IMG/VR virus record: IMGVR_UViG_3300047509_000106 | Coordinates: 1-64,000 of that record | From: a virus | Strand: one strand, 5' to 3' | Length of the DNA: 64,000 bases | In this document: in pieces, positions 1-64,000 of the stretch | How the letters are laid out: every line of letters starts with the position of its first letter | How positions within the stretch are numbered: the first letter of the stretch is position 1 | The notes under the pieces: generated by a model | Seen by the model: only the letters and a program-made list of their open reading frames with translations | The model's database searches: none | Told to the model about the DNA's origin: nothing | Translations under genes and position numbers: made by a program

Positions 1-85
1 CCGTAACGACAGGCCGTTACGGGGTTAAGTTTGCGTGTGTCAAGTGTTTAGGCGATGACCGTAACGACCGTAACGGACCGTAACG
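1..85. repeat. CCGTAACG repeat cluster (hairpin plus three direct repeats)
   Basis: CCGTAACG at 1-8 and its complement CGTTACGG at 15-22 can form a hairpin with a 6-nt loop. ACCGTAACG then occurs three times almost in tandem at 58-66, 67-75 and 77-85. The cluster lies 84 nt before the first early gene. By inference it is a set of protein-binding sites, either an operator or iteron-like; no clear sigma-70 promoter is visible in the rest of the leader. Confidence 0.6.
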
Positions 86-168
86 CTTGACGAGTGTGAA
101 ATTCCCCGGCTCGAACGTATCGACCGGAGATTTTGTGTGAGTGAGTGACTTTATCAGTGAGGTGATTT

Positions 169-1020
169 ATGTCGTGGACACAGAAGGCATCGAAGGGCGG
201 GGACGGCAATTTTGAACGTGCCCCAGCCGGCAATCATCCCGCGGTTCTCATTGGCCTCATCGACATGGGGACGCAAGAGAACAACTACCAGGGCAATGTG
301 ACTTGGCAGCACCGGGCGTACTTTGTGTACGAGCTAGTGATGGAGAAGATGACCACCTTCCCGGGCAAGAACCACATTCTCGCGATCGACCTGACCGTGA
401 GCATGAACGAAAAGGCGAAGCTGAGGAAGTGGGTCGAAGCTCGGACCGGAAAGCAAATCCCCGATGGCGTGGAGTACGACATTTCCCAAGAGCTTGGACA
501 GCCAGTCCTGCTCAACGTCGTGCTGAACAAGGACGGCTACCCGAAGATCGAGAGCGTGGGCAGCGTGCCCAAGGGGATGACCGTGCCAGCGCCGCAGAAC
601 AAGCCGGTCATCATGTCATTGGAAGACTTCAAGGGGACCGGCAGGGTTCCCGAGTTCTGCCCGTGGCTCTACGGGGAGAAACTGGAGGACCACATCAAGC
701 GAGCGCAGGAGATAACCGGCAAGGGAACGAATCAACCAGCGCCGGCTACGGCTCCGCCGTCGGTTGTGCCAGTCCCACCCTCGGGCGCACCCAAGCCGCC
801 ATCGGCAAACGGAGCGCCTGCCCCACCGGCCGCCAATGGGGCGACTGACCGCAAGTTCTGGCTTGATGTTGGCGGCGGCAAGGTCAAGGAGTTCAAGGAA
901 TCCGAGAGCCTGGACGTGTTGACGATGCACGGTGTAGCGCCGGAGTTCGCGATGGTGTTGCTTGAGGGCACCAATGAATGGAAGCCGGCAGCATCGTTCG
1001 GCATGAAGACGGCGTTTTGA
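169..1020 (+). CDS. Phage ssDNA-binding/recombination-associated protein (putative)
   Basis: 283 residues. The N-terminal half (HPAVLIGLIDMGTQ, then FVYELVMEK) resembles the phage SSB-like proteins that often precede nucleases in early operons. Residues about 185-225 are a Pro/Ala-rich linker. The C-terminal 50 residues (FWLDVGGG to EWKPAASFG) form a separate small domain with a GYF_2-like look. The start has a good Shine-Dalgarno site (GAGGTGATTT before ATG). It is followed directly by a VRR-NUC nuclease, which supports a role in DNA replication or recombination. The family match is from memory; function is inferred. Confidence 0.55.
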   Translation: MSWTQKASKGGDGNFERAPAGNHPAVLIGLIDMGTQENNYQGNVTWQHRAYFVYELVMEKMTTFPGKNHILAIDLTVSMNEKAKLRKWVEARTGKQIPDGVEYDISQELGQPVLLNVVLNKDGYPKIESVGSVPKGMTVPAPQNKPVIMSLEDFKGTGRVPEFCPWLYGEKLEDHIKRAQEITGKGTNQPAPATAPPSVVPVPPSGAPKPPSANGAPAPPAANGATDRKFWLDVGGGKVKEFKESESLDVLTMHGVAPEFAMVLLEGTNEWKPAASFGMKTAF

Positions 1021-1027
1021 GGTCGCA

Positions 1028-1411
1028 ATGGGAATGCGCGTGAGTCCAGATATGGAGCGGAAGTTACTTGAGTTAGCCGGGGAGGTTCCTTTGCCTCCCC
1101 CGGTTGACCTGGACGCTTCGGAGAAGCAATTTCAAGCCGATGTAGTGAAGTACGCCAAGCGATGCGGCTGGGAAGACGTGTACCACACGTTCAACTCGAA
1201 ACGCTCTTCGCCTGGATTCCCCGATTGCGTATTCGGACGCCAGCACAGAGCGCCGCACTTAATGGTTGCGGAGTTGAAAGTCGGAGACAACGAGCCAACG
1301 GATGATCAGCAACGATGGCTCAATTACTTCTTGTTGGCAGGAGTGCCGACCTACGTTTGGCGTCCTGAACACTGGCCAGACATCAAAAGGATTTTGGAGG
1401 AAGGAACATGA
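1028..1411 (+). CDS. VRR-NUC domain nuclease
   Basis: 127 residues. It shows the VRR-NUC (PD-(D/E)xK superfamily) layout: EKQFQADVVKYAKRCGW, then the active-site strands GFPDCVF and MVAELKV, then a QQRWL helix. These stand-alone phage nucleases are thought to cut branched or Holliday-type DNA. The Shine-Dalgarno site GAGGTCGCA overlaps the end of the upstream gene, and the stop overlaps the next start, so translation is coupled. Substrate is not known. Confidence 0.85.
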   Translation: MGMRVSPDMERKLLELAGEVPLPPPVDLDASEKQFQADVVKYAKRCGWEDVYHTFNSKRSSPGFPDCVFGRQHRAPHLMVAELKVGDNEPTDDQQRWLNYFLLAGVPTYVWRPEHWPDIKRILEEGT

Positions 1412-1647
1412 CTAAGAGTTGCCTCCATTGCAAAAAGCCACGCGGTTGTGGCGGGTGTCGCGGGCTCTGTTACCAGTGCTACAATCGCCGGCAAATCCGT
1501 GTGATGTACCCAGCGCAATACACGAAGCCGGCATCGTTGGCAGTTACAGCGGCCGAATTGGACGCGCTGGAAGCGGAGCAGCTGGCGACGATGCCGGCGA
1601 GTGTGCGGCGTGATGACCATGAGATTTTTAAGGCGAGCGGGCGATGA
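1408..1647 (+). CDS. Small Cys-rich zinc-binding protein
   Basis: 79 residues with an N-terminal cysteine cluster (CLHCKKPRGCGGC, then CYQC), probably a zinc ribbon. Its start overlaps the nuclease stop and its stop overlaps the methyltransferase start (ATGA), so it belongs to the same translation-coupled early operon. No specific function recognised. Confidence 0.7.
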   Translation: MTKSCLHCKKPRGCGGCRGLCYQCYNRRQIRVMYPAQYTKPASLAVTAAELDALEAEQLATMPASVRRDDHEIFKASGR

Positions 1648-3059
1648 ACGGCGGAGCGGATTGTCGGAAGATCCCCGAATTGGCAAATGGAGTTGGGTGC
1701 GGTGTTCATTCAGTCGCAACAGATACCGAAACTCGACCGGGGGGGCACGGATTGCTAGGTCTCGTCGCTGATGTTCCGCTGAAAGCGCCATTCCCCTATC
1801 CCGGCGGAAAGAGTCGCGTTGCCGATCTCATTTGGGATCGATTCGGAAACGTCGATAACTTCATCGAACCGTTTTGCGGGACGCTCGCCGTGACATTGCG
1901 CCGGCCCGCCGAACACTTCGCGGACGGCTACCGGGTGGAAACAGTGAACGACGCGAATCATTACATCGTGAATTTCTGGCGCGCGGTGAAATATGCGCCC
2001 GATGCCGTCGCGGAATGGGCCGACTGGCCAGTCATGGAGTCCGACTTGCACGCGCGGCATAAATGGCTCGTTCGGTCGCAAGAGGTAGCCAGCTGGCGGG
2101 AGAAGATGCGGACGGACCCGGAGGCTTTCGATGCGAAGATTGCGGGCTGGTGGGTGTGGGGCCAGTGCTGTTGGATTGGCGGGGCGTGGTGCAATGACGT
2201 TCGGACGGACTATGTGCAAATGCCGCAAATCACCAATGCACGAGACATCGGCGCTGGCGTGAATCGTGACACGGACGACGGCGCAGATAGCGAACGCCGT
2301 CCGTCGTTCTCGTTCAACAATCTCGGCCCGGGCGTCCGCCGCGATCACACGCTGGACGAATGCGACCATCACAAGCGGCCGGTTATCGCTAACGACTCGT
2401 CAAAGCACGGGCACGGCATCCACGGCCGACCGCAACTCACCGACGCATTCGACATCGGGCGGGGTGTGAATGCGAGTGCCGCCGACATGCTCAAGCGTCC
2501 GGGTTACAACAACGGAATTGGTTACGGTGTTAACGCAAACGTTGGCGCAACAGTTTGCGATTCCCGCCGCTCTTGGCTCACCAGCTGGATGCGTCGGCTG
2601 TCGGATCGGCTGCGACTCGTCCGCACTTGCTACGGCCATTGGGCTCGAATCTGCGACAGCGATTCGACGCTCACCCGGCTCGGCACGACCGGCGTTTTTC
2701 TCGATCCGCCTTATCCGGCCAATCGTGCCGACACCGGCGAGAAGTCTCGGGACGACACGCTCTATGCGACCGACAAAGGCGCGGACCTGGACAAGCTCCG
2801 CGACGAGGTTCTCGACTGGTGCCGGCGCTGGGGGCAGGACAAGCGGATTCGCGTTGCGATTTGCGGCTACGAAGGCGACGGGTACGAAGCGCTCGAGGCG
2901 GAAGGCTGGACGATCCACGCTTGGGAAGCTGGCGGCGGCTACGCGAATCAGAGACGGTCCGGCAAGGGCAAGAGTGAGAACGCGAAGCGGGAACGGATTT
3001 GGTTCAGCCCGGCTTGCATCAAGGACAATCGACCGAAACCGGCGGAGCTATTCGCGTGA
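1644..3059 (+). CDS. D12-class N6-adenine DNA methyltransferase with repeat insert
   Basis: 471 residues, much longer than the roughly 270-300 usual for Dam-like enzymes. Seen: PYPGGK near residue 52, SAM-binding motif I FIEPFCG at 73-79, and catalytic DPPY near 354. The extra length is an N-terminal leader and a central insert (about 190-310) built from degenerate units of the form P-x-[IL]-x-N/D-x-x-x-I-G-x-G-V: NARDIGAGV, FNNLGPGV, AFDIGRGV, NGIGYGV, with ELANGVGCGV before motif I. The enzyme should methylate adenine in phage or host DNA, for restriction avoidance or regulation. Whether the insert is a target-recognition element is unknown. Confidence 0.9.
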   Translation: MNGGADCRKIPELANGVGCGVHSVATDTETRPGGHGLLGLVADVPLKAPFPYPGGKSRVADLIWDRFGNVDNFIEPFCGTLAVTLRRPAEHFADGYRVETVNDANHYIVNFWRAVKYAPDAVAEWADWPVMESDLHARHKWLVRSQEVASWREKMRTDPEAFDAKIAGWWVWGQCCWIGGAWCNDVRTDYVQMPQITNARDIGAGVNRDTDDGADSERRPSFSFNNLGPGVRRDHTLDECDHHKRPVIANDSSKHGHGIHGRPQLTDAFDIGRGVNASAADMLKRPGYNNGIGYGVNANVGATVCDSRRSWLTSWMRRLSDRLRLVRTCYGHWARICDSDSTLTRLGTTGVFLDPPYPANRADTGEKSRDDTLYATDKGADLDKLRDEVLDWCRRWGQDKRIRVAICGYEGDGYEALEAEGWTIHAWEAGGGYANQRRSGKGKSENAKRERIWFSPACIKDNRPKPAELFA

Positions 3060-3085
3060 ACATCTTCGACGCACTAACTGAGTAG
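3056..3085 (+). other. Nine-codon remnant resembling the start of the next regulator
   Basis: GTG at 3056 overlaps the methyltransferase stop (GTGA) and encodes MNIFDALTE before a TAG. The winged-helix gene at 3292 begins MNLFDALPN. The similarity at DNA and protein level suggests a duplicated or displaced gene start, with the 3092-3292 gene lying between the two copies. It may simply be a reinitiation peptide. Confidence 0.4.
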
Positions 3086-3091
3086 GCGAGC

Positions 3092-3292
3092 ATGAACGAA
3101 CGCATCGGCTACGACGAATTGCTCGAATCGCGAGTGCGCCAACTCCGCGAGATTGATGAACGATTGGAAGCAATCGAAAAAGAATGTCGCAATGGCGGCG
3201 ATCAGCACACCGCATGGAAATTGAGTCATCAACTGCGGGTTGAGATTTCCGTGATGATCGCACGGGCAGAAGCGGAGAGTGAGGCGTTTTGA
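3092..3292 (+). CDS. Small acidic helical protein
   Basis: 66 residues, predicted helical and charged (LLESRVRQLREIDERLEAIEKE). No family recognised. The start is preceded by GGCGAGC, and the stop overlaps the next gene's ATG (TGATG), so it is co-translated with the winged-helix protein. Confidence 0.6.
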   Translation: MNERIGYDELLESRVRQLREIDERLEAIEKECRNGGDQHTAWKLSHQLRVEISVMIARAEAESEAF

Positions 3293-3612
3293 TGAACCTC
3301 TTCGACGCACTCCCGAACCCGCCCGCCGCGATCCCCGGCGCAGCCCCCGGCGCTCGCTTCGCCGGCGCGGACTATGACCACGAGCGCGATCACGCGCGGC
3401 TCACGGGGCAAATCCTGCGCGTGTTCGAGTTGATGCGCGATGGGATGTGGCGGACGCTGGCGGAGATTGAGGCGGCTACGGGCGATCCGCAAGCGAGTGT
3501 GTCAGCTCAGCTCCGACACTTGCGCAAGCGCCGCTGGGGTTCGCACACGGTCAACCGGCGGCACGTTGGCGACGGGTTGTACCTGTATCAGTTGGTGGTG
3601 AATAACGCATAA
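3292..3612 (+). CDS. Winged-helix DNA-binding protein
   Basis: 106 residues. After a Pro/Ala-rich leader, residues about 45-90 read as a winged helix: ILRVFELMRDGMWRTLAEIEAATGDPQASVSAQLRHLRKRRWG, that is, helix, turn helix and recognition helix, then a hydrophobic wing ending DGLYLYQLV. This is a common phage accessory fold. ATG 3292 is chosen over TTG 3289 because it overlaps the previous stop. Target unknown. Confidence 0.7.
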   Translation: MNLFDALPNPPAAIPGAAPGARFAGADYDHERDHARLTGQILRVFELMRDGMWRTLAEIEAATGDPQASVSAQLRHLRKRRWGSHTVNRRHVGDGLYLYQLVVNNA

Positions 3613-3667
3613 ACGACGACCGATATGATAACTTATGTTAAGTTGCAATTTTCACGGGAGAGATGAA

Positions 3668-3898
3668 ATGGCCGTCAAACCACTCACAAGACGAACCATG
3701 ACGCTGAGCGAGTTGCAACTGCGGACGGCGAACTTTCTCCGACTGGTCAAGTTCCAGCTTCGGCGAATGCCCCACCAGGACGGACTCAATGACGAGGAGT
3801 TCATCGCGCAGCAAGTAGAGCCGTTTGAGACCGACATCTATCAGGATCGGCAGATTTTGAAGATGGCACGCAAGGCGAAACGAGGAGAAAGAAAATGA
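3668..3898 (+). CDS. Small basic protein of unknown function
   Basis: 76 residues. The start at 3668 is chosen because GGGAGA lies 7 nt upstream; an in-frame ATG at 3635 has no such site. The protein is Lys/Arg-rich at the C-terminus (KMARKAKRGERK). Its stop overlaps the next start. No family recognised. Confidence 0.65.
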   Translation: MAVKPLTRRTMTLSELQLRTANFLRLVKFQLRRMPHQDGLNDEEFIAQQVEPFETDIYQDRQILKMARKAKRGERK

Positions 3899-4179
3899 GC
3901 GAAGCTAAATGCGAAGGTTGCGGCGCTCGCGACGGTAACTTCAAAAAGATCAATGTGACGAACGGCGTTTTGAATCTTTGTCGGCAGTGTCTTGATGACG
4001 TGAACCGCAAGAATCCAGAGTTGATCGAAATAAGGGCGGCGCTCGCTAAGTGGTGGATTCGCCGCGAACGGCTATCGTCCGATTGCAAGGCCCTTGGAAT
4101 TTCCGGCGACAAGAAAGACAGCGGGCGTTGGGGCGAAGAGTTGGGCATTTACATACTTGACTCATCAAGGGGCGGATGA
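3895..4179 (+). CDS. Zinc-ribbon protein
   Basis: 94 residues with two CxxC knuckles (CEGCGARDGNF and CRQCLDD), a treble-clef or zinc-ribbon pattern as in HNH-like or Zn-finger phage proteins. The C-terminal half is helical with no catalytic histidine pattern. Function unknown. Confidence 0.7.
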   Translation: MSEAKCEGCGARDGNFKKINVTNGVLNLCRQCLDDVNRKNPELIEIRAALAKWWIRRERLSSDCKALGISGDKKDSGRWGEELGIYILDSSRGG

Positions 4180-4437
4180 ATGAAAGTTACTCATAAATTC
4201 CCGGTCGTTTGTGCCTGCCCGGTTGATGCGCGGCAGGACGTTTACGACTGCACTGTCGAAACGAATCGAACCGTGAAAGTTGAGGACATTCTAGCTGCGG
4301 CTCAGCGTGCAACTGCCAAGCCAGCTTTCCAAGAGGACATAACGGAGCGGCTTGCGGCCGATCTTGGCTGTCGAGTGATGACCATTGGACGGCACAGCAA
4401 CGTCGAAACGACGGTGACAAGCGGAGACGATGAGTGA
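4180..4437 (+). CDS. Hypothetical early protein
   Basis: 85 residues, starting immediately after the previous stop and ending in an overlap with the next gene. It has a beta-rich N-terminus (KVTHKFPVVCACPVD) and a helical middle. No family recognised. Confidence 0.6.
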   Translation: MKVTHKFPVVCACPVDARQDVYDCTVETNRTVKVEDILAAAQRATAKPAFQEDITERLAADLGCRVMTIGRHSNVETTVTSGDDE

Positions 4438-5054
4438 TGCTGCTTGTGAGCGGAGCAACGGCAGACATGCGGCGGATTGGCAGCAATCCGCACCTTGGCT
4501 ATCTGTGCGTTCCCGGCGAGGACTTCCGAGCGAAGTTCCTAACCGAATCGGGCTTCGCCTACGCTGCCGACAACGGCTGTTTTGTGGCTCTGGATCGTCG
4601 CCGGTTCCTCAAAATGCTGGGAGAAATTGCGGAGTACCCACGCAAGCCGATTTTCGTGACTGCCCCTGACGTGGTAGCCGACGCGACGGAAACACTGAGA
4701 CGATTTGCCGTGTGGGGGCCGGTGATTCGAGAACTTGGCTTGCCGGTCGCACTCGTCGGACAGGACGGCTTGACTTCCGAGTCTGCACCGTGGGGCCAGT
4801 TCGATGCGTTGTTCGTTGGTGGATCGACAGGATGGAAACTAGGTCGCGATGCAATGGCGCTGGTCGATGAAGCCAAGCAACGCGGGCTATGGGTTCACTT
4901 AGGACGATGCAATTCGTTCCGGCGAGCCAAGTACGCGGAAGCAATCGGTTGCGATTCAATCGACGGCAGCAAATTTAGTCGGTTCGCCACAACGTACATC
5001 CCGAAGATGGTTCGGAAGCTAAACGACTACCGAACGGATGTGAGACTGTTCTGA
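4437..5054 (+). CDS. DpdA-like (queuine/7-deazaguanine transglycosylase family) protein, putative
   Basis: 205 residues. The motif order matches short phage proteins annotated as queuine tRNA-ribosyltransferase-like or DpdA: ADNGCF, then TAPDVVADA, then VALVGQDG, then DALFVGGSTGWKLG, then HLGRCNSFRRAKYAEAIG with DSIDG. In such enzymes a TIM barrel swaps guanine for a 7-deazaguanine, here presumably in phage DNA. No deazaguanine biosynthesis genes (folE, queC, queD, queE) are seen in this window, so the substrate would come from the host. ATG 4437 overlaps the previous stop; GTG 4434 is an alternative. Confidence 0.55.
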   Translation: MLLVSGATADMRRIGSNPHLGYLCVPGEDFRAKFLTESGFAYAADNGCFVALDRRRFLKMLGEIAEYPRKPIFVTAPDVVADATETLRRFAVWGPVIRELGLPVALVGQDGLTSESAPWGQFDALFVGGSTGWKLGRDAMALVDEAKQRGLWVHLGRCNSFRRAKYAEAIGCDSIDGSKFSRFATTYIPKMVRKLNDYRTDVRLF

Positions 5055-5182
5055 TGAGTCAAGTATGTAAGCGCCAAGAGTTGGCCCAGCGATGCGAACC
5101 ACTGAGGGCATTTTGCTCGATCATCTTCGGCGATTTAGACCGGGCCGCGAAAGCAATTGAGGCAGAAGACAAGCTCAGATAA
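5054..5182 (+). CDS. Small hypothetical protein (42 aa)
   Basis: ATG shares its first base with the previous stop (TGATG). The product has helical character (FGDLDRAAKAIEAEDKLR). Coupling to the upstream gene supports expression. No family recognised. Confidence 0.5.
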   Translation: MSQVCKRQELAQRCEPLRAFCSIIFGDLDRAAKAIEAEDKLR

Positions 5183-5227
5183 CGTGGATTATGTCTCGTA
5201 AATGAGAGCAGTGAGGCGCGAAACACT

Positions 5228-5614
5228 ATGAGGCCAAAGATGAAAAGACTGCCGATCCTAATGGTTGATTTCCGTAAGCACGACCAAGCTCGCATTCGTG
5301 AGTTGTTGCGATCCGTCGGCCACGACTGCACAGACGAACAAGCGGAACAGCTACGCGCCATCATGGGGATATTGCCGGAAGACGACAACGAGGCTTTCGG
5401 TAATCTCTGCAACTACGTCGCTCTCGACCTGGAAAAGTCAGATAGATCGCTTACCGAACGGCTAGCCGAACTGAAAGCCGAGTACGACGCGGCAGGCCCG
5501 CAAGTCAGGCAGATTGTCGAGCGCAAAATGCTAATAGCCACGAACACTCAACCCGAGCATCCGAAAGATTGGGATTATCCGTGCCTCTGTGACGAATGCC
5601 GTTCGTGCGGCTGA
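5228..5614 (+). CDS. Hypothetical protein with C-terminal Cys cluster
   Basis: 128 residues, helical and acidic, ending CLCDECRSCG, a probable metal-binding tail. The spacer before it (5183-5227) shares TAAATGAGA and nearby bases with the spacer before 6656, hinting at a repeated leader. Function unknown. Confidence 0.65.
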   Translation: MRPKMKRLPILMVDFRKHDQARIRELLRSVGHDCTDEQAEQLRAIMGILPEDDNEAFGNLCNYVALDLEKSDRSLTERLAELKAEYDAAGPQVRQIVERKMLIATNTQPEHPKDWDYPCLCDECRSCG

Positions 5615-5763
5615 CCCCCGCACTAACCCCGCGAACTTTACGACGGAGGTATAGACGAAAATTGCTGTCGGGAATCCAATCGAACTGCCGGGAGTGTGGC
5701 CGGAAGCGTCAGAACGAATTGAAGCGGAAGCGTAGGCTTGCCGCGTAACTATGTGATGCTCGA

Positions 5764-5976
5764 ATGAGAAGAATTTGCCACAAAATTACGCTCTCTGTTG
5801 AAGTGCCAATCGGCATGATGTTCGAGGACGGCACCGAAGGAACGACGCCGGACCTGACAGAGAGGGCGAACGGACAGTTCTTTGTTGACGTGCGAGGAGC
5901 GAAGCGGATTCGGGCAAAGACCATGAGGGAATTTGTTCGCAAGCTGGAAAAGGACGTTGAGGAGATGTTCTGGTAA
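5764..5976 (+). CDS. Small hypothetical protein
   Basis: 70 residues, beta-rich then helical (REFVRKLEKDVEEMFW). The 149 nt before it hold no other convincing gene; TAACCCCGCGAACTTT there recurs, slightly changed, before 6421. No clear Shine-Dalgarno site. Confidence 0.55.
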   Translation: MRRICHKITLSVEVPIGMMFEDGTEGTTPDLTERANGQFFVDVRGAKRIRAKTMREFVRKLEKDVEEMFW

Positions 5977-5995
5977 CTCCGAACTTGGAGAGGCA

Positions 5996-6394
5996 ATGAG
6001 TCCGACCGATCAAGAGACCTTCTTCGCCGGCGCTGCCAAGTATGGCAATTTGGCGCTGGCGTTTTGGGAAGTGGCGACCGACGCCGATTCGATGCGCGGC
6101 GACCACGAGCAGTACACAAAACTCGCATTCGAGCGGGCCGCAATTGCCGCACGAGAGCAATTGCGTGTCGAACTCGGCCGCGCTTACCGGGCCATTCGTG
6201 GTATGTATACGGCACACGTTGCCGGCGAGAAGATTCCACAATCGACGCTCGCATACCACTCGCCGACGATTGCCGCCGCGATTCGATTTGTCGATGAAGG
6301 CGCGATGGATGGATCGGAGTATTTCGTTGGCAAGCCGGTCGATGTTTTGCATGCGGCTCTGAAACTGGCTGAGGCCGGTAACAAGATCGAATAA
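5996..6394 (+). CDS. Hypothetical helical protein
   Basis: 132 residues, Ala-rich and helical (TFFAGAAKYGNLALAFWEVA; LAFERAAIAAREQLRVELGRAYRAI). The start is supported by GGAGAGG 3 nt upstream. No family recognised. Confidence 0.6.
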   Translation: MSPTDQETFFAGAAKYGNLALAFWEVATDADSMRGDHEQYTKLAFERAAIAAREQLRVELGRAYRAIRGMYTAHVAGEKIPQSTLAYHSPTIAAAIRFVDEGAMDGSEYFVGKPVDVLHAALKLAEAGNKIE

Positions 6395-6420
6395 CCCCGC
6401 TAACTTTGGGAGGATGGGCG

Positions 6421-6612
6421 ATGAGCGACGACAATCAGGAAACACAGACGCGCTGGGTTTGTTTGGACGGGAGTGCGGCGAGCAAGCGCTGCCCAAACGG
6501 CAACCTGATTACGAGCGAACACATGCTTTCGGACGACGGCAAACGATGCCTCGCGTGTGGCGCGAGGAGAGTCCCGAAAGTGCGAGACACGGTGAAGAGT
6601 CAGCCAGAGTAG
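6421..6612 (+). CDS. Small Cys-containing protein
   Basis: 63 residues with four spaced cysteines (WVCLDG, KRCPNG, RCLACGARRV), likely zinc-binding. The start at 6421 follows a GGGAGGA site. A downstream zinc-ribbon gene at 6656 looks related in size and style. Confidence 0.6.
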   Translation: MSDDNQETQTRWVCLDGSAASKRCPNGNLITSEHMLSDDGKRCLACGARRVPKVRDTVKSQPE

Positions 6613-6655
6613 GTCGGATACTCTTTACTATGTGCGGTAAATGAGAAGGTGACAC

Positions 6656-6877
6656 ATGAGAATTTTAGAGATCACGCATCAACACCGAAACGACTTCGAG
6701 GCCGTCATGCTCTGCGAGCATTGCGGACACAAGCAAAAACTCGGCTCGGGCTATCACGACCAGCATTATCACACAAAGGTCATCCCGGCAATGACGTGCG
6801 AGCAGTGCAAGCGAAACCGGGCCGGCGAGATTCCGGCCGAAGAGAATCCATACGGACAGGTTCCGGTGCCAGCATGA
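6656..6877 (+). CDS. Zinc-ribbon protein
   Basis: 73 residues. CEHCGHKQKLGSGYHDQHYH and CEQCKRN give a CxxC...H...CxxC arrangement. Upstream AGAAGGTGA is a fair Shine-Dalgarno site. Its stop overlaps the next ATG. Function unknown. Confidence 0.7.
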   Translation: MRILEITHQHRNDFEAVMLCEHCGHKQKLGSGYHDQHYHTKVIPAMTCEQCKRNRAGEIPAEENPYGQVPVPA

Positions 6878-7119
6878 AGACCGAGAGACAGAGACAAGCG
6901 GCAATCAGACGGAAAGACAATCTGCCCTACCGTTGCGAGTGCGGCGGCGTCATGGAGTACGCCGTTGACTTCGGACGAGTGTTCTCTGTCTGCAAGAAAT
7001 GCACGCCGGTCGTCAATTTGAACACTCGCGGTTGCAAGCCAATGAAGCCAGAGACGGCAGCGGCACTTGGCAAGATGTTCAAGGCCATGCATGAACAGCT
7101 TTCGCGCCTGCCACAATGA
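6874..7119 (+). CDS. Zinc-ribbon protein
   Basis: 81 residues: YRCECGGVMEYAVDFGRVFSVCKKC, a typical CxC...CxxC ribbon, then a helical tail. ATGA overlap with the gene before it. Probably a nucleic-acid or protein adaptor; function not known. Confidence 0.65.
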   Translation: MKTERQRQAAIRRKDNLPYRCECGGVMEYAVDFGRVFSVCKKCTPVVNLNTRGCKPMKPETAAALGKMFKAMHEQLSRLPQ

Positions 7120-7166
7120 CCGATAGTAAACCTTCCGTTAAGTCGCAAAACTGAGGCAACAGCCCA

Positions 7167-8234
7167 ATGCAATTCACTCTGCCGGCCAACACGCTCGCAA
7201 GCGCCCTCGCGACGATCGCGCCGGCGCTCGGCAAGTCCGATCTGCTCGCCTATGCCAAGCTGTCCTTGTCGGACGGCTTGACGCTCTCGGCTCAAGATGG
7301 CGAGTTATCCATCGTGCATCGCCTGCCCGATGTCACTGGCACGCGCGGCGAATGTCTGGTCGCGCCCGGCCGGCTCAAGGCGCTCGCGGACCTCGTTGGC
7401 GGCGATGTGTCATTCGTGACAAGCAACGAACTGCTCGCCGTCGAAGCCGGCCCTGATCGCTTCCACCTGCCCATCGCCGATGTCAATGGCTGGCCGACAA
7501 TTCCCATTTCTAAGAACACACCTACCTTCGCGATGCCTTCCGTTGACCTGAAAGCGGCCATTGCTCGCGTCTGCTTCGCCGCTGGCGGGGAATCGGAGCG
7601 TTACACGACAAGTGGAGTCCTTTTCGACCTGGACGCGGGAAAACTCAACCTAGTGGCCACAGATGGCAAACGGCTGGCGTGGTGGAAAGGCGATTCAGGC
7701 GGAAAGGCGAGCGCCATCGTACCACAGCGGGCGATCCGGGCGCTGGCAAGCGCTGAAGGCGAGATGTGCAGCGTGTGGATCACCAAGAACGGCGCTACGT
7801 TCGCCGTTGGCGACACGACGATTGTGACCAAGCTGCACGAAGGGCCATTCATGCCCTACCGTGACACGGTGCCGAAGCCGAAAGCGATCAAGGCGAGTGT
7901 GGTGCTTGTCGCCGGCGAGTTCCGATCCGCAGCCGAACGGGCGGCGCTGATGACTGACGATGAGACGAAGCGCGTAGACTTCACCTTTGCGAAAGAGTCT
8001 GTGACGCTGCGGGCTCGGGGCGCAACGAGCGGCGATGCCACGGTCGTACATCCGCTGACGGGCGGGGCGGAATTCGGTATCTCATTCGACCCCGATGCGC
8101 TTGTAGGCAGGGCCGGGTTGATGCGAGTGCTGGACGGTGACGAGCGGATTACGTTGGACCTCATCGCGCCGGATAAGCCGGCGGTGTTTCGGAGTGGGAA
8201 GAATTGGGTGTGTGCGGTCGTACCTTTGGCGTGA
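7167..8234 (+). CDS. dnaN-like: DNA polymerase III beta subunit (sliding clamp)-like protein
   Basis: 355 residues, close to the roughly 370 of bacterial DnaN. The three-domain clamp layout is visible: N-terminal MQFTLPANTLASALATIAPAL, central VLFDLDAGKLNLVATDGKRLAWW (the conserved LVATDGHRLA motif), and a C-terminus ending WVCAVVPLA, where bacterial clamps end in a similar MPM motif. It should encircle DNA and tether a polymerase. No polymerase gene lies in the window, so it may recruit the host's or serve late-gene transcription as in T4; the latter is speculation. Confidence 0.85.
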   Translation: MQFTLPANTLASALATIAPALGKSDLLAYAKLSLSDGLTLSAQDGELSIVHRLPDVTGTRGECLVAPGRLKALADLVGGDVSFVTSNELLAVEAGPDRFHLPIADVNGWPTIPISKNTPTFAMPSVDLKAAIARVCFAAGGESERYTTSGVLFDLDAGKLNLVATDGKRLAWWKGDSGGKASAIVPQRAIRALASAEGEMCSVWITKNGATFAVGDTTIVTKLHEGPFMPYRDTVPKPKAIKASVVLVAGEFRSAAERAALMTDDETKRVDFTFAKESVTLRARGATSGDATVVHPLTGGAEFGISFDPDALVGRAGLMRVLDGDERITLDLIAPDKPAVFRSGKNWVCAVVPLA

Positions 8235-8264
8235 TAAGTAGGAATCAAAAATAGGGAGATTTGA

Positions 8265-8852
8265 ATGCCAACAGGATTCACTTGCGATGTTCAGAATGGC
8301 AAAATCACCGAGTTGGGGGACTTCGTGCTGAGATGCGCCAGGGCATTCGGCGCTCTTATTACAATGCGAGATGACCGGATCGACACGCCGATCCCATTTC
8401 GATTTGACCCGGACTCCTACTACGTCAAGAGCGTCGAAGAAAAGAGGAGAGAGCTTGATCGGCTCTCCAAAGCCGCCAAGGTGACTCTTGAGCGCGAATG
8501 GGAAAGTGACTTCAAACAAGAGATGGACAGGTTCCAAGAGTCGAGCGAACGGCGAGCGTTAGAGAAACAGCGGTACGAATCCATGCTCGCCAAGGTCAAG
8601 GGCTGGGAGCCGCCGACGCCGGATTACGACGGACTGAAAAAGTTCATGCAAGAGCAGTTGGAGGAGAGTATCAAGTTCGATTGCTCTTGGGAAATGCCAA
8701 TTCCGGAAAGGAAGACATTCGGAAAATGGTACGCGGACAAAAAGGAACGGGCGGCGTCTGACTTGGCCTATGCTGAGAAGTCACTTGCCGAAGAAGTCGA
8801 GCGAGCCAAGAGTCGCACGGAATGGATTCGCGCCCTGCGATCATCGCTGTAA
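8265..8852 (+). CDS. Coiled-coil protein of unknown function
   Basis: 195 residues. After about 50 mixed residues the rest is charged and helical (SVEEKRRELDRLSKAAKVTLEREWESDFKQEMDRFQ), with a coiled-coil pattern to the end. Shine-Dalgarno GGGAG is 7 nt before ATG. It sits directly after the clamp. No family recognised. Confidence 0.65.
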   Translation: MPTGFTCDVQNGKITELGDFVLRCARAFGALITMRDDRIDTPIPFRFDPDSYYVKSVEEKRRELDRLSKAAKVTLEREWESDFKQEMDRFQESSERRALEKQRYESMLAKVKGWEPPTPDYDGLKKFMQEQLEESIKFDCSWEMPIPERKTFGKWYADKKERAASDLAYAEKSLAEEVERAKSRTEWIRALRSSL

Positions 8853-8864
8853 AACTGCGATTAT

Positions 8865-9659
8865 CTAGTCATCGTCATCCGCAAACATTCGCGCCAACAT
8901 CCGCGCCTGCAATGCCGCCGCCGGCGCGAGCAAGTCAATCGTCAAGTCAGACAGCGGCGTACCCGACAGCTTTAACTGTGGCAGCGCCCGCTTGCGATTC
9001 TTGAGCCACCATGCAGCGAGCTTGTCCCACGCTTCCGCCTCGGTCGCGGCATAGCCGACGTGAACGTGTCCGCCCGCCCGTCCCAGTTCCGGCCGGTTCT
9101 CGTCAATCAGTGGCCCGCGCGTGAAGTCCCACGGCTGCACTCTGTAGGGGCTTGTGGGATCATCCGGCCGCACACGATGAATGCAATGAGCAGCATCCCT
9201 GAACCCACTGTCGATGAGATAAAGCTGCCGTGCGAATCGGCCGATGTTGCTAAGACTCTCCACGTAGTCCGGCATCGTCTCGCAATCACCGCTCACTCGC
9301 AATGGCATCCGCCGTGCATGGCGCATGTGAAACACGGCTTGCTTGATGATCCGCGTGGCTTCGACGGTTTGGGACGTGCCGTTCTCGCCGATTGTCACTG
9401 TTGCCGGCACGCCTTCAGGCACGCGAATCGGCTCGCGGAACCGCGCCGCGCATATGCTGGCCGGCTCGCGAATCACGTCGGGAACGCCATCGACCGCGGC
9501 AGAGACCTCTGAGGATGTAGCGGGTTGTAAGTCGCCCGAATAGAACTGAGGCTCGCTATAATCCTCCCAGTCTTTGCGACGGTGCTGCTGACGAGTCTTC
9601 GCCGTTCGTGGCGCAGCGGCGGGTTTGGGTCGAATGACCTCGCCGAATAAGTTTTGCAT
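8865..9659 (-). CDS. Hypothetical protein, isolated minus-strand gene
   Basis: 264 residues, with a basic N-terminus (PRTAKTRQQHRRKDWEDY), a well-mixed protein-like core, a helical region (AEAWDKLAAWWLKNRKRALPQL) and an acidic end (FADDDD). It lies between two plus-strand genes. Its leader overlaps the CCGCCCC element that serves the opposite gene. No good Shine-Dalgarno site. Reading on the other strand gives shorter, less protein-like frames. Confidence 0.55.
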   Translation of the reverse strand: MQNLFGEVIRPKPAAAPRTAKTRQQHRRKDWEDYSEPQFYSGDLQPATSSEVSAAVDGVPDVIREPASICAARFREPIRVPEGVPATVTIGENGTSQTVEATRIIKQAVFHMRHARRMPLRVSGDCETMPDYVESLSNIGRFARQLYLIDSGFRDAAHCIHRVRPDDPTSPYRVQPWDFTRGPLIDENRPELGRAGGHVHVGYAATEAEAWDKLAAWWLKNRKRALPQLKLSGTPLSDLTIDLLAPAAALQARMLARMFADDDD

Positions 9660-9673
9660 GGAATCAGCTTAGC

Positions 9674-9689
9674 AATTCCCTTCCGCCCC
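9674..9689 (+). promoter_or_regulatory. CCGCCCC late element, copy 1
   Basis: AATTCCCTTCCGCCCC, followed by GCTCAC at 9703-9708. The end of the CCGCCCC block is exactly 22 nt before the ATG at 9712. It shares layout with copies at 12913, 34711, 36143 and 41332. Confidence 0.55.
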
Positions 9690-9711
9690 AACCATGCCGC
9701 ACGCTCACGGT

Positions 9712-10296
9712 ATGGCTTCGCCGCCGCCAGTCCCGTCCCGCGCCACTCCGCCGCCTGTCCCCGGTCGTTCACCGGGCGGTACGTTCCGCGGTGCAAGTGA
9801 ACGTCTGCCGACGCTACCGGAACGAATGTCGCCAGCGGCGAGTGATCGGCGCGTCGGGATGGAAGAGGGCGGGCTCGAGCCGGAAGCGCCGGTAAACACA
9901 TGGATCGACGTGATGAGCACGTGGCTAAGTCGTGTCAGGTTCTCGTGGGCACCAGTGCGAGGCGGACCACCGACGCAACCGACAAAAGACCCGAAGCAAC
10001 GCACGGGCTATTTGCAAGTCGAGTTCCTGTCAGGTGCCACAGTGGAGTACACGAATCCGCAACCATATAGCGTGTTCGATGACTTGATTAACTCATCAAG
10101 CAAGGGGTATTTTTTACATCACGCGCAAAGCCATTTGTACACACAACCATACACGTTACTTTCCCCACCGATCAGAAAAGTCACTGCCGAGATGCGAAAG
10201 CTGCGCGAACCCAAGAGTCGAATGCGCGGCGGTCATGTTGGCGGACTGAGGCACATTGGCAGAACCCGCCCGCCCCGATTGCCGGGCATCGCGTGA
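9712..10296 (+). CDS. Pro-rich protein with KTSC-like domain
   Basis: 194 residues. The first half is low-complexity (PPPVPSRATPPPVPGRSPGG). Residues about 95-150 match the KTSC pattern: a strand GYLQVEFLSGATVEYTNPQP, a helix VFDDLINSS, then SKGYFLHH. KTSC domains occur beside phage and nucleic-acid-processing proteins; their role is not settled. ATG 9712 is preferred over ATG 9694 because it keeps the 22-nt spacing from the CCGCCCC element. No Shine-Dalgarno site. Confidence 0.6.
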   Translation: MASPPPVPSRATPPPVPGRSPGGTFRGASERLPTLPERMSPAASDRRVGMEEGGLEPEAPVNTWIDVMSTWLSRVRFSWAPVRGGPPTQPTKDPKQRTGYLQVEFLSGATVEYTNPQPYSVFDDLINSSSKGYFLHHAQSHLYTQPYTLLSPPIRKVTAEMRKLREPKSRMRGGHVGGLRHIGRTRPPRLPGIA

Positions 10297-10355
10297 CCTG
10301 TACAATCGCGTCAGCTGCGCTACACCACGCGGCAAACACAACGCGAGGGGCACCC

Positions 10356-10598
10356 ATGAGAATTCGCAATGATGCAGGCTGGGCACAGCATTCACCACCA
10401 CCACTGCCGACAACGCTGGAGCAACTGACGAAACATCCGTACTACGCGCCTGACCGCGTATTAATCCGCTGTCCTGATTGTCGCCGCAACCACCTCGCGG
10501 CCCTGACATGCCCGCCGCCAAATGCTCGGGCGATTCAACAATGCGGCATCGCCGTCGTTGACGAACCTGAGTGGCACGCGGAGAAGGTGGCGGCGTAA
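10356..10598 (+). CDS. Small zinc-binding-like protein upstream of terminase
   Basis: 80 residues with RCPDCRRNHLAALTC, a CxxC plus His/Cys cluster. The start has GAGGGG upstream. It ends 2 nt before the small terminase gene and so begins the packaging operon. Function unknown. Confidence 0.6.
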   Translation: MRIRNDAGWAQHSPPPLPTTLEQLTKHPYYAPDRVLIRCPDCRRNHLAALTCPPPNARAIQQCGIAVVDEPEWHAEKVAA

Positions 10599-10600
10599 CG

Positions 10601-11107
10601 ATGGCATTGAACGACCGACGACGCCGATTCATCGAAGAGTACCTGATAGATTGCAACGCCACTCAGGCGTACATCCGAGCCGGGTACAAGGGGAGAGGTC
10701 ATTCGGCCGAATCCGGCGCTCGCCAATTAATGAGCAATAGTGAGGTTGCAGAAGCGCTAAAAATGGCCCAAGAAGAGCGAGCAGAAGAAGCTGAGATTGA
10801 TGCCGCTTGGGTACTCGAAAGGCTGCGTATCGAGTCGCAGCGCACTGGGACAGGCGCTTCCCATTCTGCCCGTGTCCGGGCACTAGAATTGATCGGTAAG
10901 CATGTCGGGCCAGACATGTTCCCGGACACGGTGAGGTACAAAGACGCTACCGATGATGACCTCGACCGCACAATTGACGAGCGAGCTGAAAGCCTACGAA
11001 AGAGAAGAGAGAGAATACGAGAGCTTGCTGAGCGAGCGCGAGCGGAGACTAACGGTCACGCTGCCGCCTCCGCCCCTTTTTCAAGTAACGGACACGCCGC
11101 ATCCTGA
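10601..11107 (+). CDS. terS: Terminase small subunit
   Basis: 168 residues. The N-terminus is classic Terminase_2: RRRRFIEEYLIDCNATQAYI, RAGYK, SAESGARQLMSNSEVAEAL. The HTH binds the packaging site, the middle helices oligomerise, and the charged C-terminal tail (ERIRELAERARAETNG) contacts the large subunit. The 3' 155 nt also encode the start of the large subunit in another frame. Confidence 0.9.
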   Translation: MALNDRRRRFIEEYLIDCNATQAYIRAGYKGRGHSAESGARQLMSNSEVAEALKMAQEERAEEAEIDAAWVLERLRIESQRTGTGASHSARVRALELIGKHVGPDMFPDTVRYKDATDDDLDRTIDERAESLRKRRERIRELAERARAETNGHAAASAPFSSNGHAAS

Positions 11108-12554
11108 CAAGCAATTCATCTCGACTCACCCAGACGGGTACCCGCTCGTACATCTGCATCCCGGCCAGTGGCGAGCATGGCATTCGCCGGGCCGATTCGT
11201 TCTCATCCTGTCCGGCGCTCAATCTGGCAAGACGGCCCTCATCCCGTGGTGGCTGCTGCGTGAGATGCAACACCCCGAACGCGGCGGACCCGGCAACTAT
11301 CTCCTAGTCGCTCCCACGTTCCGCCTGCTCGACAAGCAAGCGGTGCCAACGCTAAATCGGGCGTTTCATGCGCTCTTGCAATTGGGCTCATTGGCAGGCG
11401 GATCGTCAGGCGAGTTTCGTATCTCAGAAGAAGGCCACAAGCGCATCTGGCCAAAGCTGCCCTACTCGCCGACGCGGATCGTGTTTGGCTATGCGGAGAA
11501 CCCGGACAGCCTCGAATCAATCACCGCTAAAGCTGCGATCCTAGACGAGTGCGGGCAGCGTTCTTTCAAGTTGGAATCGCACGAGGCCATTCAATCGCGC
11601 CTCGCGATCCATCGCGGACGCATTCTCTATCTCACCACGCCTTACGAATTCAACTGGCTGAAGACGGATGTATATGACAGGGCCGAGCGCAATCGCACTG
11701 CGCAGCGCGACATTGAAATCGCAAAGACTGAGAACCGAGAACCATTGCCAGCGAATCCAGCCGACGCTGGCTATGACAGCGTGAGCTATGAATCGCGGAT
11801 GAACCCGGTGTTTTCACAGGAGGAATGGGACAGGCAAAAACGGGTGTTGCCAGGATGGCGATTTTCCATGCGCTACCGTGGTCTGTTCACTCGACCCGCA
11901 GGCGCTATCTACGATTGCTTTGTCGCTGAGTACGGCAGCGCTGAACGGTTTGGGCATTTGATGCGCGGCGACGGCTTTGTTCTGCCGGACAACTGGCCGA
12001 TCCACATAGGACAGGATTTCGGCGCTCCGAACTTCGCCGCCGTCTTCCTCTACGAAGTGATGGAGGAAGTGCCGGGACCGAGCGGCAACGGGCCAGTGCT
12101 GCGCCGGCTTACCAAGCCTCAATACGTCGCGTTCGCCGAATACCGTCCGGAAGTGGCAAAGAAAATGTCCGACCATGTAACCGCAATGCGTGCGGTTATT
12201 AAGCGCACATCGCCGGCTACCAGTGTCGGCGGGTCGAAGTCTGAAGGGCAATGGCGCAAGGAACTGGCAGCGGCTGGTTGGCCGACATTTGAGCCTGACC
12301 AGCCTGATGTTGAGATAGGCATTGGCCGCGTGTATGAACTTCTGGCCGAGTCGCCGCCTCGGTTGTACATCATGGACACGTGCCCTAAACTGATTGAGGA
12401 ATTGAAGCGGTACTCTCGGCCGGTCGATGAGGACGGCGTGCCGTTGGAGGGCATCGTGGATAAAGACCTTTTCCACGGCGCGGACTCATTACGCTACGTG
12501 TGCTCGTGGCTGAATCGCAAGGCAACTGGCTATTACGTGGGAGTGTTCGGATGA
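10953..12554 (+). CDS. terL: Terminase large subunit (ATPase/nuclease)
   Basis: 533 residues. Seen: adenine-recognition HPGQWRAW just before Walker A SGAQSGKT (87-94), Walker B AILDECG with D198/E199, coupling motif YLTTPYEF, and the RNase H-like nuclease start HIGQDFGAPN. It pumps DNA into the prohead and cuts it. The start at 10953 lies 155 nt inside terS. No later ATG or GTG precedes the ATPase core, so the overlap appears real unless a TTG is used. It ends in an ATGA overlap. Confidence 0.95.
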   Translation: MMTSTAQLTSELKAYEREEREYESLLSERERRLTVTLPPPPLFQVTDTPHPDKQFISTHPDGYPLVHLHPGQWRAWHSPGRFVLILSGAQSGKTALIPWWLLREMQHPERGGPGNYLLVAPTFRLLDKQAVPTLNRAFHALLQLGSLAGGSSGEFRISEEGHKRIWPKLPYSPTRIVFGYAENPDSLESITAKAAILDECGQRSFKLESHEAIQSRLAIHRGRILYLTTPYEFNWLKTDVYDRAERNRTAQRDIEIAKTENREPLPANPADAGYDSVSYESRMNPVFSQEEWDRQKRVLPGWRFSMRYRGLFTRPAGAIYDCFVAEYGSAERFGHLMRGDGFVLPDNWPIHIGQDFGAPNFAAVFLYEVMEEVPGPSGNGPVLRRLTKPQYVAFAEYRPEVAKKMSDHVTAMRAVIKRTSPATSVGGSKSEGQWRKELAAAGWPTFEPDQPDVEIGIGRVYELLAESPPRLYIMDTCPKLIEELKRYSRPVDEDGVPLEGIVDKDLFHGADSLRYVCSWLNRKATGYYVGVFG

Positions 12555-12724
12555 GCGTAATCGCAGGCGAAGAAATTGACGCGATGGATTTCGTTTACAT
12601 CGGAGCGGATGGCAAGGCGTACAAGTCAAACGGTGATCGGTATATGGGCCTTGAGCCGTTCGATCTCCAACAACTGCAACAGGCCGAAGTCGAGCCGGCG
12701 ATTGTCGTGGAGGTGCCGAAGTGA
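12551..12724 (+). CDS. Small protein between terminase and portal
   Basis: 57 residues: VIAGEEIDAMDFVYIGADGKAYKS, a short beta-rich sequence recalling the start of DUF2190-type capsid accessory proteins, but too short to be sure. ATGA overlap with terL and a 4-nt overlap with the next gene. Confidence 0.55.
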   Translation: MSVIAGEEIDAMDFVYIGADGKAYKSNGDRYMGLEPFDLQQLQQAEVEPAIVVEVPK

Positions 12725-12915
12725 GCAAAGAGCAAGCAGAACGAGCAGAACACCTGATTGAAGCGCTATGCACTTTAACAGCCAACGTTGCCGCAATAAT
12801 GGAATTGCTAATTGACAAAGGCGTGGTGACGGCCGAAGAAGTAGAGCGAAAGGTTCCAAAATTCACCGCTTTGCTCGATCAACGAATTGCCGAAGTGGTC
12901 GAGTCAAAGCCCTAA
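12721..12915 (+). CDS. Small helical protein
   Basis: 64 residues, Glu/Ala-rich helix throughout (EQAERAEHLIEALCTLTANV). GTG start overlapping the upstream stop. The TAA stop forms the first bases of the next CCGCCCC element. Function unknown. Confidence 0.55.
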   Translation: MSKEQAERAEHLIEALCTLTANVAAIMELLIDKGVVTAEEVERKVPKFTALLDQRIAEVVESKP

Positions 12916-12929
12916 CTTCCACCCGCCCC
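12913..12929 (+). promoter_or_regulatory. CCGCCCC late element, copy 2 (portal)
   Basis: TAACTTCCACCCGCCCC, then TGCTC at 12942-12946. There are 22 nt between the CCGCCCC block and the portal ATG at 12952, and no Shine-Dalgarno site lies between. Confidence 0.55.
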
Positions 12930-12951
12930 TAGTCCACGTCATGCTCCGCAC

Positions 12952-14487
12952 ATGGGGCAATCCTCGTCGATGCAGTGGTATCTCGAACGCAAGGCCGAGC
13001 AAGCCGCCGACGAGATACGCAAGTCCGTTGCGCAACGAACCATCATTGGTACTCAGGCCGGTCGTGAAGCCACGCCGATGCAGCGAGCATGGGCGACTGG
13101 CCACACCGCGGGCTATCAACGCAGCAACAGCTTTGCGCAATTGGACCACGATAAGTCGTGGACCAATATCGGCACGAACACGAACGCCCGGCAGTGGATG
13201 CTGTCGAGCGTGTGCGCCTATGACCGCAGCATGGAGGTTCACAAGTCGGTTGCGCAGGATGCGCCGGCCGAACAGCGCAAGCCAATCCAGAATCACCCAG
13301 CGATCAAGCTGCTCAAACACCCCAATCCCGTTGTCGGTTATCACGCATTCATGTGGCAAGTCGCCAAGCAATTCGGCCTGACGGGCGGCTGCGTCATTTG
13401 GGAAGTTCGGAACGAAGAAGGGATACCAGTCGAATTGTGGGTACTGCCACGGGCCTGGCTCACGTTCTGGCCACCTAGCGAGCGATGCCCACTTGGACGA
13501 TGGCGCGTCGTCAACCCACGCGGCATCATGGGTTACTGGGGCGGGATGACTGTCAACGGCATCACGCTGGCTGGTGGGTTCGAGCTTGATGTACGCGATA
13601 CGATCAATGTCTATCTACCGCATTCTCTCTATCCCGGTGAGCCGTACAGTCAGCTTGAAGCGTGCGCCGAGATCATCGACATTGGCGAGAAGGCCGACAA
13701 GGCTACTTGGTCATGTCTGGTAAATGCAATTCGGCCGGGGCTAATCCTCTCCGTCGAAAGCGAGAACCCGCTTGGACCGGAGCAGCTATCCGCGATTGAA
13801 AAGACGCTCGCCGAATTGAAAGGCGGCGAGAACAACGCGGGCAAGACGCTGGTGCTGCAAAACGTCAAAAAGGATTCGCTCGGTACGCCGATGAGCGATC
13901 TCAACAGCGTTGACCTACGCACGCAGAATCAGCAAATGATGCTTGCGGCTCACGGCGTACCGCCTATGGCCGCTGGCATCCGCACAGACGTGGGCAGCTA
14001 TAGCGGCGATGCGGCGACGATCAATACCTACGTCGAGCAAGTTGTGCAGCCGATGCTCAACTTTTATGGCGGCGTTTTGACACATCGCTTTCAGCGCTAT
14101 TGGGGCGACGATTTCGAGTTGGAGTATTCTGCGAAGCGGATGGACGATGTGATCATCGACGGGCAGCGACAAGAAAGGTATTTGAAAGGTTACGTGCAGG
14201 GTGTGTTCACCCTGAATCAAGTTCTCAAAGTATTCAAAGAACCGCCGGCTACAATCAATGGCGTTCCGGACCCAAGCGCTGACGAGAGAAAGCCGCCAGC
14301 GCCGCCGCCCGGTATGCCTGGTGCTATGCCCGGTCAGGACGCGGGCGGCACTCCAACGCATGACCTCAACGATGACGTACCCGACGACACCAGCACTGGC
14401 GTCAAGCGGCCGGAGCTTCAACAGGCTAGTGGAAATCGCCTGCCGTCGTTCCTGATGAACGGCAGCGCTAACGGAGTCGCACATTGA
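12952..14487 (+). CDS. Portal protein (HK97 family)
   Basis: 511 residues. The Phage_portal fold is recognisable: NHPAIKLLKHPNPVVGYHAF, a clip/stem region, YSQLEACAEIIDIGEKADKA, then GVPPMAAGIRTDVGSYSGDA and the crown MLNFYGGVLTHRFQRYW. The last 90 residues are a Pro-rich disordered tail. Twelve copies should form the DNA channel at one capsid vertex. It begins without a Shine-Dalgarno site behind the CCGCCCC element and overlaps the next gene. Confidence 0.9.
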   Translation: MGQSSSMQWYLERKAEQAADEIRKSVAQRTIIGTQAGREATPMQRAWATGHTAGYQRSNSFAQLDHDKSWTNIGTNTNARQWMLSSVCAYDRSMEVHKSVAQDAPAEQRKPIQNHPAIKLLKHPNPVVGYHAFMWQVAKQFGLTGGCVIWEVRNEEGIPVELWVLPRAWLTFWPPSERCPLGRWRVVNPRGIMGYWGGMTVNGITLAGGFELDVRDTINVYLPHSLYPGEPYSQLEACAEIIDIGEKADKATWSCLVNAIRPGLILSVESENPLGPEQLSAIEKTLAELKGGENNAGKTLVLQNVKKDSLGTPMSDLNSVDLRTQNQQMMLAAHGVPPMAAGIRTDVGSYSGDAATINTYVEQVVQPMLNFYGGVLTHRFQRYWGDDFELEYSAKRMDDVIIDGQRQERYLKGYVQGVFTLNQVLKVFKEPPATINGVPDPSADERKPPAPPPGMPGAMPGQDAGGTPTHDLNDDVPDDTSTGVKRPELQQASGNRLPSFLMNGSANGVAH

Positions 14488-14765
14488 AAGACGACGAAAT
14501 CCTCGCCGCGTTCCGACAACTCGCCGAAGCGCAGGCGAAAGAGTCGCAGGCCAAAAAGACGCTCGATGCGTTGGAGGCGAAGCGCGATCAGGCGATGACG
14601 GCGCACGCCGAAGCGGTTCGGTATACCGCACGCTGCACGCAGCGGCTTGTCGAGCTTGGCAAGGTTACACCGCTGGAGATTCCGCCGGCAGCGCTTGTGG
14701 AACTCATCGGTCCGCAGAAGCCGGCAACAGCGCCGCCGCAAAAGCCCGCGAAGACGAAAGGATGA
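14484..14765 (+). CDS. Coiled-coil protein after portal
   Basis: 93 residues, strongly helical (DDEILAAFRQLAEAQAKESQAKKTLDALEAKRDQ) with a Pro/Lys-rich tail. TTG start overlaps the portal stop. Possibly a scaffold or portal accessory protein, judged by position only. Confidence 0.6.
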   Translation: MKDDEILAAFRQLAEAQAKESQAKKTLDALEAKRDQAMTAHAEAVRYTARCTQRLVELGKVTPLEIPPAALVELIGPQKPATAPPQKPAKTKG

Positions 14766-14938
14766 ACATGGAACAAAGACGCCTGCTGTGTGAATTGGCC
14801 GTGGGCGATACATTCCAGATCGTTCAAGGTGGAATTATCTACAAGAAGCTATCTGAAACTGAATCAGAGGCACTGAACGGTCCCGAGCCAAACACAATCG
14901 CGAAATGGATTCCCCAATCGAAGGTGATTCCATGCTGA
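14762..14938 (+). CDS. Small beta-rich protein (58 aa)
   Basis: ATGA overlap with the upstream gene and a 7-nt overlap with the next. The sequence (LAVGDTFQIVQGGIIYKKL) looks like a small beta barrel. An internal ATG two codons later is an alternative start. Function unknown. Confidence 0.55.
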   Translation: MNMEQRRLLCELAVGDTFQIVQGGIIYKKLSETESEALNGPEPNTIAKWIPQSKVIPC

Positions 14939-15594
14939 CGACTACGCGGCATCCGTGGCTCCGCAAGTCAGCTCGCTTTGAGGAAGGGAAGCACAAGCGA
15001 GACCACGGCAAGTTCTCGTCAACGCAAGGCGCACGAGGCCAGACGAAGCCGAGCGCACCGTCCTCGCGGCACAACCCGGACCTGGACGAAGCGATGGGCA
15101 TGACGCCGAATCGCGGCCAGTCCGCGAAGCCAGCCGCTGCTGACCCGTTCGCCGAATACCAGCCCGGCTCACAGGACATTCACAAGCCGGGACCGCCGCC
15201 GTTGCCACAGCGGGCACAAGGACAGCAACAGGCGCACGCGGCCGTCAAGAGTCTCGCCGCATCCGTGGGCAAACAATTCGCGTTTGGCAAGCCACACAAA
15301 GTGAAGGATTTCATCAACGCCATTCGCACGGCAATGCACGGCGTATCGCCTGAAGTACGCGATGCATTCGCGGAGAAAGCGGGCCTGACTCCGCAGGACA
15401 CGCCGCGGCAGGTAGTCGAGAAGTTCTACGCGGCTTTTGGTGGGAAGGTGAAGGTGACGTGGAAGAGCAAGACGGCGCAGCCGCCGCCGTTGCCCTCGCA
15501 GCGTCAGCAGAGCGCCGGCACGCACCATCGCGGCGGCATCGCCGTTCCACGCGGGCGGTCGCGGCATCCGTGGCTACAGGGAGGCAAGCGATGA
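14932..15594 (+). CDS. Basic, low-complexity head-region protein
   Basis: 220 residues. ATG 14932 has GAAGGTGATTCC upstream. RHPWLRKS near the start and RHPWLQGG at the end are near-identical short motifs. FEEGKHKRDHGKF resembles the EHPRDxxGRF linker seen in phage internal proteins. The middle holds a helical domain (HAAVKSLAASVGKQFAFGK). It sits just before the prohead protease, the usual place for a scaffold-like or internal protein. Confidence 0.55.
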   Translation: MLTTTRHPWLRKSARFEEGKHKRDHGKFSSTQGARGQTKPSAPSSRHNPDLDEAMGMTPNRGQSAKPAAADPFAEYQPGSQDIHKPGPPPLPQRAQGQQQAHAAVKSLAASVGKQFAFGKPHKVKDFINAIRTAMHGVSPEVRDAFAEKAGLTPQDTPRQVVEKFYAAFGGKVKVTWKSKTAQPPPLPSQRQQSAGTHHRGGIAVPRGRSRHPWLQGGKR

Positions 15595-17306
15595 TCTACA
15601 AGGATTTCGCGGGCGGCATCATCAAGCTGCATCACGGCGACAATCCGGCCGGGATGCTCGGCTTCGTTCTCCGCGATGCCAACCCGCAAACCAACGCCGG
15701 CAAGATGAGCGCTCGCGTCGTCATCTCGACTGCTAGGCCGGACCGCTCCGATGATGTTGTTGAGACTAAGGGCATCGACTTGAGCGAACACAAGGGCAAC
15801 CCGATTGTGTTGCTCAATCACAATAAGGATTTCCCAATCGGTCACGCCGAAGATCGCATGGGTGCCTACACGGTCAAGCGCATCGGCGACGACCGGATGG
15901 AAGCAGAGACATTCTTCACGCAGGCCACGCAACTCGGTGAGCAAGCCTTTCAGCTTGTCGAGCGGAAGGTATTGCGTGGCGCTTCGATCGGTTTCCTGCC
16001 CGTACTCGGCATGGTTGAGAAGCGCGTCCGCGGCGTGCATTACAAGGCCGCGAGGCTCGTGGAGTATTCGCACCTCGCAATTCCTGACAATGCGGACTGC
16101 TTGATACTCGCCGTTGAGAAGGGCATCGGCGGCAAGGCGCTCTGCGATCCGCTCTTGCAAATGCTGCGGCCATTAGTGCCGGAACGTGCGCCGGTCGTCA
16201 CAAGCGGCTGGGAAGAAAAGGGCGGCACCTACAAGATGCAGGAAGCAAAAGAGGTCGAGCCACAGACACGCTCCAGCATTTACTACACCTGTCCGCACTG
16301 CGGCAACGAGATGACGCATGAGAGCATCTTCAAGGAAGAAGACGGCACGACCCGGCATGGCCCATGTCGTGGCGCTGTCGTGTTGAAAGCGCCGAAAGAG
16401 CCGGATGCTTCGCCAGCCGTCGGCGCGACGCCAGCCGATAAAGTCGTTCACGTCATCAATCCTGAACTTCCCAAGTCGTTCACCCCTACGCCGCGCTTCC
16501 TGCCCGGCCTAATGAAAGTCAAAGCCATGCAACCCTACGACGATCCCAACGCTACCGCTGTCGATCCCGGCGATGATGAAGAATTCATCCCCGGCGATGA
16601 AGAGGAAGAAGGGCCGGCGATGAAAGGCGGTGCGGAAGCGCACCACGGCGTCAACGATATTCTCATGCAGGCCATGCAGTTCATTCAGGACTCGCAGAAC
16701 ACCGTGGACAACGCCACGGCTAAGAAGACGCTCGACAAGGTGAGCAAGTGGATCGGCAAGGCGCTCGCGGCGCTCCACGCCGGTCATTCGTCCTACCTGG
16801 AAGAGCATCCCGATCAGCCGCCGTTGCCCGGTCAAGCGCCGGGCATGGATGGCGAAGGCGACGAAGACGAGGACGGCATTGACGACGATGAGGACATTGA
16901 CGCGGACGGCGATGGCGAGCCAGACGACATGGAGGACGATACTGACGATGCCGATGACAAAGGCGCTGACGACAAGGACAAGAGCAAGGACAAGCCGAAG
17001 AAAAAGAAGCCGCCGTTCGGCAAGTCCTTTGATGCTTCACTGAGAAAGGCGCTGAACGATTACTGGGAATTCCTCAAGATGAAAGCCATCATCGGCGACG
17101 GGCCCATCATCGAGAAGGCCATCGCTGACCTCAAGGCGGACGTGGCCTACGAAAAGCGGACGGCCGTGCGGGAAACTGTGAAGTCGCTGTCGGGGTTGCT
17201 GGTACACAAAGCCGATCAAGTCACGACTCCGCCGATTACAGTGGCCACTCCCGACGACTGGGATAAATACTTCGCCGAACTCAACGGCGAAGTCGCAGCG
17301 AACTGA
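15591..17306 (+). CDS. Prohead protease (HK97 U35 family) with long acidic extension
   Basis: 571 residues; the protease core is only the first 200 or so. Catalytic elements: His in VLLNHNKDFPIGHAED (around 75) and Ser in LRGASIGFLP (around 130). Then follow a zinc-knuckle-like CPHCGNE segment, a Pro-rich linker, a helical region, an Asp/Glu-rich stretch of about 60 residues (430-490), a Lys-rich patch and a final helical part. In this family the protease matures the capsid. The tail may be a fused scaffold, by analogy with other phages that fuse the two. A T-run terminator follows. Confidence 0.85.
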   Translation: MIYKDFAGGIIKLHHGDNPAGMLGFVLRDANPQTNAGKMSARVVISTARPDRSDDVVETKGIDLSEHKGNPIVLLNHNKDFPIGHAEDRMGAYTVKRIGDDRMEAETFFTQATQLGEQAFQLVERKVLRGASIGFLPVLGMVEKRVRGVHYKAARLVEYSHLAIPDNADCLILAVEKGIGGKALCDPLLQMLRPLVPERAPVVTSGWEEKGGTYKMQEAKEVEPQTRSSIYYTCPHCGNEMTHESIFKEEDGTTRHGPCRGAVVLKAPKEPDASPAVGATPADKVVHVINPELPKSFTPTPRFLPGLMKVKAMQPYDDPNATAVDPGDDEEFIPGDEEEEGPAMKGGAEAHHGVNDILMQAMQFIQDSQNTVDNATAKKTLDKVSKWIGKALAALHAGHSSYLEEHPDQPPLPGQAPGMDGEGDEDEDGIDDDEDIDADGDGEPDDMEDDTDDADDKGADDKDKSKDKPKKKKPPFGKSFDASLRKALNDYWEFLKMKAIIGDGPIIEKAIADLKADVAYEKRTAVRETVKSLSGLLVHKADQVTTPPITVATPDDWDKYFAELNGEVAAN

Positions 17307-17331
17307 GGCCGTGATGGGTGCCGGTCGCAGG

Positions 17332-17361
17332 AAAGCCAGCGTTAAACGCGCTGGCTTTTTT
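17332..17361 (+). terminator. Intrinsic terminator after prohead protease
   Basis: A perfect 10-bp stem, AAAGCCAGCG (17332-17341) with CGCTGGCTTT (17349-17358), 7-nt loop, and T-run to 17361. It lies 25 nt after the stop codon. Confidence 0.9.
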
Positions 17362-17363
17362 CG

Positions 17364-17503
17364 TATACTAGCAGTCCGTGGGTTGCCAAAGTCTTCGGTC
17401 AGGCAACATCTGGCCCGGTAGCCGTGGAGTGACCCCTGCCGGGGAATAACTGGTCACCTATCGAAGACAGGGCCGCTCTGTAGAAATACACAGCGGCTTT
17501 TTT
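17364..17503 (+). ncRNA. Candidate small RNA between two terminators
   Basis: TATACT at 17364-17369 follows the first terminator and could be a -10 box; the -35 is weak (TTAAAC, 16-nt spacing). The next 100 nt carry no gene but fold well: GTTGCC (17382-17387) with GGCAAC (17402-17407), and GTGACC (17429-17434) with GGTCAC (17452-17457). The stretch ends in a second terminator (GCCGCTCTGT 17472-17481 with ACACAGCGGC 17488-17497, one mismatch, then TTTTTT to 17503). A transcript of about 130 nt is inferred. Confidence 0.45.
17472..17503 (+). terminator. Intrinsic terminator before KTSC-TIGR02996 gene
   Basis: 10-bp stem with one mismatch, 6-nt loop, six T residues at 17498-17503. It ends only 15 nt before the next start codon, so that gene needs its own promoter. 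Confidence 0.8.
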
Positions 17504-17517
17504 CGTAGAATGACGGT

Positions 17518-18309
17518 ATGGCAATCGCCGTCACTTCGACATACATCAAGTCGATTGACTACGGCACCAAAGGGCTGTGTGTCGAGTTCAAACCGAAGCC
17601 GGGCGAGTCGCGCGGCAAAACGTATCACTATCCGCAAGTGACGCAGGAACAGTTCAACGAGATGCGGGACTCGGCGTCTGTGTCGCGATACTTTTGGCAA
17701 CACTTCCAATTCCTATTGCCGATAGAACATCAACCAATGGACTCGACCGCCCGCGCACTGCTCAACGCGATTCTCGCCGCGCCAGACGACGACGCGCCGC
17801 GGCTGATCTACGCCGACTGGCTCGACGAGCACGGCGAAGCCGAGCGGGCGGAGTTCATTCGGGTGCAGTGCGAGTTGGCGCGGATCGGACCTAAACCTAA
17901 TTGCGAATGGGTGCGGCGAGGCCGGGTGCGATGCGATGAAGCTATTCAGTATCGGTGCCGTTCGTGCATCCTAAATTTTCGTTCCCGCGAGTTGCTCAGG
18001 TTGTTATTCTGGCTTTCGACTGACGATCCGGTGCAATTGGCGTTCGACTCGCGCCAGAATCCATGCCCATACGTTCGCGGCTTCGCTGAACGAATCACGC
18101 TCACCGCCGCTGACATGATTGCCAATCTCGACGCCATCCGCGAGCAACACCCGATACGTGACGTGTGGCTGACGACGTGGCCGACGGGCGAATTTGACCA
18201 AGATCACCAGACCGCTTACACATTGTCAGAACGCTGGCCGGGCATCACGTTCCACCTACCGGAACAACAGACTCACGTAGAGCAATACGGTGATCTGCGT
18301 CTCCGGTAG
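17518..18309 (+). CDS. KTSC + TIGR02996 fusion protein
   Basis: 263 residues. Residues 1-70 match KTSC: TSTYIKSIDYGTKGLCVEF, KTYHYPQVTQEQFNEM, SVSRYFWQHF. From about 75: STARALLNAILAAPDDDAPR, LIYADWLDEHGEAERAEFI, the TIGR02996 repeat-companion domain expanded in Gemmata-type planctomycetes; then four cysteines (around 130-155) and a beta/helix C-terminus. The fusion sits between protease and capsid genes. A TAGAAT box 7 nt before ATG and the absence of a Shine-Dalgarno site suggest a leaderless transcript. Function unknown. Confidence 0.75.
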   Translation: MAIAVTSTYIKSIDYGTKGLCVEFKPKPGESRGKTYHYPQVTQEQFNEMRDSASVSRYFWQHFQFLLPIEHQPMDSTARALLNAILAAPDDDAPRLIYADWLDEHGEAERAEFIRVQCELARIGPKPNCEWVRRGRVRCDEAIQYRCRSCILNFRSRELLRLLFWLSTDDPVQLAFDSRQNPCPYVRGFAERITLTAADMIANLDAIREQHPIRDVWLTTWPTGEFDQDHQTAYTLSERWPGITFHLPEQQTHVEQYGDLRLR

Positions 18310-18331
18310 TCGGCGCGACGCCAATCCCCTC

Positions 18332-18348
18332 TAATTACCCCCCGCCCC
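18332..18348 (+). promoter_or_regulatory. CCGCCCC late element, copy 3 (major capsid)
   Basis: TAATTACCCCCCGCCCC, with GCTC at 18365-18368. Here the expected start point (about 22 nt downstream) is not a start codon. The capsid gene begins 43 nt later with its own CAGGAG site, which fits a promoter with a short leader. Confidence 0.5.
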
Positions 18349-18413
18349 GTCCACCCACCACACTGCTCTTTTCGCGTCTACGGCCCTCGCCGTGTCGTCA
18401 CAGGAGCAGCAGC

Positions 18414-19868
18414 ATGTCGGCCACAGCCACGCCAGAGACTCCTCAGAAGCCGGCGGAGATTATCAAGGGTTTGCAGGACAAGACGACGGCGCAAGACGCC
18501 AAGCTCGCCGAACAAGACGCCACGATTGCCGAGTTGAAGACGACCGTGGGCGAGCTGAAGACGAAGCAAGCTCAGACGCCGATCTATGGCGGCGTTGGCG
18601 GCATCGTCGGCGGGATTCCGGGTGACTCGGAAGGCTATTCGATCATCAAGGCCGCACGCTATGCCAGTGGTCGTATCGACTATGAGAAAGCCAAGTACGA
18701 GGTCGATACTTCGACCAAACTGGCAGAAATCTACAAATCGTGTGGCTGGCCTGGGTACTCAGACTTGCCTGCCGCTCGGCGCATGCTGATCCCGTTTGCG
18801 ACCAAGCTGATTCCGCGCGAAACCAGCGAAGCGGATCGTCTCGTCGGCGAGTTGAAGACAAAGATGATCGCCGGTGCCGATAAGGTCGATCAAGATGAAG
18901 TCCGCTGGATTCAGAAAAAACTCGGCTTAGTAACGAAGGATTTGGGAACGCTCTCAGATACAGCCGGTGGTGTACTCGTCGGCTTTCCGACTCTTGGCGA
19001 ATTAATCGACATGCAGCGCAATGTCGAAGTGTTCGCCCAAGCAGGCGCAAGTGAAATCGGACTGCCGCCGAACGGCCGCATCCAATATCCGAAACTGACC
19101 AATTCGACCACGGCGTCCTGGATTCCTGAAGGGCAAATCCTCACCGAGTCAACTCCGAGCACTGGCTATCTGGACCTGCAAGCCAAAAAGCTCGGCATCT
19201 GGGTTGACCTCAACAACGAGTTGATTCGCTTCGGCACCATATCCGCCGAGGCAATGGTCCGCACTGACATGGCGAAGGTCGCAGCGCTCAAGATGGACCT
19301 CGCCCAGTTGGAAGGCACGGGCGGCTCGCAGATCAAGGGACTCATCACCTACCCGTCTGCTGCGTCATGGACGACTGGAACCGACCCACTGCTTGCCTAC
19401 ACGGTGACGGGCAACACAATCCAGATCAGTGACGCCGCCGATATGGAAGCGCTCATGCCCGACACGGCTGGCGAGCCGACGGCATGGGTCATGCGTCGAA
19501 ATCTTTGGGCTAAGATTCGCAACCGTCGCGCGTCATCCGTCTCGTCAGCGGACAGCGCCGGCCAGTTCTTGGCGTCGGTCATCCGTGACGTATCGACACG
19601 GATACCGCTCGAATGGGACGGCACTAAAGTTGTGCGCTCGACTCAGGTTAGCAACACACGCGGCACGGGCGCACAGACCTATGTGATTCTCGGCTACTTC
19701 CCCGACTGGATCACGGCCCGCTTCGGCGCACTCGAATTCCTGTCCACGATGGTTTCGGATCAGGCGTTCAAAAACGACCAGACGCAGATTCGGTGCATCC
19801 AGCATGTGGACGCCGGCCCACGCCACGCGAGCTCCTTCGTATTCGCGGATTCGATCACGATTCAGTGA
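18414..19868 (+). CDS. Major capsid protein (HK97 fold)
   Basis: 484 residues. The N-terminal 50 residues are a coiled-coil delta/scaffold domain (QDKTTAQDAKLAEQDATIAE) expected to be cut by the upstream protease. The mature part follows HK97 order: AGGVLVGFPTLGELIDM, RNVEVFAQAGASEI, PKLTNSTTASWIPEG, KLGIWVDLNNELI, DLAQLEGTGGSQIKGLI, AWVMRRNLWAKI, and the C-terminal LGYFPDWITARFG. CAGGAG 9 nt before ATG supports the start. Confidence 0.95.
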   Translation: MSATATPETPQKPAEIIKGLQDKTTAQDAKLAEQDATIAELKTTVGELKTKQAQTPIYGGVGGIVGGIPGDSEGYSIIKAARYASGRIDYEKAKYEVDTSTKLAEIYKSCGWPGYSDLPAARRMLIPFATKLIPRETSEADRLVGELKTKMIAGADKVDQDEVRWIQKKLGLVTKDLGTLSDTAGGVLVGFPTLGELIDMQRNVEVFAQAGASEIGLPPNGRIQYPKLTNSTTASWIPEGQILTESTPSTGYLDLQAKKLGIWVDLNNELIRFGTISAEAMVRTDMAKVAALKMDLAQLEGTGGSQIKGLITYPSAASWTTGTDPLLAYTVTGNTIQISDAADMEALMPDTAGEPTAWVMRRNLWAKIRNRRASSVSSADSAGQFLASVIRDVSTRIPLEWDGTKVVRSTQVSNTRGTGAQTYVILGYFPDWITARFGALEFLSTMVSDQAFKNDQTQIRCIQHVDAGPRHASSFVFADSITIQ

Positions 19869-19918
19869 GTTGATGGCGGTGAGTCTTTGACCTTGTTTAT
19901 TCTTTGGAGTTGATTTCA

Positions 19919-20314
19919 ATGTCGAGCAAACTCAACGACATCGCTGATCTGTACATCGTCGAAGCGAACACGCAGCCATCAAGCGCCGTCGTGACGAGCG
20001 TGACCGGCGCGACGATTGACTTCGTGACCTGCGACAACAACTGCTTCGCAATCCAAGTCATCGGCACCGTTGGCGGGACCGCTCCGACGTTCATCGGCAA
20101 GATTCAGGAAGCGATCACGGCCACGGGCACGTATGCCGATGTGAGCGGTGCCGTCTTCCCGACCATCACCAGCACGACTGGCGCGAACATTATCCAGACG
20201 ATCAACTTCCAGCGCACGCTGCAATACCTGCGCTATATCGGCACGATCTCAGGCACCACGTCCAGCGTGGCTCTCGACGTGTTGATTCTGGGCCAGAAGA
20301 AACAAGTCAGCTAG
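19919..20314 (+). CDS. Small structural protein after capsid (decoration candidate)
   Basis: 131 residues, beta-rich, Thr/Ser/Ile-rich (SSAVVTSVTGATIDFVTCDN; TYADVSGAVFPTI; LQYLRYIGTISGT). Size and position directly after the capsid gene suggest a decoration or head-fibre protein. Shine-Dalgarno TTGGAG precedes ATG 19919. Confidence 0.6.
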   Translation: MSSKLNDIADLYIVEANTQPSSAVVTSVTGATIDFVTCDNNCFAIQVIGTVGGTAPTFIGKIQEAITATGTYADVSGAVFPTITSTTGANIIQTINFQRTLQYLRYIGTISGTTSSVALDVLILGQKKQVS

Positions 20315-20359
20315 TCGGCTTTGGTTTGTCTACGGTAAGAACTTCAAGGGGCTGTCGTC

Positions 20360-20755
20360 ATGGCGGAATACATTGCGTTCGGCAAGAAGTCCATCAACAC
20401 CGCGGCGATCACCGACGCCGAGTGGAAAGATGGCACCCTGGAGATTCATACCGCGGCCGGGCACGGTCTCAGTCTGCCATTCGCGGACCCCGACTGCGAG
20501 AAGGCCGCCAAAGCGGTCGGGCTTGGCGACTATTACGACGAATGGGCCGCGACGGCCAAAGCCGAGGTCAAAGCAAGGACACTTGCGCAGGCGCAGGTAG
20601 ACGCCAAGGCAGCGGCCGAGGCCGAGATTGCGCGCAAGCACGAGGAAGAGGTCGCCAAGGCGAAGGCGAAGATTCTGGCGGACGCCGAGGCGGCTGCGGA
20701 AAAGGCCGAGAAGGCCGAACACAAAGCAGCGCATCCACACGCGGCGCACAAGTAA
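20360..20755 (+). CDS. Structural-region protein with long coiled coil
   Basis: 131 residues. The first 55 form a beta domain (MAEYIAFGKKSINTAAI) and the rest is an Ala/Lys/Glu coiled coil (AEIARKHEEEVAKAKAKIL) ending in a His-rich tail (HKAAHPHAAHK). GGGGC precedes ATG. Probably head-associated by position. Confidence 0.6.
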   Translation: MAEYIAFGKKSINTAAITDAEWKDGTLEIHTAAGHGLSLPFADPDCEKAAKAVGLGDYYDEWAATAKAEVKARTLAQAQVDAKAAAEAEIARKHEEEVAKAKAKILADAEAAAEKAEKAEHKAAHPHAAHK

Positions 20756-20763
20756 TCGCCCAT

Positions 20764-20783
20764 TTCTGTATACTGGCGGCATG
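20764..20783 (+). promoter_or_regulatory. TATACT box 6 nt before ATG (leaderless start)
   Basis: TTTCTGTATACT followed by GGCGGC and ATG. With a normal -10 to start distance the mRNA would begin at or near the ATG. Similar boxes lie before 17518 (TAGAAT) and 23398 (TATCAT). No strong -35. Confidence 0.4.
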
Positions 20784-21008
20784 ACCACTCTTCCCATATC
20801 CGAGCCGGTCGCCTCCATTCCAGCCAATCACGTCATCGTCAACTTCGGTTCCGCCATCACTGGCGACGTGCAGGGCAAAGCGCTGTTGCACCTAGAGCGA
20901 TACATGCGCGAGACGCTGGGCGTGAAGGCGGAATGCTATAAAGCGACTATGGCCGATGACAACAAGCGCCGGCGCGACATGACGCCCGAACAACGTGATC
21001 GTCTATGA
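20781..21008 (+). CDS. Small protein at start of accessory island
   Basis: 75 residues: PANHVIVNFGSAITGDVQGKALLHLERYMRE, an alpha/beta sequence. No Shine-Dalgarno site; a TATACT box lies 6 nt before ATG. It overlaps the methyltransferase start by 4 nt. Function unknown. Confidence 0.6.
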   Translation: MTTLPISEPVASIPANHVIVNFGSAITGDVQGKALLHLERYMRETLGVKAECYKATMADDNKRRRDMTPEQRDRL

Positions 21009-21655
21009 CTGAGACCGAGCGATTACCGTCCGTTGGCGAGTCCGATGTCATCGACACGGCGAATGAGGCGTGGGACGATGGCAAGCAGTCGTGGTACGCC
21101 GCGGCCCTGGACTTCGCCGCCAAGAGTCTCGGACCGGGAGACAATCGCCGCGAGTGTCTCATCATCGGCTCGCCGATGCCGGAAGTGCAACATATCGCCG
21201 GCATGGGTTGGCGCGTTACCTACGTTGATGTTCGCAAGCCGCCGGCGGACCTGGATCACTTCGTGGAATGCGACGCCACGCGACTCATGTTCCCCGATGA
21301 GTCCGTCGACGCCGTCTCGTCAACATGCGTCCTCTGTCACGCCGGGCTTGGCCGCTACGGCGATCCGGTGAAGCCGAACGGTGATTTGCTCATGTTACGC
21401 GAGATCGCCCGCGTGTTGAAGCCGGGCGGCTCAGCGGCGATCATGGTCGGGCCGACGATTGCAGGCCACGAGATGAAATCGAGCGTCGTCTACGGCAACG
21501 TGCATCGCATCTACCGGCCGGAAGATGTGGCGTCGATGCTCCGCGGCGTCCGGTTGGAGTTGCAAGAGTCGGCGATTTTCGAGACGCCGGAACCGCAGAT
21601 GTATGGGCATGTGAAGTATGCTTATATGTCTGTGCTAGTGAGGAAGCCGGGATGA
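21005..21655 (+). CDS. Class I SAM methyltransferase, DUF268-like
   Basis: 216 residues. A Rossmann methyltransferase: ECLIIGSPMPEVQHIAGMG, acidic VTYVDVRKP, DATRLMFPDESVDAVSS, then GLGRYGDPVKPNGDLLML, REIARVLKPGGSAAIMVGP. The GLGRYGDPxxPxGD block is typical of DUF268 proteins, which are often found in polysaccharide and glycan gene clusters. Likely role: methylating a sugar or other small acceptor used by the island. Substrate is not known. Confidence 0.75.
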   Translation: MTETERLPSVGESDVIDTANEAWDDGKQSWYAAALDFAAKSLGPGDNRRECLIIGSPMPEVQHIAGMGWRVTYVDVRKPPADLDHFVECDATRLMFPDESVDAVSSTCVLCHAGLGRYGDPVKPNGDLLMLREIARVLKPGGSAAIMVGPTIAGHEMKSSVVYGNVHRIYRPEDVASMLRGVRLELQESAIFETPEPQMYGHVKYAYMSVLVRKPG

Positions 21656-21891
21656 GTGCCGTTGCTAAAGTCGTTGGACTCTTTGGCACATGGCCTTGGC
21701 ATTTGCGGCCATCGCTGCGTGAAGTTGGTTTGCAGAGATCAATTGGCTGGCATTTGTTCTTTTTGGGCTGCTGGTATAGATGGCGATGGTTCGCCATGCA
21801 CACCCATCGGCTTCGACATCTCGGGCTGAAGATGTGGTGTTCGCATTTGACAAAGGAAAAGCATGAGCGCAGCACTGCCGGAATTCGTTGA
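21652..21891 (+). CDS. Small Trp/Arg-rich protein
   Basis: 79 residues with aromatic, possibly membrane-associated segments (FGTWPWHLRP; WHLFFLGCWYRWRWFAMH). ATGA overlap with the methyltransferase; its end overlaps the radical SAM gene by 29 nt. No family recognised. Confidence 0.5.
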   Translation: MSAVAKVVGLFGTWPWHLRPSLREVGLQRSIGWHLFFLGCWYRWRWFAMHTHRLRHLGLKMWCSHLTKEKHERSTAGIR

Positions 21892-22993
21892 CAGCCTTGT
21901 GCTCGATGGTACGAAGGTCGGGTGGTATCCCGATAGAATCGCGGCTTGGCACCGTGGCGAGAAGGTTGCGCCGATAACCATTGACTGCGCTATGACAAGG
22001 AAGTGCCAAGCGGCCTGCCACTTTTGCTACGCGCAGCTTCAGTCCAGCGAATCGGACGAGCAGATCACGCAAATCAAGTTCATGGAATTTCTGTCCGACG
22101 CGGCGGAATTGGGGGTCAAAGGTGTCAGCTTCATCTCAGACGGAGAATCAACAGTCGTCCCCTGGTATGCCAATGCCGTCGAACATGCAGCCGGAGTTGG
22201 TCTTGCGGTGGGTGCGGGAAGTAATGGCATTAAACTTACCCGACCAGTCTTGGAAAGAATTCTGCCGCATCTTTCATATCTCCGATTCAATTTCTCGGCA
22301 GGCGAGCGAAAGCGCTACGCCGAAATAATGGGCGTTCCGCAGCACTGCTACGACGACGTGATTCAAAACATCAAAGACGGCATGGAGATCATCAACCGCG
22401 ATTCGTTGCCTTGCACGCTCAACATGCAGATGGTGAGCGATCCAAGAGACTCAGATCAGATCATTCCGTTTGCCAATCTCGCCGCACAGTTGCGCCCCGT
22501 CTACGCAATTGTTAAGCACTGCTCAGATTCGGTCGAAGGATCACTGGGAGTGGATTACGAAAAGTACGACGATCAATTCAAAAACTTGCTTGTTCGCGCC
22601 GAAGAGATCGGTCGTTTTAATGGAGTCCGCATCACAGCGAAATGGAACAAGATAGAGAGCAAACTTGCGAGGAACTATGACCGCTGTTTCGGCGCTCCGT
22701 TCATCATGCAAATGAGCGGCAATGGTTTGGTCGCACCTTGTGGGATGCTCTTTAACGAGCGTTTCAAAGCATTTCACATTGGAAATATCAGCAAGCAACG
22801 ATTCAAGGATATTTGGGCATCGGATCGATACAAGGAAGTGTTCGACTATTTGGCGGGCGACAATTTTGATCCTCGTGTCCGTTGCGGCGCAGGTTGCCTT
22901 CAACACAACACCAACGACTATCTATTCAAACTAGTCAACGGCAAGGTGTCTCTGCCAACAACGGCCGCGCCGCCACAACTGCAGTTTATTTGA
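21863..22993 (+). CDS. Radical SAM protein with SPASM-type C-terminus
   Basis: 376 residues. The [4Fe-4S] motif is CQAACHFC (CxxxCxxC), followed by a TIM-barrel pattern (GVKGVSFISDGESTVVPWY). The C-terminal part carries the SPASM signature: CFGAPFIMQMSGNGLVAPC, HIGNI, FKDIWASDRYKEV, VRCGAGC. Such enzymes modify peptides, sugars or other substrates by radical chemistry. Being between the DUF268-like methyltransferase and a glycosyltransferase, it may act on a glycan precursor or on the modified protein. AAAGGAAAAG supports the start. Confidence 0.85.
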   Translation: MSAALPEFVDSLVLDGTKVGWYPDRIAAWHRGEKVAPITIDCAMTRKCQAACHFCYAQLQSSESDEQITQIKFMEFLSDAAELGVKGVSFISDGESTVVPWYANAVEHAAGVGLAVGAGSNGIKLTRPVLERILPHLSYLRFNFSAGERKRYAEIMGVPQHCYDDVIQNIKDGMEIINRDSLPCTLNMQMVSDPRDSDQIIPFANLAAQLRPVYAIVKHCSDSVEGSLGVDYEKYDDQFKNLLVRAEEIGRFNGVRITAKWNKIESKLARNYDRCFGAPFIMQMSGNGLVAPCGMLFNERFKAFHIGNISKQRFKDIWASDRYKEVFDYLAGDNFDPRVRCGAGCLQHNTNDYLFKLVNGKVSLPTTAAPPQLQFI

Positions 22994-22996
22994 TCG

Positions 22997-23350
22997 TCAA
23001 GTGTACTCTTCAATTTCTCTGCCAGTTGCTTGTTCGATCACTTTTTTGAGTTCAAGAACCGATCGATACATCGGCTCGAATCGGCTGACCTTTGCCCATC
23101 CAATCCAGCGGCATGTATCTTTGGCTTTCTCAATTATCGCCTGTCCCATGCCGTCAATCTTCTCGTCAATCTTGAGTCGTAGCTCGGCAGCTTCTTCTGA
23201 CATTCTCTGCATGACCGCGATATACTCGCGGTTTTTCTTCTCGGCGAGCAAACATCTACTTCGCCAGCGCTCGGCGACAGTTCGCTCGTCTGGTGGCGTG
23301 TCGGCAGGTATTTCTGGAATGTCTGGTGGGACTGTTTCGGTGTCGGCCAT
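22997..23350 (-). CDS. Helical protein on minus strand (moron candidate)
   Basis: 117 residues. The start at 23350 is chosen for a strong GGAGGA site on the minus strand. Acidic Pro-rich N-terminus (PPDIPEIPADTPPDE), then a long helix (RCLLAEKKNREYIAVMQRMS). The gene is convergent with the radical SAM gene (3 nt apart) and divergent from the first glycosyltransferase. Function unknown. Confidence 0.65.
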   Translation of the reverse strand: MADTETVPPDIPEIPADTPPDERTVAERWRSRCLLAEKKNREYIAVMQRMSEEAAELRLKIDEKIDGMGQAIIEKAKDTCRWIGWAKVSRFEPMYRSVLELKKVIEQATGREIEEYT

Positions 23351-23397
23351 TGACTCCTCCATATCTTGTGCTTCGCTCTTTTTGTATCATTATTGCC

Positions 23398-25128
23398 ATG
23401 ACGATGCCGTACACGCTCCTCCCCGCGTCTGGGGCCGATCAGGTCAGCGAATGGATCAGGCTTGGCTCGGAAGCCTATGCACTCAATAACCTCAAATCGG
23501 CGCAAAAATACTACAACCGCGCCACGCGACTCGACCCGTCCCACGCCATCGCGATCAATAATCTCGGCATCGTCTTAGCTGCGTCCGGCAATGTGCCGGA
23601 AGCGCTGTTGACCATAGAGCGGGCTGCGCTATTCGATGGCGTCGAGCCGATCATCGCGGCGAATTGGGCGCTCGTCAATTTCGAGGCGGACCGGATCGAA
23701 GAGGCGCGGGCAGCGGCGGAGCACGCAATCAAGTTGGCAGGTGATGCGCCGTCTGACCCGGAAGCGAATGAGACAAAGACGGCCGGCTACGTGCGCTCGC
23801 GACTCGCGTTTGCCGTCATCGCGTCGGCATATGGACAGCCGGGCGATGCGATCCCGGCCTATCGTCAAATGCTCGCCGTAGAGCCGAAGAATCAGGCGGC
23901 TGGCCCGAACTGTTGCTTCAATCAGACTCTCGTTGACATCGCGCCGGCCGAATTGCTTGCTCAGCGCAAAGTCTGGTACGAGTCGAACCGCTGGAAAGGT
24001 CCGCTCTGGCCGCACAAGAACGACAAGACGCCGGGCCGGACATTGAAAGTCGGCTACATCGGCGGCGACTTCAAGAGCCACAGTGCGGCGATGATCTATG
24101 CGCAAGTGCTGCTCAACCACGACAAACAGCAAGTATCGCCGTACCTGTATTCGACGCTGCCCACCGACGCCGAAAAAGACGACATGACGCAGATGTTGCG
24201 CGACTGCGGGCAATGGCGTGACGTGTTCGGCAAGTCGGATGAGGAAATCGAGGATCAAATCAGCAAGGACGAGATCGACATTCTCGTTGACCTCGCGGCG
24301 CATACCAATGGCGGCAAGCTCGCCGTGTTCACGCGCAAGCCCGCGCCGATTCAGATTACAGCGTGGGGGTTCGCGCACGGCACCGGCCTGCCCGAGATGG
24401 ATTACTTCTTCGCTGATCCGATCGCGGTGCCAGTCGAGGAGCGAACGCCGGATAACTACAGCGAGAAGATTTACGACCTGCCGTGCATCGTCACCTATCG
24501 GCCACCCGACGAGTACGCGATTCCGCCATCGTCACCGGCACCATGCCAGAAAAACGACTACTTCACGTTCGGCGCGTTCAGCCGGTTCGAGAAGTTGTCC
24601 AACGAGTATCTGGCCTGCATTCGCGAGATTCTTCTGCGCGTTCCCGACTCGCGACTCTACTTGAAAGACGCCGCCTATCGCCGGCCGTATGCGATTCGAC
24701 GCATTATGAAGGCGCTGGACGGAATCGACCGCGGCCGGTTGAAGTTTGGCCTGGCGACCTCGCACCCAGAGCACATTCTGGAATATCAGAAGCTCGACTT
24801 GCTGCTCGACCCGTGGCCGCATGGCGCGGGCAATGTGACTCTTGAGACGCTGTACGCCGGCGTGCCGCTGATTACGCGCTACGGCAGGCAACCGAGCGGC
24901 CGAACGGCTAGTAGCGTGCTAACCGTCATGGGCCGGACGGACTGGATTGCCCGATCGGATGCCGAGTACGTCGCGAAGGCGGTCGAATGGGCAGGCCGGC
25001 GCGACGAGTTGGCGAAGGCACGGGTCACGTTGCGGGAAGAGTTGGTTGGGTCGCCCGTCATCAAAGGGTACGCTGGCGAAGTTGAGAAGGCGTATCGGGC
25101 GATGTGGAAGGAGTGGTGTGCGAAATGA
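23398..25128 (+). CDS. O-GlcNAc transferase-like glycosyltransferase (TPR + GT41), copy 1
   Basis: 576 residues. Residues 1-185 are TPR-like: WIRLGSEAYALNNLKSAQKY, YNRATRLDPSHAIAINNLGI, PEALLTIERAALFDG. Residues about 215-575 are the SPINDLY/OGT catalytic region: GYIGGDFKSHSA, DILVDLAAHTNGGKLAVF, RKPAPIQITAWGFAHGTGLP, MDYFFAD, YFTFGAFSRFEKLS, HPEHILEYQKLDLLLDPWPH, ETLYAGVPLITRYG, and R-x-x-S-S-V-L. GT41 enzymes transfer a sugar (classically GlcNAc) to Ser/Thr of proteins, in the cytosol. It starts at ATG 23398 behind a TATCAT box without a Shine-Dalgarno site. A paralogue lies at 30340. Confidence 0.9.
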   Translation: MTMPYTLLPASGADQVSEWIRLGSEAYALNNLKSAQKYYNRATRLDPSHAIAINNLGIVLAASGNVPEALLTIERAALFDGVEPIIAANWALVNFEADRIEEARAAAEHAIKLAGDAPSDPEANETKTAGYVRSRLAFAVIASAYGQPGDAIPAYRQMLAVEPKNQAAGPNCCFNQTLVDIAPAELLAQRKVWYESNRWKGPLWPHKNDKTPGRTLKVGYIGGDFKSHSAAMIYAQVLLNHDKQQVSPYLYSTLPTDAEKDDMTQMLRDCGQWRDVFGKSDEEIEDQISKDEIDILVDLAAHTNGGKLAVFTRKPAPIQITAWGFAHGTGLPEMDYFFADPIAVPVEERTPDNYSEKIYDLPCIVTYRPPDEYAIPPSSPAPCQKNDYFTFGAFSRFEKLSNEYLACIREILLRVPDSRLYLKDAAYRRPYAIRRIMKALDGIDRGRLKFGLATSHPEHILEYQKLDLLLDPWPHGAGNVTLETLYAGVPLITRYGRQPSGRTASSVLTVMGRTDWIARSDAEYVAKAVEWAGRRDELAKARVTLREELVGSPVIKGYAGEVEKAYRAMWKEWCAK

Positions 25129-25481
25129 GCAGAGTAATCATTCAGTTGGCTGGCGGGCAATACATAAGCCACGCGACAACTAGCCGCGAAAAGGCGATTG
25201 AACTTGTTGAGGCATGGGTGTCTCGTTGCAAACATCGAATCGAAAACGGGCAAGTTAATGATGTCGAGACGACGATTGTGACATGGGGAAGTGCGCTTCC
25301 AGGCGAAGAAGGTCGAACAGTTACGGCCTCGATGATGCAATACATCATCGGCATGTACATTCCTGAAGAAACACCTCCATGTTCGGGATGCGAAAAACTG
25401 GCTAAGGCCCAAGAGCGCATCGCCAAGGTTCTCGAAAGAGAATCGCGCAAGGGCAACGAATGGCGAAGTGACGAGGAGTGA
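25125..25481 (+). CDS. Hypothetical protein in glycan island
   Basis: 118 residues, alpha/beta, with SGC and a charged helical C-terminus (KLAKAQERIAKVLERESRKG). ATGA overlap with the glycosyltransferase and 0-nt spacing to the kinase-like gene imply co-translation. No family recognised. Confidence 0.6.
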   Translation: MSRVIIQLAGGQYISHATTSREKAIELVEAWVSRCKHRIENGQVNDVETTIVTWGSALPGEEGRTVTASMMQYIIGMYIPEETPPCSGCEKLAKAQERIAKVLERESRKGNEWRSDEE

Positions 25482-25973
25482 ATGCCGACCTGCCTCTACA
25501 TCCGCGGCATTCCAGGGACGGGCAAGCGGACCGTCGCCGATATTCTCGAACGCGATCTACGCTGGCCGGTGCTGTGGGTCCATCACTTCGACGCGGTGTA
25601 CAAGGCGATTGGCGAGTACAAGTGTCCCGCGTTGACGGATCGATTGATGGAGGACGTTGCCAAGTACATGTCACGAACAAAGCGTGATTTCATCATCGTT
25701 CGCCCCAGTCGCGACGGGGTTTCCATTCAGCACGTCCAGGATGCGCTTACCAACTATCGTTTCATCCCCATCCGCCTCACCGCCAGCTACAAGACGCTCT
25801 GCACGCGCGTCACCCGCCGCTGGCACGAATCCGAGTTCCGCATCACCACGAAGGAAGCGCTAGACGAATATCTTGCTACCCGCCCCGAATCCGTGTTTCC
25901 ATCGGAGCACGTAATCGACACGGACCATCTCACGCCCGAACAAGTGGCAGGGCGGATCAAGGAATTGCTGTGA
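25482..25973 (+). CDS. P-loop nucleotide kinase-like protein
   Basis: 163 residues. Walker A is GIPGTGKR at residues 7-14; the usual Ser/Thr after Lys is Arg here, with Thr next. Later HFDAVYKAIGEY, RDFIIVRPSRDG and a C-terminal HVIDTDHLTPEQVAGRI fit a small kinase of the adenylate/shikimate type. It may phosphorylate a sugar or nucleotide for the neighbouring nucleotidyltransferase; this is inference from context. Confidence 0.65.
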   Translation: MPTCLYIRGIPGTGKRTVADILERDLRWPVLWVHHFDAVYKAIGEYKCPALTDRLMEDVAKYMSRTKRDFIIVRPSRDGVSIQHVQDALTNYRFIPIRLTASYKTLCTRVTRRWHESEFRITTKEALDEYLATRPESVFPSEHVIDTDHLTPEQVAGRIKELL

Positions 25974-26425
25974 GCAAGATTCACACGCTCGATACGCTCG
26001 CCGAGGCGGTTGCGGAACACCGACGCGAAGGCGCGGTAGTCGTCATGGCTCATGGAACTTTTGATCTCCTCCACGTCGGCCACACCTCCCATCTCGAATC
26101 GGCCAAACGGCTTGGCAACGTCCTAATCGTCACCGTCACCGCCGACGCCTTTGTCAACAAGGGGCAGGGCCGGCCACGATTCCATCAGCAACTTCGCGCC
26201 AAGATGATCGCCGCCCTACAGTGCGTCGATTATGTGGCCATTAACCACACCCAGACGGCCGCAGAGGCGATTGGACTGCTCAAGCCGCACATTTTCGTCA
26301 AGGGCGAGGAATACCGCGGCATTGAGGCGGAGAAAGACGCGCTGAGGCAATACGGCGGCGAGATGGAGTACGTGAGCGGGGAAGTGGTATTCAGCTCGAC
26401 TGAGTTGCTGGGCGGAGTCAAATAG
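25970..26425 (+). CDS. RfaE/TagD-type cytidylyltransferase
   Basis: 151 residues. The nucleotidyltransferase superfamily signature is clear: AHGTFDLLHVGHTSHLESAK (HxGH-type HVGH), VTADAFVNKGQGRPRFHQQL, CVDYVAINHTQTAAEAIGLL, and PHIFVKGEEY, as in the C-terminal domain of RfaE/HldE and in glycerol-3-phosphate cytidylyltransferase. It should activate a phosphorylated sugar or polyol as an NDP derivative. GTGA overlap with the kinase gene supports a joint pathway. Confidence 0.85.
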   Translation: MSKIHTLDTLAEAVAEHRREGAVVVMAHGTFDLLHVGHTSHLESAKRLGNVLIVTVTADAFVNKGQGRPRFHQQLRAKMIAALQCVDYVAINHTQTAAEAIGLLKPHIFVKGEEYRGIEAEKDALRQYGGEMEYVSGEVVFSSTELLGGVK

Positions 26426-26446
26426 ACACAACCTGGAGATGAAGTA

Positions 26447-26767
26447 ATGGCTACTGCTTTATACAGAGTCGCACGCCCTCCGACTGCAAACGCGACAGCA
26501 ATGGGGCAGGAATTACTAGCTGCCATTGAACAGCTAAGCAACGGGTTTGCTTGGTATTTGAGATTGCGGGCGGCGATTATTCAGGAACAGGACGATGTTA
26601 CGGGAACGGACACGGCGTTCGTGACCCCGGCCAAGCAGTTTGGGTTTGTGGATGCCGCTGGCGCTTTAAGCAGTGCGGTAGCACACGCCGCGTTCACCGA
26701 ATTGGATGCATTCAACACTACTTGCGCTTCAGCCTTAACTCAACTGTGCGCGAGACTCAAGCAATAA
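26447..26767 (+). CDS. Small Ala-rich structural-type protein
   Basis: 106 residues, helical and Ala/Thr-rich (MGQELLAAIEQLSNGFAWYL; SSAVAHAAFTELDAF). Good Shine-Dalgarno (TGGAGATGAAG). It directly precedes two surface-type genes, so a virion role is possible but unproven. Confidence 0.6.
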   Translation: MATALYRVARPPTANATAMGQELLAAIEQLSNGFAWYLRLRAAIIQEQDDVTGTDTAFVTPAKQFGFVDAAGALSSAVAHAAFTELDAFNTTCASALTQLCARLKQ

Positions 26768-26769
26768 TT

Positions 26770-28002
26770 ATGCTCCTGAGATTGCTGCTCATGGCGTTCA
26801 CGATTTCATCGTCGGTCGGTACGGCGCAGGCGGCTCCGACCGGCCGCTCGACGCAAGGGCATCTCGTCTACGCTGTCAATCAAGGTGCATATTGGACTTT
26901 TTTCCTTAGCTCGACAAATGCGCTTTCGGCGCTCTATTCCACTAATAGCGGAGGCGCGTGGAATACGCCTACAGGCTCGCCGTTCACGTTAGCTAACGCG
27001 CACAACTCGGAAGGGAGGAACTTCGGTTTTGCCTATGCAAACCTGTCGTCTACCGACATTTTGCACATGGCGTCGTCCTACGTTGTGGCGGCAAATGACA
27101 AGGTATATCACACTCGCTTCACACTCGGCACAACTTTAAGCAATACGAACGCGGAGGCCCAATACGATGTGACCGGGGCCACTGGAAACGAGTTGTGTTC
27201 GGGCGCTGTTTGCGCCTTAGACTCCAACGGTAAACCGATTGATGCGAGCAATTTCCAGACTTGCGGTAGCGGCTCACAAGGCAACGGCAACATATCGCGG
27301 GCCACAAATAATGATGCCGGGACGAGCTGGACGGCTGGCTACCCGAATGGAACCAACGTAGTCAACGGCGCGAGTGTAAACAAATCAAATTTCGTTTGTT
27401 CACTTGGATCAGGAAACGTTTTGTACGTCGCTGACGGTCAGGGTGACCCAACGACTTTCACGGATATTCAGTTTTCAAAATGGGTCAGTTCATGGTCGGT
27501 CACAACGACTGCTTTAGCTGGAACGGTCACGGCAACCAATGGGAATAATTGGGGCGCATGCGCCGTCACAACGTCCGACGTTCATCTTGTTGTACTGTCC
27601 AATAATTCCAACGCCTTCGTCCATCGCCGTTTCAACGGGACGAGTTGGTCGAATAGCAGCGGAGCGCCAGGGGCACTGACACTGAATACTTCGCCGTCGG
27701 GCATCGCATTGGTTTCAGATAACACGAACCTTTATGCGGCGGCAATCGATTCGTCAAAGAACATCAAGGTCAACACCTGGACTTCGGCAGGCGGCTGGGC
27801 CGGCTGGACGACTCTTGAAACGGCAAGAACAAATACGCCGAGCTACATCACCGGCGTTTACAATCCGACCTCCAACGAAATCATGTGGGCGTGGACAGAG
27901 TTGAACGGAACGCAGCACGATATCATCGGCAGCGTACAGACATTGACTGCTCCCACCGTGAACATCTGCCACTTGATAACTACTGCTGGCATGGCGTTTT
28001 AA
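26770..28002 (+). CDS. Exported beta-propeller-like surface protein
   Basis: 410 residues. A signal peptide is visible: MLLRLLLMAFTISSSVGTAQA, cleavage after AQA. The rest is rich in Ser, Thr, Asn and Gly with repeated strand-turn patterns (FVCSLGSGNVLYVADGQGD; VVLSNNSNAFVHRRFNGTSW; SDNTNLYAAAIDSSKNIKVN) like a sialidase or lectin-type propeller. An export signal on a protein in the structural operon is odd; it may coat the lysogen or bind the envelope. Confidence 0.65.
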   Translation: MLLRLLLMAFTISSSVGTAQAAPTGRSTQGHLVYAVNQGAYWTFFLSSTNALSALYSTNSGGAWNTPTGSPFTLANAHNSEGRNFGFAYANLSSTDILHMASSYVVAANDKVYHTRFTLGTTLSNTNAEAQYDVTGATGNELCSGAVCALDSNGKPIDASNFQTCGSGSQGNGNISRATNNDAGTSWTAGYPNGTNVVNGASVNKSNFVCSLGSGNVLYVADGQGDPTTFTDIQFSKWVSSWSVTTTALAGTVTATNGNNWGACAVTTSDVHLVVLSNNSNAFVHRRFNGTSWSNSSGAPGALTLNTSPSGIALVSDNTNLYAAAIDSSKNIKVNTWTSAGGWAGWTTLETARTNTPSYITGVYNPTSNEIMWAWTELNGTQHDIIGSVQTLTAPTVNICHLITTAGMAF

Positions 28003-28014
28003 CAGGACGGTGAA

Positions 28015-30330
28015 ATGGCCGCGACCGTCGTACCAGTCCAGACAACCGCGACCGGCTCGGGTGCTCCCGTAGCCGTCGATTCGGTTGGCGGCGCGGACTA
28101 TCAGCAGGTCAAGCTGGTCGGCGGCGTCATCGGCGACACGACGCCGATCGGAGTGACGAGCGGAGTTCCAGGCGGCACGACTGCGGGCATGATCGTCGCC
28201 GTGGTCCCCGGTGTCTCGGTCAGCGCTCAAGTCTCAGGAACAGTCACGGCGAACGTCAGCGGCGCAGTCAGCGTCTCGGCGATGCCGGCAGTGAATATCT
28301 CCGGCATCACGCCAGTCACGACGGCCGCATCCGTGTCTGTGAGCGGTGTTCCGGTATGGCTAAACCCCACACAAGCGGTCAACGTCGGCAGCATCGTCAG
28401 CACGGTTTTGGTTAATGTCGTGGCGGGCGGGGCGGGTGGTGGGTCGGTAACAACTGCGCCGCCGTCCATTTCTCAATCGGGTCAAGCTGTTTGGATCGTC
28501 GGCGGGCAGGGCACGACAGCGAATCCGGTGGTAGTCACTGGCACTGTCGCGGCAGGCGCTGGCACAACTGTCGTCAGCATCCAGGGCATCGTCCCGGTTA
28601 CGACAGCGGCGAGCGTGTCCGTATCCGGCCTGCCAGTGTGGCTAAATCCTACCCAACAGGTTGTCGTCAGCGGGCTCGTCGGTCACAGCATCACGGGCAG
28701 CGTCAATATCGTTTCAACGGCCATCGTCAGTCTTGCAACGGGCGGAAGTGTGACGCTTGTGGGGACCGTCGGCGCTAGCATCATCGCGGCCGTGTCTCTT
28801 AGCGGCATCACGCCCGTTGCGACCCAAACCTCAGTGTCGATCAGTGGCGTGCCTGTGTGGTTTGCACCTGGAGCTTTGGTCGCTGTCAGCGGGACTGGAG
28901 TTGTGACGCTGGCGACGGGTGGGACACTGGCGACATTGCTAGGCACAGTCGCGGTGAATGTCGTGGCCGGAGGCGCTGCACCCGGAACTACGGCAACCAC
29001 GCAAACGAACGTTACGGCTCAGGTGGTGTGGTTGGCACCGACTCAGACGGTCAACGTGACTGTGTTGAGTACGGCCGTGGTGACGCTCGCGACGGGTGGT
29101 TCTGTTACTCTGGTTGGCTCGGTTGGCATTTCTCATGCGGCCATTGCAAGTGTTGCCGCCACGAGCGGCCCACCGCTGTTCAGTGCTTTTGGCGTTCCGG
29201 TTTGGATTGTGGGCGGCCAGAGTGTGACCGCAGCAGCGACACCTGTTCTTGTTACGGTCATAGCCGGTGCCCCAATAACAATCTCAGGAATCGTACCTGT
29301 CACGACCGCCGCGAGCGTGAGCGTGACTGGACTTCCGGTGTGGCTCAATCCGACGCAAGCTGTCAATGTGGGCAGCATCGTCAGTACCGTACTCGTCAAC
29401 GTAGTGGCTGGCGGAGCCGGTGGAGTCGTGAGTATTAGCGGCGTAGTTCCAGTGACAACCGCCGCGTCAGTCTCGGTTACGGGCTTGCCTGTCTGGCTCA
29501 ACCCGACGCAAACGGTGATTGTCGGCAGCCAATTGGGAACGGCGGTTGTCACGCTGGCTACAGGCGGATCGGTAACACTGGTTGGTACGGTCGGCGCTTC
29601 GGTGATTGCCGCGATTTCAATAAGCGGCATCGTTCCAGTTACAACTCAGGCCAGCGTCAGCGTCACCGGCCTGCCCGTCTGGCTAAACCCGTCGCAAAGC
29701 ATCGTGATGGGGGCCATGTCCATCTCGGCCATCGTGCCCGTGACCACCGCCGCGAGCGTCAGTGTTACAGGGCTCCCTGTTTGGTTGAATCCTACACAAA
29801 CCGTGGTCGTAAGCGGCGCGGTTGTCGCAGTGACGACACAATCGAGCGTCACTGGCGCGGCGATATGGCTCGCACCGACGCAAACCGTCGTCATGCAACC
29901 GAGCGCTGGCATTGCCTTCCTCATGCGCGTGACTTCGACCGCTGTAGCCGTCAGCGCCAATGCCTATCTCGCTACGGTCAACACGGGTGGAACTCTTGCT
30001 GTGGCCGGAACGAGCCTTTACGTCGTGCCGGCTGGTAAGAACTTGCGGATTGCCATGATTCAAGCTGCCTGGAATAGTTCGGCGGTGACGGGCGGATCGA
30101 TTATGTTCGTGCCGGTAGCCGCCGGGAATGCCGCATCCCTTGTTTCCGGGAGCATTCCGACGCAAGGCCAGCCGTTGCTCCTGTTGGGAATTGTTTCGGC
30201 TGGCGTGACGGCTGGGCTTATCATGGGCGCACAAGCAGACATAGGCGCTGGCTCGACGATAGCGCCGTTCATCATCGCCTCGACTGCCGGCCAGCTCGTA
30301 TCATTGGTCATATCCGGTTATCTGTTCTAG
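28015..30330 (+). CDS. Large Val/Ser/Thr-rich repeat protein (fibre/adhesin; possible glycosylation target)
   Basis: 771 residues built largely of a degenerate unit of about 30: G-I-[TV]-P-V-T-T-A-A-S, V-S-V-[ST]-G-[LV]-P-V-W-L-N-P-T-Q, then VxVGS. Around eight to ten copies are seen, six with PVTT; others degrade to PVATQTS or AVTTQSS. Intervening blocks repeat VVTLATGGSVTLVGTVG. The N-terminus (GGADYQQVKLVGGVIGDTTP) is like phage virion proteins. The last 130 residues are non-repetitive and end hydrophobic (SLVISGYLF). It lies between the two GT41 genes. A virion fibre or surface adhesin is inferred. Confidence 0.7.
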   Translation: MAATVVPVQTTATGSGAPVAVDSVGGADYQQVKLVGGVIGDTTPIGVTSGVPGGTTAGMIVAVVPGVSVSAQVSGTVTANVSGAVSVSAMPAVNISGITPVTTAASVSVSGVPVWLNPTQAVNVGSIVSTVLVNVVAGGAGGGSVTTAPPSISQSGQAVWIVGGQGTTANPVVVTGTVAAGAGTTVVSIQGIVPVTTAASVSVSGLPVWLNPTQQVVVSGLVGHSITGSVNIVSTAIVSLATGGSVTLVGTVGASIIAAVSLSGITPVATQTSVSISGVPVWFAPGALVAVSGTGVVTLATGGTLATLLGTVAVNVVAGGAAPGTTATTQTNVTAQVVWLAPTQTVNVTVLSTAVVTLATGGSVTLVGSVGISHAAIASVAATSGPPLFSAFGVPVWIVGGQSVTAAATPVLVTVIAGAPITISGIVPVTTAASVSVTGLPVWLNPTQAVNVGSIVSTVLVNVVAGGAGGVVSISGVVPVTTAASVSVTGLPVWLNPTQTVIVGSQLGTAVVTLATGGSVTLVGTVGASVIAAISISGIVPVTTQASVSVTGLPVWLNPSQSIVMGAMSISAIVPVTTAASVSVTGLPVWLNPTQTVVVSGAVVAVTTQSSVTGAAIWLAPTQTVVMQPSAGIAFLMRVTSTAVAVSANAYLATVNTGGTLAVAGTSLYVVPAGKNLRIAMIQAAWNSSAVTGGSIMFVPVAAGNAASLVSGSIPTQGQPLLLLGIVSAGVTAGLIMGAQADIGAGSTIAPFIIASTAGQLVSLVISGYLF

Positions 30331-30339
30331 GAGACTCGT

Positions 30340-32127
30340 TTGCCAGTCATCCCCTACATGATCGTCCCTCAACAGGGTAGCGATCAAGCCGATGAATGGT
30401 TGCGCCTCGGCATGGCCGCGCAGCAAGCGAACAACCTGCCATTGGCTCAGCAAAACTACAACCAGGCGCTGCGACTCGATCCACGGCACGCACTGGCGAT
30501 GAACAATCTTGCCATTGTGTTCGCCCAATCGAATTTGCTGAACGAAGCGCTCTTGACCATCGAACGCGCGGCGATGTGCGACGGTGTGCACGGCGTCATT
30601 CAGATGAATTGGGCGCTGATGGCAATGGACGCCGAGCGACCAGATGAAGCGGTCGATCACGCAAAGCGTGCTTGTGAAATTGCGCCCGATGATCCGAATG
30701 CACAACTTGCCCTGGCGATGATCGGACCGGCAGCGGGACTGGCGGATGAGACAGTCGAGCTCTATCGCAAGATTCTCGACAAGGAGCCGGCCAATCCTTC
30801 GGCCGGCCCGAATATCTGCTTCGTGCAGACTCTCACCGATGCCACGCCGGCCGAGATGTTGGCGCAGCGAAAGAAATGGTACGAGGCGAACCGATTCAAG
30901 GGCACAATCGAGCCGTATCGCAATGACCGCAATCTAGACCGACCGCTCCGCATCGGTTACGTCGGTGGCGACTTCAAATCACATTCCGCCTCTTTCATTT
31001 TCGGCCGCGTCGTGCTGCACCATTCGTCGGCGTGCGAGGTCTACCTGTACTCGTCGCTGCCGGTCGATCCAAATGCGGACGTGATGACGAAACGGTTCAG
31101 CGAAGCGGCAGGTCCGCGCTGGCGCGACATCGCCACGATGAACGACGAGGATGCCGCGGCACTCATTCGCAAGGATCGCATCGATATTTTGGTTGATCTC
31201 GCGGCGCACACCAACGGCGGACGACTGGCACTATTCACGCGCAAGCCCGCGCCAGTGCAAGTCACCGCCTGGGGGTTCGCTCATGGCACGGGCTTACCGG
31301 AAATCGACTACTTCCTCGCCGACAAGGTAAGCGTTCCCGAAGACGAGCGGCAGCACTACGCCGAAAAGATCATCGACCTGCCGTGTCTGCTCACGATGGA
31401 AGAGCCGGCGCATTACAACCTCAAGGCGACTTCCCATCCACCTCTGCGCAAGAACGGCTATTTCACTTTCGGCGTCTACGCTCGGTACGAAAAGGTCAGC
31501 GACAAGTGCCTCGCGACGTTCGCGGAGATTCTGCGCCGCGTGCCGGACAGTAAGATCGAATTCAAGGACAATGCTTTTCGACGGCCGTATTCGTGCCGGC
31601 GTGTCATGGAGATAATGCAGTACAAAACGATTTGCAAAAGCTGCCGGGGGATCGGCTGCGATAATTGCGAGCGTGGCGTCAAAGGCGTAATGCAATGCAA
31701 TAGCGAATTCCCGATCAACATCGCACCGGAGCGGTTTCTATTTTCGACGGCCACGAATCATCCGGATCACATGCTCGCCTATCAAATGGCTGACCTCATA
31801 CTTGATCCATTCCCTCATTGCGGCGGGATTGTGTCACTTGAGGCCATCTATATGGGATTGCCGATTCTGACCCTCTACGGCAACAAGCCAGCCGGTCGGA
31901 ACACGTCGAGCGTACTCACGGCGATGGGCCGTACCGAGTGGATCGCTCGCACACCAGAGGAGTACATTGAGAAGGCTGTGGACCTCGCCGAGAACGGCGT
32001 TCGCGAACTGGCGAAGGCACGTCAGTCGTTGCGGCAAGAACTATTGGAATCTCCGGTCGTGAAGGGGTATGTTGAGAAGGTCGAAGAGGCGTATCGCCAA
32101 GCATGGCGGGAGTGGTGCGAGAAGTGA
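30340..32127 (+). CDS. O-GlcNAc transferase-like glycosyltransferase (TPR + GT41), copy 2, with zinc-knuckle insert
   Basis: 595 residues, alignable by eye with the protein at 23398 along its length. TPR part: WLRLGMAAQQANNLPLAQQN, LNEALLTIERAAMCDG. Catalytic part: GYVGGDFKSHSA, VDLAAHTNGGRLALFTRKPA, YFTFGVYARYEKVSDK, HPDHMLAYQMADLILDPFPH, SLEAIYMGLPILTLYG. Unlike copy 1 it carries a cysteine insert near residues 430-446, CKSCRGIGCDNC, resembling half of a DnaJ zinc domain (CxxCxGxG). TTG start with TAGGAG 6 nt upstream; it aligns with the start of copy 1. Confidence 0.9.
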   Translation: MPVIPYMIVPQQGSDQADEWLRLGMAAQQANNLPLAQQNYNQALRLDPRHALAMNNLAIVFAQSNLLNEALLTIERAAMCDGVHGVIQMNWALMAMDAERPDEAVDHAKRACEIAPDDPNAQLALAMIGPAAGLADETVELYRKILDKEPANPSAGPNICFVQTLTDATPAEMLAQRKKWYEANRFKGTIEPYRNDRNLDRPLRIGYVGGDFKSHSASFIFGRVVLHHSSACEVYLYSSLPVDPNADVMTKRFSEAAGPRWRDIATMNDEDAAALIRKDRIDILVDLAAHTNGGRLALFTRKPAPVQVTAWGFAHGTGLPEIDYFLADKVSVPEDERQHYAEKIIDLPCLLTMEEPAHYNLKATSHPPLRKNGYFTFGVYARYEKVSDKCLATFAEILRRVPDSKIEFKDNAFRRPYSCRRVMEIMQYKTICKSCRGIGCDNCERGVKGVMQCNSEFPINIAPERFLFSTATNHPDHMLAYQMADLILDPFPHCGGIVSLEAIYMGLPILTLYGNKPAGRNTSSVLTAMGRTEWIARTPEEYIEKAVDLAENGVRELAKARQSLRQELLESPVVKGYVEKVEEAYRQAWREWCEK

Positions 32128-32591
32128 TTCAACTCGAAGCGCGTTCACTGCCGTCTACCACGCTCGCCAACGGCATCCTGACCGTCAAACCGTCCGTATC
32201 GCTTCATCACAACATCTATCAAGCCGTCATAGAACAAGTGGGCAGCCAGTTGAAAGTGTCGGAGTTCGCGCTAGGCAATCATCAAGTTCCCATCGGTATC
32301 ACGTTCGTCGCGTCTGCTGACGTGAAATTACTCGTTATGCACGGCAACATTCACGGATACAACATCCTGACCAATGATACGGGCAAGGCGTGCTGGCTCG
32401 TGGGAGGCAACTTGACCGACGCACTAACGGGCGGCAGTGGATACAACACCATCGATGGTCGTGGCGGCGAGGATCACGTCTTTCTGACGAATGGCGGCGT
32501 GTCGGTGCTGACTGGCGATAGAGACGTGGTTGTAGTCGGTGCGAAGGATATATGGAGCGGCGGGGCGCATGAGAAGGTGTATCCAGTATGA
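32124..32591 (+). CDS. Small protein with RTX-like Gly/Asp turn region
   Basis: 155 residues. GTG 32124 (GTGA overlap) gives MIQLEARSLPSTTLANGILT, a form common at the start of planctomycete surface proteins; ATG 32103 is an alternative. Near the C-terminus TGGSGYNTIDGRGGEDHVFL resembles one or two calcium-binding RTX turns. It may be a surface or secreted component. Confidence 0.6.
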   Translation: MIQLEARSLPSTTLANGILTVKPSVSLHHNIYQAVIEQVGSQLKVSEFALGNHQVPIGITFVASADVKLLVMHGNIHGYNILTNDTGKACWLVGGNLTDALTGGSGYNTIDGRGGEDHVFLTNGGVSVLTGDRDVVVVGAKDIWSGGAHEKVYPV

Positions 32592-33220
32592 CGAATCACA
32601 CGCCCGAATCGCTCATCGCCTTCAGCAACCGCGTCCGCGATGCCTTTCTCGCCAAGCAAATTCGCTGCCCGGTCCACTTTTGCTCCGACACGCAGGCCGG
32701 TCCGCTCGTTGAAATCTTCAAGCACATCGCGCCAACCGACTGGGTATTCTGTACGTGGAGGAATTCTTTTCATGCCTTGCTTAAGGGCATCCCCAAAGAC
32801 GAACTGTTTCAGATGATCGTTGACGGCCGCTCCATGTTCATCATGTCGAAAGAGCATCGCTTCTTTTGCTCATCAATAGTCGGCGGGATATTGCCGATTG
32901 CGCTAGGTGTGGCGGCGGGGATCAAAAGGAATCGGGAAAACTACTATGGTGATTGGCCAGCGCCGGACAGGGAATGGGGACTGGTCCATGTGTTCGTGGG
33001 CGACATGTGCTCCACCACGGGCCTGTTTGCCGAATTCAGCCGATATGCAGAAGGTCACGATCTGCCCGTTAGAATTGTCATTGAGAACAACGATTTGAGT
33101 ACGAACGCACGGACGCGAGACGTATGGGGGCATGGACAATGGCAACCGGATCGGCATCACTACTACACGTACAAGCGGACACACCCGCACGTCGGTCTAC
33201 TCGAAAAAGTCAGCTTCTAA
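32588..33220 (+). CDS. Thiamine-diphosphate enzyme, E1-alpha/transketolase N-terminal-like
   Basis: 210 residues. The TPP-binding motif is recognisable: GDMCSTTGLFAEFSRYAEGH followed by DLPVRIVIENNDLST (GD...N-N spacing about 28). Upstream HALLKGIPKDELFQMIVDGR and SIVGGILPIALGVAAGIK fit the E1-alpha fold. Together with 33403 it makes a compact two-subunit TPP enzyme. Such split transketolase-like pairs occur in glycan clusters; the reaction here (C2 transfer or decarboxylation) is not known. Confidence 0.8.
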   Translation: MTNHTPESLIAFSNRVRDAFLAKQIRCPVHFCSDTQAGPLVEIFKHIAPTDWVFCTWRNSFHALLKGIPKDELFQMIVDGRSMFIMSKEHRFFCSSIVGGILPIALGVAAGIKRNRENYYGDWPAPDREWGLVHVFVGDMCSTTGLFAEFSRYAEGHDLPVRIVIENNDLSTNARTRDVWGHGQWQPDRHHYYTYKRTHPHVGLLEKVSF

Positions 33221-33230
33221 TGGAGAAACC

Positions 33231-33398
33231 ATGTCAGACGCAGTGGCAGTCGGCATCGTCGTTTGTGCTTTGTTTTTGCTTTCTACAATAGCTCGATTTT
33301 CAATCGAGTACTTGAAAATGAAAGCGGCATACGAAATGGCCGCTAGGAATGGCGGGAGGTATCCAAATCCACCGCCACCGCGTTATTGGTACGATTGA
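33231..33398 (+). CDS. Small membrane protein
   Basis: 55 residues, one TM segment (VAVGIVVCALFLLSTIARFS) and a Pro-rich tail (PNPPPPRYWYD). GGAGAAACC precedes ATG. It lies between the two TPP-enzyme halves. Confidence 0.6.
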   Translation: MSDAVAVGIVVCALFLLSTIARFSIEYLKMKAAYEMAARNGGRYPNPPPPRYWYD

Positions 33399-33402
33399 CT
33401 TT

Positions 33403-33906
33403 ATGAGACAACTCAATCAGGCGATGCTCATGCTCGCCGCCCAGCCGCGCAGCCTCTTCATCGGGCAAGGCGTAGCTGCCGATGGTGTTGCGACCTACGC
33501 CGACTTTGAAGGCGTGCCGATGGAACAGCGGATCGAATTTCCAATCGCGGAAGAGTTGAACGTCGGCTACGCGATCGGCCTAGCGATGATGGGATACTTG
33601 CCCGTGGTTTGCATACCGCGAGTAGATTTTCTCTTACGAGCTGCCGACGCCATCATCAATCACTTGGATAAGATCGAGCAAATGAGCGTCGGCCAGTGGA
33701 ACCCAAAAGTTATCATCCGAACGCGGGTGGGAAGCAAGACGCCGCTTGATGCCGGACCGCAGCACACGCAACGGCACACCGAGGCGTTCCGGCATATGCT
33801 GACCAATGTAAACGTGTGGGAGATACTTCGACCGTCTGAAATCTTGCCGACCTACGAATGCGTCACGCTCGGCACAAAATCTTCGATCATCGTGGAGGTG
33901 CTATGA
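33403..33906 (+). CDS. Thiamine-diphosphate enzyme, E1-beta/transketolase PYR-domain-like
   Basis: 167 residues, only the PYR domain: RIEFPIAEELNVGYAIGLAM (the Glu in AEEL would activate TPP), MGYLPVVCIPRVDFLLRAAD, IRTRVGSKTPLDAGPQHTQR. The usual C-terminal third domain of E1-beta/transketolase is absent. It should pair with the product of 32588. Start ATG 33403 lies 4 nt after the previous stop. Confidence 0.75.
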   Translation: MRQLNQAMLMLAAQPRSLFIGQGVAADGVATYADFEGVPMEQRIEFPIAEELNVGYAIGLAMMGYLPVVCIPRVDFLLRAADAIINHLDKIEQMSVGQWNPKVIIRTRVGSKTPLDAGPQHTQRHTEAFRHMLTNVNVWEILRPSEILPTYECVTLGTKSSIIVEVL

Positions 33907-34100
33907 ACATGCATGGAACGGCGCCGTGGTGGGGATGTCTTATCATTGTCGGGTTGTTCCTCGCACTTGCGCAATGTGCAATCGGATATATGCTCTACTC
34001 GCGTGATCCTGTCGGCTTCAAAACACGATTCTGTTTTGTTTGGAGACGGAGAATCGGCCGATTTATGCCGATTTGGAAGTGGATAACCAACGAGCGGTAA
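33903..34100 (+). CDS. Small membrane protein
   Basis: 65 residues: one TM segment (CLIIVGLFLALAQCAIGYML) and a basic tail. ATGA overlap with the TPP subunit. Function unknown. Confidence 0.55.
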   Translation: MNMHGTAPWWGCLIIVGLFLALAQCAIGYMLYSRDPVGFKTRFCFVWRRRIGRFMPIWKWITNER

Positions 34101-34102
34101 CT

Positions 34103-34291
34103 ATGCTTCTCCTCCTTTTCCACGGCGGTCAAGGCGGCCCACCCCCGCCCGGTCCAACCGACCAGGACAACCGCAACGCCACGGGCAACGATCCGTACAA
34201 TCAGTCCACGACCGGCACGCCGCTACGTTCGCAAGGCGTCAGTGGGACGCCGATGCGGAATCAGGGCGTGACGGGGAGGACTCCGAATTGA
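34103..34291 (+). CDS. Small repeat-containing protein
   Basis: 62 residues: hydrophobic start, Pro-rich middle and three short repeats (TPLRSQGVSG, TPMRNQGVTG, preceded by NQSTTG). Two nt after the previous stop. Possibly a small exported or tethered protein. Confidence 0.5.
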   Translation: MLLLLFHGGQGGPPPPGPTDQDNRNATGNDPYNQSTTGTPLRSQGVSGTPMRNQGVTGRTPN

Positions 34292-34497
34292 TGAGACACC
34301 TAATTGTATCGCTGTTTAATGGCGCAATTGCGTTCTGCATCGGTGGTCTGATTATGTCAATTTGCTATGGAGGGACGTTGACTAAACCAGCCGAGCCGGC
34401 ACCATTTTGGACTTTGCTTTTAGTTCTCGGATTTTCACTTCTGATCGTTATTTTGTCGATGGTTTCTTTGCGGAAGACGCCGAAGTTGCCTTACTAA
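34291..34497 (+). CDS. Small two-TM membrane protein
   Basis: 68 residues with two hydrophobic helices (GAIAFCIGGLIMSICYGG; WTLLLVLGFSLLIVILSMVS). ATG 34291 overlaps the previous stop; GGGGAGGA lies upstream. Holin-like in shape but far from the lysis region. Confidence 0.55.
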   Translation: MRHLIVSLFNGAIAFCIGGLIMSICYGGTLTKPAEPAPFWTLLLVLGFSLLIVILSMVSLRKTPKLPY

Positions 34498-34525
34498 GCC
34501 CCGCCCGAACTAATTTGAGGATGAC

Positions 34526-34561
34526 ATGAACAGTGATGTATTTTTGGCGGAAAAACTTTGA
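34526..34561 (+). CDS. Leader peptide (11 aa)
   Basis: MNSDVFLAEKL, with TTGAGGA 5 nt upstream of ATG. Its TGA overlaps a TTG start (TTGA), suggesting reinitiation into the next small gene. Confidence 0.35.
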   Translation: MNSDVFLAEKL

Positions 34562-34704
34562 TTTCAGACATAGCCAAAGAACTAGACAAAATTGGACGCG
34601 AGCAGCGTGAGGAAGATCGCGAACAGCGACAAATTCGACGCGACAGGCCAAGATGTTGCGGTTGTCCAGAGGGATGCTCTGAATGTGATGCCGATATTGT
34701 TTAG
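34558..34704 (+). CDS. Small Cys-rich protein (48 aa)
   Basis: TTG start coupled to the leader peptide. Charged helix (LDKIGREQREEDREQRQIRR) followed by CCGCPEGCSEC, a probable metal site. No family recognised. Confidence 0.45.
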   Translation: MISDIAKELDKIGREQREEDREQRQIRRDRPRCCGCPEGCSECDADIV

Positions 34705-34710
34705 ACCAAC

Positions 34711-34723
34711 TAATCCCCGCCCC
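34711..34723 (+). promoter_or_regulatory. CCGCCCC late element, copy 4 (connector)
   Basis: TAATCCCCGCCCC with TGCTA at 34736-34740; 21 nt separate it from ATG 34745. It restarts the structural genes after the accessory island. Confidence 0.5.
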
Positions 34724-34744
34724 ATTTCCACGCCATGCTAGGGC

Positions 34745-35758
34745 ATGGCCATTGTTTCCCCCGCCCTAGTCTCATTCGAGACCGGGCAAGATTGCACGGT
34801 CACCGTTACGCTCAGTCCAGCCGAAGATGCGAGCGCCTGGACCGTCTCTGCAATTCTGCGCTCGTATAACGGCGGCCCGATTGTCGCCACGGGCAACGTG
34901 AGCGGCGCTACACTCACGACAACGCCAGTGTGGACGATCACCTGGACTGCGGCGCAGTTGACGCTGGCACCGGGCGGGTACGTGTGGGAGTTCACGCGGA
35001 CCAACGCCGGTTTCGTCTATCCGATTGTCGAACCGAGTGCGTTCATCATTCGCGCGTCGTCCGGCTCGGCCTATCCGATGCTAACGAATCTTTCTGAGTA
35101 CATCGTTCATGCCCGGGTGTCCGTAACGCCAACGACGGCCGCGGCGAATCAGATCATCCAATTGCTCTCGTCATCGGAGGAGCAAGTCAAGCAATTCTGC
35201 GGGCGCGACTTCGCCTATCGCGCTCTCGTCACCGAATACTACGACTCGAACGGCCAGCGCCGGTTCCGGCTCAATCGCCGCCCCGTGGTGCCGACCAGCG
35301 TTGTGATCTACGAAGACTACGGCGGCAACTACGGGCAGACGACGAATTCATTCGACCCAACCAACTCCATCCTGACGCTTGGCACCGATTACAGCGTACC
35401 GATCGACAGCAAGTGGGCGGACGGGCTCAGCTACGGCGGCTGGGTGGAGCGGATCAATTCCGTATGGCCGTATGCCCGGCAGCGACCCATTGACTATCTC
35501 GGCATTCAGCAAGCCACGTCACGCGGCTCGATCAAGGCGACCTACAGCGGCGGCTATCAGCTCATCCCCTATCCGATCAAGGAAGCGATCTGGAATCTGA
35601 CGACATTGAAAGCGCGTCTGTCGATCTATGGTCAGTTGTTCCAATCGCAGAGCGGCGAAGGCTACAGCTATTCGATGGGACCGTACAAGGGCGGCATTCC
35701 TGAAGAAATCAAAGCAATTCTCAACCTCTACGCCGATGCTGGTTGCTTTGTTGGGTGA
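34745..35758 (+). CDS. Head-tail connector-like protein with N-terminal Ig-like domain
   Basis: 337 residues. Residues 1-105 are an Ig/BppU-like beta domain (SFETGQDCTVTVTLSPAEDA; APGGYVWEFTRTNAG). The rest resembles the gp6-type connector: LLSSSEEQVKQFCGRDFAYR, ALVTEYYDSNGQRRFRLNRR, YPIKEAIWNLTTLKA. It should sit between portal and neck. The last 31 nt overlap the minus-strand gene at 35728. Confidence 0.7.
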   Translation: MAIVSPALVSFETGQDCTVTVTLSPAEDASAWTVSAILRSYNGGPIVATGNVSGATLTTTPVWTITWTAAQLTLAPGGYVWEFTRTNAGFVYPIVEPSAFIIRASSGSAYPMLTNLSEYIVHARVSVTPTTAAANQIIQLLSSSEEQVKQFCGRDFAYRALVTEYYDSNGQRRFRLNRRPVVPTSVVIYEDYGGNYGQTTNSFDPTNSILTLGTDYSVPIDSKWADGLSYGGWVERINSVWPYARQRPIDYLGIQQATSRGSIKATYSGGYQLIPYPIKEAIWNLTTLKARLSIYGQLFQSQSGEGYSYSMGPYKGGIPEEIKAILNLYADAGCFVG

Positions 35759-36096
35759 CGAGCGAGCCACGCTTCTACTGATTCGCTGATCGCGTTGCTT
35801 TTGGCTACGTATTGACGATCACTTTCAAGCATGGCACGAACCGCGTCAGCCTGGCTCAAATAGAATCTGTTATCCGAAAACAGGCTACAGGCTATCTTGA
35901 CAAAATTTGCTCCAATGTCACCGTCCGCAACGTAGCCATCTACCATTGTCACGGCGTATAGCTTATTCTTTACTTCGATAACAACATGTGCGGTGTCTAT
36001 CTCCTCGTCCGCACTCCAAATCGAATCGCCGTTATCTGTCTCGCTGTAGACAATCATGCCGGGTCGAACATCGGCGTCTGTCAGCGCTTTGACCAT
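35728..36096 (-). CDS. Hypothetical minus-strand protein (moron candidate)
   Basis: 122 residues: beta-rich first half (VRPGMIVYSETDNGDSIWSA), helical second half. A clear AAGAGGTGGCAG site precedes ATG on the minus strand. It is convergent with the connector gene and divergent from 36181. Function unknown. Confidence 0.65.
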   Translation of the reverse strand: MVKALTDADVRPGMIVYSETDNGDSIWSADEEIDTAHVVIEVKNKLYAVTMVDGYVADGDIGANFVKIACSLFSDNRFYLSQADAVRAMLESDRQYVAKSNAISESVEAWLARHPTKQPASA

Positions 36097-36142
36097 CTGC
36101 CACCTCTTGAGATTGGGAATGTGCTTCGACGCTTACTGTAGC

Positions 36143-36158
36143 AATTCCAACCCGCCCC
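36143..36158 (+). promoter_or_regulatory. CCGCCCC late element, copy 5 (neck)
   Basis: AATTCCAACCCGCCCC, GCTCAC at 36172-36177, and 22 nt to ATG 36181. Nearly the same string as copy 1, including TAGCAATTCC. Confidence 0.55.
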
Positions 36159-36180
36159 GCCCGCATCTTACGCTCACGTC

Positions 36181-36540
36181 ATGCCAGGTTTTTTCGGCCG
36201 TGAGTCCGTCCAGGCGACGTGTGAAAAACAACGCGCTACTGGCAAGGTGACTACGGGCACGCTCAAGACACGCGGGGCGCTCGACGCGCTGACCGACGTG
36301 CCGTGGGGCAACCTCTACGTCTATCCGCTCCCGCAGATCACAGGCATCGGCGGCGACGGATACCCGAACGTAGCCGGTCGCGCCACGTTGTACCGCATGG
36401 GCGAGACAGTCGCGCCCGTCGCCGATGACAAGCTGGTCGATGGCAGCGGGCGGACGTGGCAGATCATCGGTGTCAATAGTCGCCTGAACGCGGACGAGGC
36501 GGAAGGCTTCGCGGTCTATGACTGCGACTTGACGGATTAG
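36181..36540 (+). CDS. Neck/head-completion protein (putative)
   Basis: 119 residues, beta-rich (PWGNLYVYPLPQITGIGGDG; SGRTWQIIGVNSRLNADEAE). Position between connector and tail-terminator-like genes and typical length support a head-closure role. No Shine-Dalgarno site. Confidence 0.6.
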   Translation: MPGFFGRESVQATCEKQRATGKVTTGTLKTRGALDALTDVPWGNLYVYPLPQITGIGGDGYPNVAGRATLYRMGETVAPVADDKLVDGSGRTWQIIGVNSRLNADEAEGFAVYDCDLTD

Positions 36541-36545
36541 AGGCG

Positions 36546-36983
36546 ATGCCAAGCTATGCGAAGCCGATTGCCGATGCGGTCGTGAATGTGCTGGCTTCGC
36601 TGACAGGAGCGCCGGCGACAGTGGTGTCTCGCAAAGATAATTCGATGGAAGGGCGAGACTCCAAGCCAATTGTCATTGTGAGCTGGGGCATAGAGCGGAA
36701 GACAGGCCGGACGACAGGCGGGACAGTCTTCAAGGAATACGAGATCGTTGTTGGCATATTCCGGTCGTGCCAGGCTGACATTGAGAGCAACAAGGACCTG
36801 TCGCCGACTTACATACTCACGGCGAAACAGGCGCTGGACAAAACGAGTTTGGCCGGCGTGCCAGTCGTGTGGGACATCGACCTCGTTGACGATCCCGAAT
36901 GGGAGCATCAACCGTTCGGACAGGGCATGGAAGTGAGTCGCTTCGGATTGGTTGTGCGCACGAATGAGCCGCAAAACGGCTAG
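36546..36983 (+). CDS. Tail terminator/tail completion protein (putative)
   Basis: 145 residues: helix AKPIADAVVNVLASL, then strands IVIVSWGIERK and YEIVVGIFRS, a helix YILTAKQALDK and C-terminal strands. This alpha-beta order is that of tail terminator proteins, and it lies just before the major tail gene. Confidence 0.6.
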   Translation: MPSYAKPIADAVVNVLASLTGAPATVVSRKDNSMEGRDSKPIVIVSWGIERKTGRTTGGTVFKEYEIVVGIFRSCQADIESNKDLSPTYILTAKQALDKTSLAGVPVVWDIDLVDDPEWEHQPFGQGMEVSRFGLVVRTNEPQNG

Positions 36984-36994
36984 GAGCAAGTGAG

Positions 36995-37423
36995 ATGGCA
37001 ACGATTACTCCCGCCGCTGGCAAGGGTTCAGTCGTCAAGTGCAACGCGACGGTGCTGAAGCTGACGACTTGGGATCGAACCCGCGCCGCTGGTAAGTTGC
37101 CGTTCGCAACGACCGGAATGGCGGCGGATGCGGACGGGCAATATGAAACGCCGCACGCTTCAGGCTTGATCGAAACTACGATCCGACTCGAAGGTCCTTA
37201 CGACACGGCTGCGCCATTCCATAACGCGCCTTACAACATTCGCACCGGCACGATTCAATCGTTTCAATTCGGGCAACTCGCTGCCGGTCCGTTCACGCCC
37301 GCCAGTTATTTTGTCGTTGTGCAATCGACAGATGGAAGTGATGCGTCGGCGTTGGGCAAATGGTCCGCCGAACTTGCGCCGTCAACGGATACCAGTGCCG
37401 GCTACATGACGAGCGTGACGTAA
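36995..37423 (+). CDS. Major tail protein (putative)
   Basis: 142 residues, compact and beta-rich (GSVVKCNATVLKLTTWDRTR; QFGQLAAGPFTPASYFVVVQ; GKWSAELAPST), like short tail-tube proteins. It stands between the terminator-like gene and the tail chaperones. GAGCAAGTGAG precedes ATG. Confidence 0.65.
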   Translation: MATITPAAGKGSVVKCNATVLKLTTWDRTRAAGKLPFATTGMAADADGQYETPHASGLIETTIRLEGPYDTAAPFHNAPYNIRTGTIQSFQFGQLAAGPFTPASYFVVVQSTDGSDASALGKWSAELAPSTDTSAGYMTSVT

Positions 37424-37439
37424 TCCAATTGAGGACAAG

Positions 37440-37886
37440 ATGGAATATCCAGTCGAGTGGAAGGGGAAGACCTACCCGCTTTCCGATCTCACCATCGGCA
37501 AGAAAAAGTCGTTCTGCGAATGGCTGATTAAGCATCTTCGCTCTGAAGCCATCGCCGACATGCGCCACGACCGCGACTTGCTCGACACATACCTGGACGG
37601 ATTGCGTCGGCGCGTGTGGTGGGTCGAGAAAGAGATGTCGCCGGCCGTCGCCGATGCGCTTCGCTCTCCAGATGGTGGGTTGCAGTATAACCGCATTCTC
37701 TTCGGAGATTGCGTCAAGCCACTCTCGGACGATGAATTGCAGGCGCTTATCGACTCTAAGGATTCCGACGAGACCAGTGACTATTCAGTGGCGCTCCGTG
37801 CGATCCACGAGGACGCTAACCCAAAAGTATATACGCCGGCAAGTGGTTCGGGGCCGAGCGCGACCACACCGACCGAACCCTCTTGA
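37440..37886 (+). CDS. Tail assembly chaperone, short form (gpG-like)
   Basis: 148 residues (YPVEWKGKTYPLSDLTIGKK, then helical). It lies between the major tail and tape measure genes, the standard chaperone position. In its 3' end a CCCAAAA heptamer in the right frame allows a -1 shift into the next reading frame. Confidence 0.8.
   Translation: MEYPVEWKGKTYPLSDLTIGKKKSFCEWLIKHLRSEAIADMRHDRDLLDTYLDGLRRRVWWVEKEMSPAVADALRSPDGGLQYNRILFGDCVKPLSDDELQALIDSKDSDETSDYSVALRAIHEDANPKVYTPASGSGPSATTPTEPS
37820..37826 (+). other. Programmed -1 ribosomal frameshift site (CCCAAAA)
   Basis: In-frame reading is N-P-K with codons AAC CCA AAA, giving the slippery pattern X XXY YYZ. The -1 frame has a TAA at 37817-37819 just upstream and is then open through KSIYAGKWFGAERDH and on into LNDPFWLEQERIDKL. 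The fusion of about 231 residues would end at 38134. This matches the conserved tail-chaperone frameshift of tailed phages. Confidence 0.85.
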
Positions 37887-38134
37887 ACGATCCATTTTGG
37901 CTAGAGCAAGAGCGGATTGACAAACTGACGGACCGCGAGGCTTATGATCTTTACTTCCGCAAGTACGACAAGGAATCGGAAGCGGCGGAGGAGATCGATC
38001 GGATGAATGCGGAAGGCGAGGCTAAGACCTTAGAGCAACGCAAAGCCGAGTTCATTGAGATGTGCCAATCGTTCGGTCATTCTCTGCAAGCGGCCGAGCA
38101 ACAGTGGCAAGAGTGGCTGAAAGAACAAGGGTGA
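37883..38134 (+). CDS. Tail assembly chaperone, frameshift extension (gpT-like)
   Basis: From a TTG at 37883 (TTGA overlap) it would be 83 residues, but coding sense extends back to the slippery site at 37820, so the real product is probably the frameshift fusion 37440-38134. Helical and charged (KLTDREAYDLYFRKYDKESE). It ends 1 nt before the tape measure gene. Confidence 0.75.
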   Translation: MNDPFWLEQERIDKLTDREAYDLYFRKYDKESEAAEEIDRMNAEGEAKTLEQRKAEFIEMCQSFGHSLQAAEQQWQEWLKEQG

Positions 38135-38135
38135 A

Positions 38136-39107
38136 ATGGCGTTACCGGCTATTATCGCGGCATTCGCTGGGCGCACAGCCGCTGTATCGGCTACTGCTGC
38201 TGGCGGCGAGGCCGCGGCGGGTGCGGCTGCTAGTAGCGCCGCTGCGTCTTCGGCTGGGAACATGGCGAAGGGATTGCAGGCCGCGAATCAGGCAATGGGA
38301 CAGGTAACAAACAGTCTCGGTAACGTCACGAGTAAGTTCACGATATTTCAGAATCTCGTTACCGGCTTAGCTGGCGAAGTTGGCGGGGCGCTAGTCAAGA
38401 ATCTGACGACCGCTCTCGATATGCTCAAGTCGTTCTCCGATCCAATCGCTCAGCTAGTTGCTCTGCACAATCCCGGCCGGATGCTGTTGTTTCAACGCGC
38501 CTTGATGGACGCCTACGCGACGATAGGTCGGATGTTGGTGCCCGTGCTCGACGCAGTGACGCGATCATTCCGAAAAGTCGGCGATTTGCTCGCCGGCATG
38601 GAACCAGTGCTTTCACCGCTCATCGATGCCATCTCTGAATTCATCGACAAGGCAGTTGGAGCCTGGATCGGCTACATGAAAACCAACATGGGCGCGATCG
38701 AAATGATGATCGACGCGCTTGTTGTCGTGGTCAAGGTAGTCGGCATGGCGGTTGAGGCATTTTTAAAACTCGCCAAAGTAATGACGACATTCGTTCGCTC
38801 GATCGCATCTCTGCTCGGTTATTCTGCGGAAGAATCACGCTTTGATAAATCGCGCACGTCCCGCGGCGCAGCCTCGGTCAATGCCCGCTTCGTCGGCGCG
38901 AAAGAGATCAGCGACGAGGCGATCAAGAATGCGTTGATGCAAGGCGCGGAAGGCGGCAAGAAAAAGAAGCCAGAGGAATTCCTGTCGTCAATCGACAAGA
39001 CGGCGAAGAGCATCTTGGAATGGCTGACAAAGAAGAAAGAGCAAGTCGATCAAGGCGCGAGAGTCATCAACCCCGCCTATGGCGCATACCGGACACTCAC
39101 GGGGTGA
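38136..39107 (+). CDS. Tape measure protein (short)
   Basis: 323 residues, helical and Ala-rich (ATAAGGEAAAGAAASSAAAS) with hydrophobic segments (MIDALVVVVKVVGMAVEAFL) and a charged C-terminus. Position after the chaperones identifies it. It is very short for a tape measure. At the usual relation of about 0.15 nm per residue the tail would be near 50 nm. Confidence 0.7.
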   Translation: MALPAIIAAFAGRTAAVSATAAGGEAAAGAAASSAAASSAGNMAKGLQAANQAMGQVTNSLGNVTSKFTIFQNLVTGLAGEVGGALVKNLTTALDMLKSFSDPIAQLVALHNPGRMLLFQRALMDAYATIGRMLVPVLDAVTRSFRKVGDLLAGMEPVLSPLIDAISEFIDKAVGAWIGYMKTNMGAIEMMIDALVVVVKVVGMAVEAFLKLAKVMTTFVRSIASLLGYSAEESRFDKSRTSRGAASVNARFVGAKEISDEAIKNALMQGAEGGKKKKPEEFLSSIDKTAKSILEWLTKKKEQVDQGARVINPAYGAYRTLTG

Positions 39108-39110
39108 CGC

Positions 39111-40169
39111 ATGGCAGGTCGTATCACCCCCGAATGGCCACCGGACAACAATCCGTTTGATCCTGCCAATCGGCTTATGTGGGAAGAGTACGTTCAGGAC
39201 TACGGTCCGCGACAAGACACAGTAACACACGGCGAATGTCTTTCCACGCTGCGCGGTTATGTACTCAGTCACGATTGGTTGTTGCCGGCCATCGGCTACT
39301 GGCTCGGCTACGCCTGGGTGGATTACTCGGTCACACCGCCCATCATGCGACGAAAGTTACCGGCCGCGCATCCAGAACTCGATCAGACATTTGCACGCCG
39401 CGTGGCGATTAGCGGTTTCAGCTATGACAAGCGCATCGAACCACTCCCGCCGAACGGCGACAATCCGTATCCGCCGAAAGTGCCGTGGGCGCGATATAAG
39501 AAGTATCTGCTTGAAATCGACTTTCAAATGGTCGATTACAAGGTTCTCCCCGATGGGTACATCATCACCGATCCAATCGTAGGCGACCGCGTTATCACCG
39601 ACTGGGATCGGTTTGTATCTATTGAAACGGAAGACGATACGGAAATGGTTGCCGTCGAAGGGGGCACCTATGTCTACCGCGGCGGCGCTGCCGCATCGCA
39701 ACCGATCATTGTTCCCGGCGCTCAACTCAAGAAGTATGTCGAGCGTTCCATTCTGACATTGACGGCGCACCAACTCCCTTATGACCTCGTTTACAATCCT
39801 TTCGACATTCCGATCAAGTTGATGCAGGCACGCGGGAAGGTAAACTCAACGCTATTTCGTGGCTGCAATTCGCAGACGATGGTTTTGCTTGGATCGAAGC
39901 AAAAGAAATACCCACAACCTGTAGCAACCGCGACATGGACCGTACTCCAGTTCGGTGTGGATATCGAATTCAAGTTTGGATTTCAGGACCCAACGAAGGC
40001 GGTAGCAACCGAGACTCAAGCCGGCTGGAATCTCTGGCCTCTTGTTGGGCAAGCGTGGTCGGATGGATGGTACGGAGCGCAAAGCAACGACGCGGCGGCA
40101 CTGCCACTCTATCCGTCCAAAGACATGAACAAATTGCTGACGCACTGGAGCGATACTAACCTTTTCTAA
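39111..40169 (+). CDS. Tail-tip/distal tail protein (putative)
   Basis: 352 residues with a mixed beta-rich sequence (LTLTAHQLPYDLVYNPFDIP; FGVDIEFKFGFQDPTKAV). Position right after the tape measure suggests a distal tail or baseplate component. No enzymatic motif seen. Confidence 0.55.
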   Translation: MAGRITPEWPPDNNPFDPANRLMWEEYVQDYGPRQDTVTHGECLSTLRGYVLSHDWLLPAIGYWLGYAWVDYSVTPPIMRRKLPAAHPELDQTFARRVAISGFSYDKRIEPLPPNGDNPYPPKVPWARYKKYLLEIDFQMVDYKVLPDGYIITDPIVGDRVITDWDRFVSIETEDDTEMVAVEGGTYVYRGGAAASQPIIVPGAQLKKYVERSILTLTAHQLPYDLVYNPFDIPIKLMQARGKVNSTLFRGCNSQTMVLLGSKQKKYPQPVATATWTVLQFGVDIEFKFGFQDPTKAVATETQAGWNLWPLVGQAWSDGWYGAQSNDAAALPLYPSKDMNKLLTHWSDTNLF

Positions 40170-40179
40170 GGAGAATGAC

Positions 40180-40617
40180 ATGGCCGCTTTGACTATCACC
40201 GCTTCCGCAATCTCAAGCAACTCAAGCATCTCCGGCATCCTTCCGTCGATAACGACGGGAACGGCGGGGGCAACGATCACACAGGGGATGTCCGTCTACA
40301 AGAAGTTAGCGGACGGGCTGATCTATCCGACCGATTCCAATTCCAGCGATGCAGAGGCCGCGGCGGTCGGCATCTCACTGTCCAGTGCGCTAACTGGCCA
40401 GCCGATTGTTTTCCAGAACGCTGGTCCGATTAACTTCGGGGCAATTCTGTTGGCCGGCAAATGGTACGTAGCCGGGGCGACCGTGGCTGGGGATATTAAC
40501 CCGATAGCCGATTTGACCACGGGCTGGCGGTCCACGTTGCTCTTTTACGGCTACTCAACGAGCATCGGTGTTATCCCGACGCAGGGGCCGATTGTGACCG
40601 GCATCACTTGCGCGTAA
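40180..40617 (+). CDS. Structural protein, DUF2190-like
   Basis: 145 residues: TITQGMSVYKKLADGLIYPT, AAAVGISLSSALTGQPIVFQ, GAILLAGKWYVAGA, a beta barrel of the type seen in capsid or tail decoration proteins. Good Shine-Dalgarno (AAGGAGAATGAC). Confidence 0.6.
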   Translation: MAALTITASAISSNSSISGILPSITTGTAGATITQGMSVYKKLADGLIYPTDSNSSDAEAAAVGISLSSALTGQPIVFQNAGPINFGAILLAGKWYVAGATVAGDINPIADLTTGWRSTLLFYGYSTSIGVIPTQGPIVTGITCA

Positions 40618-41131
40618 TTGCTTTGGCCGATTTGATGGCGGTTCCGGGGATGACGTAGGAGGATTCTGCGGGACTGCCAGATTGCGCTTTCTTTTCGGGA
40701 GCGATTGTCAGCGCCACGGCGTCACCCGGCTTCAATTCCCGGATGACCGCCTTGACATCGGCGCTCATTCCATCGAACAGAAGTTGCCAGCTAATCGTGC
40801 TGCGGTAGTGACAACGAAGTGAACGGTAGTCCGATTCATCGTAGATCATTACCCACTCGGCGAACCCCTTCGACTGCCATTGCTTAGTCAGATCGGTAAC
40901 GAGCGCCTTCGCTTTCTCATTCCGCGTCCGCTCCAGTTCAAATTTCTTCAGCCCGTTCGATTCGATTTGCGCCTTGTCGAACAACTCAACTACCTCGTCA
41001 GCCTTCTCCACGAAAGGCAGCTGCTCCTTCGGCATCAACTTCCTCGTGGCTGGCCAATCGGGCTTGGGGAGCACTTGGCCAGATGCGACAAACGTGCAGG
41101 CGAGCACGACTAGGAACGCTTTGGCGGGCAT
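40604..41131 (-). CDS. Exported protein on minus strand (moron candidate)
   Basis: 175 residues with a signal peptide (MPAKAFLVVLACTFVASG), then charged helices and a beta C-terminus. ACGGAGGCCGATC precedes ATG on the minus strand. Its end overlaps the upstream plus-strand gene by 14 nt. Expression from the prophage is plausible. Function unknown. Confidence 0.65.
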   Translation of the reverse strand: MPAKAFLVVLACTFVASGQVLPKPDWPATRKLMPKEQLPFVEKADEVVELFDKAQIESNGLKKFELERTRNEKAKALVTDLTKQWQSKGFAEWVMIYDESDYRSLRCHYRSTISWQLLFDGMSADVKAVIRELKPGDAVALTIAPEKKAQSGSPAESSYVIPGTAIKSAKAITRK

Positions 41132-41200
41132 GATCGGCCTCCGTGGGGTATTTCGCTACCGGGGAGACGTTATCGCCGGAAATGGGACGGTAGGCAAGAG

Positions 41201-41216
41201 AAATCCGTCCCGCCCC
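41201..41216 (+). promoter_or_regulatory. CCGCCCC element, copy 6 (no gene start attached)
   Basis: AAATCCGTCCCGCCCC in the 238-nt gap between the minus-strand gene and the fibre gene. GCTC follows at 41239. No start codon at the usual distance; perhaps a spare or decayed copy. Confidence 0.4.
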
Positions 41217-41293
41217 GCCCATACCGCAAGCTATCCCTGCTCGGTTACGAGTCCCGAGCGCCATCACTGACCGAAAGGCGGTGACATATCTCT

Positions 41294-41327
41294 TCGGGCC
41301 GGCTTCTCACAGCGGGAGCCGGCCCGA
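41294..41327 (+). terminator. Strong GC hairpin before fibre gene
   Basis: TCGGGCCGGCT (41294-41304) pairs with AGCCGGCCCGA (41317-41327), 11 bp, 12-nt loop. There is no long T-run, so it may be a rho-independent terminator in a GC-rich genome or an mRNA stabiliser. It separates copies 6 and 7 of the CCGCCCC element. Confidence 0.55.
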
Positions 41328-41331
41328 TGTC

Positions 41332-41347
41332 ATTTCCCACCCGCCCC
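41332..41347 (+). promoter_or_regulatory. CCGCCCC late element, copy 7 (tail fibre)
   Basis: ATTTCCCACCCGCCCC with 22 nt to ATG 41370; no Shine-Dalgarno site in between. Confidence 0.5.
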
Positions 41348-41369
41348 GGTTGTGCGTCACCATTGGCCT

Positions 41370-42287
41370 ATGCGTCCTGTTCTGCCGGGTGAATCGCTGC
41401 GGATCGCGGAAGCGGTCAACGACACGGCTGCGCTCGCGGAAGACTGCCGGCGGCGGCTTGACGCGATGACTCGCAAGCCAGATGAGCTGATACCGGCGAA
41501 GATCACGAACGGCGCGACCGCCTTGCACGCCTGGACGGAGCAAGGCATCGCGGCGGATGGAACGCGATACGCGAAGGTTGCGCCGCTCTTCGGCACTGTG
41601 AACGGATTGGACGGGGCCACGGTGACGTACCGGCCGGCGCGGATGCCAGACGGATCGACGCTGACATCGTTTCCTGTTTACGGCTACGTCCGCGACATCG
41701 GGCACGGCAAAGTAGCATCCACAAACACCGGCCCGAACTACGAAATTATCGGCGCTAGCACATCGACAGGAAGCTCTCTCGTCAGTTACGGCACTCTCAA
41801 CAGCATCAATCCGCTCACGTGGGGGCCTGGATCGCCTGGCGGCGTGAACTACCCGCCGCCATTTGACAGCGCTCACAGCGCTGGCACATTGACATTCCCA
41901 TCGGCAGGGAAATACTTCTTTTTCTTCAACAGCTTTTGCACGGCCAATCCATCGACGGGAATTTTCAATCCCAGCGGCGCATGGTCGGTTTACGGCACGT
42001 TCGCCAACTTCTCTAATCTCGGTCTAGTAACGACTGCATTATTTCATCAAGGCGCTGGCGTCGGCGCGCCAAGTTGGGCGGCACTGGCGACCGGCATAGG
42101 AGCCGCGCAGACTCTTAACGCATACATGCCGTTCCCGATCAACTACACCGGGGAAATAACCGTAACGGCGGCGTTCACGATGGACTTCTACGTGTGGCCG
42201 GCAGTCAACGGCACCTTCACCTTCAACACGCAAATCCCCAACAACTCCGCCGTGAATAGCGTTGGGATTTATGGGATCAAATTATGA
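41370..42287 (+). CDS. Tail fibre/receptor-binding-type protein
   Basis: 305 residues. Helical first 60 (IAEAVNDTAALAEDCRRRLD), then Gly/Ser/Thr-rich beta sequence with aromatic strands (AGKYFFFFNSFCTANP; INYTGEITVTAAFTMDFYVW), typical of fibres or C1q/TNF-like knobs. Start at 41370 chosen by the element spacing; GTG 41352 is also in frame. ATGA overlap with the next gene. Confidence 0.6.
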   Translation: MRPVLPGESLRIAEAVNDTAALAEDCRRRLDAMTRKPDELIPAKITNGATALHAWTEQGIAADGTRYAKVAPLFGTVNGLDGATVTYRPARMPDGSTLTSFPVYGYVRDIGHGKVASTNTGPNYEIIGASTSTGSSLVSYGTLNSINPLTWGPGSPGGVNYPPPFDSAHSAGTLTFPSAGKYFFFFNSFCTANPSTGIFNPSGAWSVYGTFANFSNLGLVTTALFHQGAGVGAPSWAALATGIGAAQTLNAYMPFPINYTGEITVTAAFTMDFYVWPAVNGTFTFNTQIPNNSAVNSVGIYGIKL

Positions 42288-42664
42288 ATCCGTACTACTA
42301 CGGTACGCCGACGATTGGCAATCCCGTACAGATTTCGACAGCCAACACCAATCGCGATGGCACTGGCACGCTCGGCACGATCTACACGGGAACCACGAAT
42401 GGAACCGTGATCGTATCGGTCAACATCCATTCTCCGGTCACGACGACGGCCGGCATGATCCGTTTTTATATCGCTGACGGAACGCACACCTATCTCTTCG
42501 ATGAAGTCCCTGTGACCGCCATAACGGTCTCGGCCTCGGTAGCCGGATTCCAGGCAACTTGGCAGCCTCAAATTCCGCTCGTGCTGCCGAACACCTGGAT
42601 ACTCAAAGCGAGTACCCACAACGGCGAAGCGTTTAACCTTACTCCGGCAGTGGGGAATTATTAA
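42284..42664 (+). CDS. Virion surface/fibre-associated protein
   Basis: 126 residues, beta-rich (GTNGTVIVSVNIHSPVTTTA-like pattern without helices; FYIADGTHTYLFDEVPV). Coupled to both neighbours by overlaps. Probably part of the tail-tip or fibre complex. Confidence 0.55.
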   Translation: MNPYYYGTPTIGNPVQISTANTNRDGTGTLGTIYTGTTNGTVIVSVNIHSPVTTTAGMIRFYIADGTHTYLFDEVPVTAITVSASVAGFQATWQPQIPLVLPNTWILKASTHNGEAFNLTPAVGNY

Positions 42665-43359
42665 TGGCAGGAAGCGGGTTATTTTTCGGCGCACAACCAT
42701 TGCCTACATCGGCCGTATGGGGCACGCACGCGCAGCGCCCGACGGCGCATGGTCAGTACCTCAGTTGGATTTATTACGAGACGGATACGGGAGTTACGTT
42801 TCTCTGCACTAAGGAGGCATCATCGACTTACGCATGGACTCAGATCGTTCCGGCAACGATAGGAGTTGAGGTGGTCGTTCTCGATCACATTGCAGATGCC
42901 AATAACACGGGCACGAGTGAGACAATACTTTACTCGGATGGGCTTAGCGCGGGCCGATTGACGACGAATAAGGATAAGGTATTCGCTAAGTACGGCGGGT
43001 CGTTTTCCGGTGGAGTTTCGGAGACGCAGCAGTTGCGCGTTTATTTCGGTCCGAACGGCAGCAACGCGGATACGTTGATCTTTGATAGTGGCGCGTTGTC
43101 GATTGGTGCTACTCCAATCGGCGGCAGCTCGTGGGCAATGGACATTATTGGTATCCGAGAGTCGTCCAGCATCGTTAGATTCACTTGTACGGTGCTGTCC
43201 GGCAGCTTCTTTTACGACACCGTTTATACAAAAGTCACTGGCCTTACTCTGAGTAACAACCAATTCGTTACACTGACTGGGACGGCGGGGGGAGCATTTG
43301 GCGGCTCGAATCAGATTACCGCTTCGATGGGCACAATATGGTATAAGCCGTCGTCCTAA
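42664..43359 (+). CDS. Virion surface/fibre-associated protein
   Basis: 231 residues: short N-terminus QRPTAHGQYLSWIYYETDTG as in phage fibre attachment proteins, then a beta-rich domain (QLRVYFGPNGSNADTLIFDS; VRFTCTVLSGSFFYDTVYTK). One-base overlap with the upstream stop. Its TAA begins the next CCGCCCC element. Confidence 0.6.
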   Translation: MAGSGLFFGAQPLPTSAVWGTHAQRPTAHGQYLSWIYYETDTGVTFLCTKEASSTYAWTQIVPATIGVEVVVLDHIADANNTGTSETILYSDGLSAGRLTTNKDKVFAKYGGSFSGGVSETQQLRVYFGPNGSNADTLIFDSGALSIGATPIGGSSWAMDIIGIRESSSIVRFTCTVLSGSFFYDTVYTKVTGLTLSNNQFVTLTGTAGGAFGGSNQITASMGTIWYKPSS

Positions 43360-43373
43360 TTCCCTTCCGCCCC
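43357..43373 (+). promoter_or_regulatory. CCGCCCC late element, copy 8
   Basis: TAATTCCCTTCCGCCCC with TGCTC at 43386-43390. At the expected start position stands ATA (43395-43397), in frame with the small membrane gene that follows, as if an ATG had been lost. Confidence 0.5.
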
Positions 43374-43433
43374 GCCCGCGTGTCATGCTCCCGCATAGTA
43401 GCCCGACCCCGCGCGGCCCGCGCCGGTGAGCCT

Positions 43434-43592
43434 GTGAAAGCTGTTGGTGTCATCATCCTGTTCGCCCTGTTCTTCGCTCAGGCGATTTACAACCGCGAGG
43501 AACAACGACAGGAAGCGGCGATGCGATTGCGGGAGATGAATGAGATCAAGGCGCTCGTGTATTGGGCGGCGGCACGAGCCGACAGTCGGTGA
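43434..43592 (+). CDS. Small membrane protein (possible holin)
   Basis: 52 residues from GTG 43434: one TM segment (AVGVIILFALFFAQAIY) and a charged helix (REEQRQEAAMRLREMNEIKA). The frame is open upstream to GTG 43380, and ATA 43395 matches the position implied by the CCGCCCC element, so the true start is uncertain. It stands at the beginning of the lysis-like region. Confidence 0.5.
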   Translation: MKAVGVIILFALFFAQAIYNREEQRQEAAMRLREMNEIKALVYWAAARADSR

Positions 43593-43953
43593 TGACGATG
43601 TGAAAATCGTATCCCGGCAGTTCGCGGCGAACGCCGTCGCGAACGCGGCCGGCGCAAATGCCTGAGACCCAAACGAGTTGGCCGGACTCTGGCGGGGCAG
43701 CGAAGTGGCAGACGACGGTAGCGGCAATCGTATCAGCGCCCAAGTGCCAGTGAAGCTCATTACCGCGAGCGACGGCACCAGTGAGTAGCACGGTGATCCG
43801 CTGGCCGGTATAGGCATCGTTGGCGGCTTCGCTTGAGACCGCGAACGATTGTACGAGGTCCGAAGCGCGGACGATGGGCGGTTGGGCCGGTTGTGGGATT
43901 GGCTGATGGCAGGATGCGAACAGGACCACGAAGAGTAAGGCGAGGTAACGCAT
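43546..43953 (-). CDS. Lipoprotein with OB-fold (tRNA_anti-like) domain
   Basis: 135 residues. Lipobox at the end of the signal peptide: MRYLALLFVVLFASC. The rest has the short-strand pattern of tRNA_anti-like OB proteins (GQRITVLLTGAVARG; ATVVCHFAAPPESGQLVWVS, GICAGRV). A TTAGGAGTC site precedes ATG on the minus strand. It should be envelope-anchored in the lysogen; superinfection exclusion is possible. Its start codon overlaps the start codon of the opposite gene. Confidence 0.7.
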   Translation of the reverse strand: MRYLALLFVVLFASCHQPIPQPAQPPIVRASDLVQSFAVSSEAANDAYTGQRITVLLTGAVARGNELHWHLGADTIAATVVCHFAAPPESGQLVWVSGICAGRVRDGVRRELPGYDFHIVITDCRLVPPPNTRAP

Positions 43954-44170
43954 GGCGACTCCTAATCCAGTTCCACAAGGTTCATCGAAACCGCTCGATC
44001 TGACGCCGTGTACGGTCCCCGTTGGAATGTCATTCGTTCCGATTGGAACGCACAACGGCGACATGCTCTATTGGGACGGGTTCAACTGGCACATTTTGCC
44101 GTATCCGACGAATCCCAATGGTCAGTATTTGCGAGCGGGACAAGACGGGCCGTTCTGGGCGAACCCGTAG
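43952..44170 (+). CDS. Small hypothetical protein
   Basis: 72 residues (VGMSFVPIGTHNGDMLYWDG; GQYLRAGQDGPFW), with short repeats typical of fibre or tail accessory proteins. GCGAGGTAACGC precedes ATG. Start codon shares CATG with the divergent lipoprotein gene. Confidence 0.6.
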   Translation: MATPNPVPQGSSKPLDLTPCTVPVGMSFVPIGTHNGDMLYWDGFNWHILPYPTNPNGQYLRAGQDGPFWANP

Positions 44171-44234
44171 ATACCTTAACAGTCGAAATTTCGAGCACGA
44201 AAACGTCACCAAACTGCCCAGAATCGAAAAAAAG

Positions 44235-44339
44235 ATGAGGTTTTTATCGCATCAGTATGGAGCACATGCTTTGATCGCCGCCGCTGCCGGGGCCTGTGGA
44301 TTGGTGATTTACGAGATAGCGAAGTGGATTTTCGGTTGA
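44235..44339 (+). CDS. Very small membrane protein (34 aa)
   Basis: One TM segment (ALIAAAAGACGLVIYEIAKW). No Shine-Dalgarno site. Position beside other TM proteins suggests lysis. Weakly supported. Confidence 0.4.
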   Translation: MRFLSHQYGAHALIAAAAGACGLVIYEIAKWIFG

Positions 44340-44349
44340 GGGCATCGCC

Positions 44350-44688
44350 GTGGGCTGGCCCGAAGTCGCTGCGACCATTGTGCCGGCCCTCGCGACGTTC
44401 CTGGCGCTCCGCGACCGACGCGGCCGGAAGCAATTGCACGAAAGGGTCAAGCAGTTAGAGGAAGCGACCAAGGCCCTGATGGCAGAACTGGAGCGTAAGG
44501 ATGCACTGCTCGAGCGCTGCCACGAGGATAAACGGCTCCGAGACGACACGATCAGCCGCATGGAAAGACAGCGCGACGACGAGCGCGAAGAACTGCGAAC
44601 GGCGCAGGCCGATTTGATCGAATCGCAGAAAGAGAATCGGCGGCTGGCGGACGAACTGGATCGAAGGAATCACCGGGGTGGACGATGA
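44350..44688 (+). CDS. Membrane-anchored coiled-coil protein (possible spanin-like)
   Basis: 112 residues from GTG: hydrophobic N-terminus (EVAATIVPALATFLAL) then a long coiled coil (RVKQLEEATKALMAELERKD; ELRTAQADLIESQKENRRLA). This i-spanin-like layout and the position suggest a lysis function. Stop overlaps the next ATG. Confidence 0.55.
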   Translation: MGWPEVAATIVPALATFLALRDRRGRKQLHERVKQLEEATKALMAELERKDALLERCHEDKRLRDDTISRMERQRDDEREELRTAQADLIESQKENRRLADELDRRNHRGGR

Positions 44689-45239
44689 GCGAGCCAGCCC
44701 GTTGCGACAAGACAGGGAAAGCATGGACGCTCGAAACGCTGCATACGCATTTGGCGGCATTGATTGAGTCTCAGAAGGCGATCATTGACGAGCGAGATCG
44801 TCTTTACAAGGAACGCGACGAATCGCGGCGAACGGCGGTAGACGCGGCGCTGATGGCTCAGAAGGAACAAACGAAGGCATCGTTTGAAGCGTCGGAGAAG
44901 GCCATCGTCAAAGCGGAAGACGCCCAGCGCGAGTACAACGTGCGGTCGAATGAGTTTCGGGGCCAGTTGGACGACCAGGCCAAAACACTCATGCCGCGGC
45001 TTGAGATGGCGACGACATTCAGGGCCATCGAAGACAAGCTGGAAGTCTACAAGGTAGACACTGACAGCAAGGTAGATCGGTTGCTAAAGGAAATCGGCGT
45101 TTTGCGAGAGAAGCAAAGTCAATGGGTCGGCAAGGAAGCAGGCGGCGACCGCAGTTGGGGCAATGTCGGCGTGATTGCCGGCTTAGTGATCGGTGCGGCC
45201 GGCGTAGCGATGATGGTTCTTGCATTCATGCACAAGTGA
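44685..45239 (+). CDS. Coiled-coil protein with C-terminal TM helix
   Basis: 184 residues: long helical region (ALIESQKAIIDERDRLYKER) and a C-terminal TM segment (VGVIAGLVIGAAGVAMMVLAF). It could be tail-anchored in the cytoplasmic membrane beside the holin candidates. Confidence 0.6.
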   Translation: MSEPARCDKTGKAWTLETLHTHLAALIESQKAIIDERDRLYKERDESRRTAVDAALMAQKEQTKASFEASEKAIVKAEDAQREYNVRSNEFRGQLDDQAKTLMPRLEMATTFRAIEDKLEVYKVDTDSKVDRLLKEIGVLREKQSQWVGKEAGGDRSWGNVGVIAGLVIGAAGVAMMVLAFMHK

Positions 45240-45261
45240 CGCCCGTGAAAGTTGGTGCAAC

Positions 45262-45492
45262 GTGAACATCGGACTAGCGGACCTAGTTTGGTACGTCATC
45301 TATCTGCTCATTGCGGCGGTGATAATCGGCCTGCTCTGGTTTCTAATCAACTACATCGAGAAGCAGTTTACCGACCCTGGCTTCCCGGTGATGTTCAAGG
45401 TGATTCGGGTGATCTTCGTTGTTCTGGTCGTGTTGTTCGCGATTGGACTGCTACTAAGCTTCGCGGGCTTCCCGATCGTGCGTTTTCATTGA
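45262..45492 (+). CDS. Two-TM small membrane protein, holin candidate
   Basis: 76 residues from GTG 45262 with two TM helices (WYVIYLLIAAVIIGLLWFLI; VIRVIFVVLVVLFAIGLLLS) and charged link KQFTDPG. Size and topology fit a class II holin. It directly precedes the DUF1353 and protease genes. Confidence 0.6.
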   Translation: MNIGLADLVWYVIYLLIAAVIIGLLWFLINYIEKQFTDPGFPVMFKVIRVIFVVLVVLFAIGLLLSFAGFPIVRFH

Positions 45493-45502
45493 CGTGTCTT
45501 AG

Positions 45503-46006
45503 GTGCGTGACGTGACAGGCATAGGGCATTTCATCGGCGAGTATACGCTGCACGAGCCGGGCGACGGCGACGGCATCAAGGCCGACGATTTCCTACTCGT
45601 CGCGAACAAGTTAGAACCGTTCGCCTTCGTTGATACCGATGGAAAAGTCATCATCACCATTGACGAGTCGTTCATCACCGACGGCGCGACAACGCCGTGG
45701 TTCCTACAGTCGGTGCCGTGGCTCAGGCGCTACGGGCGGATCAGGCGAGCGGCGTTCTGTCACGATTGGGCTTGGACTTTACACCACCTGGGACGCGAGT
45801 TGTTCGGGTTCTGGAAATCGAACGCGATGTTCTACCGTGCCTGTCGCGTTTGTGGATTGTCGGTCTTTGAAGCCGGTACATGCTGGCTGGCCGTCACCCT
45901 GTTTGGCTGGCCGATGTGGATGGGGAAAGAAAGGTGCCAAGCTAAGGCACGGGCAAAAGTCAATATCGCTGGTGTCGTCATGCGACAGAAAGGCATAGTC
46001 AGATGA
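45503..46006 (+). CDS. DUF1353 family protein
   Basis: 167 residues. The family core is clear: ESFITDGATTPWFLQSVPWL, then RIRRAAFCHDWAW with the conserved HDW, then a hydrophobic stretch (LAVTLFGWPMWMG). DUF1353 proteins are common in phage lysis and tail regions; their role is unknown. GTG start (45503 or 45512); stop overlaps the protease gene. Confidence 0.8.
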   Translation: MRDVTGIGHFIGEYTLHEPGDGDGIKADDFLLVANKLEPFAFVDTDGKVIITIDESFITDGATTPWFLQSVPWLRRYGRIRRAAFCHDWAWTLHHLGRELFGFWKSNAMFYRACRVCGLSVFEAGTCWLAVTLFGWPMWMGKERCQAKARAKVNIAGVVMRQKGIVR

Positions 46007-47235
46007 TCGAAGCACACACGGCTTTCACCGGATTCGCTCGACCGTACTTCCATATTCTCGACACTCATTTCCGCCTGCCGCGGTCGGTGACGATCAGCTA
46101 CACGCCGGACCAGCTAGCCGGCCTCTACTCATTCCCGGTCAACGTCAAGGGACCGGACATGACCATCGGCATCATCGAACTTGGCGGCGGCTACAAGCCA
46201 TCAGATATTCAGGCGGCGTTCAGTAATTGGCGTATGCCGATGCCGACTCTCCATGACGTGAGTGTGCAGGGCGGCTCGAACTCGCCGGGCGATCCGGCCG
46301 ACATCGAAGTGATCCTCGACATTGAAATCGCCGCCGCGTGCTACTCCTACTGCACCGACAAAGCGGCCAATGTGCGAGTCTATTTCGCGCCGAACTCGGA
46401 CGCCGGCTTCGGTCAAGCAGTGGCGCAAGCGGCGATGGACGGATGTGCCACGATCTCGATAAGCTGGGGATCGGCCGAAGAGAATTGGGGGAAGACAATT
46501 TGTACTGCGTTCGATGCGATTTGCAAATCGGCGCTGGCAAGTGGTTCAACCGTCTTCGCGGCCTCGGGCGACAACCTAAGCGACGACGGCATGGGCAGCG
46601 GCGTACACGTCGATTTCCCGGCCGCGTCCCCGCATGTCGTTGGCACTGGCGGCACCGCCAAGATGTCGAACTCCGAAACAGTGTGGAACGAAGGTGGCGG
46701 CGGGACGGGCGGCGGCTTTTCTACTTTCTTCCCGTCGCAAGTATGGCAGATTGGCGCTCCATCATCGCAAGGCCGGATGGTTCCCGACGTGGCCGGCGAT
46801 GGGGCTCCATCAACAGGTTGGAAGGTTTATGCGAACGGTAACTGGATGGTAGTCGGCGGAACATCGTGCGTTGCGCCGATGTACGCCGGCTTATTCGCAG
46901 CGCTGGCTAGTGCAGCCGGAAAGAAGCTCGGGAACGTGCTGCCGATCTTGTGGCAGAATCCAGCGGCTTTTCAGGACATCGTTGCGGGCAACAATGGCAA
47001 ATGGAGAGCCACGGCCGGCCCTGACCCATGTACCGGCCTGGGCGTGCCGATCGGGACGGCGCTGCAAACGATATTCGCTGTGCCGCCACCACCGGTGCCT
47101 CCTCCTCCGGTTCCGCCGCCAGTACCTCCGCCAGTTCCGCCGCCCCCGGTTCCACCGCCGACGACATTCGACAAAACAATCAGCGTCCATGTACAGTCGT
47201 CTGACCCCAACACCAAAGTCACGGTTCATAACTGA
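46003..47235 (+). CDS. Sedolisin (S53) family serine peptidase lacking a prodomain
   Basis: 410 residues. Kumamolisin-like: SYTPDQLAGLYSFP, TIGIIELGGGY, catalytic E102 and D106 in IEVILDIE, D190 in ASGDNLSDDG, and S288 in VGGTSCVAPMYAGL. Normal sedolisins are made with a prodomain of about 180 residues; here only about 35 residues precede the mature start and no signal peptide is visible. A Pro-rich run (PPPPVPPPPVPPPVPPPVP) links to a short C-terminal beta segment. Next to holin-like genes it is a candidate lysis protease; a virion protease is the alternative. Confidence 0.85.
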   Translation: MIEAHTAFTGFARPYFHILDTHFRLPRSVTISYTPDQLAGLYSFPVNVKGPDMTIGIIELGGGYKPSDIQAAFSNWRMPMPTLHDVSVQGGSNSPGDPADIEVILDIEIAAACYSYCTDKAANVRVYFAPNSDAGFGQAVAQAAMDGCATISISWGSAEENWGKTICTAFDAICKSALASGSTVFAASGDNLSDDGMGSGVHVDFPAASPHVVGTGGTAKMSNSETVWNEGGGGTGGGFSTFFPSQVWQIGAPSSQGRMVPDVAGDGAPSTGWKVYANGNWMVVGGTSCVAPMYAGLFAALASAAGKKLGNVLPILWQNPAAFQDIVAGNNGKWRATAGPDPCTGLGVPIGTALQTIFAVPPPPVPPPPVPPPVPPPVPPPPVPPPTTFDKTISVHVQSSDPNTKVTVHN

Positions 47236-47453
47236 TGAAGGCTACCGTTCTTCAGCGCAGGGAAGACATAGCCCCTCAAAACGAAGGATGGACCGAGATT
47301 GCAGCGCATGAGGCATTGGGGTTCTATGTGGCTCTTGGAGAGGCTGATGGCGCACAGAGAATCGTTCTGTCGCCAGTAGGAAACACAGAGAAGGCAAACG
47401 TGCCACTCTATTACCCGGTTGCTGGCTACAGAATTTTACTGACGGTGAATTGA
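47235..47453 (+). CDS. Small hypothetical protein
   Basis: 72 residues, alpha/beta (EIAAHEALGFYVALGEADGA; LYYPVAGYRILLTV). Start overlaps the protease stop (TGATG). No family recognised. Confidence 0.55.
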   Translation: MKATVLQRREDIAPQNEGWTEIAAHEALGFYVALGEADGAQRIVLSPVGNTEKANVPLYYPVAGYRILLTVN

Positions 47454-47920
47454 TGCAACTCGACACGTTTGAAGTCCTCGTGATTCAGTGGCTTCGCCAC
47501 ATCGACCACCGGCTTGAGGTTCTTGACCACAAGATCGGCGGTGGAAGCGATGGTCCGATGCTGCAATTTCTCACGGATCAGTTGCAGAAAAGCTCCAACG
47601 AATTGCAGATCGCACTCGCCCCGTACCTGCCTCAATTGTCGCCCGCTAACTCGAAAGGTATTACCGTGAATCCGATTCTCCAGTCTCTTGCCGATCAGGT
47701 GACAGCCACGACAAGCGCGGAAGCGTCCGCCGTCACGCTTATCAACGGCATCGCCCAGCGCATCGCTGATGCCGTCGCCGCGGCTATTGCTGGCGGAGCT
47801 ACAGCCGCACAGTTGCAGCCAGTGACCGACGAAGTAACGGCACTCAAGGCGAGCGCCGATGCCCTGTCAGCGGCAATTGCGGCAAACACGCCAAGCGCTC
47901 CGTCGTTCAAGAAGAAGTAA
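47453..47920 (+). CDS. Helical Ala/Thr-rich phage protein
   Basis: 155 residues. N-terminal IQWLRHIDHRLEVLDHKIGG, then long Ala-rich coiled coil (QPVTDEVTALKASADALSAA). Similar proteins with trimeric coiled coils occur near phage lysis and fibre genes. ATG 47453 preferred over TTG 47450. Confidence 0.55.
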   Translation: MQLDTFEVLVIQWLRHIDHRLEVLDHKIGGGSDGPMLQFLTDQLQKSSNELQIALAPYLPQLSPANSKGITVNPILQSLADQVTATTSAEASAVTLINGIAQRIADAVAAAIAGGATAAQLQPVTDEVTALKASADALSAAIAANTPSAPSFKKK

Positions 47921-48156
47921 GCCCATCGCCTTCCGTGCCGGTTCGCGAATTGTGGTCATGCGTCGGCTTGTTGCCGGCGATGTTGGAGAGAGGCGAAGCG
48001 GACCGGCACGAAGGGCCGAATGAAACTCTCGGTCCGGTGGGCGAGTTTAAGTGCGTTAGCCCGCGCTGGCTTGTTGCCGAGCGAACCGCTCGCTTTTCAA
48101 TGCGGGCGAGCGCCGGACCGGAGATTATCCGGAATTTCTTGTGAAAGGAAACTGAA
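47921..48156 (+). ncRNA. Structured intergenic region, possible RNA element
   Basis: 236 nt without a convincing gene (a GTG-started 69-codon frame from 47935 has no Shine-Dalgarno site). Complementary pairs: GTGCCGGT near 47936 with ACCGGCAC near 48010; CGTCGGC/GCCGGCG hairpin around 47962-47980; GGTCCGG near 48032 with CCGGACC near 48113; CGAGCG-AAC-CGCTCG hairpin near 48080 followed by TTTT. GGCTTGTTGCCG occurs twice. It suggests a duplicated structured RNA. Function unknown. Confidence 0.4.
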
Positions 48157-48375
48157 ATGGTAGTCCGTGCAAAAGTTCGCTGCAACCACAAGGGTGCTAG
48201 CGATGTCAGCTTCAACACTGTCTACGAACCGGACGGGACGAAGAACGACGAGAACGCCCGGTTCACCAAGGCAACGCCGTGGGGCGACATCAAGATGGGA
48301 ATTGACAACCCGGCAGCGTTGGAACAGTTTGAAGTCGGCAAGGAATACTACGTCGATTTCACACCGGCGGGATAG
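48157..48375 (+). CDS. Small beta-rich protein
   Basis: 72 residues: VRCNHKGASDVSFNTVYEPD, KMGIDNPAALEQFEVGKEYY, VDFTPAG, like small phage proteins of the SH3/OB type. AAAGGAAACTGAA precedes ATG. It lies between two structured RNA-like spacers. Confidence 0.65.
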   Translation: MVVRAKVRCNHKGASDVSFNTVYEPDGTKNDENARFTKATPWGDIKMGIDNPAALEQFEVGKEYYVDFTPAG

Positions 48376-48404
48376 TTCGCCCGAGATTGTGAGAAGTTCG
48401 CCCG

Positions 48405-48499
48405 CGTGGTGCGTCACGGGGCCTGCGACAGCCCCGGCCGGTCAGGCCGGTCTATGCCGCCGGCGCTACGACGCACCGTGGCAAACCGGCCGGGGTTTT
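48405..48499 (+). promoter_or_regulatory. Candidate attenuator/riboswitch-like RNA
   Basis: GGTGCGTC (48408-48415) pairs with GACGCACC (48470-48477) and encloses GGGGC/GCCCC (48418-48422/48431-48435). Alternatively CCCCGGCCGGT (48432-48442) pairs over 11 bp with ACCGGCCGGGG (48485-48495), followed by TTTT (48496-48499), a terminator-like arm. The two folds exclude each other through 48432-48435. It ends 4 nt before ATG 48504. Confidence 0.5.
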
Positions 48500-48503
48500 G
48501 ACA

Positions 48504-48848
48504 ATGAGCGAAGCAAACGCCTACTACTTCGGATGCCTTGCGAGAGTAGGCCACTACCTCTACACGCAATCAGGCGAGGTGCTTTGGAAGGACGCGCCGT
48601 TTCCGTTTCCAATCTCAAAACTTGACGGCGGGTTTTTACCCACAGGCGAGCAGGTGGAGGGAATCGTTCATCACGAAATTATCGGCGGATGGACCGTAAT
48701 CGCGTTCTATGACCGTTCGGTGGATAGTCGGCTGAACAGCAACAGCGCCTTTGTGATTCGTGGCGAAAAGACGAAAGAGGAAGCAATCGCGGCGGCTCGT
48801 TCGCTGTTCTCCGGCATCTTCGCCCGGTTCCGGTTCGAGGTTTGTTGA
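48504..48848 (+). CDS. Hypothetical protein behind structured leader
   Basis: 114 residues (EANAYYFGCLARVGHYLYTQ; GGWTVIAFYDRSVDSRLNSN; SAFVIRGEKTKEEAIAAARS). No family recognised. No Shine-Dalgarno site, since the leader structure runs up to the start. Confidence 0.6.
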   Translation: MSEANAYYFGCLARVGHYLYTQSGEVLWKDAPFPFPISKLDGGFLPTGEQVEGIVHHEIIGGWTVIAFYDRSVDSRLNSNSAFVIRGEKTKEEAIAAARSLFSGIFARFRFEVC

Positions 48849-48858
48849 AAGGTAAAGC

Positions 48859-49014
48859 GTGCGTGCTTTCGCGTGGGCTTTGATGACTGTCCTGAGTCTG
48901 TGCGGACTCGGGTTGTTGCTTTTCGGTTGGCGATACAACGAAACGCTCGCATCCGTTTTCGGAATCGGGCTGTTGGTTGTGGCGCTGGCCGTCAAGCCGA
49001 GCAGGGGAGGTTGA
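48859..49014 (+). CDS. Small two-TM membrane protein (51 aa)
   Basis: GTG start after AAAGGTAAAGC. Two hydrophobic helices (AFAWALMTVLSLCGLGLLLF; SVFGIGLLVVALAV). GGGGAGG at its end is the Shine-Dalgarno site of the next gene. Confidence 0.55.
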   Translation: MRAFAWALMTVLSLCGLGLLLFGWRYNETLASVFGIGLLVVALAVKPSRGG

Positions 49015-49016
49015 TC

Positions 49017-50936
49017 TTGCAACGGCATACCCTAGTCGGCCTGTTGGTATTCGCAGCGATGGCCGCAATTCTGGACGACAAGGCAAGCGCCTTCCCCACG
49101 ACTGGCAAGCAACGGCCCGTTTACACAAAAACCATTCAGCATCCCGATGTGGCGCTTCAGTCGATAATCTACCATCTCACGAACGTCGTGCGCGCCGACG
49201 ACCGGCCGTTTGTGCGCTACTTCTGGTGGGGGAGCACACCCGATGATCGTCTCGTACACGATGTCACAAACTTCTCCGTCTATCTCAACACGACAAATTC
49301 GCAGGTTCGGATCGTCTTGCCGACGCCGATTTCGGGCACTGACTTTCGCCTTTGGGCGGTCGATATTCGTGATTTGGGTTGGACAGTCAATGCTTTCGCA
49401 TCTGTGGCTCATCGTGACCGTGTTTTCACCGAACCGAACGTCGATCATTACCTTGCGGAGAAGGCGCGTCGTCTCATTGGCGTGGCGCAAGATGCTAAGT
49501 TTTTCCACGCTGAAGCTGTCGTCCCCGGCGCATGGTTCACCTGGACGGTGATGAATCCCGGTGAGTCTCAGACGGACAACTACTACGACCTCTTGTATGC
49601 CCGCGAACGATTCGGCGATGACATCATCGGCCCGCAAGTCGATATTCCTACGGCGGTCACGGCCGCGAACGTCCTCACTCCCGAGCCAGTCAAGCCAACG
49701 GGCAAGCCGTGGCCGGGCGGCGTGTGGAAAGACGACGGCAAGTATTACGCGCCTGGCTCGTTCACCTGGATTCCCATTGACGAACTGAAGCAGTGGGAAA
49801 AGGATCATGCGGCGTGGGAGCAAGCGAAGGCCAACCCGACTGCGCCGCCCGCGAAAGCGCCGGCGATTGTGCTGCCGATTGGGACGCGGTTCGACGGGAA
49901 GGCAAAGAAGAATTTCCCCGAGAACTTGCAACAGTTCCAAGATCGTTGGGGGCGCACTGCAAACCGGGCATTTCTCGATGGTCAGAAGATATTCGTTGAC
50001 AAGGGAGCCGTTGTCGCGGGCAGCTACAACAACAAAACGCGAGGTTCTTTTGTCGCTTACAACGACCGCGTGATCCGCATTCAAAACGGCGAGTTCAACA
50101 ATGGCGGCGGCAACATGGACACTCAGGACTTCGACCGCACAAGCGGCCGGAAGAATCCTGCCAATCTTCCTCTCGAAACATCGCTGGGCCAATTGCTCGA
50201 AGATGCTGGCGAAAACCTCTACACGCTGCCGAACGGACTGCAAGCTGCATTGATCCACGGGGCTGCGCCGGAACGCAAGCGCGTTGACCACGCCGACAGC
50301 AAGTTCGTTCACTCTTCGCTCGACCCGCGCGATGTCACGATCTGGGACGGATATAGCTCTTGTTGTCTATGCCATGCTCGTTCTCACGGTGTTCTCGCGC
50401 CGTCGAACAACAGAGTCAACGAAGCGAAGGCAAAGGGGCTACGGCTCAACTTCCTCAACAAGAACGATGAGCTTGTAGTTAATGGATTTTTCAAACTGGA
50501 AGATTACCGGCTTGAACAGATTCGGATGCCGTTCAAGGAAGCTCTTAAAGAGGCGACGACGCTGACAGAGGCACCGCCCTGGAACGGGACGCAGTGGGCC
50601 GAAGCGACAGTGAACTTCATTTCGTGGTTCAACGACGGAATCGACATCTATCAGGCAAGCGCCGAACTTGGCGTTCCCCCGCTTGTCACTTTGATTGCCT
50701 GTGCTCAACTGCTCGGCAAAGACAATGTTGGGAACTTCGGATCGAAAGCGATCTTTGTCAACTTCCCAATCGGTCGCGCTGAGTGGACGGACGACGTGCA
50801 GCCCGAATTGCAGAACGTGATTGCGTTAATGAGGGACATAGAGAACCCCAACCCGATACTGGCGATTTTCGCGCCCGAGTTGCTTCGCCAGATTCAATAC
50901 AGCGGCGTCGGCACAACGGAGAAAAAGAAGAAGTGA
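49017..50936 (+). CDS. Exported protein with CxxCH (c-type haem) motif
   Basis: 639 residues. TTG start 6 nt after GGGGAGG. Signal peptide QRHTLVGLLVFAAMAAILDD, cleavage after KASA. The long N-terminal part is beta-rich with aromatic residues; a Pro/Lys segment lies near 220-290; SSCCLCHARSHG (around 455-465) holds one CxxCH. This combination resembles planctomycete exported proteins with cytochrome-c-like sites. It is unusual in a phage. One haem on the outside of the membrane is inferred. Confidence 0.65.
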   Translation: MQRHTLVGLLVFAAMAAILDDKASAFPTTGKQRPVYTKTIQHPDVALQSIIYHLTNVVRADDRPFVRYFWWGSTPDDRLVHDVTNFSVYLNTTNSQVRIVLPTPISGTDFRLWAVDIRDLGWTVNAFASVAHRDRVFTEPNVDHYLAEKARRLIGVAQDAKFFHAEAVVPGAWFTWTVMNPGESQTDNYYDLLYARERFGDDIIGPQVDIPTAVTAANVLTPEPVKPTGKPWPGGVWKDDGKYYAPGSFTWIPIDELKQWEKDHAAWEQAKANPTAPPAKAPAIVLPIGTRFDGKAKKNFPENLQQFQDRWGRTANRAFLDGQKIFVDKGAVVAGSYNNKTRGSFVAYNDRVIRIQNGEFNNGGGNMDTQDFDRTSGRKNPANLPLETSLGQLLEDAGENLYTLPNGLQAALIHGAAPERKRVDHADSKFVHSSLDPRDVTIWDGYSSCCLCHARSHGVLAPSNNRVNEAKAKGLRLNFLNKNDELVVNGFFKLEDYRLEQIRMPFKEALKEATTLTEAPPWNGTQWAEATVNFISWFNDGIDIYQASAELGVPPLVTLIACAQLLGKDNVGNFGSKAIFVNFPIGRAEWTDDVQPELQNVIALMRDIENPNPILAIFAPELLRQIQYSGVGTTEKKKK

Positions 50937-51070
50937 GTCCATCCCAGCGGATGCTGCGATACGTGCAATACCTGCGGGTGTTATCGCAGCCGGCGTTTCC
51001 GCTGTCGATGCCGCGGCTGGACCGGCTGGAGTCGTACCTGATGCAGCGGATTATGAGGACCAGAAAATGA
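50933..51070 (+). CDS. Small basic protein (45 aa)
   Basis: GTGA overlap with the haem-motif gene. Helical and Arg/Leu-rich (QRMLRYVQYLRVLSQPAFPL; LDRLESYLMQRIMRT). Stop overlaps the next ATG. Confidence 0.5.
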   Translation: MSPSQRMLRYVQYLRVLSQPAFPLSMPRLDRLESYLMQRIMRTRK

Positions 51071-51450
51071 ACAACATCCCTACGGTCGTCATCGTCATTA
51101 TCGCGGTCCTGCTCGTCGGCATCTTCGTGCTGTTGCTGCCGACCTACGCTACCGCCGACCTAAAGGCAGTCGTGGACGTGGAGGACAAGCGGATCGCTGA
51201 GCGGAAGGTCTACCTGCGCTACGAATGGAGTGAAAGCGAACTGACGACGTGCGAGGCGTACCTGCCGAAAGGCGAAGTGCCGACGGAGCAATCGTGGGAG
51301 TTGCTATTCGAGAACACCGAGGTCATGCGCCAAGCGTTCCAGGTCGCGAAGCACAATCCGAACGGGCAGAAGATCACCGTGCGGGCTCGCGAGGTGCAGA
51401 CGCTTCGCGGACGGGGGTTGTTGATTGAGTCGATTAGGAGTTCGTGGTGA
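51067..51450 (+). CDS. Membrane-anchored protein
   Basis: 127 residues: one TM segment (TVVIVIIAVLLVGIFVLLLP) then an alpha/beta domain (KVYLRYEWSESELTTCEAYL). ATGA overlap upstream, GTGA overlap downstream. Function unknown. Confidence 0.6.
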   Translation: MNNIPTVVIVIIAVLLVGIFVLLLPTYATADLKAVVDVEDKRIAERKVYLRYEWSESELTTCEAYLPKGEVPTEQSWELLFENTEVMRQAFQVAKHNPNGQKITVRAREVQTLRGRGLLIESIRSSW

Positions 51451-51680
51451 GGCGTCTTCGTGGCTGGCTTGCGAGACGGTTTTACCGGGCCGCGTTCATG
51501 TGCGATGTTGAACGCGAGATAGAAGTTCGCGTCGTGCGCCAGACGGACGGGATGGTGGAATTGCGACTGGAAATCGCTTCGCTCTGGCTGGCGATTCCGT
51601 TGGGTGAAGATGAGCGCCAAGAAATCGGCAACGCTCTGTTGCTGCCTGGCGAACGGTTGACGGTGGATTTTGGAGATTGA
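51447..51680 (+). CDS. Small protein, companion of membrane protein
   Basis: 77 residues: basic start (RRLRGWLARRFYRA), then beta strands (EIEVRVVRQTDGMVELRLEI). GTG start overlapping the upstream stop. Function unknown. Confidence 0.55.
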   Translation: MRRLRGWLARRFYRAAFMCDVEREIEVRVVRQTDGMVELRLEIASLWLAIPLGEDERQEIGNALLLPGERLTVDFGD

Positions 51681-51707
51681 AAGCGGTGCCAAACGCTTTT
51701 GTCGGAG
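51681..51707 (+). repeat. AAGCG-GTGCCAAA-CGCTT leader hairpin, copy 1
   Basis: AAAGCGGTGCCAAACGCTTT with stem AAGCG/CGCTT, then a short spacer and GGAGT before ATG 51714. The same string occurs before 52762. Confidence 0.55.
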
Positions 51708-51713
51708 TCTGAC

Positions 51714-52490
51714 ATGCGAGTCTTTGTAATCGCCGTGGCGCTGGCCATACTGGCGCTGCCTATCGTTGCTCTTTCGGCGTTCGGCCAGTGCCGAACCGCC
51801 TACGCGCCACAATACTATCAGCCGACTTACCAGCAGAGCTACGCGAACTATCAGATCGTGCAGCCCGTGGCGGTCGCGACGTTCCTAGTACCGAACACTT
51901 ACTACAGCGTGCAGCCCGATCTCGCCGCTGCTCGCATCCAACAGCAAATTGCCGACGACGCTGCGGAGCGTGCGTTAGGGAAGATGTTGCAATTACTCAA
52001 GCAACAGCAACCGGTACCGGGCGCTATCCCGCCGGCCGCTGGGCAGGGAGCGCTGGCCGCGCCGCACGATCACGCGACGAGCTTGGCAACGAAGGTGCAA
52101 GCGGTCGTCGCGGCCCATTGCATCGCTTGTCACGGTGCGGGCAACAAGAACGGAATCGACCTGACCGACGTGTCGCGGCTCGATGACCGGCAGGCAATGG
52201 CCGTGCATCTCCGCACGTCGCTCGATCCGGTTGACCCGGGCTACATGCCAAAAAACAAGGCTGGTGAGAAGACGCCGGCTCTCGGTCAGCAAGAGTACGA
52301 CGACATCACGCATTGGGCCTTTGAAGTGGCGAGCAAGTTCCGCAAGGCAGCGCCGCTCGCCAAGCCGGCCGTGCCCGATAAAGCCGTCGATCCGAAGCCA
52401 CCGATTCCGCCCGCCGTCGATCCGAAGAAACCGGGCGACGATGACAATGAAGTGGCGAAGCGGAAGAAGAAAGGCCGACCAATCGGTTGA
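51714..52490 (+). CDS. Exported cytochrome c-like protein
   Basis: 258 residues. Signal peptide RVFVIAVALAILALPIVALS to FGQ. A Tyr/Gln-rich stretch (YAPQYYQPTYQQSYANYQIV), a helical part, then a cytochrome c-type domain: VQAVVAAHCIACHGAGNKNG with CIACH, IDLTDVSRLDD, DPGYMPK (Met ligand candidate) and EYDDITHWAFEV. The tail is Pro/Lys-rich. The CxxCHG...PxMP pattern is the planctomycete cytochrome C type. Located in the cell envelope by inference. Confidence 0.75.
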   Translation: MRVFVIAVALAILALPIVALSAFGQCRTAYAPQYYQPTYQQSYANYQIVQPVAVATFLVPNTYYSVQPDLAAARIQQQIADDAAERALGKMLQLLKQQQPVPGAIPPAAGQGALAAPHDHATSLATKVQAVVAAHCIACHGAGNKNGIDLTDVSRLDDRQAMAVHLRTSLDPVDPGYMPKNKAGEKTPALGQQEYDDITHWAFEVASKFRKAAPLAKPAVPDKAVDPKPPIPPAVDPKKPGDDDNEVAKRKKKGRPIG

Positions 52491-52610
52491 GAACTGTAGA
52501 GCGGACTGCGCTGTCGGTGCCAATCATAAAGGCGGCGCAGGAAGCTCTACACGAAATGGGCCGGGGCGTTCTACTAAGGACGTTGGGCTGATCGTCGGTC
52601 CCGGAATTGC

Positions 52611-52639
52611 TTGGCACCGCGTTTCGCCGGCCCTATAAT
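52611..52639 (+). promoter_or_regulatory. Strong sigma-70-type promoter
   Basis: TTGGCA (52611-52616), 17-nt spacer, perfect TATAAT (52634-52639). It reads into the exported-protein gene at 52762 through a leader of about 115 nt. It is the best housekeeping-type promoter seen in the window. Confidence 0.75.
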
Positions 52640-52662
52640 ATAAATGCCACACCAGACGTTCG

Positions 52663-52692
52663 GCGGTCCTGCTTGTGGGGACCGCTAATTTT
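52663..52692 (+). terminator. Leader hairpin/attenuator
   Basis: GCGGTCC (52663-52669) pairs with GGACCGC (52679-52685), followed by TAATTTT. It lies in the leader of the 52762 gene and could attenuate it. Confidence 0.5.
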
Positions 52693-52732
52693 GATGCAAG
52701 CCCCTGCGGTGCCAACGTTCCGTTAATATAAG

Positions 52733-52757
52733 CGGTGCCAAAACGCTTTCGGGAGTT
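52733..52757 (+). repeat. AAGCG-GTGCCAAAA-CGCTT leader hairpin, copy 2
   Basis: TAAGCGGTGCCAAAACGCTTTC, same hairpin as before 51714, followed by GGGAGT and ATG 52762. The core GCGGTGCCAA also occurs once more just upstream, near 52705. Confidence 0.55.
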
Positions 52758-52761
52758 GGTA

Positions 52762-53232
52762 ATGTTTCGTCTCACTTCTTTGTTTTTGGCCGCTCTGTCG
52801 ATCGGTCTCTTGGCAACGGATGCAAAAGCCTGCAATCGGGTTTGCGCCGCCGTCGCAGTGCAACAAGTCAGCTACGCTCAGCCTGTAGCAGTGCAGCAAG
52901 TCGCCCTGGTCCCCCAAGTCCAGTCCTACGCCGTGATGCCGTCCTTCGCTCAGGTCCAGGCCGTCAGCTACGCGGCACCAGTCCAGTCGTTCGCCGTCCA
53001 GTCCTACGCGATGCCGGCCTTCGCGGCTAACGTCGGCTACGGCGGGTTCTCTGGCCGTGCCTTCCCGGTCGCCGGGTTCAATGGCGGCTTCGGGGGCGGC
53101 GCTGGCTTCCGCGCTGGTGGTGGAGGCGGTGGGCTCGGGCTCGGCGGGCTGGTGAATGCAGTGGGCAACGTGGCGAACTCGCCGGCAGGTCTTGCGGCCC
53201 TCGGGTTCCTCGCCGGTCGCGCTGGTCGCTAA
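52762..53232 (+). CDS. Exported Val/Gln- and Gly-rich protein
   Basis: 156 residues. Signal peptide FRLTSLFLAALSIGLLATDA. Then repeats such as VQQVSYAQPVAVQQVALVPQ, followed by a Gly-rich end (GGAGFRAGGGGGGLGLGGLV). This composition is common in secreted planctomycete proteins; a cell-surface role is inferred. GGGAG precedes ATG. It has its own promoter and a terminator, so it forms a single-gene unit expressed apart from the late operon. Confidence 0.7.
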   Translation: MFRLTSLFLAALSIGLLATDAKACNRVCAAVAVQQVSYAQPVAVQQVALVPQVQSYAVMPSFAQVQAVSYAAPVQSFAVQSYAMPAFAANVGYGGFSGRAFPVAGFNGGFGGGAGFRAGGGGGGLGLGGLVNAVGNVANSPAGLAALGFLAGRAGR

Positions 53233-53249
53233 TTTGAGTTGATGCTGAC

Positions 53250-53278
53250 GCTCCGGCCGAAAGGCCGGAGCGCTCTTC
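53250..53278 (+). terminator. Intrinsic terminator after exported-protein gene
   Basis: GCTCCGGCC (53250-53258), GAAA tetraloop, GGCCGGAGC (53263-53271), then GCTCTTCT. A perfect 9-bp stem; the T-run is weak. Confidence 0.75.
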
Positions 53279-53279
53279 T

Positions 53280-53507
53280 ATGTCAGGGCTCTTACCAGCT
53301 TGGCAAACCTGTCCGCACGATTTCCCAATCCTGCATGAGCTACGCTACCCCGACGGCGAGAAGTACGGCGTACTGGCCGTCTGCTTCCACTGTCGATGCC
53401 GGCGCGTGACCGATTGGGACGGATGGACGACGCGGTACATGCCGCCGATCCCGCGGCGAAGCGAGTTCAAGGGCGGCATGTTGCGCTGGCTGATTGGGCT
53501 GCGTTAG
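53280..53507 (+). CDS. Small Cys/His protein
   Basis: 75 residues with TCPHDFP and CFHCRCRRV, a probable zinc site. It overlaps the end of the convergent integrase gene by 4 nt. It starts right after the terminator, so its expression is uncertain. Confidence 0.5.
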   Translation: MSGLLPAWQTCPHDFPILHELRYPDGEKYGVLAVCFHCRCRRVTDWDGWTTRYMPPIPRRSEFKGGMLRWLIGLR

Positions 53508-54538
53508 GAAACGCGGTTGGCGGCTTCGCGCAACGCCTGCGCGTGAGCGCCGACGTGTGCATAGACCTGATCTATCATCGCCGTGCTTTTGTGACCTAGC
53601 AGCTCCGCGAGCATTTTCGGGTGAATCCCTGACAGAACGCCACGGGTACAAAAACCATGCCGGTAGCCGTAAGCGAAAGTTCGCCGTCCTAAGTGTTTCT
53701 TCGACATCTTCCACAACCGCATTTGGATTGCATGGGGCGTGAGCTGCCTATCACGATTGCCGCGGAATAGCGCCCCTTCCTTATGCTTCTCCCGTTGCTC
53801 GGTCATGATCGTCAGCGCCTCTTGCGACAGGTAGAGGATGCGAGATTGCCCCTTGTGCCGCGTTTTGTGCTTCTGAAGGGCAATCACTCCGTTGGCCCAA
53901 TCGGTCCCCTCTACGGTCAATCCTGCCGCTTCCCCGGGCCGACAGCCCATGCACCAACAAAACCGACAAAGTTGCCTGAAATCGCCCTTCGTTAGTTCCA
54001 ATATCCGAAGGTGGGTTTTCTCGTCGATCGTTGCCTCTGCGCCACGGGCCTCTTTCGGGGGTAGGCGTAGCTTGAAATCCTTCCGTCCGGCCCACCGGAT
54101 GAGGTTTTGGGCCTGACTGAGGTACATCCGCCTGTAGCTATTTGACCATGGCTGGGATGCAGCCTGACGCTCGATTGCGAGCGGATCGGCTGTCTGTGCT
54201 GTCGAATCGGGGAAATGCCGTCCAAACGCGTTTAAGACAATCCCCATCCACCGTAACGCCCCGGTCCCGAATCGGTGCTTGAACGTGTCGAGGTACACGG
54301 TGATCAACTCGGCCAGCGGTTCCGGTCGATAGCCTGACTGCCCAGAATTGGCCGCTGCGACGGCCTCGGTGATCATCCCCTTCAGTTTGTCGAGGTCCTG
54401 AAGTGCTGCCCACGCCCCCGCCTCATCCGACGGATCGTGAACGCCTAGACTCTTCTGTTTTCCATTGCGTGTCACTGTCCAGACTCCCGCGGTTCGCTTT
54501 CGATTCCATCTGAACCACGGGCGGCTTTTCCTTGCCAT
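53504..54538 (-). CDS. int: Tyrosine recombinase (phage integrase)
   Basis: 344 residues. N-terminal arm/core-binding part (LITVYLDTFKHRF), then the catalytic domain: R200 in GCRPGEAAGL, K around 223-225 in LQKHKTRHKG, R293-H294 in FAYGYRHGF (the first His of HxxR is Tyr), H316 in LLGHKST, nucleophile Y326 in IDQVYAHV. It should recombine attP with a host site. It lies on the minus strand with a hairpin-bearing 258-nt gap upstream where attP may be. Confidence 0.95.
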   Translation of the reverse strand: MARKSRPWFRWNRKRTAGVWTVTRNGKQKSLGVHDPSDEAGAWAALQDLDKLKGMITEAVAAANSGQSGYRPEPLAELITVYLDTFKHRFGTGALRWMGIVLNAFGRHFPDSTAQTADPLAIERQAASQPWSNSYRRMYLSQAQNLIRWAGRKDFKLRLPPKEARGAEATIDEKTHLRILELTKGDFRQLCRFCWCMGCRPGEAAGLTVEGTDWANGVIALQKHKTRHKGQSRILYLSQEALTIMTEQREKHKEGALFRGNRDRQLTPHAIQMRLWKMSKKHLGRRTFAYGYRHGFCTRGVLSGIHPKMLAELLGHKSTAMIDQVYAHVGAHAQALREAANRVS

Positions 54539-54796
54539 GTTCAGCCCCTTTTTTGGAGCCGAACGGTGCGGATGCGTGCTTCGCCGGGTGGGACCTACTA
54601 CGTAAGTCCATACACTGCCATTGTATCAGACAAAGGAGATGTATGTCCGAACGGTACATCTCCTTTTCACCGGCACGCCAAACACCGTCAAAACAAGCGA
54701 GTTTTGCACCGTCCGGCCGAGTCGGGCGGGGTGATAGCGTCCGTTTTGGGGCGTGTAAAGGGGGATTAGTGCGTCGGGGAGTGCGAGACGCACGGA
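54539..54796. other. Gap upstream of integrase; possible attP region
   Basis: 258 nt without a convincing gene. It holds the 12-bp hairpin at 54632-54666 and an AT-richer stretch around 54600-54630. Reading on the minus strand, TACAAT near 54621-54626 is a possible -10 for the integrase. No tRNA 3'-end sequence is recognisable, so the att core cannot be named. Confidence 0.35.
54632..54667. terminator. Perfect 12-bp hairpin between lysogeny genes
   Basis: AAAGGAGATGTA (54632-54643) pairs with TACATCTCCTTT (54655-54666), 11-nt loop. T residues follow on the plus strand and A residues precede, so it could stop transcription both ways. It would stop read-through from the minus-strand cluster into the integrase. 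Confidence 0.6.
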
Positions 54797-54979
54797 TCAA
54801 TCTTTCAACTCGTCAGCGAACGCCAACAGGATCGGCGGGGAATTGTGGGCTAGGCGAGCAATGATCATCGCCGCGTTTTGAAGGTCGTGCCCGGTCGTAT
54901 TCTGTCTGCCAGCAATTTCGGCCAGTGCCATCGCTATCACTTCGCGGGCCTTTACCCATTGCTTAGCCGTCTCAATCAT
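54797..54979 (-). CDS. Small helical protein
   Basis: 60 residues, Ala-rich helix (KAREVIAMALAEIAGRQNTT). ATG 54979 follows GGAGAGGCGAGGGG; GTG 55000 is an alternative. It overlaps the upstream gene by 8 nt. Function unknown. Confidence 0.55.
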   Translation of the reverse strand: MIETAKQWVKAREVIAMALAEIAGRQNTTGHDLQNAAMIIARLAHNSPPILLAFADELKD

Positions 54980-55511
54980 CCCCTCGCCTCTCCTTCGCAC
55001 CCGGCTCCGACTGCCGTAATTCCTTCAGCAGCAAGTTGCCGACGAATGCGATGGTCTTGCAGATTTCCACAGTTTCGGCCGAGTATTGAGATGGCCAGTC
55101 AACCATCACGCCAAGATAGGTTGCCGAGCAGATGGCGCATAGCATCGTCTTCTGGCCGGCGAAGTGGCTGCCATCGGATCGTGTGAACTCTTTGACTCTG
55201 ACGCCGCGTGACCGGCAGCAGTCACATTCGGACTCGTCAATCTCAGCCATCCCTCTCTCCTCCGTCGGCTTGGCGAGCAGGGCGGCGGCCTTTTCCACCG
55301 CATCCGACATAACCGATCCGTTTGGCGAATCTCCGGCGCGAAGCCTGACTACGGCTCGGTGCAAGTACGATAGACCGTCCCGCAGCCGGTCGCACTCGGC
55401 GCGAAGCGATTCGTGGCTGTCAAGTAGTTCAAGCCACTCGCTAGTTTCGTTCGGAAACCAGAGGCGGGCATTCGCGATCTGCTCGGCGGACAGGATGTTG
55501 TCAGTCGGCAT
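54972..55511 (-). CDS. Hypothetical protein with Cys clusters
   Basis: 179 residues: helical N-terminus (LLDSHESLRAECDRLRDGLS), then ECDCCRSRGV and MLCAICSATYLG, probably one zinc site, and a helical end. Part of the minus-strand lysogeny-side cluster. Function unknown. Confidence 0.6.
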   Translation of the reverse strand: MPTDNILSAEQIANARLWFPNETSEWLELLDSHESLRAECDRLRDGLSYLHRAVVRLRAGDSPNGSVMSDAVEKAAALLAKPTEERGMAEIDESECDCCRSRGVRVKEFTRSDGSHFAGQKTMLCAICSATYLGVMVDWPSQYSAETVEICKTIAFVGNLLLKELRQSEPGAKERRGDD

Positions 55512-55543
55512 TTGCCTTTGCCAGCTCTTCTCGCGTCATATCG

Positions 55544-55894
55544 CTACCGACCTTCCCCGCGCCCGATCAGCGCGGCACAATGCGGCTTGATGACTTCCAT
55601 GTAGCCGACCAGATGCTTCCAAGCTGCCTCAGACAAGTCCTCTGGCGTCTCAACTAGAACGTACTCGCCGTGATCAACGAACGAAAGCGCACATCGGCCT
55701 TTTGGGCGCTCCGGCTCAGGCGGCTTTTTCTTCGGTAGCAACACGTCTCGAATCCAATCGCTCAGCTTCATGCCGGATCGCTTCGCCGCTTCGTTGAATA
55801 GCTTCCGCTCTTCCTTCGTGGCCCGCAATGCGATGATTGCCGACTTCTGTTTGCCACGTTGGAATTTCGGCCGACCGCCTTTGTTCTTTCCCAC
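55544..55894 (-). CDS. Ribbon-helix-helix DNA-binding protein
   Basis: 116 residues. Basic start GGRPKFQRGKQKSAIIALRA, then TKEERKLFNEAAKRSGMKLS and DWIRDVLL, which is the RHH (CopG/MobC-like) pattern: strand, helix, helix. The C-terminal 60 residues are a separate domain. Probably a transcription regulator of the lysogeny region. Confidence 0.65.
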   Translation of the reverse strand: MGKNKGGRPKFQRGKQKSAIIALRATKEERKLFNEAAKRSGMKLSDWIRDVLLPKKKPPEPERPKGRCALSFVDHGEYVLVETPEDLSEAAWKHLVGYMEVIKPHCAALIGRGEGR

Positions 55895-55960
55895 GATCGC
55901 TACTGACCTCCAATCGCTCCCGCGAATTTGTCAAACTCTACGCAGTGCAGCCGGGGGGAC

Positions 55961-56233
55961 TCACTCGCGGCCCGTTCGTTCACAATTCTTTTCCGGCGGC
56001 TCGGTCGGCGGCGACAACGGCAGCCAATGCGTAGCGCGGGCGAAATTATCGAATCCATCCCATTCGTATCCAGTTTCCTTTTCTCTCCGGTACAGGCCGT
56101 CACTAACCTCGACATATCGGTCATACAGATTCGGGTTGTACCGTCCGACCTCGTATTCATCGTCAACGAAAATTACGAACCACGTTCCGTCGCGCGGCGC
56201 GGTCTCAATCGGTTGCCAGACTTTGTTCTTCAT
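55961..56233 (-). CDS. DUF551-like small phage protein
   Basis: 90 residues: WQPIETAPRDGTWFVIFVDD at the start and ATHWLPLSPPTEPP at the end, matching the DUF551 layout found in many phages. AGGAGATTGCG precedes ATG on the minus strand. Function unknown. Confidence 0.7.
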   Translation of the reverse strand: MKNKVWQPIETAPRDGTWFVIFVDDEYEVGRYNPNLYDRYVEVSDGLYRREKETGYEWDGFDNFARATHWLPLSPPTEPPEKNCERTGRE

Positions 56234-56448
56234 CGCAATCTCCTACTGACATTTTCAACCAGTCGCGATTCGCTCACAATCGTTGCAGTGCAGCCACGGA
56301 CCGCAGGCATTTTTCCCTTTACAAAATCGGCGCTCGACAATACAGGGTAGTCGTCAGGACGAGATAGGCATCACGTCCGCCCCAGCTTCCGGCCGAATGC
56401 ACAACGGCCGAACGGGCGCAGCAAGTTCTCTCGCAGAATCCCACTCCG
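56234..56448. other. Divergent intergenic region
   Basis: 215 nt between the minus-strand DUF551-like gene and the plus-strand DUF1580 gene. No clear sigma-70 pair or strong palindrome was found by eye. Promoters for both directions must lie here or further out. Confidence 0.35.
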
Positions 56449-56760
56449 ATGAACACCGAAACCGTTTCACCGCGGGCCGCTGCCGCTGCGCGCGTCCGCG
56501 CCGAAGGACCAATCACTCTCGACCAAGCTGCTACCGTTTTCGATGCTCCGAACCGCAAGGGGCGCGTCAGTTGGCGCACGTTAGAGCGGTGGATTATCAG
56601 CGGCAAGCGGGGCGTCCGGTTGGACGGAGCGCGTGTGGCTGGTCGTTGGTGTACCAGCCTCAGCGCCCTCCTGAGATTCAGGCAGCAACTCGGACTTGAA
56701 AAAACCTCACCCGACCAAACCCTGCCACACCAGACCGCAACGCGCCAGACCGAGCCGTAG
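56449..56760 (+). CDS. DUF1580-like DNA-binding protein (excisionase/regulator candidate)
   Basis: 103 residues. GPITLDQAATVFDAP, GRVSWRTLERWIISGKRGVR, LDGARVAGRWCTSLSALLRF follows the DUF1580 pattern known from planctomycetes, an excisionase-like winged HTH with an RW...G recognition segment. Short Thr/Pro-rich tail. Near the integrase it could act as excisionase or regulator. Confidence 0.65.
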   Translation: MNTETVSPRAAAAARVRAEGPITLDQAATVFDAPNRKGRVSWRTLERWIISGKRGVRLDGARVAGRWCTSLSALLRFRQQLGLEKTSPDQTLPHQTATRQTEP

Positions 56761-56794
56761 CTGGCCCAACCTCGCCCCGGACCACACCAAATGC

Positions 56795-56989
56795 TCACGC
56801 AACCGCCATCGTCGCCGCCACATTGCGGCGCACGAGCGCCGCATCCTGTTGGATCGACCGGGCGTTGCGCCGGATGCGCGACACGGCCAGCGCCGTCTCG
56901 CGATTGGCACGTGGCAAGCTGCCGGCGAGTTCGTCGGCCATCGTCTCGATCTTCGATGCGATCTCTTCGGCTTGTAGCAGTTCGTCCAT
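56795..56989 (-). CDS. Small helical protein
   Basis: 64 residues from ATG 56989 (DELLQAEEIASKIETMADEL; RNARSIQQDAALVRRNVAAT). All-helical and amphipathic. No good Shine-Dalgarno site. Function unknown. Confidence 0.5.
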   Translation of the reverse strand: MDELLQAEEIASKIETMADELAGSLPRANRETALAVSRIRRNARSIQQDAALVRRNVAATMAVA

Positions 56990-57108
56990 TATTTGCCTGT
57001 GGGGGCGCGAACATGGGACATAACCATTGTAATGTAGGGACGTTGGGGCGCGGTATGGGTTCACGCACTCTTCACGGCTCACTCCGACCCGCCACCGGGG
57101 CGACGGGG

Positions 57109-57381
57109 CTAGGCGTCTGCGTCCGGTCTACGCTCGGCTTTCAATTGGTCGAGTTCGGCGGTCCACTTGCCCGCCGCGCGCAATTCATCCTCAGCGTCGA
57201 GGATCAAGTCCTCAGCGGCCATCCCGACTTCCGCCGAAACGGATCGGCGGCGAATCTTGGCCAAATCTTGAAGTGCGGACGTAACCGCAATCCAGGCGCG
57301 TCCATAGAAGGGATCGGTTGGACGGTCGTTTTTAGGCCGACCGGGGCCTTTCTTTTTTGCTTTTGCCACAACCGTAGTCAT
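57109..57381 (-). CDS. Small basic/helical protein under the divergent promoter (repressor candidate)
   Basis: 90 residues from ATG 57381: AKAKKKGPGRPKNDRPTDPF, then helices (WIAVTSALQDLAKIRRRSVS; EVGMAAEDLILDAEDELRAA). The basic GRPK tail and short helical body recall RHH or nucleoid-type regulators. GAGGCGG precedes ATG, behind a TTGCAC-N17-CATAAT promoter. As the first gene leftward of the operator it is the best candidate for the lysogeny repressor. Confidence 0.55.
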   Translation of the reverse strand: MTTVVAKAKKKGPGRPKNDRPTDPFYGRAWIAVTSALQDLAKIRRRSVSAEVGMAAEDLILDAEDELRAAGKWTAELDQLKAERRPDADA

Positions 57382-57399
57382 ATCGACCGCCTCACTTTC

Positions 57400-57428
57400 A
57401 TTATGCAGTATACACACGAAAAGTGCAA
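57400..57428 (-). promoter_or_regulatory. Leftward promoter
   Basis: On the minus strand: -35 TTGCAC (57428-57423), 17-nt spacer, -10 CATAAT (57405-57400). The transcript would start just before the gene at 57381. Confidence 0.6.
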
Positions 57429-57461
57429 GGGAATACTGATTTTGAATAATTCTGTCTTTTT

Positions 57462-57503
57462 TTGTCAATTCTTATTGACAACAATCGAATAGCCTGTTAG
57501 ATT
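57462..57503 (+). promoter_or_regulatory. Rightward promoter with palindromic operator
   Basis: -35 TTGACA (57475-57480), 17-nt spacer, -10 TAGATT (57498-57503). The -35 is inside a perfect 8-bp inverted repeat TTGTCAAT-TCTT-ATTGACAA (57462-57481), so a bound repressor would block the promoter. Together with the leftward promoter this looks like a temperate-phage switch. Confidence 0.65.
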
Positions 57504-57544
57504 AAGGGTGTAGTGAAGATGAAAGTCAACCAAAGGAGAACGCA

Positions 57545-57724
57545 ATGTGCCAAACGCTTCAAACCCTGATCCACCCGACGACGATGAAGCGGGCCGAGAT
57601 CGCCCTGTGGCAAACGCTGGACGGCCCCAGATTCGTCGTTCGGCTGGCAACGGGCTGTCGGACCGGCCGGCGCTTCCTGGCGTTGCGGCAGGCCGTGCGG
57701 TTCGCGGAGAAGTCGATTGCGTAG
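57545..57724 (+). CDS. First rightward gene of the switch (59 aa)
   Basis: 59 residues from ATG 57545 behind AAAGGAGAACGCA. Sequence TLQTLIHPTTMKRAEIALWQ, TLDGPRFVVRLATGCRTGRR. Not a recognisable HTH, but small and basic. It holds the Cro position next to the operator; role not known. Confidence 0.55.
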   Translation: MCQTLQTLIHPTTMKRAEIALWQTLDGPRFVVRLATGCRTGRRFLALRQAVRFAEKSIA

Positions 57725-57755
57725 ACCCCCACCCTTCGCCCCAGAGGAAAAAGTG

Positions 57756-58157
57756 ATGGCAAACGAGCAATACAAGACAGTCGATAAATTCGACCGGGCG
57801 CTTGGAAGCCTTGCCGGGCTTCCCGACGTGACGAAAACTCCGCCCTCGACCGTGACCGCGTTCACTCCGCTAATCGGAGCGGCGCAGACATTCATCATTC
57901 AGACGTTCCGGCAAACAGAGCGCGACACGTTGCCAAACGGGGACACCGTTAGCCGTAGCCGGGACACTTTGTTTTTGCAGTACGTCGATGACACTGGAGC
58001 GGTGCGGATGGTGATACCACACGGGGCGATTGACGCGATCATTCGCCAGCGAGACTCGTTGACAACGCGAGTGCGGAAGCGTGTTGGGAAAGAATCGGCC
58101 GCTGCCCGCAAGGCGCGAGGCGAACTGCCGGGATTCATGAAATCAAAGAAGAAGTAA
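57756..58157 (+). CDS. Hypothetical early protein
   Basis: 133 residues with a Lys/Arg-rich C-terminus (VRKRVGKESAAARKARGELP). Middle is alpha/beta (DTLFLQYVDDTGAVRMVIPH). Preceded by CCCACCCTTCGCCCCAGAGG, a leader motif shared with the next two genes. Function unknown. Confidence 0.6.
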   Translation: MANEQYKTVDKFDRALGSLAGLPDVTKTPPSTVTAFTPLIGAAQTFIIQTFRQTERDTLPNGDTVSRSRDTLFLQYVDDTGAVRMVIPHGAIDAIIRQRDSLTTRVRKRVGKESAAARKARGELPGFMKSKKK

Positions 58158-58191
58158 CTCGCCCCCACCCTTCGCCCGCAAAGGTGCCCAG

Positions 58192-58380
58192 ATGACCGCG
58201 ACAATGACCCACGAAACGATGCACCCGTTCTGGCTCGCCGGCTACAAGGCTGTGTGCCAGGGCGAGACGTTGGCCGAGCTGGTCGAAAAGGTGGCCAACG
58301 ACCCCCGCAAACTGCGATTATCGGTTGAGCAATGGCAAGCTATTTTGGACGGTTTTAACCGCGTAGGCGCTGACGAGTAA
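58192..58380 (+). CDS. Small hypothetical protein
   Basis: 62 residues, helical (TLAELVEKVANDPRKLRLSV, EQWQAILDGF). Leader CCCACCCTTCGCCCGCAAAGG ends 7 nt before ATG and supplies AAAGG as Shine-Dalgarno. Confidence 0.6.
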   Translation: MTATMTHETMHPFWLAGYKAVCQGETLAELVEKVANDPRKLRLSVEQWQAILDGFNRVGADE

Positions 58381-58413
58381 TCACCAAAACCCTTCGCCCG
58401 CAAAGGCCCAGCC

Positions 58414-58605
58414 ATGTACGAAGTGCAACCCGCCAACGAGACCGCCCGCCAGCAATGGGAACACGAGATGGGCTACCATTCAGCAGAACGCGCGGCCCAC
58501 GACGACGCGGCCGAATTGGAATGGCTGGTATCGCTTGGCTGGTGTCCATTCTCCGGCGTCCTTCCGTCAGAGTTTTTGGACGCGCACAATATGGCAGAGG
58601 TCTAA
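58414..58605 (+). CDS. Small hypothetical protein
   Basis: 63 residues, acidic and helical (ETARQQWEHEMGYHSAERAA). Same leader as 58192 (ACCCTTCGCCCGCAAAGG, 7 nt to ATG). Function unknown. Confidence 0.6.
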   Translation: MYEVQPANETARQQWEHEMGYHSAERAAHDDAAELEWLVSLGWCPFSGVLPSEFLDAHNMAEV

Positions 58606-58715
58606 TGAGTCCTGCCGCGGTCTGGTGCGGTCTGGTGGGGCTTGCTGAGGCCCGGTTTGGCATGGTTCGATTTCTTCGCCCGCGTGCAGACGCCCGAACT
58701 GGAACTGGTGTGACC

Positions 58716-59393
58716 ATGACCGAAGAAAACGCATTCGCGCGAGCGATCATGTCGGCGCTAGATGACGCCGCCCCGCAGTTGGTCTACTCGGACTGGCTTG
58801 AGGAGCGCGGGCAGGAGAAATTGGCGATTGACCTTCGGCGCGGCTCAATTGTTCGCAACAATCTTTTCGACGGCTGCGGCGGCGACGGCGGCGGCGGCGG
58901 CGGCGACGGCTACGGCGGCGGCGACGGCTACGGCTGCGGCGGCGGCGGCGACGGCGGCGGCGGCGACGGCTACGGCGGCGGCGGCGGCTGCGGCGGCGAC
59001 GGCGGCGGCGGCGGCGGCGGCTACGGCGACGGCGGCGGCGACAGCTACGGCTACGGCGACGACGGCGACGGCGGCGGCGGCTTAAAACTCAAGGAGTTAA
59101 TCATCATGCAAGACGGCCTCTACATCCTCAGCATTCCGAGCGGCTATTACCCGTATGTGATCGTGGGTTGGGTAAATGTGAAGGGGCTTGAGGTAGAGGT
59201 CCGTCACGGTCGGATCATCAAGCGATTCGGCCAAAACAAATCGCTCTCCGAGTTAGCCAAAAACGGGCCGGCTACTGACACGCAATTACTCCCGGCTTCC
59301 GAACTGGAAGAATTCTGGCGAACAGCAATCAGCCGCGCCATCCCCGCCAACGAAAAGGCATGGCGAAAGCACGTGCCGAAGATTGAGGCTTGA
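58716..59393 (+). CDS. TIGR02996-domain protein with Gly-rich tract
   Basis: 225 residues. Residues 3-45 are the TIGR02996 domain: NAFARAIMSALDDAAPQLVY, SDWLEERGQEKLAIDLRR. Residues about 53-122 are a tract of Gly with Asp, Tyr and Cys (GGDGYGGGDGYGCGGGG) encoded by GGC repeats. The C-terminal 100 residues are globular (GLYILSIPSGYYPYVIVGWV; EFWRTAISRAIPANEKAWRK). ATG 58716 starts the domain cleanly. Role unknown; it is another mark of a Gemmata-type host. Confidence 0.75.
   Translation: MTEENAFARAIMSALDDAAPQLVYSDWLEERGQEKLAIDLRRGSIVRNNLFDGCGGDGGGGGGDGYGGGDGYGCGGGGDGGGGDGYGGGGGCGGDGGGGGGGYGDGGGDSYGYGDDGDGGGGLKLKELIIMQDGLYILSIPSGYYPYVIVGWVNVKGLEVEVRHGRIIKRFGQNKSLSELAKNGPATDTQLLPASELEEFWRTAISRAIPANEKAWRKHVPKIEA
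58873..59082 (+). repeat. GGC/GAC/TAC trinucleotide low-complexity tract
   Basis: About 210 nt of almost pure (GGC)n interrupted by GAC, TAC and TGC codons, in frame with the Gly-rich tract of the surrounding gene. It is prone to slippage in length; a change of 3n keeps the frame. Confidence 0.9.
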
Positions 59394-59395
59394 AC

Positions 59396-59560
59396 ATGGA
59401 CACATACCCCGAACTGCTCGGCGACGAGGAAGTCTGGCCCTGCCCCGTGTGCGGCACGTTCGAGTTGTGCGACTGCAAGCAAGAGTTAGCCGCAGAGGCG
59501 TGGGCGAATCGGTGCGGGCAGGTGATGCCGGAGTATAGCGACGACGAGACACCTTTTTAG
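59396..59560 (+). CDS. Small zinc-binding protein (54 aa)
   Basis: CPVCGTFELCDC forms a compact Cys site. Acidic ends. It begins 2 nt after the previous stop. Function unknown. Confidence 0.55.
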   Translation: MDTYPELLGDEEVWPCPVCGTFELCDCKQELAAEAWANRCGQVMPEYSDDETPF

Positions 59561-59568
59561 GAGATGTG

Positions 59569-59886
59569 ATGTTTAGCATTCGGTTTGGCGGCGTCGAGTT
59601 GACCCGAGCGGACTTCGACAAGTCGTTCCGCGATTACGTCGCGTTCTCGATTGCCTTCGCAGCCAATACGGGTTGCCGAGACAAAGAGGCCGCGCTGGAA
59701 TTGCTGCGATATGAGGCGGACAGCCTTATTGAAAAGTCGCGGGCCGACTTGCTCGCGGCGTGCCAAACATTGCTCGACAGATTCATCGCCGTCTGTGCTG
59801 ACGACAACGGCATCGACCCGGCAGACCAAAAGAGGATCGACGCCGCCCGTGCCGCAATCCAGAAAGCCAAGCAACAGCCCGCATGA
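59569..59886 (+). CDS. Hypothetical helical protein
   Basis: 105 residues (ELTRADFDKSFRDYVAFSIA; EALELLRY-like helices; QKRIDAARAAIQKAKQ). GGAGATGTG precedes ATG 59569. No family recognised. Confidence 0.6.
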   Translation: MFSIRFGGVELTRADFDKSFRDYVAFSIAFAANTGCRDKEAALELLRYEADSLIEKSRADLLAACQTLLDRFIAVCADDNGIDPADQKRIDAARAAIQKAKQQPA

Positions 59887-59944
59887 CGCCGCCCGCACGC
59901 CAAGCCAACAACCGCCGCGTCAAGCGCGGCCAAGGAGAGAGCAC

Positions 59945-60217
59945 ATGGCAGAGAAGAAACAACTAGATCACGCCAAAATCGCTGGGATTCTTGGAGCCAG
60001 CAGCGTCAAGTTCAAAGGCTACACCGCTGAGGAACAGACGGGCGGGTCGTGGGCCGTTTGGGGCGACAATCCAGACGTGCCGATTTGTCGAGTTTCAGCG
60101 GGCAAGGAATTCCACACCCCCGAAGAGGCACGGGCTATCGCTGTTCGGATCGCTCAGGCATTGAACGACTACGGATCGAACCAGGAAACGGGATCAGCCA
60201 TGGAGAACGACGCATGA
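59945..60217 (+). CDS. Hypothetical protein
   Basis: 90 residues, alpha/beta (AKIAGILGASSVKFKGYTAE; GKEFHTPEEARAIAVRIAQA). AAGGAGAGAGCAC precedes ATG. Stop overlaps the next start. Confidence 0.6.
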   Translation: MAEKKQLDHAKIAGILGASSVKFKGYTAEEQTGGSWAVWGDNPDVPICRVSAGKEFHTPEEARAIAVRIAQALNDYGSNQETGSAMENDA

Positions 60218-60393
60218 AGGATTTGCCGTTTGCTATTTGGCGTAAGGTGCTCGAAAAGCGCCGCGATGAAGTCGCCAAGGTGCGCGACAAGTTGGAGAAG
60301 GACCTGGACGAAATGAGCGGTCTTCTCGATTCATGCCAACGCGCCCATGAGGACATCGAATCGGCCATAGCTGCGCTCAGTGAATTGGCTTGA
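60214..60393 (+). CDS. Small coiled-coil protein (59 aa)
   Basis: Charged helix with heptad pattern (RRDEVAKVRDKLEKDLDEMS). ATGA overlap with the upstream gene. Function unknown. Confidence 0.55.
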   Translation: MKDLPFAIWRKVLEKRRDEVAKVRDKLEKDLDEMSGLLDSCQRAHEDIESAIAALSELA

Positions 60394-60418
60394 GGAAACG
60401 GAACCAGGAGTCTCGGCA

Positions 60419-61000
60419 ATGCCAAGGAAGCGTCGATCACCGGATTTGTGTGCATGGTGCGATAAGCCATCGTTCAAAGCAACAGGTAGCATTTGGCTTT
60501 GTGATGTGCATACGCGATTCGCAATGATGCGGCGAGCCGCAAAGAGGGACGGCAAGGCCATTCCGTCAATGGATGATCTGTTTCAAATGCTCGCGGCTCT
60601 GGACGATATGAAGTGCCCGGTTTGCTTGCGAAAAATGAACTGGTTCGCGAAGGACGGGCAAGCGACCGTGATGACCCTTCAACATGATCGCTCTGGAAAG
60701 ATGCGCTTTCTCTGTCGGTCATGCAATTGCAGGCATTGGAGATTCGATGGCGATTCGTTTTACGACGAGATCGGCCCCGACAAAATGCGTTGCTTTTGTT
60801 GCAAAACCGTGCTGTCGATTGAAGAGTTTCCGCCGACTTCTCAATCAGGCAAATGGCGCGGAAGAAAATCGACGTGCAGGCCGTGCGTCAACAAACTCTG
60901 GCGTGAGCGAAATGCAAGAAATCGTGAGCGTTACAACGAGCGGCGGCGCAAAGATGCAGCAGAACGAAGGAAAAGGAAACTGCAAGACGCAGCGGGGTAA
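60419..61000 (+). CDS. Multi-zinc-finger protein, HNH-like core
   Basis: 193 residues with three Cys clusters: LCAWCDKPS...LCDVH, then CPVCLRKMNWF with MTLQHDRSGKMRFLCRSCNC, then CFCCKTVLSIEEFPP with STCRPCVNKLW. The middle block has the shape of an HNH/treble-clef core, but a full catalytic set is not certain. The C-terminus is a strongly basic helix (RYNERRRKDAAERRKRKL). A DNA-binding nuclease is likely. AGGAG precedes ATG. Confidence 0.65.
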   Translation: MPRKRRSPDLCAWCDKPSFKATGSIWLCDVHTRFAMMRRAAKRDGKAIPSMDDLFQMLAALDDMKCPVCLRKMNWFAKDGQATVMTLQHDRSGKMRFLCRSCNCRHWRFDGDSFYDEIGPDKMRCFCCKTVLSIEEFPPTSQSGKWRGRKSTCRPCVNKLWRERNARNRERYNERRRKDAAERRKRKLQDAAG

Positions 61001-61003
61001 TGG

Positions 61004-61300
61004 ATGCACGACTGGCCAGACGACAAGCTGCTCACAGCAAAGGAAGTCGCCGCGTATCTCGGCGTCAAGGGTACAGGATTCCGCGAAGCGCGACGAGCCG
61101 GGGAGATACCCGAGCCCATTTACATCGGCACTAGCCCGCGATGGCGCTGGGGGGATTTGAAGGAATGGACACGAGCGCTGACGATTGTACTCCAAAAAAC
61201 CCCTGCCGTTTTTCGACGGAAAGCGACGGAAAACGACTCTTTTCAACCTTCCGCAACGGACAGCAATTTGCCCCCTTCCGAAAAGAAAAAGGGGCATTAG
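61004..61300 (+). CDS. AlpA/excisionase-like helix-turn-helix protein
   Basis: 98 residues. LLTAKEVAAYLGVKGTGFRE, ARRAGEIPEPIYIG, SPRWRWGDLKEW is the HTH_17/AlpA pattern (MerR-like winged helix with the final W-x-x-x-D-L-x-x-W). The remaining 45 residues are low-complexity. It could be the excisionase or a regulator of the right-hand operon. Confidence 0.75.
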   Translation: MHDWPDDKLLTAKEVAAYLGVKGTGFREARRAGEIPEPIYIGTSPRWRWGDLKEWTRALTIVLQKTPAVFRRKATENDSFQPSATDSNLPPSEKKKGH

Positions 61301-61354
61301 CATCGTTTCAGCCGCAAACCCGGCACGGACCCGCCCATACTCAGGGATTCGATC

Positions 61355-61492
61355 ATGTTCGCACTCGTGATATTCGCGCTGCTCGTCTGTTTCTTCGCGG
61401 CGTACTGGCTCGGTCGCCGGGACAGGGGCCGGGCGCTGGAGATTGAACGCGATCGGCACCGGGCGAACGTGCGGCACGTTGGGCGGAATTGA
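61355..61492 (+). CDS. Small membrane protein (45 aa)
   Basis: TM segment FALVIFALLVCFFAAYWLG followed by an Arg-rich tail (RRDRGRALEIERDRHRANVR). AGGGATTC precedes ATG. Function unknown. Confidence 0.5.
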   Translation: MFALVIFALLVCFFAAYWLGRRDRGRALEIERDRHRANVRHVGRN

Positions 61493-61516
61493 GGCGAGCA
61501 TGGACGGGAAGGCAAC

Positions 61517-61747
61517 ATGAAGCAACTCGAAGACATGAACGAAGTCGAATTGCGGGAACTGACAACCGCGATTCTGAGAGACATCGAGGCTGCGTTGCCG
61601 CCGATGACTGCCTTCACGGTCCTGTTCTGGCCGTTCGGCACGCACGGCATCGCTCAGTACGGATCGAATTGTCACCGGGGCGACATGATTAAGGCGCTTC
61701 GCGAGACGGCGGATCGGTTGGAGCGAAGAGAGGACGTATCGCGATGA
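61517..61747 (+). CDS. Small hypothetical protein
   Basis: 76 residues (NEVELRELTTAILRDIEAAL; FWPFGTHGIAQYGSN; IKALRETADRLER). Stop overlaps the next start. Function unknown. Confidence 0.6.
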   Translation: MKQLEDMNEVELRELTTAILRDIEAALPPMTAFTVLFWPFGTHGIAQYGSNCHRGDMIKALRETADRLERREDVSR

Positions 61748-61950
61748 GCGCCAGCAACTACGTCCACCTGGACAACTGCGACGTAATCCGTGAGACGGAG
61801 AACGCCTTTTTGATCCGCTACGAAGGCGAAGAGATTTGGATTCCGCGCTCGCAACTAGCGGACGCCGACGATTACGCGGCTGGCGATGAGGACGTGACGC
61901 TCAGCGTTACGGAGTGGATCGCGAAGCAAAAGGGAATTGAGGTCGATTGA
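61744..61950 (+). CDS. Small acidic hypothetical protein
   Basis: 68 residues: NAFLIRYEGEEIWIPRSQLA, beta-rich, then an acidic segment (DADDYAAGDEDVTLSVTEWI). The same form is seen in many small phage proteins of unknown function. Confidence 0.6.
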   Translation: MSASNYVHLDNCDVIRETENAFLIRYEGEEIWIPRSQLADADDYAAGDEDVTLSVTEWIAKQKGIEVD

Positions 61951-61952
61951 AC

Positions 61953-62171
61953 ATGGCCGATCAAACGAAATTATCGACCGGCTATGGCATCTGCCCGCAA
62001 TGCGACGTGCATTGCTGGCTTGATGTGGCGAGCGGTGCCGAGCCGAACCTGTTGCGAGTCGAGAATTCGCATCATGTCTCGACCGATTACGGACCGGGTG
62101 AGTCGTGGGATGAGATTTGGAAGTGTCCGGCGTGCGGGCACGAATTCACAGAAAGAAACGGCTATCCATGA
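61953..62171 (+). CDS. Zinc-ribbon protein
   Basis: 72 residues with CPQCDVHCW and CPACGHEF, a two-knuckle ribbon. ATG 61953 preferred over TTG 61947. Stop overlaps the next start. Confidence 0.65.
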   Translation: MADQTKLSTGYGICPQCDVHCWLDVASGAEPNLLRVENSHHVSTDYGPGESWDEIWKCPACGHEFTERNGYP

Positions 62172-62353
62172 CCAATGAACACGGCTACCACGTCTGCACG
62201 AAAGACGATCCGTGGACGCCAGCGAAAGGCGAGCGGGCGATTCATCCCGATGCCGTATCGGGCGAAGATCGAGACTTCGGCGGCGGCGAGTATTGTGCCT
62301 CCTATACCTGCCCGAACTGCGGGAAGTTCTTCTATGTGGAGTTGGCACAGTGA
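62168..62353 (+). CDS. Small zinc-binding protein
   Basis: 61 residues ending YTCPNCGKFFYVELAQ; only one CxxC plus upstream Cys/His residues. ATGA and GTGA overlaps on both sides. Function unknown. Confidence 0.55.
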   Translation: MTNEHGYHVCTKDDPWTPAKGERAIHPDAVSGEDRDFGGGEYCASYTCPNCGKFFYVELAQ

Positions 62354-62700
62354 AACAGACAGCTTGCAAACTTTGTGGCAAGTCGTTCGTCTGCGACAAC
62401 GGCATGTGGTCAACGACCTGCACTTGTGCTCGGGATCGGCCGGAACAATTGCGAGTCGCTCAGGAAATACGGCCGGGGTTCTATTGGGCATTATGGCTGA
62501 CGGCGGCAAATGGAACGCACGAAGGCGATGAGTTGACTCCCTCGCATGATTGGGAAGTTGTCGAGGTTTGGGAGAACTTCATCGGGGATAGGTGTGAAGC
62601 CGATGCCGCTGAGAAATTCGGCGTGAGTGTTCCAGGCGTGCGCGAATCGCAATGGCTTGAAAACTTCAAGTGGGGCGAACGAGTAAAAGACAAGGCGTGA
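62350..62700 (+). CDS. Hypothetical protein with N-terminal Cys cluster
   Basis: 116 residues from GTG: CKLCGKSFVCDNGMWSTTCT, then an alpha/beta part (HDWEVVEVWENFIGDRCEAD). Zinc binding likely. Function unknown. Confidence 0.6.
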   Translation: MKQTACKLCGKSFVCDNGMWSTTCTCARDRPEQLRVAQEIRPGFYWALWLTAANGTHEGDELTPSHDWEVVEVWENFIGDRCEADAAEKFGVSVPGVRESQWLENFKWGERVKDKA

Positions 62701-62707
62701 GCGATGT

Positions 62708-62884
62708 ATGGACGCCGACGTTCACAAGCTGCCGAGCGGCTACGTCATTGTTGAGGTGAACGGCGAGAAGGACGACGGGCACAGCCCGGCATGGTATCGG
62801 GCGGTGATGCACGATCCGAGGTTACGAGAGTTGATTCGGCGGGAGATTCGACCGGAGGAAGGCGATGGTCCTCGAACTGATTGA
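62708..62884 (+). CDS. Small hypothetical protein (58 aa)
   Basis: KLPSGYVIVEVNGEKDDGHS, then AWYRAVMHDPRLRELIRREI. It overlaps the next gene by 20 nt and carries that gene's GGAGGAAGG site. Confidence 0.5.
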   Translation: MDADVHKLPSGYVIVEVNGEKDDGHSPAWYRAVMHDPRLRELIRREIRPEEGDGPRTD

Positions 62885-63089
62885 TCCCATCGCCGGCGAC
62901 ACGGTAGAAACGGTTCATTACGTCTCGTGTGACTTCTGCTTCGAGACGGCGTGCGAGGACATTTGGGCCGGCAAGCGCGACGAAAAGGACTGGCGGGAGT
63001 TCTACCGGCTGCATCCGGGCCTGGAGGTTTGCTGTGGAAATTGTCTCGACGGCTTGGATATGAGCGAAGGTAAACCAACGGAGGGTTAG
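62865..63089 (+). CDS. Small Cys-rich protein
   Basis: 74 residues with CDFCFETAC and CCGNCLDG, probably one zinc site. Strong Shine-Dalgarno (GGAGGAAGGCG). Function unknown. Confidence 0.6.
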   Translation: MVLELIDPIAGDTVETVHYVSCDFCFETACEDIWAGKRDEKDWREFYRLHPGLEVCCGNCLDGLDMSEGKPTEG

Positions 63090-63092
63090 CCC

Positions 63093-63284
63093 ATGACCGA
63101 CGACTACACACGCGGCGTAGCCGACACGCTGCAAAAGATCGCCCGCCACTTCGCCGACGTGCCATTCGTCCGCTACGAACTGTGCAAGCTGTTCCGCGAG
63201 CGTGACGATGACGACGAGACGGTGCAGCTAGGAACGCTGCCGACAGAAGATGAACGAGCGACTGCCAAAATGTGCAAAACGTGA
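63093..63284 (+). CDS. Small hypothetical protein
   Basis: 63 residues, helical (DTLQKIARHFADVPFVRYEL, CKLFRERDDDDE) with an acidic patch. Function unknown. Confidence 0.55.
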   Translation: MTDDYTRGVADTLQKIARHFADVPFVRYELCKLFRERDDDDETVQLGTLPTEDERATAKMCKT

Positions 63285-63294
63285 AAGGACACCA

Positions 63295-63717
63295 ATGCAA
63301 AAGGTTTTGAAGCATCCGGCTTGCGACGACGAGTGGAAAGTCAGTCTCCGCAATTTCTCCATGAAGGTCGGCTTTCATCTGAGCCTATCGACATCGATGC
63401 TCGAAATGCTCTGTGCAGTGTCGGACGACGTGAAGTGGGACCGGGCGCTCTACTATCGCGAGCGATGCGTCGGAGAGAATTGGATTAGTTCGCAAAACTC
63501 GCTCGTCAAGCGCGGACTGATCCGTCGCAAGAGCGAAGACGAAATGATGAAAGAAAAGAAGCGTCGCATCATCATGGAAGGCACGACGGCGGACTTCTGC
63601 CAATGGTCGAACTACGAACTGACCCCGGCTGGCGAGTTGGTCGTTGCTCTAATCGCGATGGCCGGACTGTTTGTTGAGGCCGACGCCGCAATCGAGAAGA
63701 AGGCAAAAAAAGCATGA
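63295..63717 (+). CDS. Hypothetical protein, winged-helix-like
   Basis: 140 residues. Helix (SLSTSMLEMLCAVSDDVKWD), then NWISSQNSLVKRGLIRRKSE and NYELTPAGELVVALIAMAGL, which has the look of a MarR/PadR-type wing (SLVKRGLI...LTPAGE). A regulator is possible. Confidence 0.55.
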   Translation: MQKVLKHPACDDEWKVSLRNFSMKVGFHLSLSTSMLEMLCAVSDDVKWDRALYYRERCVGENWISSQNSLVKRGLIRRKSEDEMMKEKKRRIIMEGTTADFCQWSNYELTPAGELVVALIAMAGLFVEADAAIEKKAKKA

Positions 63718-63899
63718 ATACCGCTGACCCACCCGCCCTGGAACCCGGCCAGCTCGTGCAGATCACCGACGGCCCGCACGCGGGCAAGAGCGGGCGTGTG
63801 GCGGAGGTCCGCCTGGACGCAGTGACTGGCGATGTAATCGTGGCCGTGCAGACGAGCCGCGGCATGTGTTGGACTTTGCGGGCAAACGTGAAGCATTAG
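63714..63899 (+). CDS. KOW-motif protein
   Basis: 61 residues: GQLVQITDGPHAGKSGRVAE is a KOW motif as in NusG and ribosomal protein L24. ATGA overlap with the upstream gene. A tiny RNA- or RNA-polymerase-binding protein is plausible, for example in antitermination; unproven. Confidence 0.65.
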   Translation: MNTADPPALEPGQLVQITDGPHAGKSGRVAEVRLDAVTGDVIVAVQTSRGMCWTLRANVKH

Positions 63900-63909
63900 G
63901 AGCTACGCG

Positions 63910-64000
63910 ATGAAAGCCAACGAGGTAGTCGAGTCGATTTGCGAGATTCTCAACGAGAACTGCGAGAACCCGGCGCTTGAGTTAATCAAGCACGGCAAGG
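63910..64000 (+). CDS. Partial gene running off the window
   Basis: ATG 63910 after TAGGAGCTACGCG. The first 30 residues are acidic and helical (ANEVVESICEILNENCENPA). Continues beyond 64000. Function unknown. Confidence 0.5.
   Translation, partial: MKANEVVESICEILNENCENPALELIKHGK

Follow-up and report, generated by a model that had tools for sequence, protein, structure and literature searches.

To our knowledge, cytochromes are not regarded as phage equipment. Phage lysis cassettes comprise holin, endolysin and spanin; the endolysins are normally cell-wall hydrolases, and we know of no cytochrome that forms part of such a cassette. The cell envelope of planctomycetes is unusual, and of their phages very few have been studied. 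A precedent for c-type cytochromes in environmental phages is nonetheless found in soxD, which belongs to a known sulfur pathway, lies beside soxC and has been reported as an AMG (PMC8190135). On the bacterial side, the closest described proteins combine a signal peptide, an N-terminal PSCyt1 module (PF07635), a roughly 400-residue core that holds a second CxxCH motif and a WD40, TPR or other C-terminus; PSCyt proteins have no known function (PMC5615132).

The locus analyzed here encodes three exported-type proteins, namely a core protein with a CxxCH motif, a small cytochrome c and a V/Q-rich protein. It resembles the host proteins in that these are homologous to the phage core end to end across the core, CxxCH included, and in that the phage cytochrome is PSCyt1-like. 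However, the phage core stands alone, without the PSCyt1 module and the C-terminal repeats of its host relatives, the cytochrome is encoded by a separate gene, the host-type histidines are absent and a third, V/Q-rich gene is added. Unlike soxD, the cassette is without a pathway partner, and it turns up repeatedly alongside packaging genes and proteases. Given the soxD precedent, the bare fact of a phage c-type cytochrome is not new, and the view of the initial annotation that cytochrome-like cargo is very unusual in phages holds as to rarity, though not in the sense of being unprecedented. What does appear to be new is the conserved cassette, the phage-type core family and the presence of both in a huge phage and in a cluster resembling a gene transfer agent (GTA), since neither the phage-type core nor the phage cytochrome has a match in PHROGs.

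The DNA under study (hereafter the window) spans 64,000 nucleotides of a virus record, the first 127 bases of which are repeated exactly at its end. The record therefore closes as a circle, and it represents a temperate phage with a genome of about 67.3 kb that encodes TerL, a portal, a capsid protein, a beta clamp and a tyrosine integrase. Late genes enter the cassette region from the left, and the integrase and early genes lie to its right, which places the region within the phage. The tetranucleotide composition of the cassette region, when compared with the rest of the phage, gives a value of 0.937, well in line with other stretches (0.87-0.96). The terminal repeat, the ordinary phage composition and this layout bear out the description of the genes as phage-borne, and they dispose of the idea that the region might be host DNA next to a decayed phage. 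The cassette had also been placed between a lysis region and the integrase; in position this is correct, with late genes on one side and the integrase on the other, but the window yielded no canonical lysis gene. A protease and small membrane proteins are present, and the genes scanned against Pfam and PHROG returned no endolysin match. A search for an attB or tRNA integration site found none. TIGR02996 domains are encoded at 17749 and 58722, and their relatives come almost exclusively from Gemmata-like planctomycetes, so the host is probably a bacterium of this kind, in agreement with the planctomycete link drawn at the outset. The features of the region are collected in Table 1.

Table 1. 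Features of the cassette region and its surroundings (positions in the window).
Feature	Position	Strand	Basis or remarks
Source: virus record IMGVR_UViG_3300047509_000106	67,404 bases		
Subtilase-clan serine protease, without signal peptide	46003..47235	+	Pfam PF00082 (S8) E 7.8e-7; PHROG 3677 E 1e-5
Small protein, first gene of tightly coupled run	48504..48848	+	Gene call
51-aa membrane protein, ending 2 bp ahead of core gene	48859..49014	+	
Phage-type core protein, 639 aa, predicted exported	49017..50936	+	Alignment, tree, syntenic relatives
Core insertion, residues 195-285 (91 residues), missing from host-type cores	49599..49871	+	
Membrane-anchored 127-aa protein between core and cytochrome genes	51067..51450	+	No Pfam family
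Small protein between core and cytochrome genes	51444..51680	+	
Hairpin-forming element AAAGCG-GTGCCAAA-CGCTTT, just upstream of cytochrome gene	51683..51699	+	
Cytochrome c, 258 aa, predicted exported	51714..52490	+	Pfam, profiles, alignment, synteny
Sigma-70-like promoter TTGGCA-17-TATAAT, 11/12	52611..52639	+	Consensus scan
V/Q-rich protein, predicted exported, third cassette gene	52762..53232	+	Homologue in same position in G591, E 5e-4
Strong terminator-like hairpin ending cassette	53249..53272	+	z -3.8
Tyrosine integrase	53504..54538	-	Pfam PF00589 E 3e-16; PHROG 1 E 4e-31

Both genes reported initially to combine a signal peptide with a CxxCH motif were recovered as open reading frames, each with its motif and a signal-peptide-like N-terminus. 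In the smaller product, a Y/Q/V-rich N-terminal linker leads into a PSCyt1-like domain, with CIACHG at residues 136-141 (from DNA position 52119) and the axial Met encoded at 52245-52247. The full small cytochrome c pattern attributed to this protein stands, for the two Cys, the His, the Met and a Trp are invariant in an alignment with 12 planctomycete relatives, as is Met-Pro, which was seen in all 14 syntenic cytochromes. Judged by this CxxCH and axial-Met pattern, the product is a class-I-type cytochrome c, even if the scores of Cytochrome_CBB3 (PF13442; 21.8 bits, E 2.5e-4) and PF00034 (16.6 bits) fall below their cut-offs of 27 and 21.3. The motifs are also far more frequent than residue shuffles would predict, with three CxxCH among 107 called proteins and 0.16 expected; taken alone, the two haem-motif genes give P values of 0.0004 and <0.0002. 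The third CxxCH, in a methyltransferase without signal peptide (21005-21655), is probably unrelated to this pair.

The core protein carries its only CxxCH as CCLCH at residues 449-453 (DNA 50361-50375). It aligns with its host relatives at 24-29% identity, and C449, C452 and H453 are invariant. Searches of Pfam, PHROGs, NCBIfam and PDB gave no convincing match to its 639 residues, and no close host relative was found among 95 Gemmataceae genomes and 398 genomes of the class. The insertion that sets it apart from host-type cores has a weak match to locus L099, which looks like a decayed fragment. As for the remainder of the region, reading the frame of the first small gene from 48498 produced no Pfam or PHROG match, and the AAAGCG/CGCTTT hairpin element recurs at 52732-52749; the hairpins matched no Rfam family. 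A consensus scan located a promoter and a terminator around the third gene only.

Whole-genome searches revealed core relatives in 18/95 Gemmataceae genomes. Nearly all host members of the family have two CxxCH motifs, and a survey of 20 host-type neighbourhoods turned up just one further CxxCH gene, which encodes a 984-aa protein. In an earlier tree built without phage-type relatives, the window core was nothing but a long isolated branch. Once these were included, a single branch with 99/99 support parted 18 phage-type from 18 host-type cores. The branches of the window core (3.2 changes per column) and of the G536 core are very long and long, respectively, which leaves their finer placement unsure. 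CxxCH is present in 18/18 phage-type cores and is the only Cys/His motif that they fully keep: at three columns occupied by His in host-type proteins, 0, 0 and 1 of the 18 have His, and one of these columns is Tyr in 18/18. We also considered whether a single host di-haem gene had been divided into the two phage genes, which is not supported as such. Against a profile made from other cytochromes of planctomycetes the phage cytochrome reaches 56 bits, and against the PSCyt1 module found in the host core family 32 bits, a comparison biased by the fact that the sequences of the former profile were picked for similarity.

Conceivably, these motifs bind no haem and instead coordinate metal or form disulphides in proteins that are structural parts of the envelope. 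The sub-threshold cytochrome scores in Pfam, the host-type histidines missing from phage-type cores and the uninformative structure models (pLDDT values of 42 and 30) would fit such an explanation, which we nevertheless consider unlikely, given that CxxCH, MP and W, the full class I set, are all found in the small protein, which aligns with PSCyt1-type domains, and that all cores retain the motif unchanged.

The question of whether related phages keep these genes can be answered in the affirmative. The order core, cytochrome c and V/Q-rich protein was found in LR756511, in a second tailed phage and in about a dozen planctomycete chromosomal loci. A class-wide search identified a closer core relative in G536, on a contig that also encodes a tape-measure protein, and a second one in G591, where portal, TerL and TerS genes are its neighbours. 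The three window proteins best-match three G591 genes in the same order (E 4e-7, 9e-6 and 5e-4), and this cassette forms the edge of a phage-derived region, adjoining host genes. Two G536 contigs (L189 and L237), which share an overlap of exactly 127 bases, together carry the core, the cytochrome, the V/Q-rich protein in its usual position and a protease of the matrixin type that includes a peptidoglycan-binding domain, the cassette being located in the tail operon of a tailed phage. A profile built from three cores retrieved further phage-type relatives, and tblastn with the G591 core reached LR756511, an uncultured 595-kb phage (E 4e-28), in which the three genes, the V/Q-rich one included, again occupy the same positions. 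LR756511 resembles the records of a huge-phage study (PMC7162821), although this is a likeness only.

Counting the window, 16 loci have readable sequence downstream of the core. In 15/16 of them the core is followed by a small exported-type CxxCH gene whose product has MP further along, and in 14/16 by a V/Q-rich exported-type gene; locus L224 keeps the core with neither companion. Locus L235 has protease, core, cytochrome and V/Q genes in a row, surrounded by host genes (identified by eye as valS, folK and panC), and no head genes were seen within the 16 kb read, implying that the link between cassette and particle is not absolute. Relatives of the window proteins surfaced only through whole-genome searches: single-protein scans of viral contigs and genomes, tblastn of both haem-motif proteins and the window protease against a phage collection, and a search of viral contigs with the phage-type core profile all returned no match.

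Taken as a whole, this distribution bears on the suggestion that the genes were picked up from a host by transduction, or that host DNA became joined to the phage. Homologous host-type proteins do exist in the same bacterial group, in the 18 Gemmataceae genomes mentioned above. Yet the circular record, the phage-like composition, the low identity to host relatives, the separate phage-type clade and a cassette order common to unrelated phages and to a domesticated element make a recent capture very improbable, and that part of the initial annotation is abandoned here. The recurrence of one gene set in other viruses and in a domesticated remnant makes it look like a working viral part more than a stray host gene, and comparative evidence supports well its interpretation as a phage-type exported cassette, shared by unrelated planctomycete phages and a chromosomal phage-derived element.

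The chromosomal loci deserve separate attention. At ten of them, ParB, ATPase, TerS, TerL and portal genes adjoin the core gene; TerL identity among them is 55-71%, and the phage genes match PHROGs with E-values down to 3e-69. G591 additionally matches head decoration and head-protease types. Host flanks, consisting of a moaB-like gene (63-80% identity) and a second gene, are common to seven genomes. These chromosomal loci, as distinct from the window phage, hence combine packaging and head genes with a conserved chromosomal site, and the two observations together suggest vertical descent. The gene content suggests a vertically kept, domesticated phage-derived cluster, which shares with gene transfer agents the TerS, TerL, portal and head genes and the conserved host flanks. 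It might represent a planctomycete gene transfer agent so far unreported; no paper on such an agent was evident among the literature matches, and we are aware of no counterpart of the haem cassette in known GTAs.

Proteases are usual in the vicinity of the cassette, yet they were not found at every locus. The window protease, with sedolisin-like (S8/S53-like) motifs by eye, lies 1.8 kb away from the core gene and is a candidate partner of the cassette. A protease beside the cassette in locus L226 belongs to the same PHROG 3677 (E 3.4e-84), and at ten loci the cassette has an S8 protease next to it. The G536 protease is instead an M10 enzyme, and that of LR756511 is a weak C1 match. The occurrence of different protease classes in one setting is suggestive of a shared need for proteolysis. 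With phage lysis cassettes the present one has in common a late-gene position, a protease, in one case (G536) with a peptidoglycan-binding domain, and envelope-directed proteins, a likeness from which a role in lysis may be inferred. The association with late, tail and packaging genes, together with proteases of different classes, makes modification or opening of the envelope the likeliest purpose.

On these grounds a mechanism can be outlined. The three proteins would leave the cell by Sec, and both the core and the small cytochrome would be given haem at their CxxCH by the host cytochrome c maturation system; ResB was found in 31/31 Gemmataceae genomes. The small cytochrome, with His/Met ligation, would act as electron carrier for the core protein, the haem of which, devoid of the histidines conserved in host relatives, may constitute an open catalytic site. 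The V/Q-rich protein might anchor or space the other two in the envelope. The cassette would act on the planctomycete envelope, altering or opening it while particles are produced or released, and would not serve general host metabolism. A phage-type exported cassette with a haem or redox mechanism of this kind is the best explanation of the data as a whole, and we give it about an even chance of being correct; a role in envelope redox chemistry, as had been proposed, is plausible. The stricter version, in which the exported cytochrome pair and a protease constitute a dedicated haem-based system for breaching or remodelling the envelope on release or entry, in giant phages and the GTA-like element as well, is put forward tentatively and seems to us rather doubtful.

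The main rival to this envelope-directed reading, given L235 and the promoter-terminator pair around the third gene, is lysogenic conversion, whereby cargo expressed from the prophage would alter the envelope redox chemistry or respiration of the lysogen, benefit both host and prophage, and play no lytic role. Besides those two observations, the proximity of the integrase and the location of the G591 cassette at the border with host genes are consistent with it. Its presence in a 595-kb phage, in the G536 tail operon and beside packaging genes at ten loci would however be odd for pure cargo, and we regard the proposal as possible without thinking it probable. It could also be argued that the exported proteins modify the cell surface, blocking other phages or changing adhesion, and that the haem motifs contribute to folding or stability. 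Each of the three proteins appears to be exported, and the V/Q-rich one resembles low-complexity proteins of surface type. Against this, the retention of CxxCH as the sole fully kept Cys/His motif of 18 phage-type cores and of the axial Met pattern in all cytochromes points to redox or haem chemistry, so that a purely surface-related function appears improbable.

If the stricter, dedicated-system version is true, the cassette would represent a haem-based release or entry system without known counterpart. That one gene order is kept by a temperate phage of 67 kb, by a phage of 595 kb and by a phage-derived cluster passed on vertically suggests that envelope haem chemistry matters to planctomycete phages. 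The idea is testable, since the cassette seems to be present in a cultured isolate, Gemmata sp. IIL30.

The three-gene exported haem cassette of the phage (phage-type exported CxxCH core protein, cytochrome c and V/Q-rich exported protein) is also present in the 595-kb uncultured phage LR756511.1 (locus L239, 473314-494756), where a weak papain-family match lies immediately upstream of it. The core and cytochrome pair is likewise found near a KilA-N gene in the cultured isolate Gemmata sp. IIL30 (L236; G001, C5:468000-484000), at a locus that is probably a prophage. At a further locus (L235, G531:C116), the protease-core-cytochrome-V/Q cassette is surrounded by apparently ordinary host genes, and the stretch read around it contains no head genes. 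Finally, the virus record IMGVR_UViG_2740892559_000001 (L104), the host of which is perhaps a member of the Poribacteria, encodes a PSCyt1-core protein of the host type that is full-length and carries leucine-rich repeats, its gene being placed between the tape measure and other tail-like genes.

In Planctomycetia genomes, ten chromosomal loci with packaging genes beside a phage-type core gene (L192, L224-L227 and L230-L234) have common host flanks and a conserved gene cluster that encodes ParB, an ATPase, TerS, TerL, the portal and head proteins. This cluster is a candidate for a planctomycete gene transfer agent, hitherto unreported, or for a prophage that planctomycetes have domesticated.

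Additional features of the phage sequence (the terminal repeat includes the end of the full record)
Feature	Positions
Terminal repeat	1-127; 67278-67404
Replication-initiation gene	169-1020
Planctomycete-type TIGR02996 domains, two proteins	17518-18309; 58716-59393
Methyltransferase with CVLCH	21005-21655
Two paralogous TPR + glycosyltransferase family 41 proteins; radical SAM/SPASM protein, methyltransferase and cytidylyltransferase; AAA kinase-like and E1 dehydrogenase-like proteins (inside structural module)	within 21005-33220
Hairpin element GCGGTGCCAA(AA)CGCTTT	51683-51699; 52732-52749; 52706-52717 (partial)

Both full copies of the hairpin element lie directly upstream of an exported gene, and the element was not found in 172 other loci examined. 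The third CxxCH of the window (CVLCH) belongs to a methyltransferase lacking a signal peptide and is probably a metal site or a chance occurrence. One of the two TIGR02996-domain genes sits between the head protease and capsid genes, and the genes grouped within the structural module possibly constitute a virion glycosylation set. The terminal repeat, rich in direct and inverted repeats of the CCGTAACG type and adjoined by the replication-initiation gene, is a probable replication origin.
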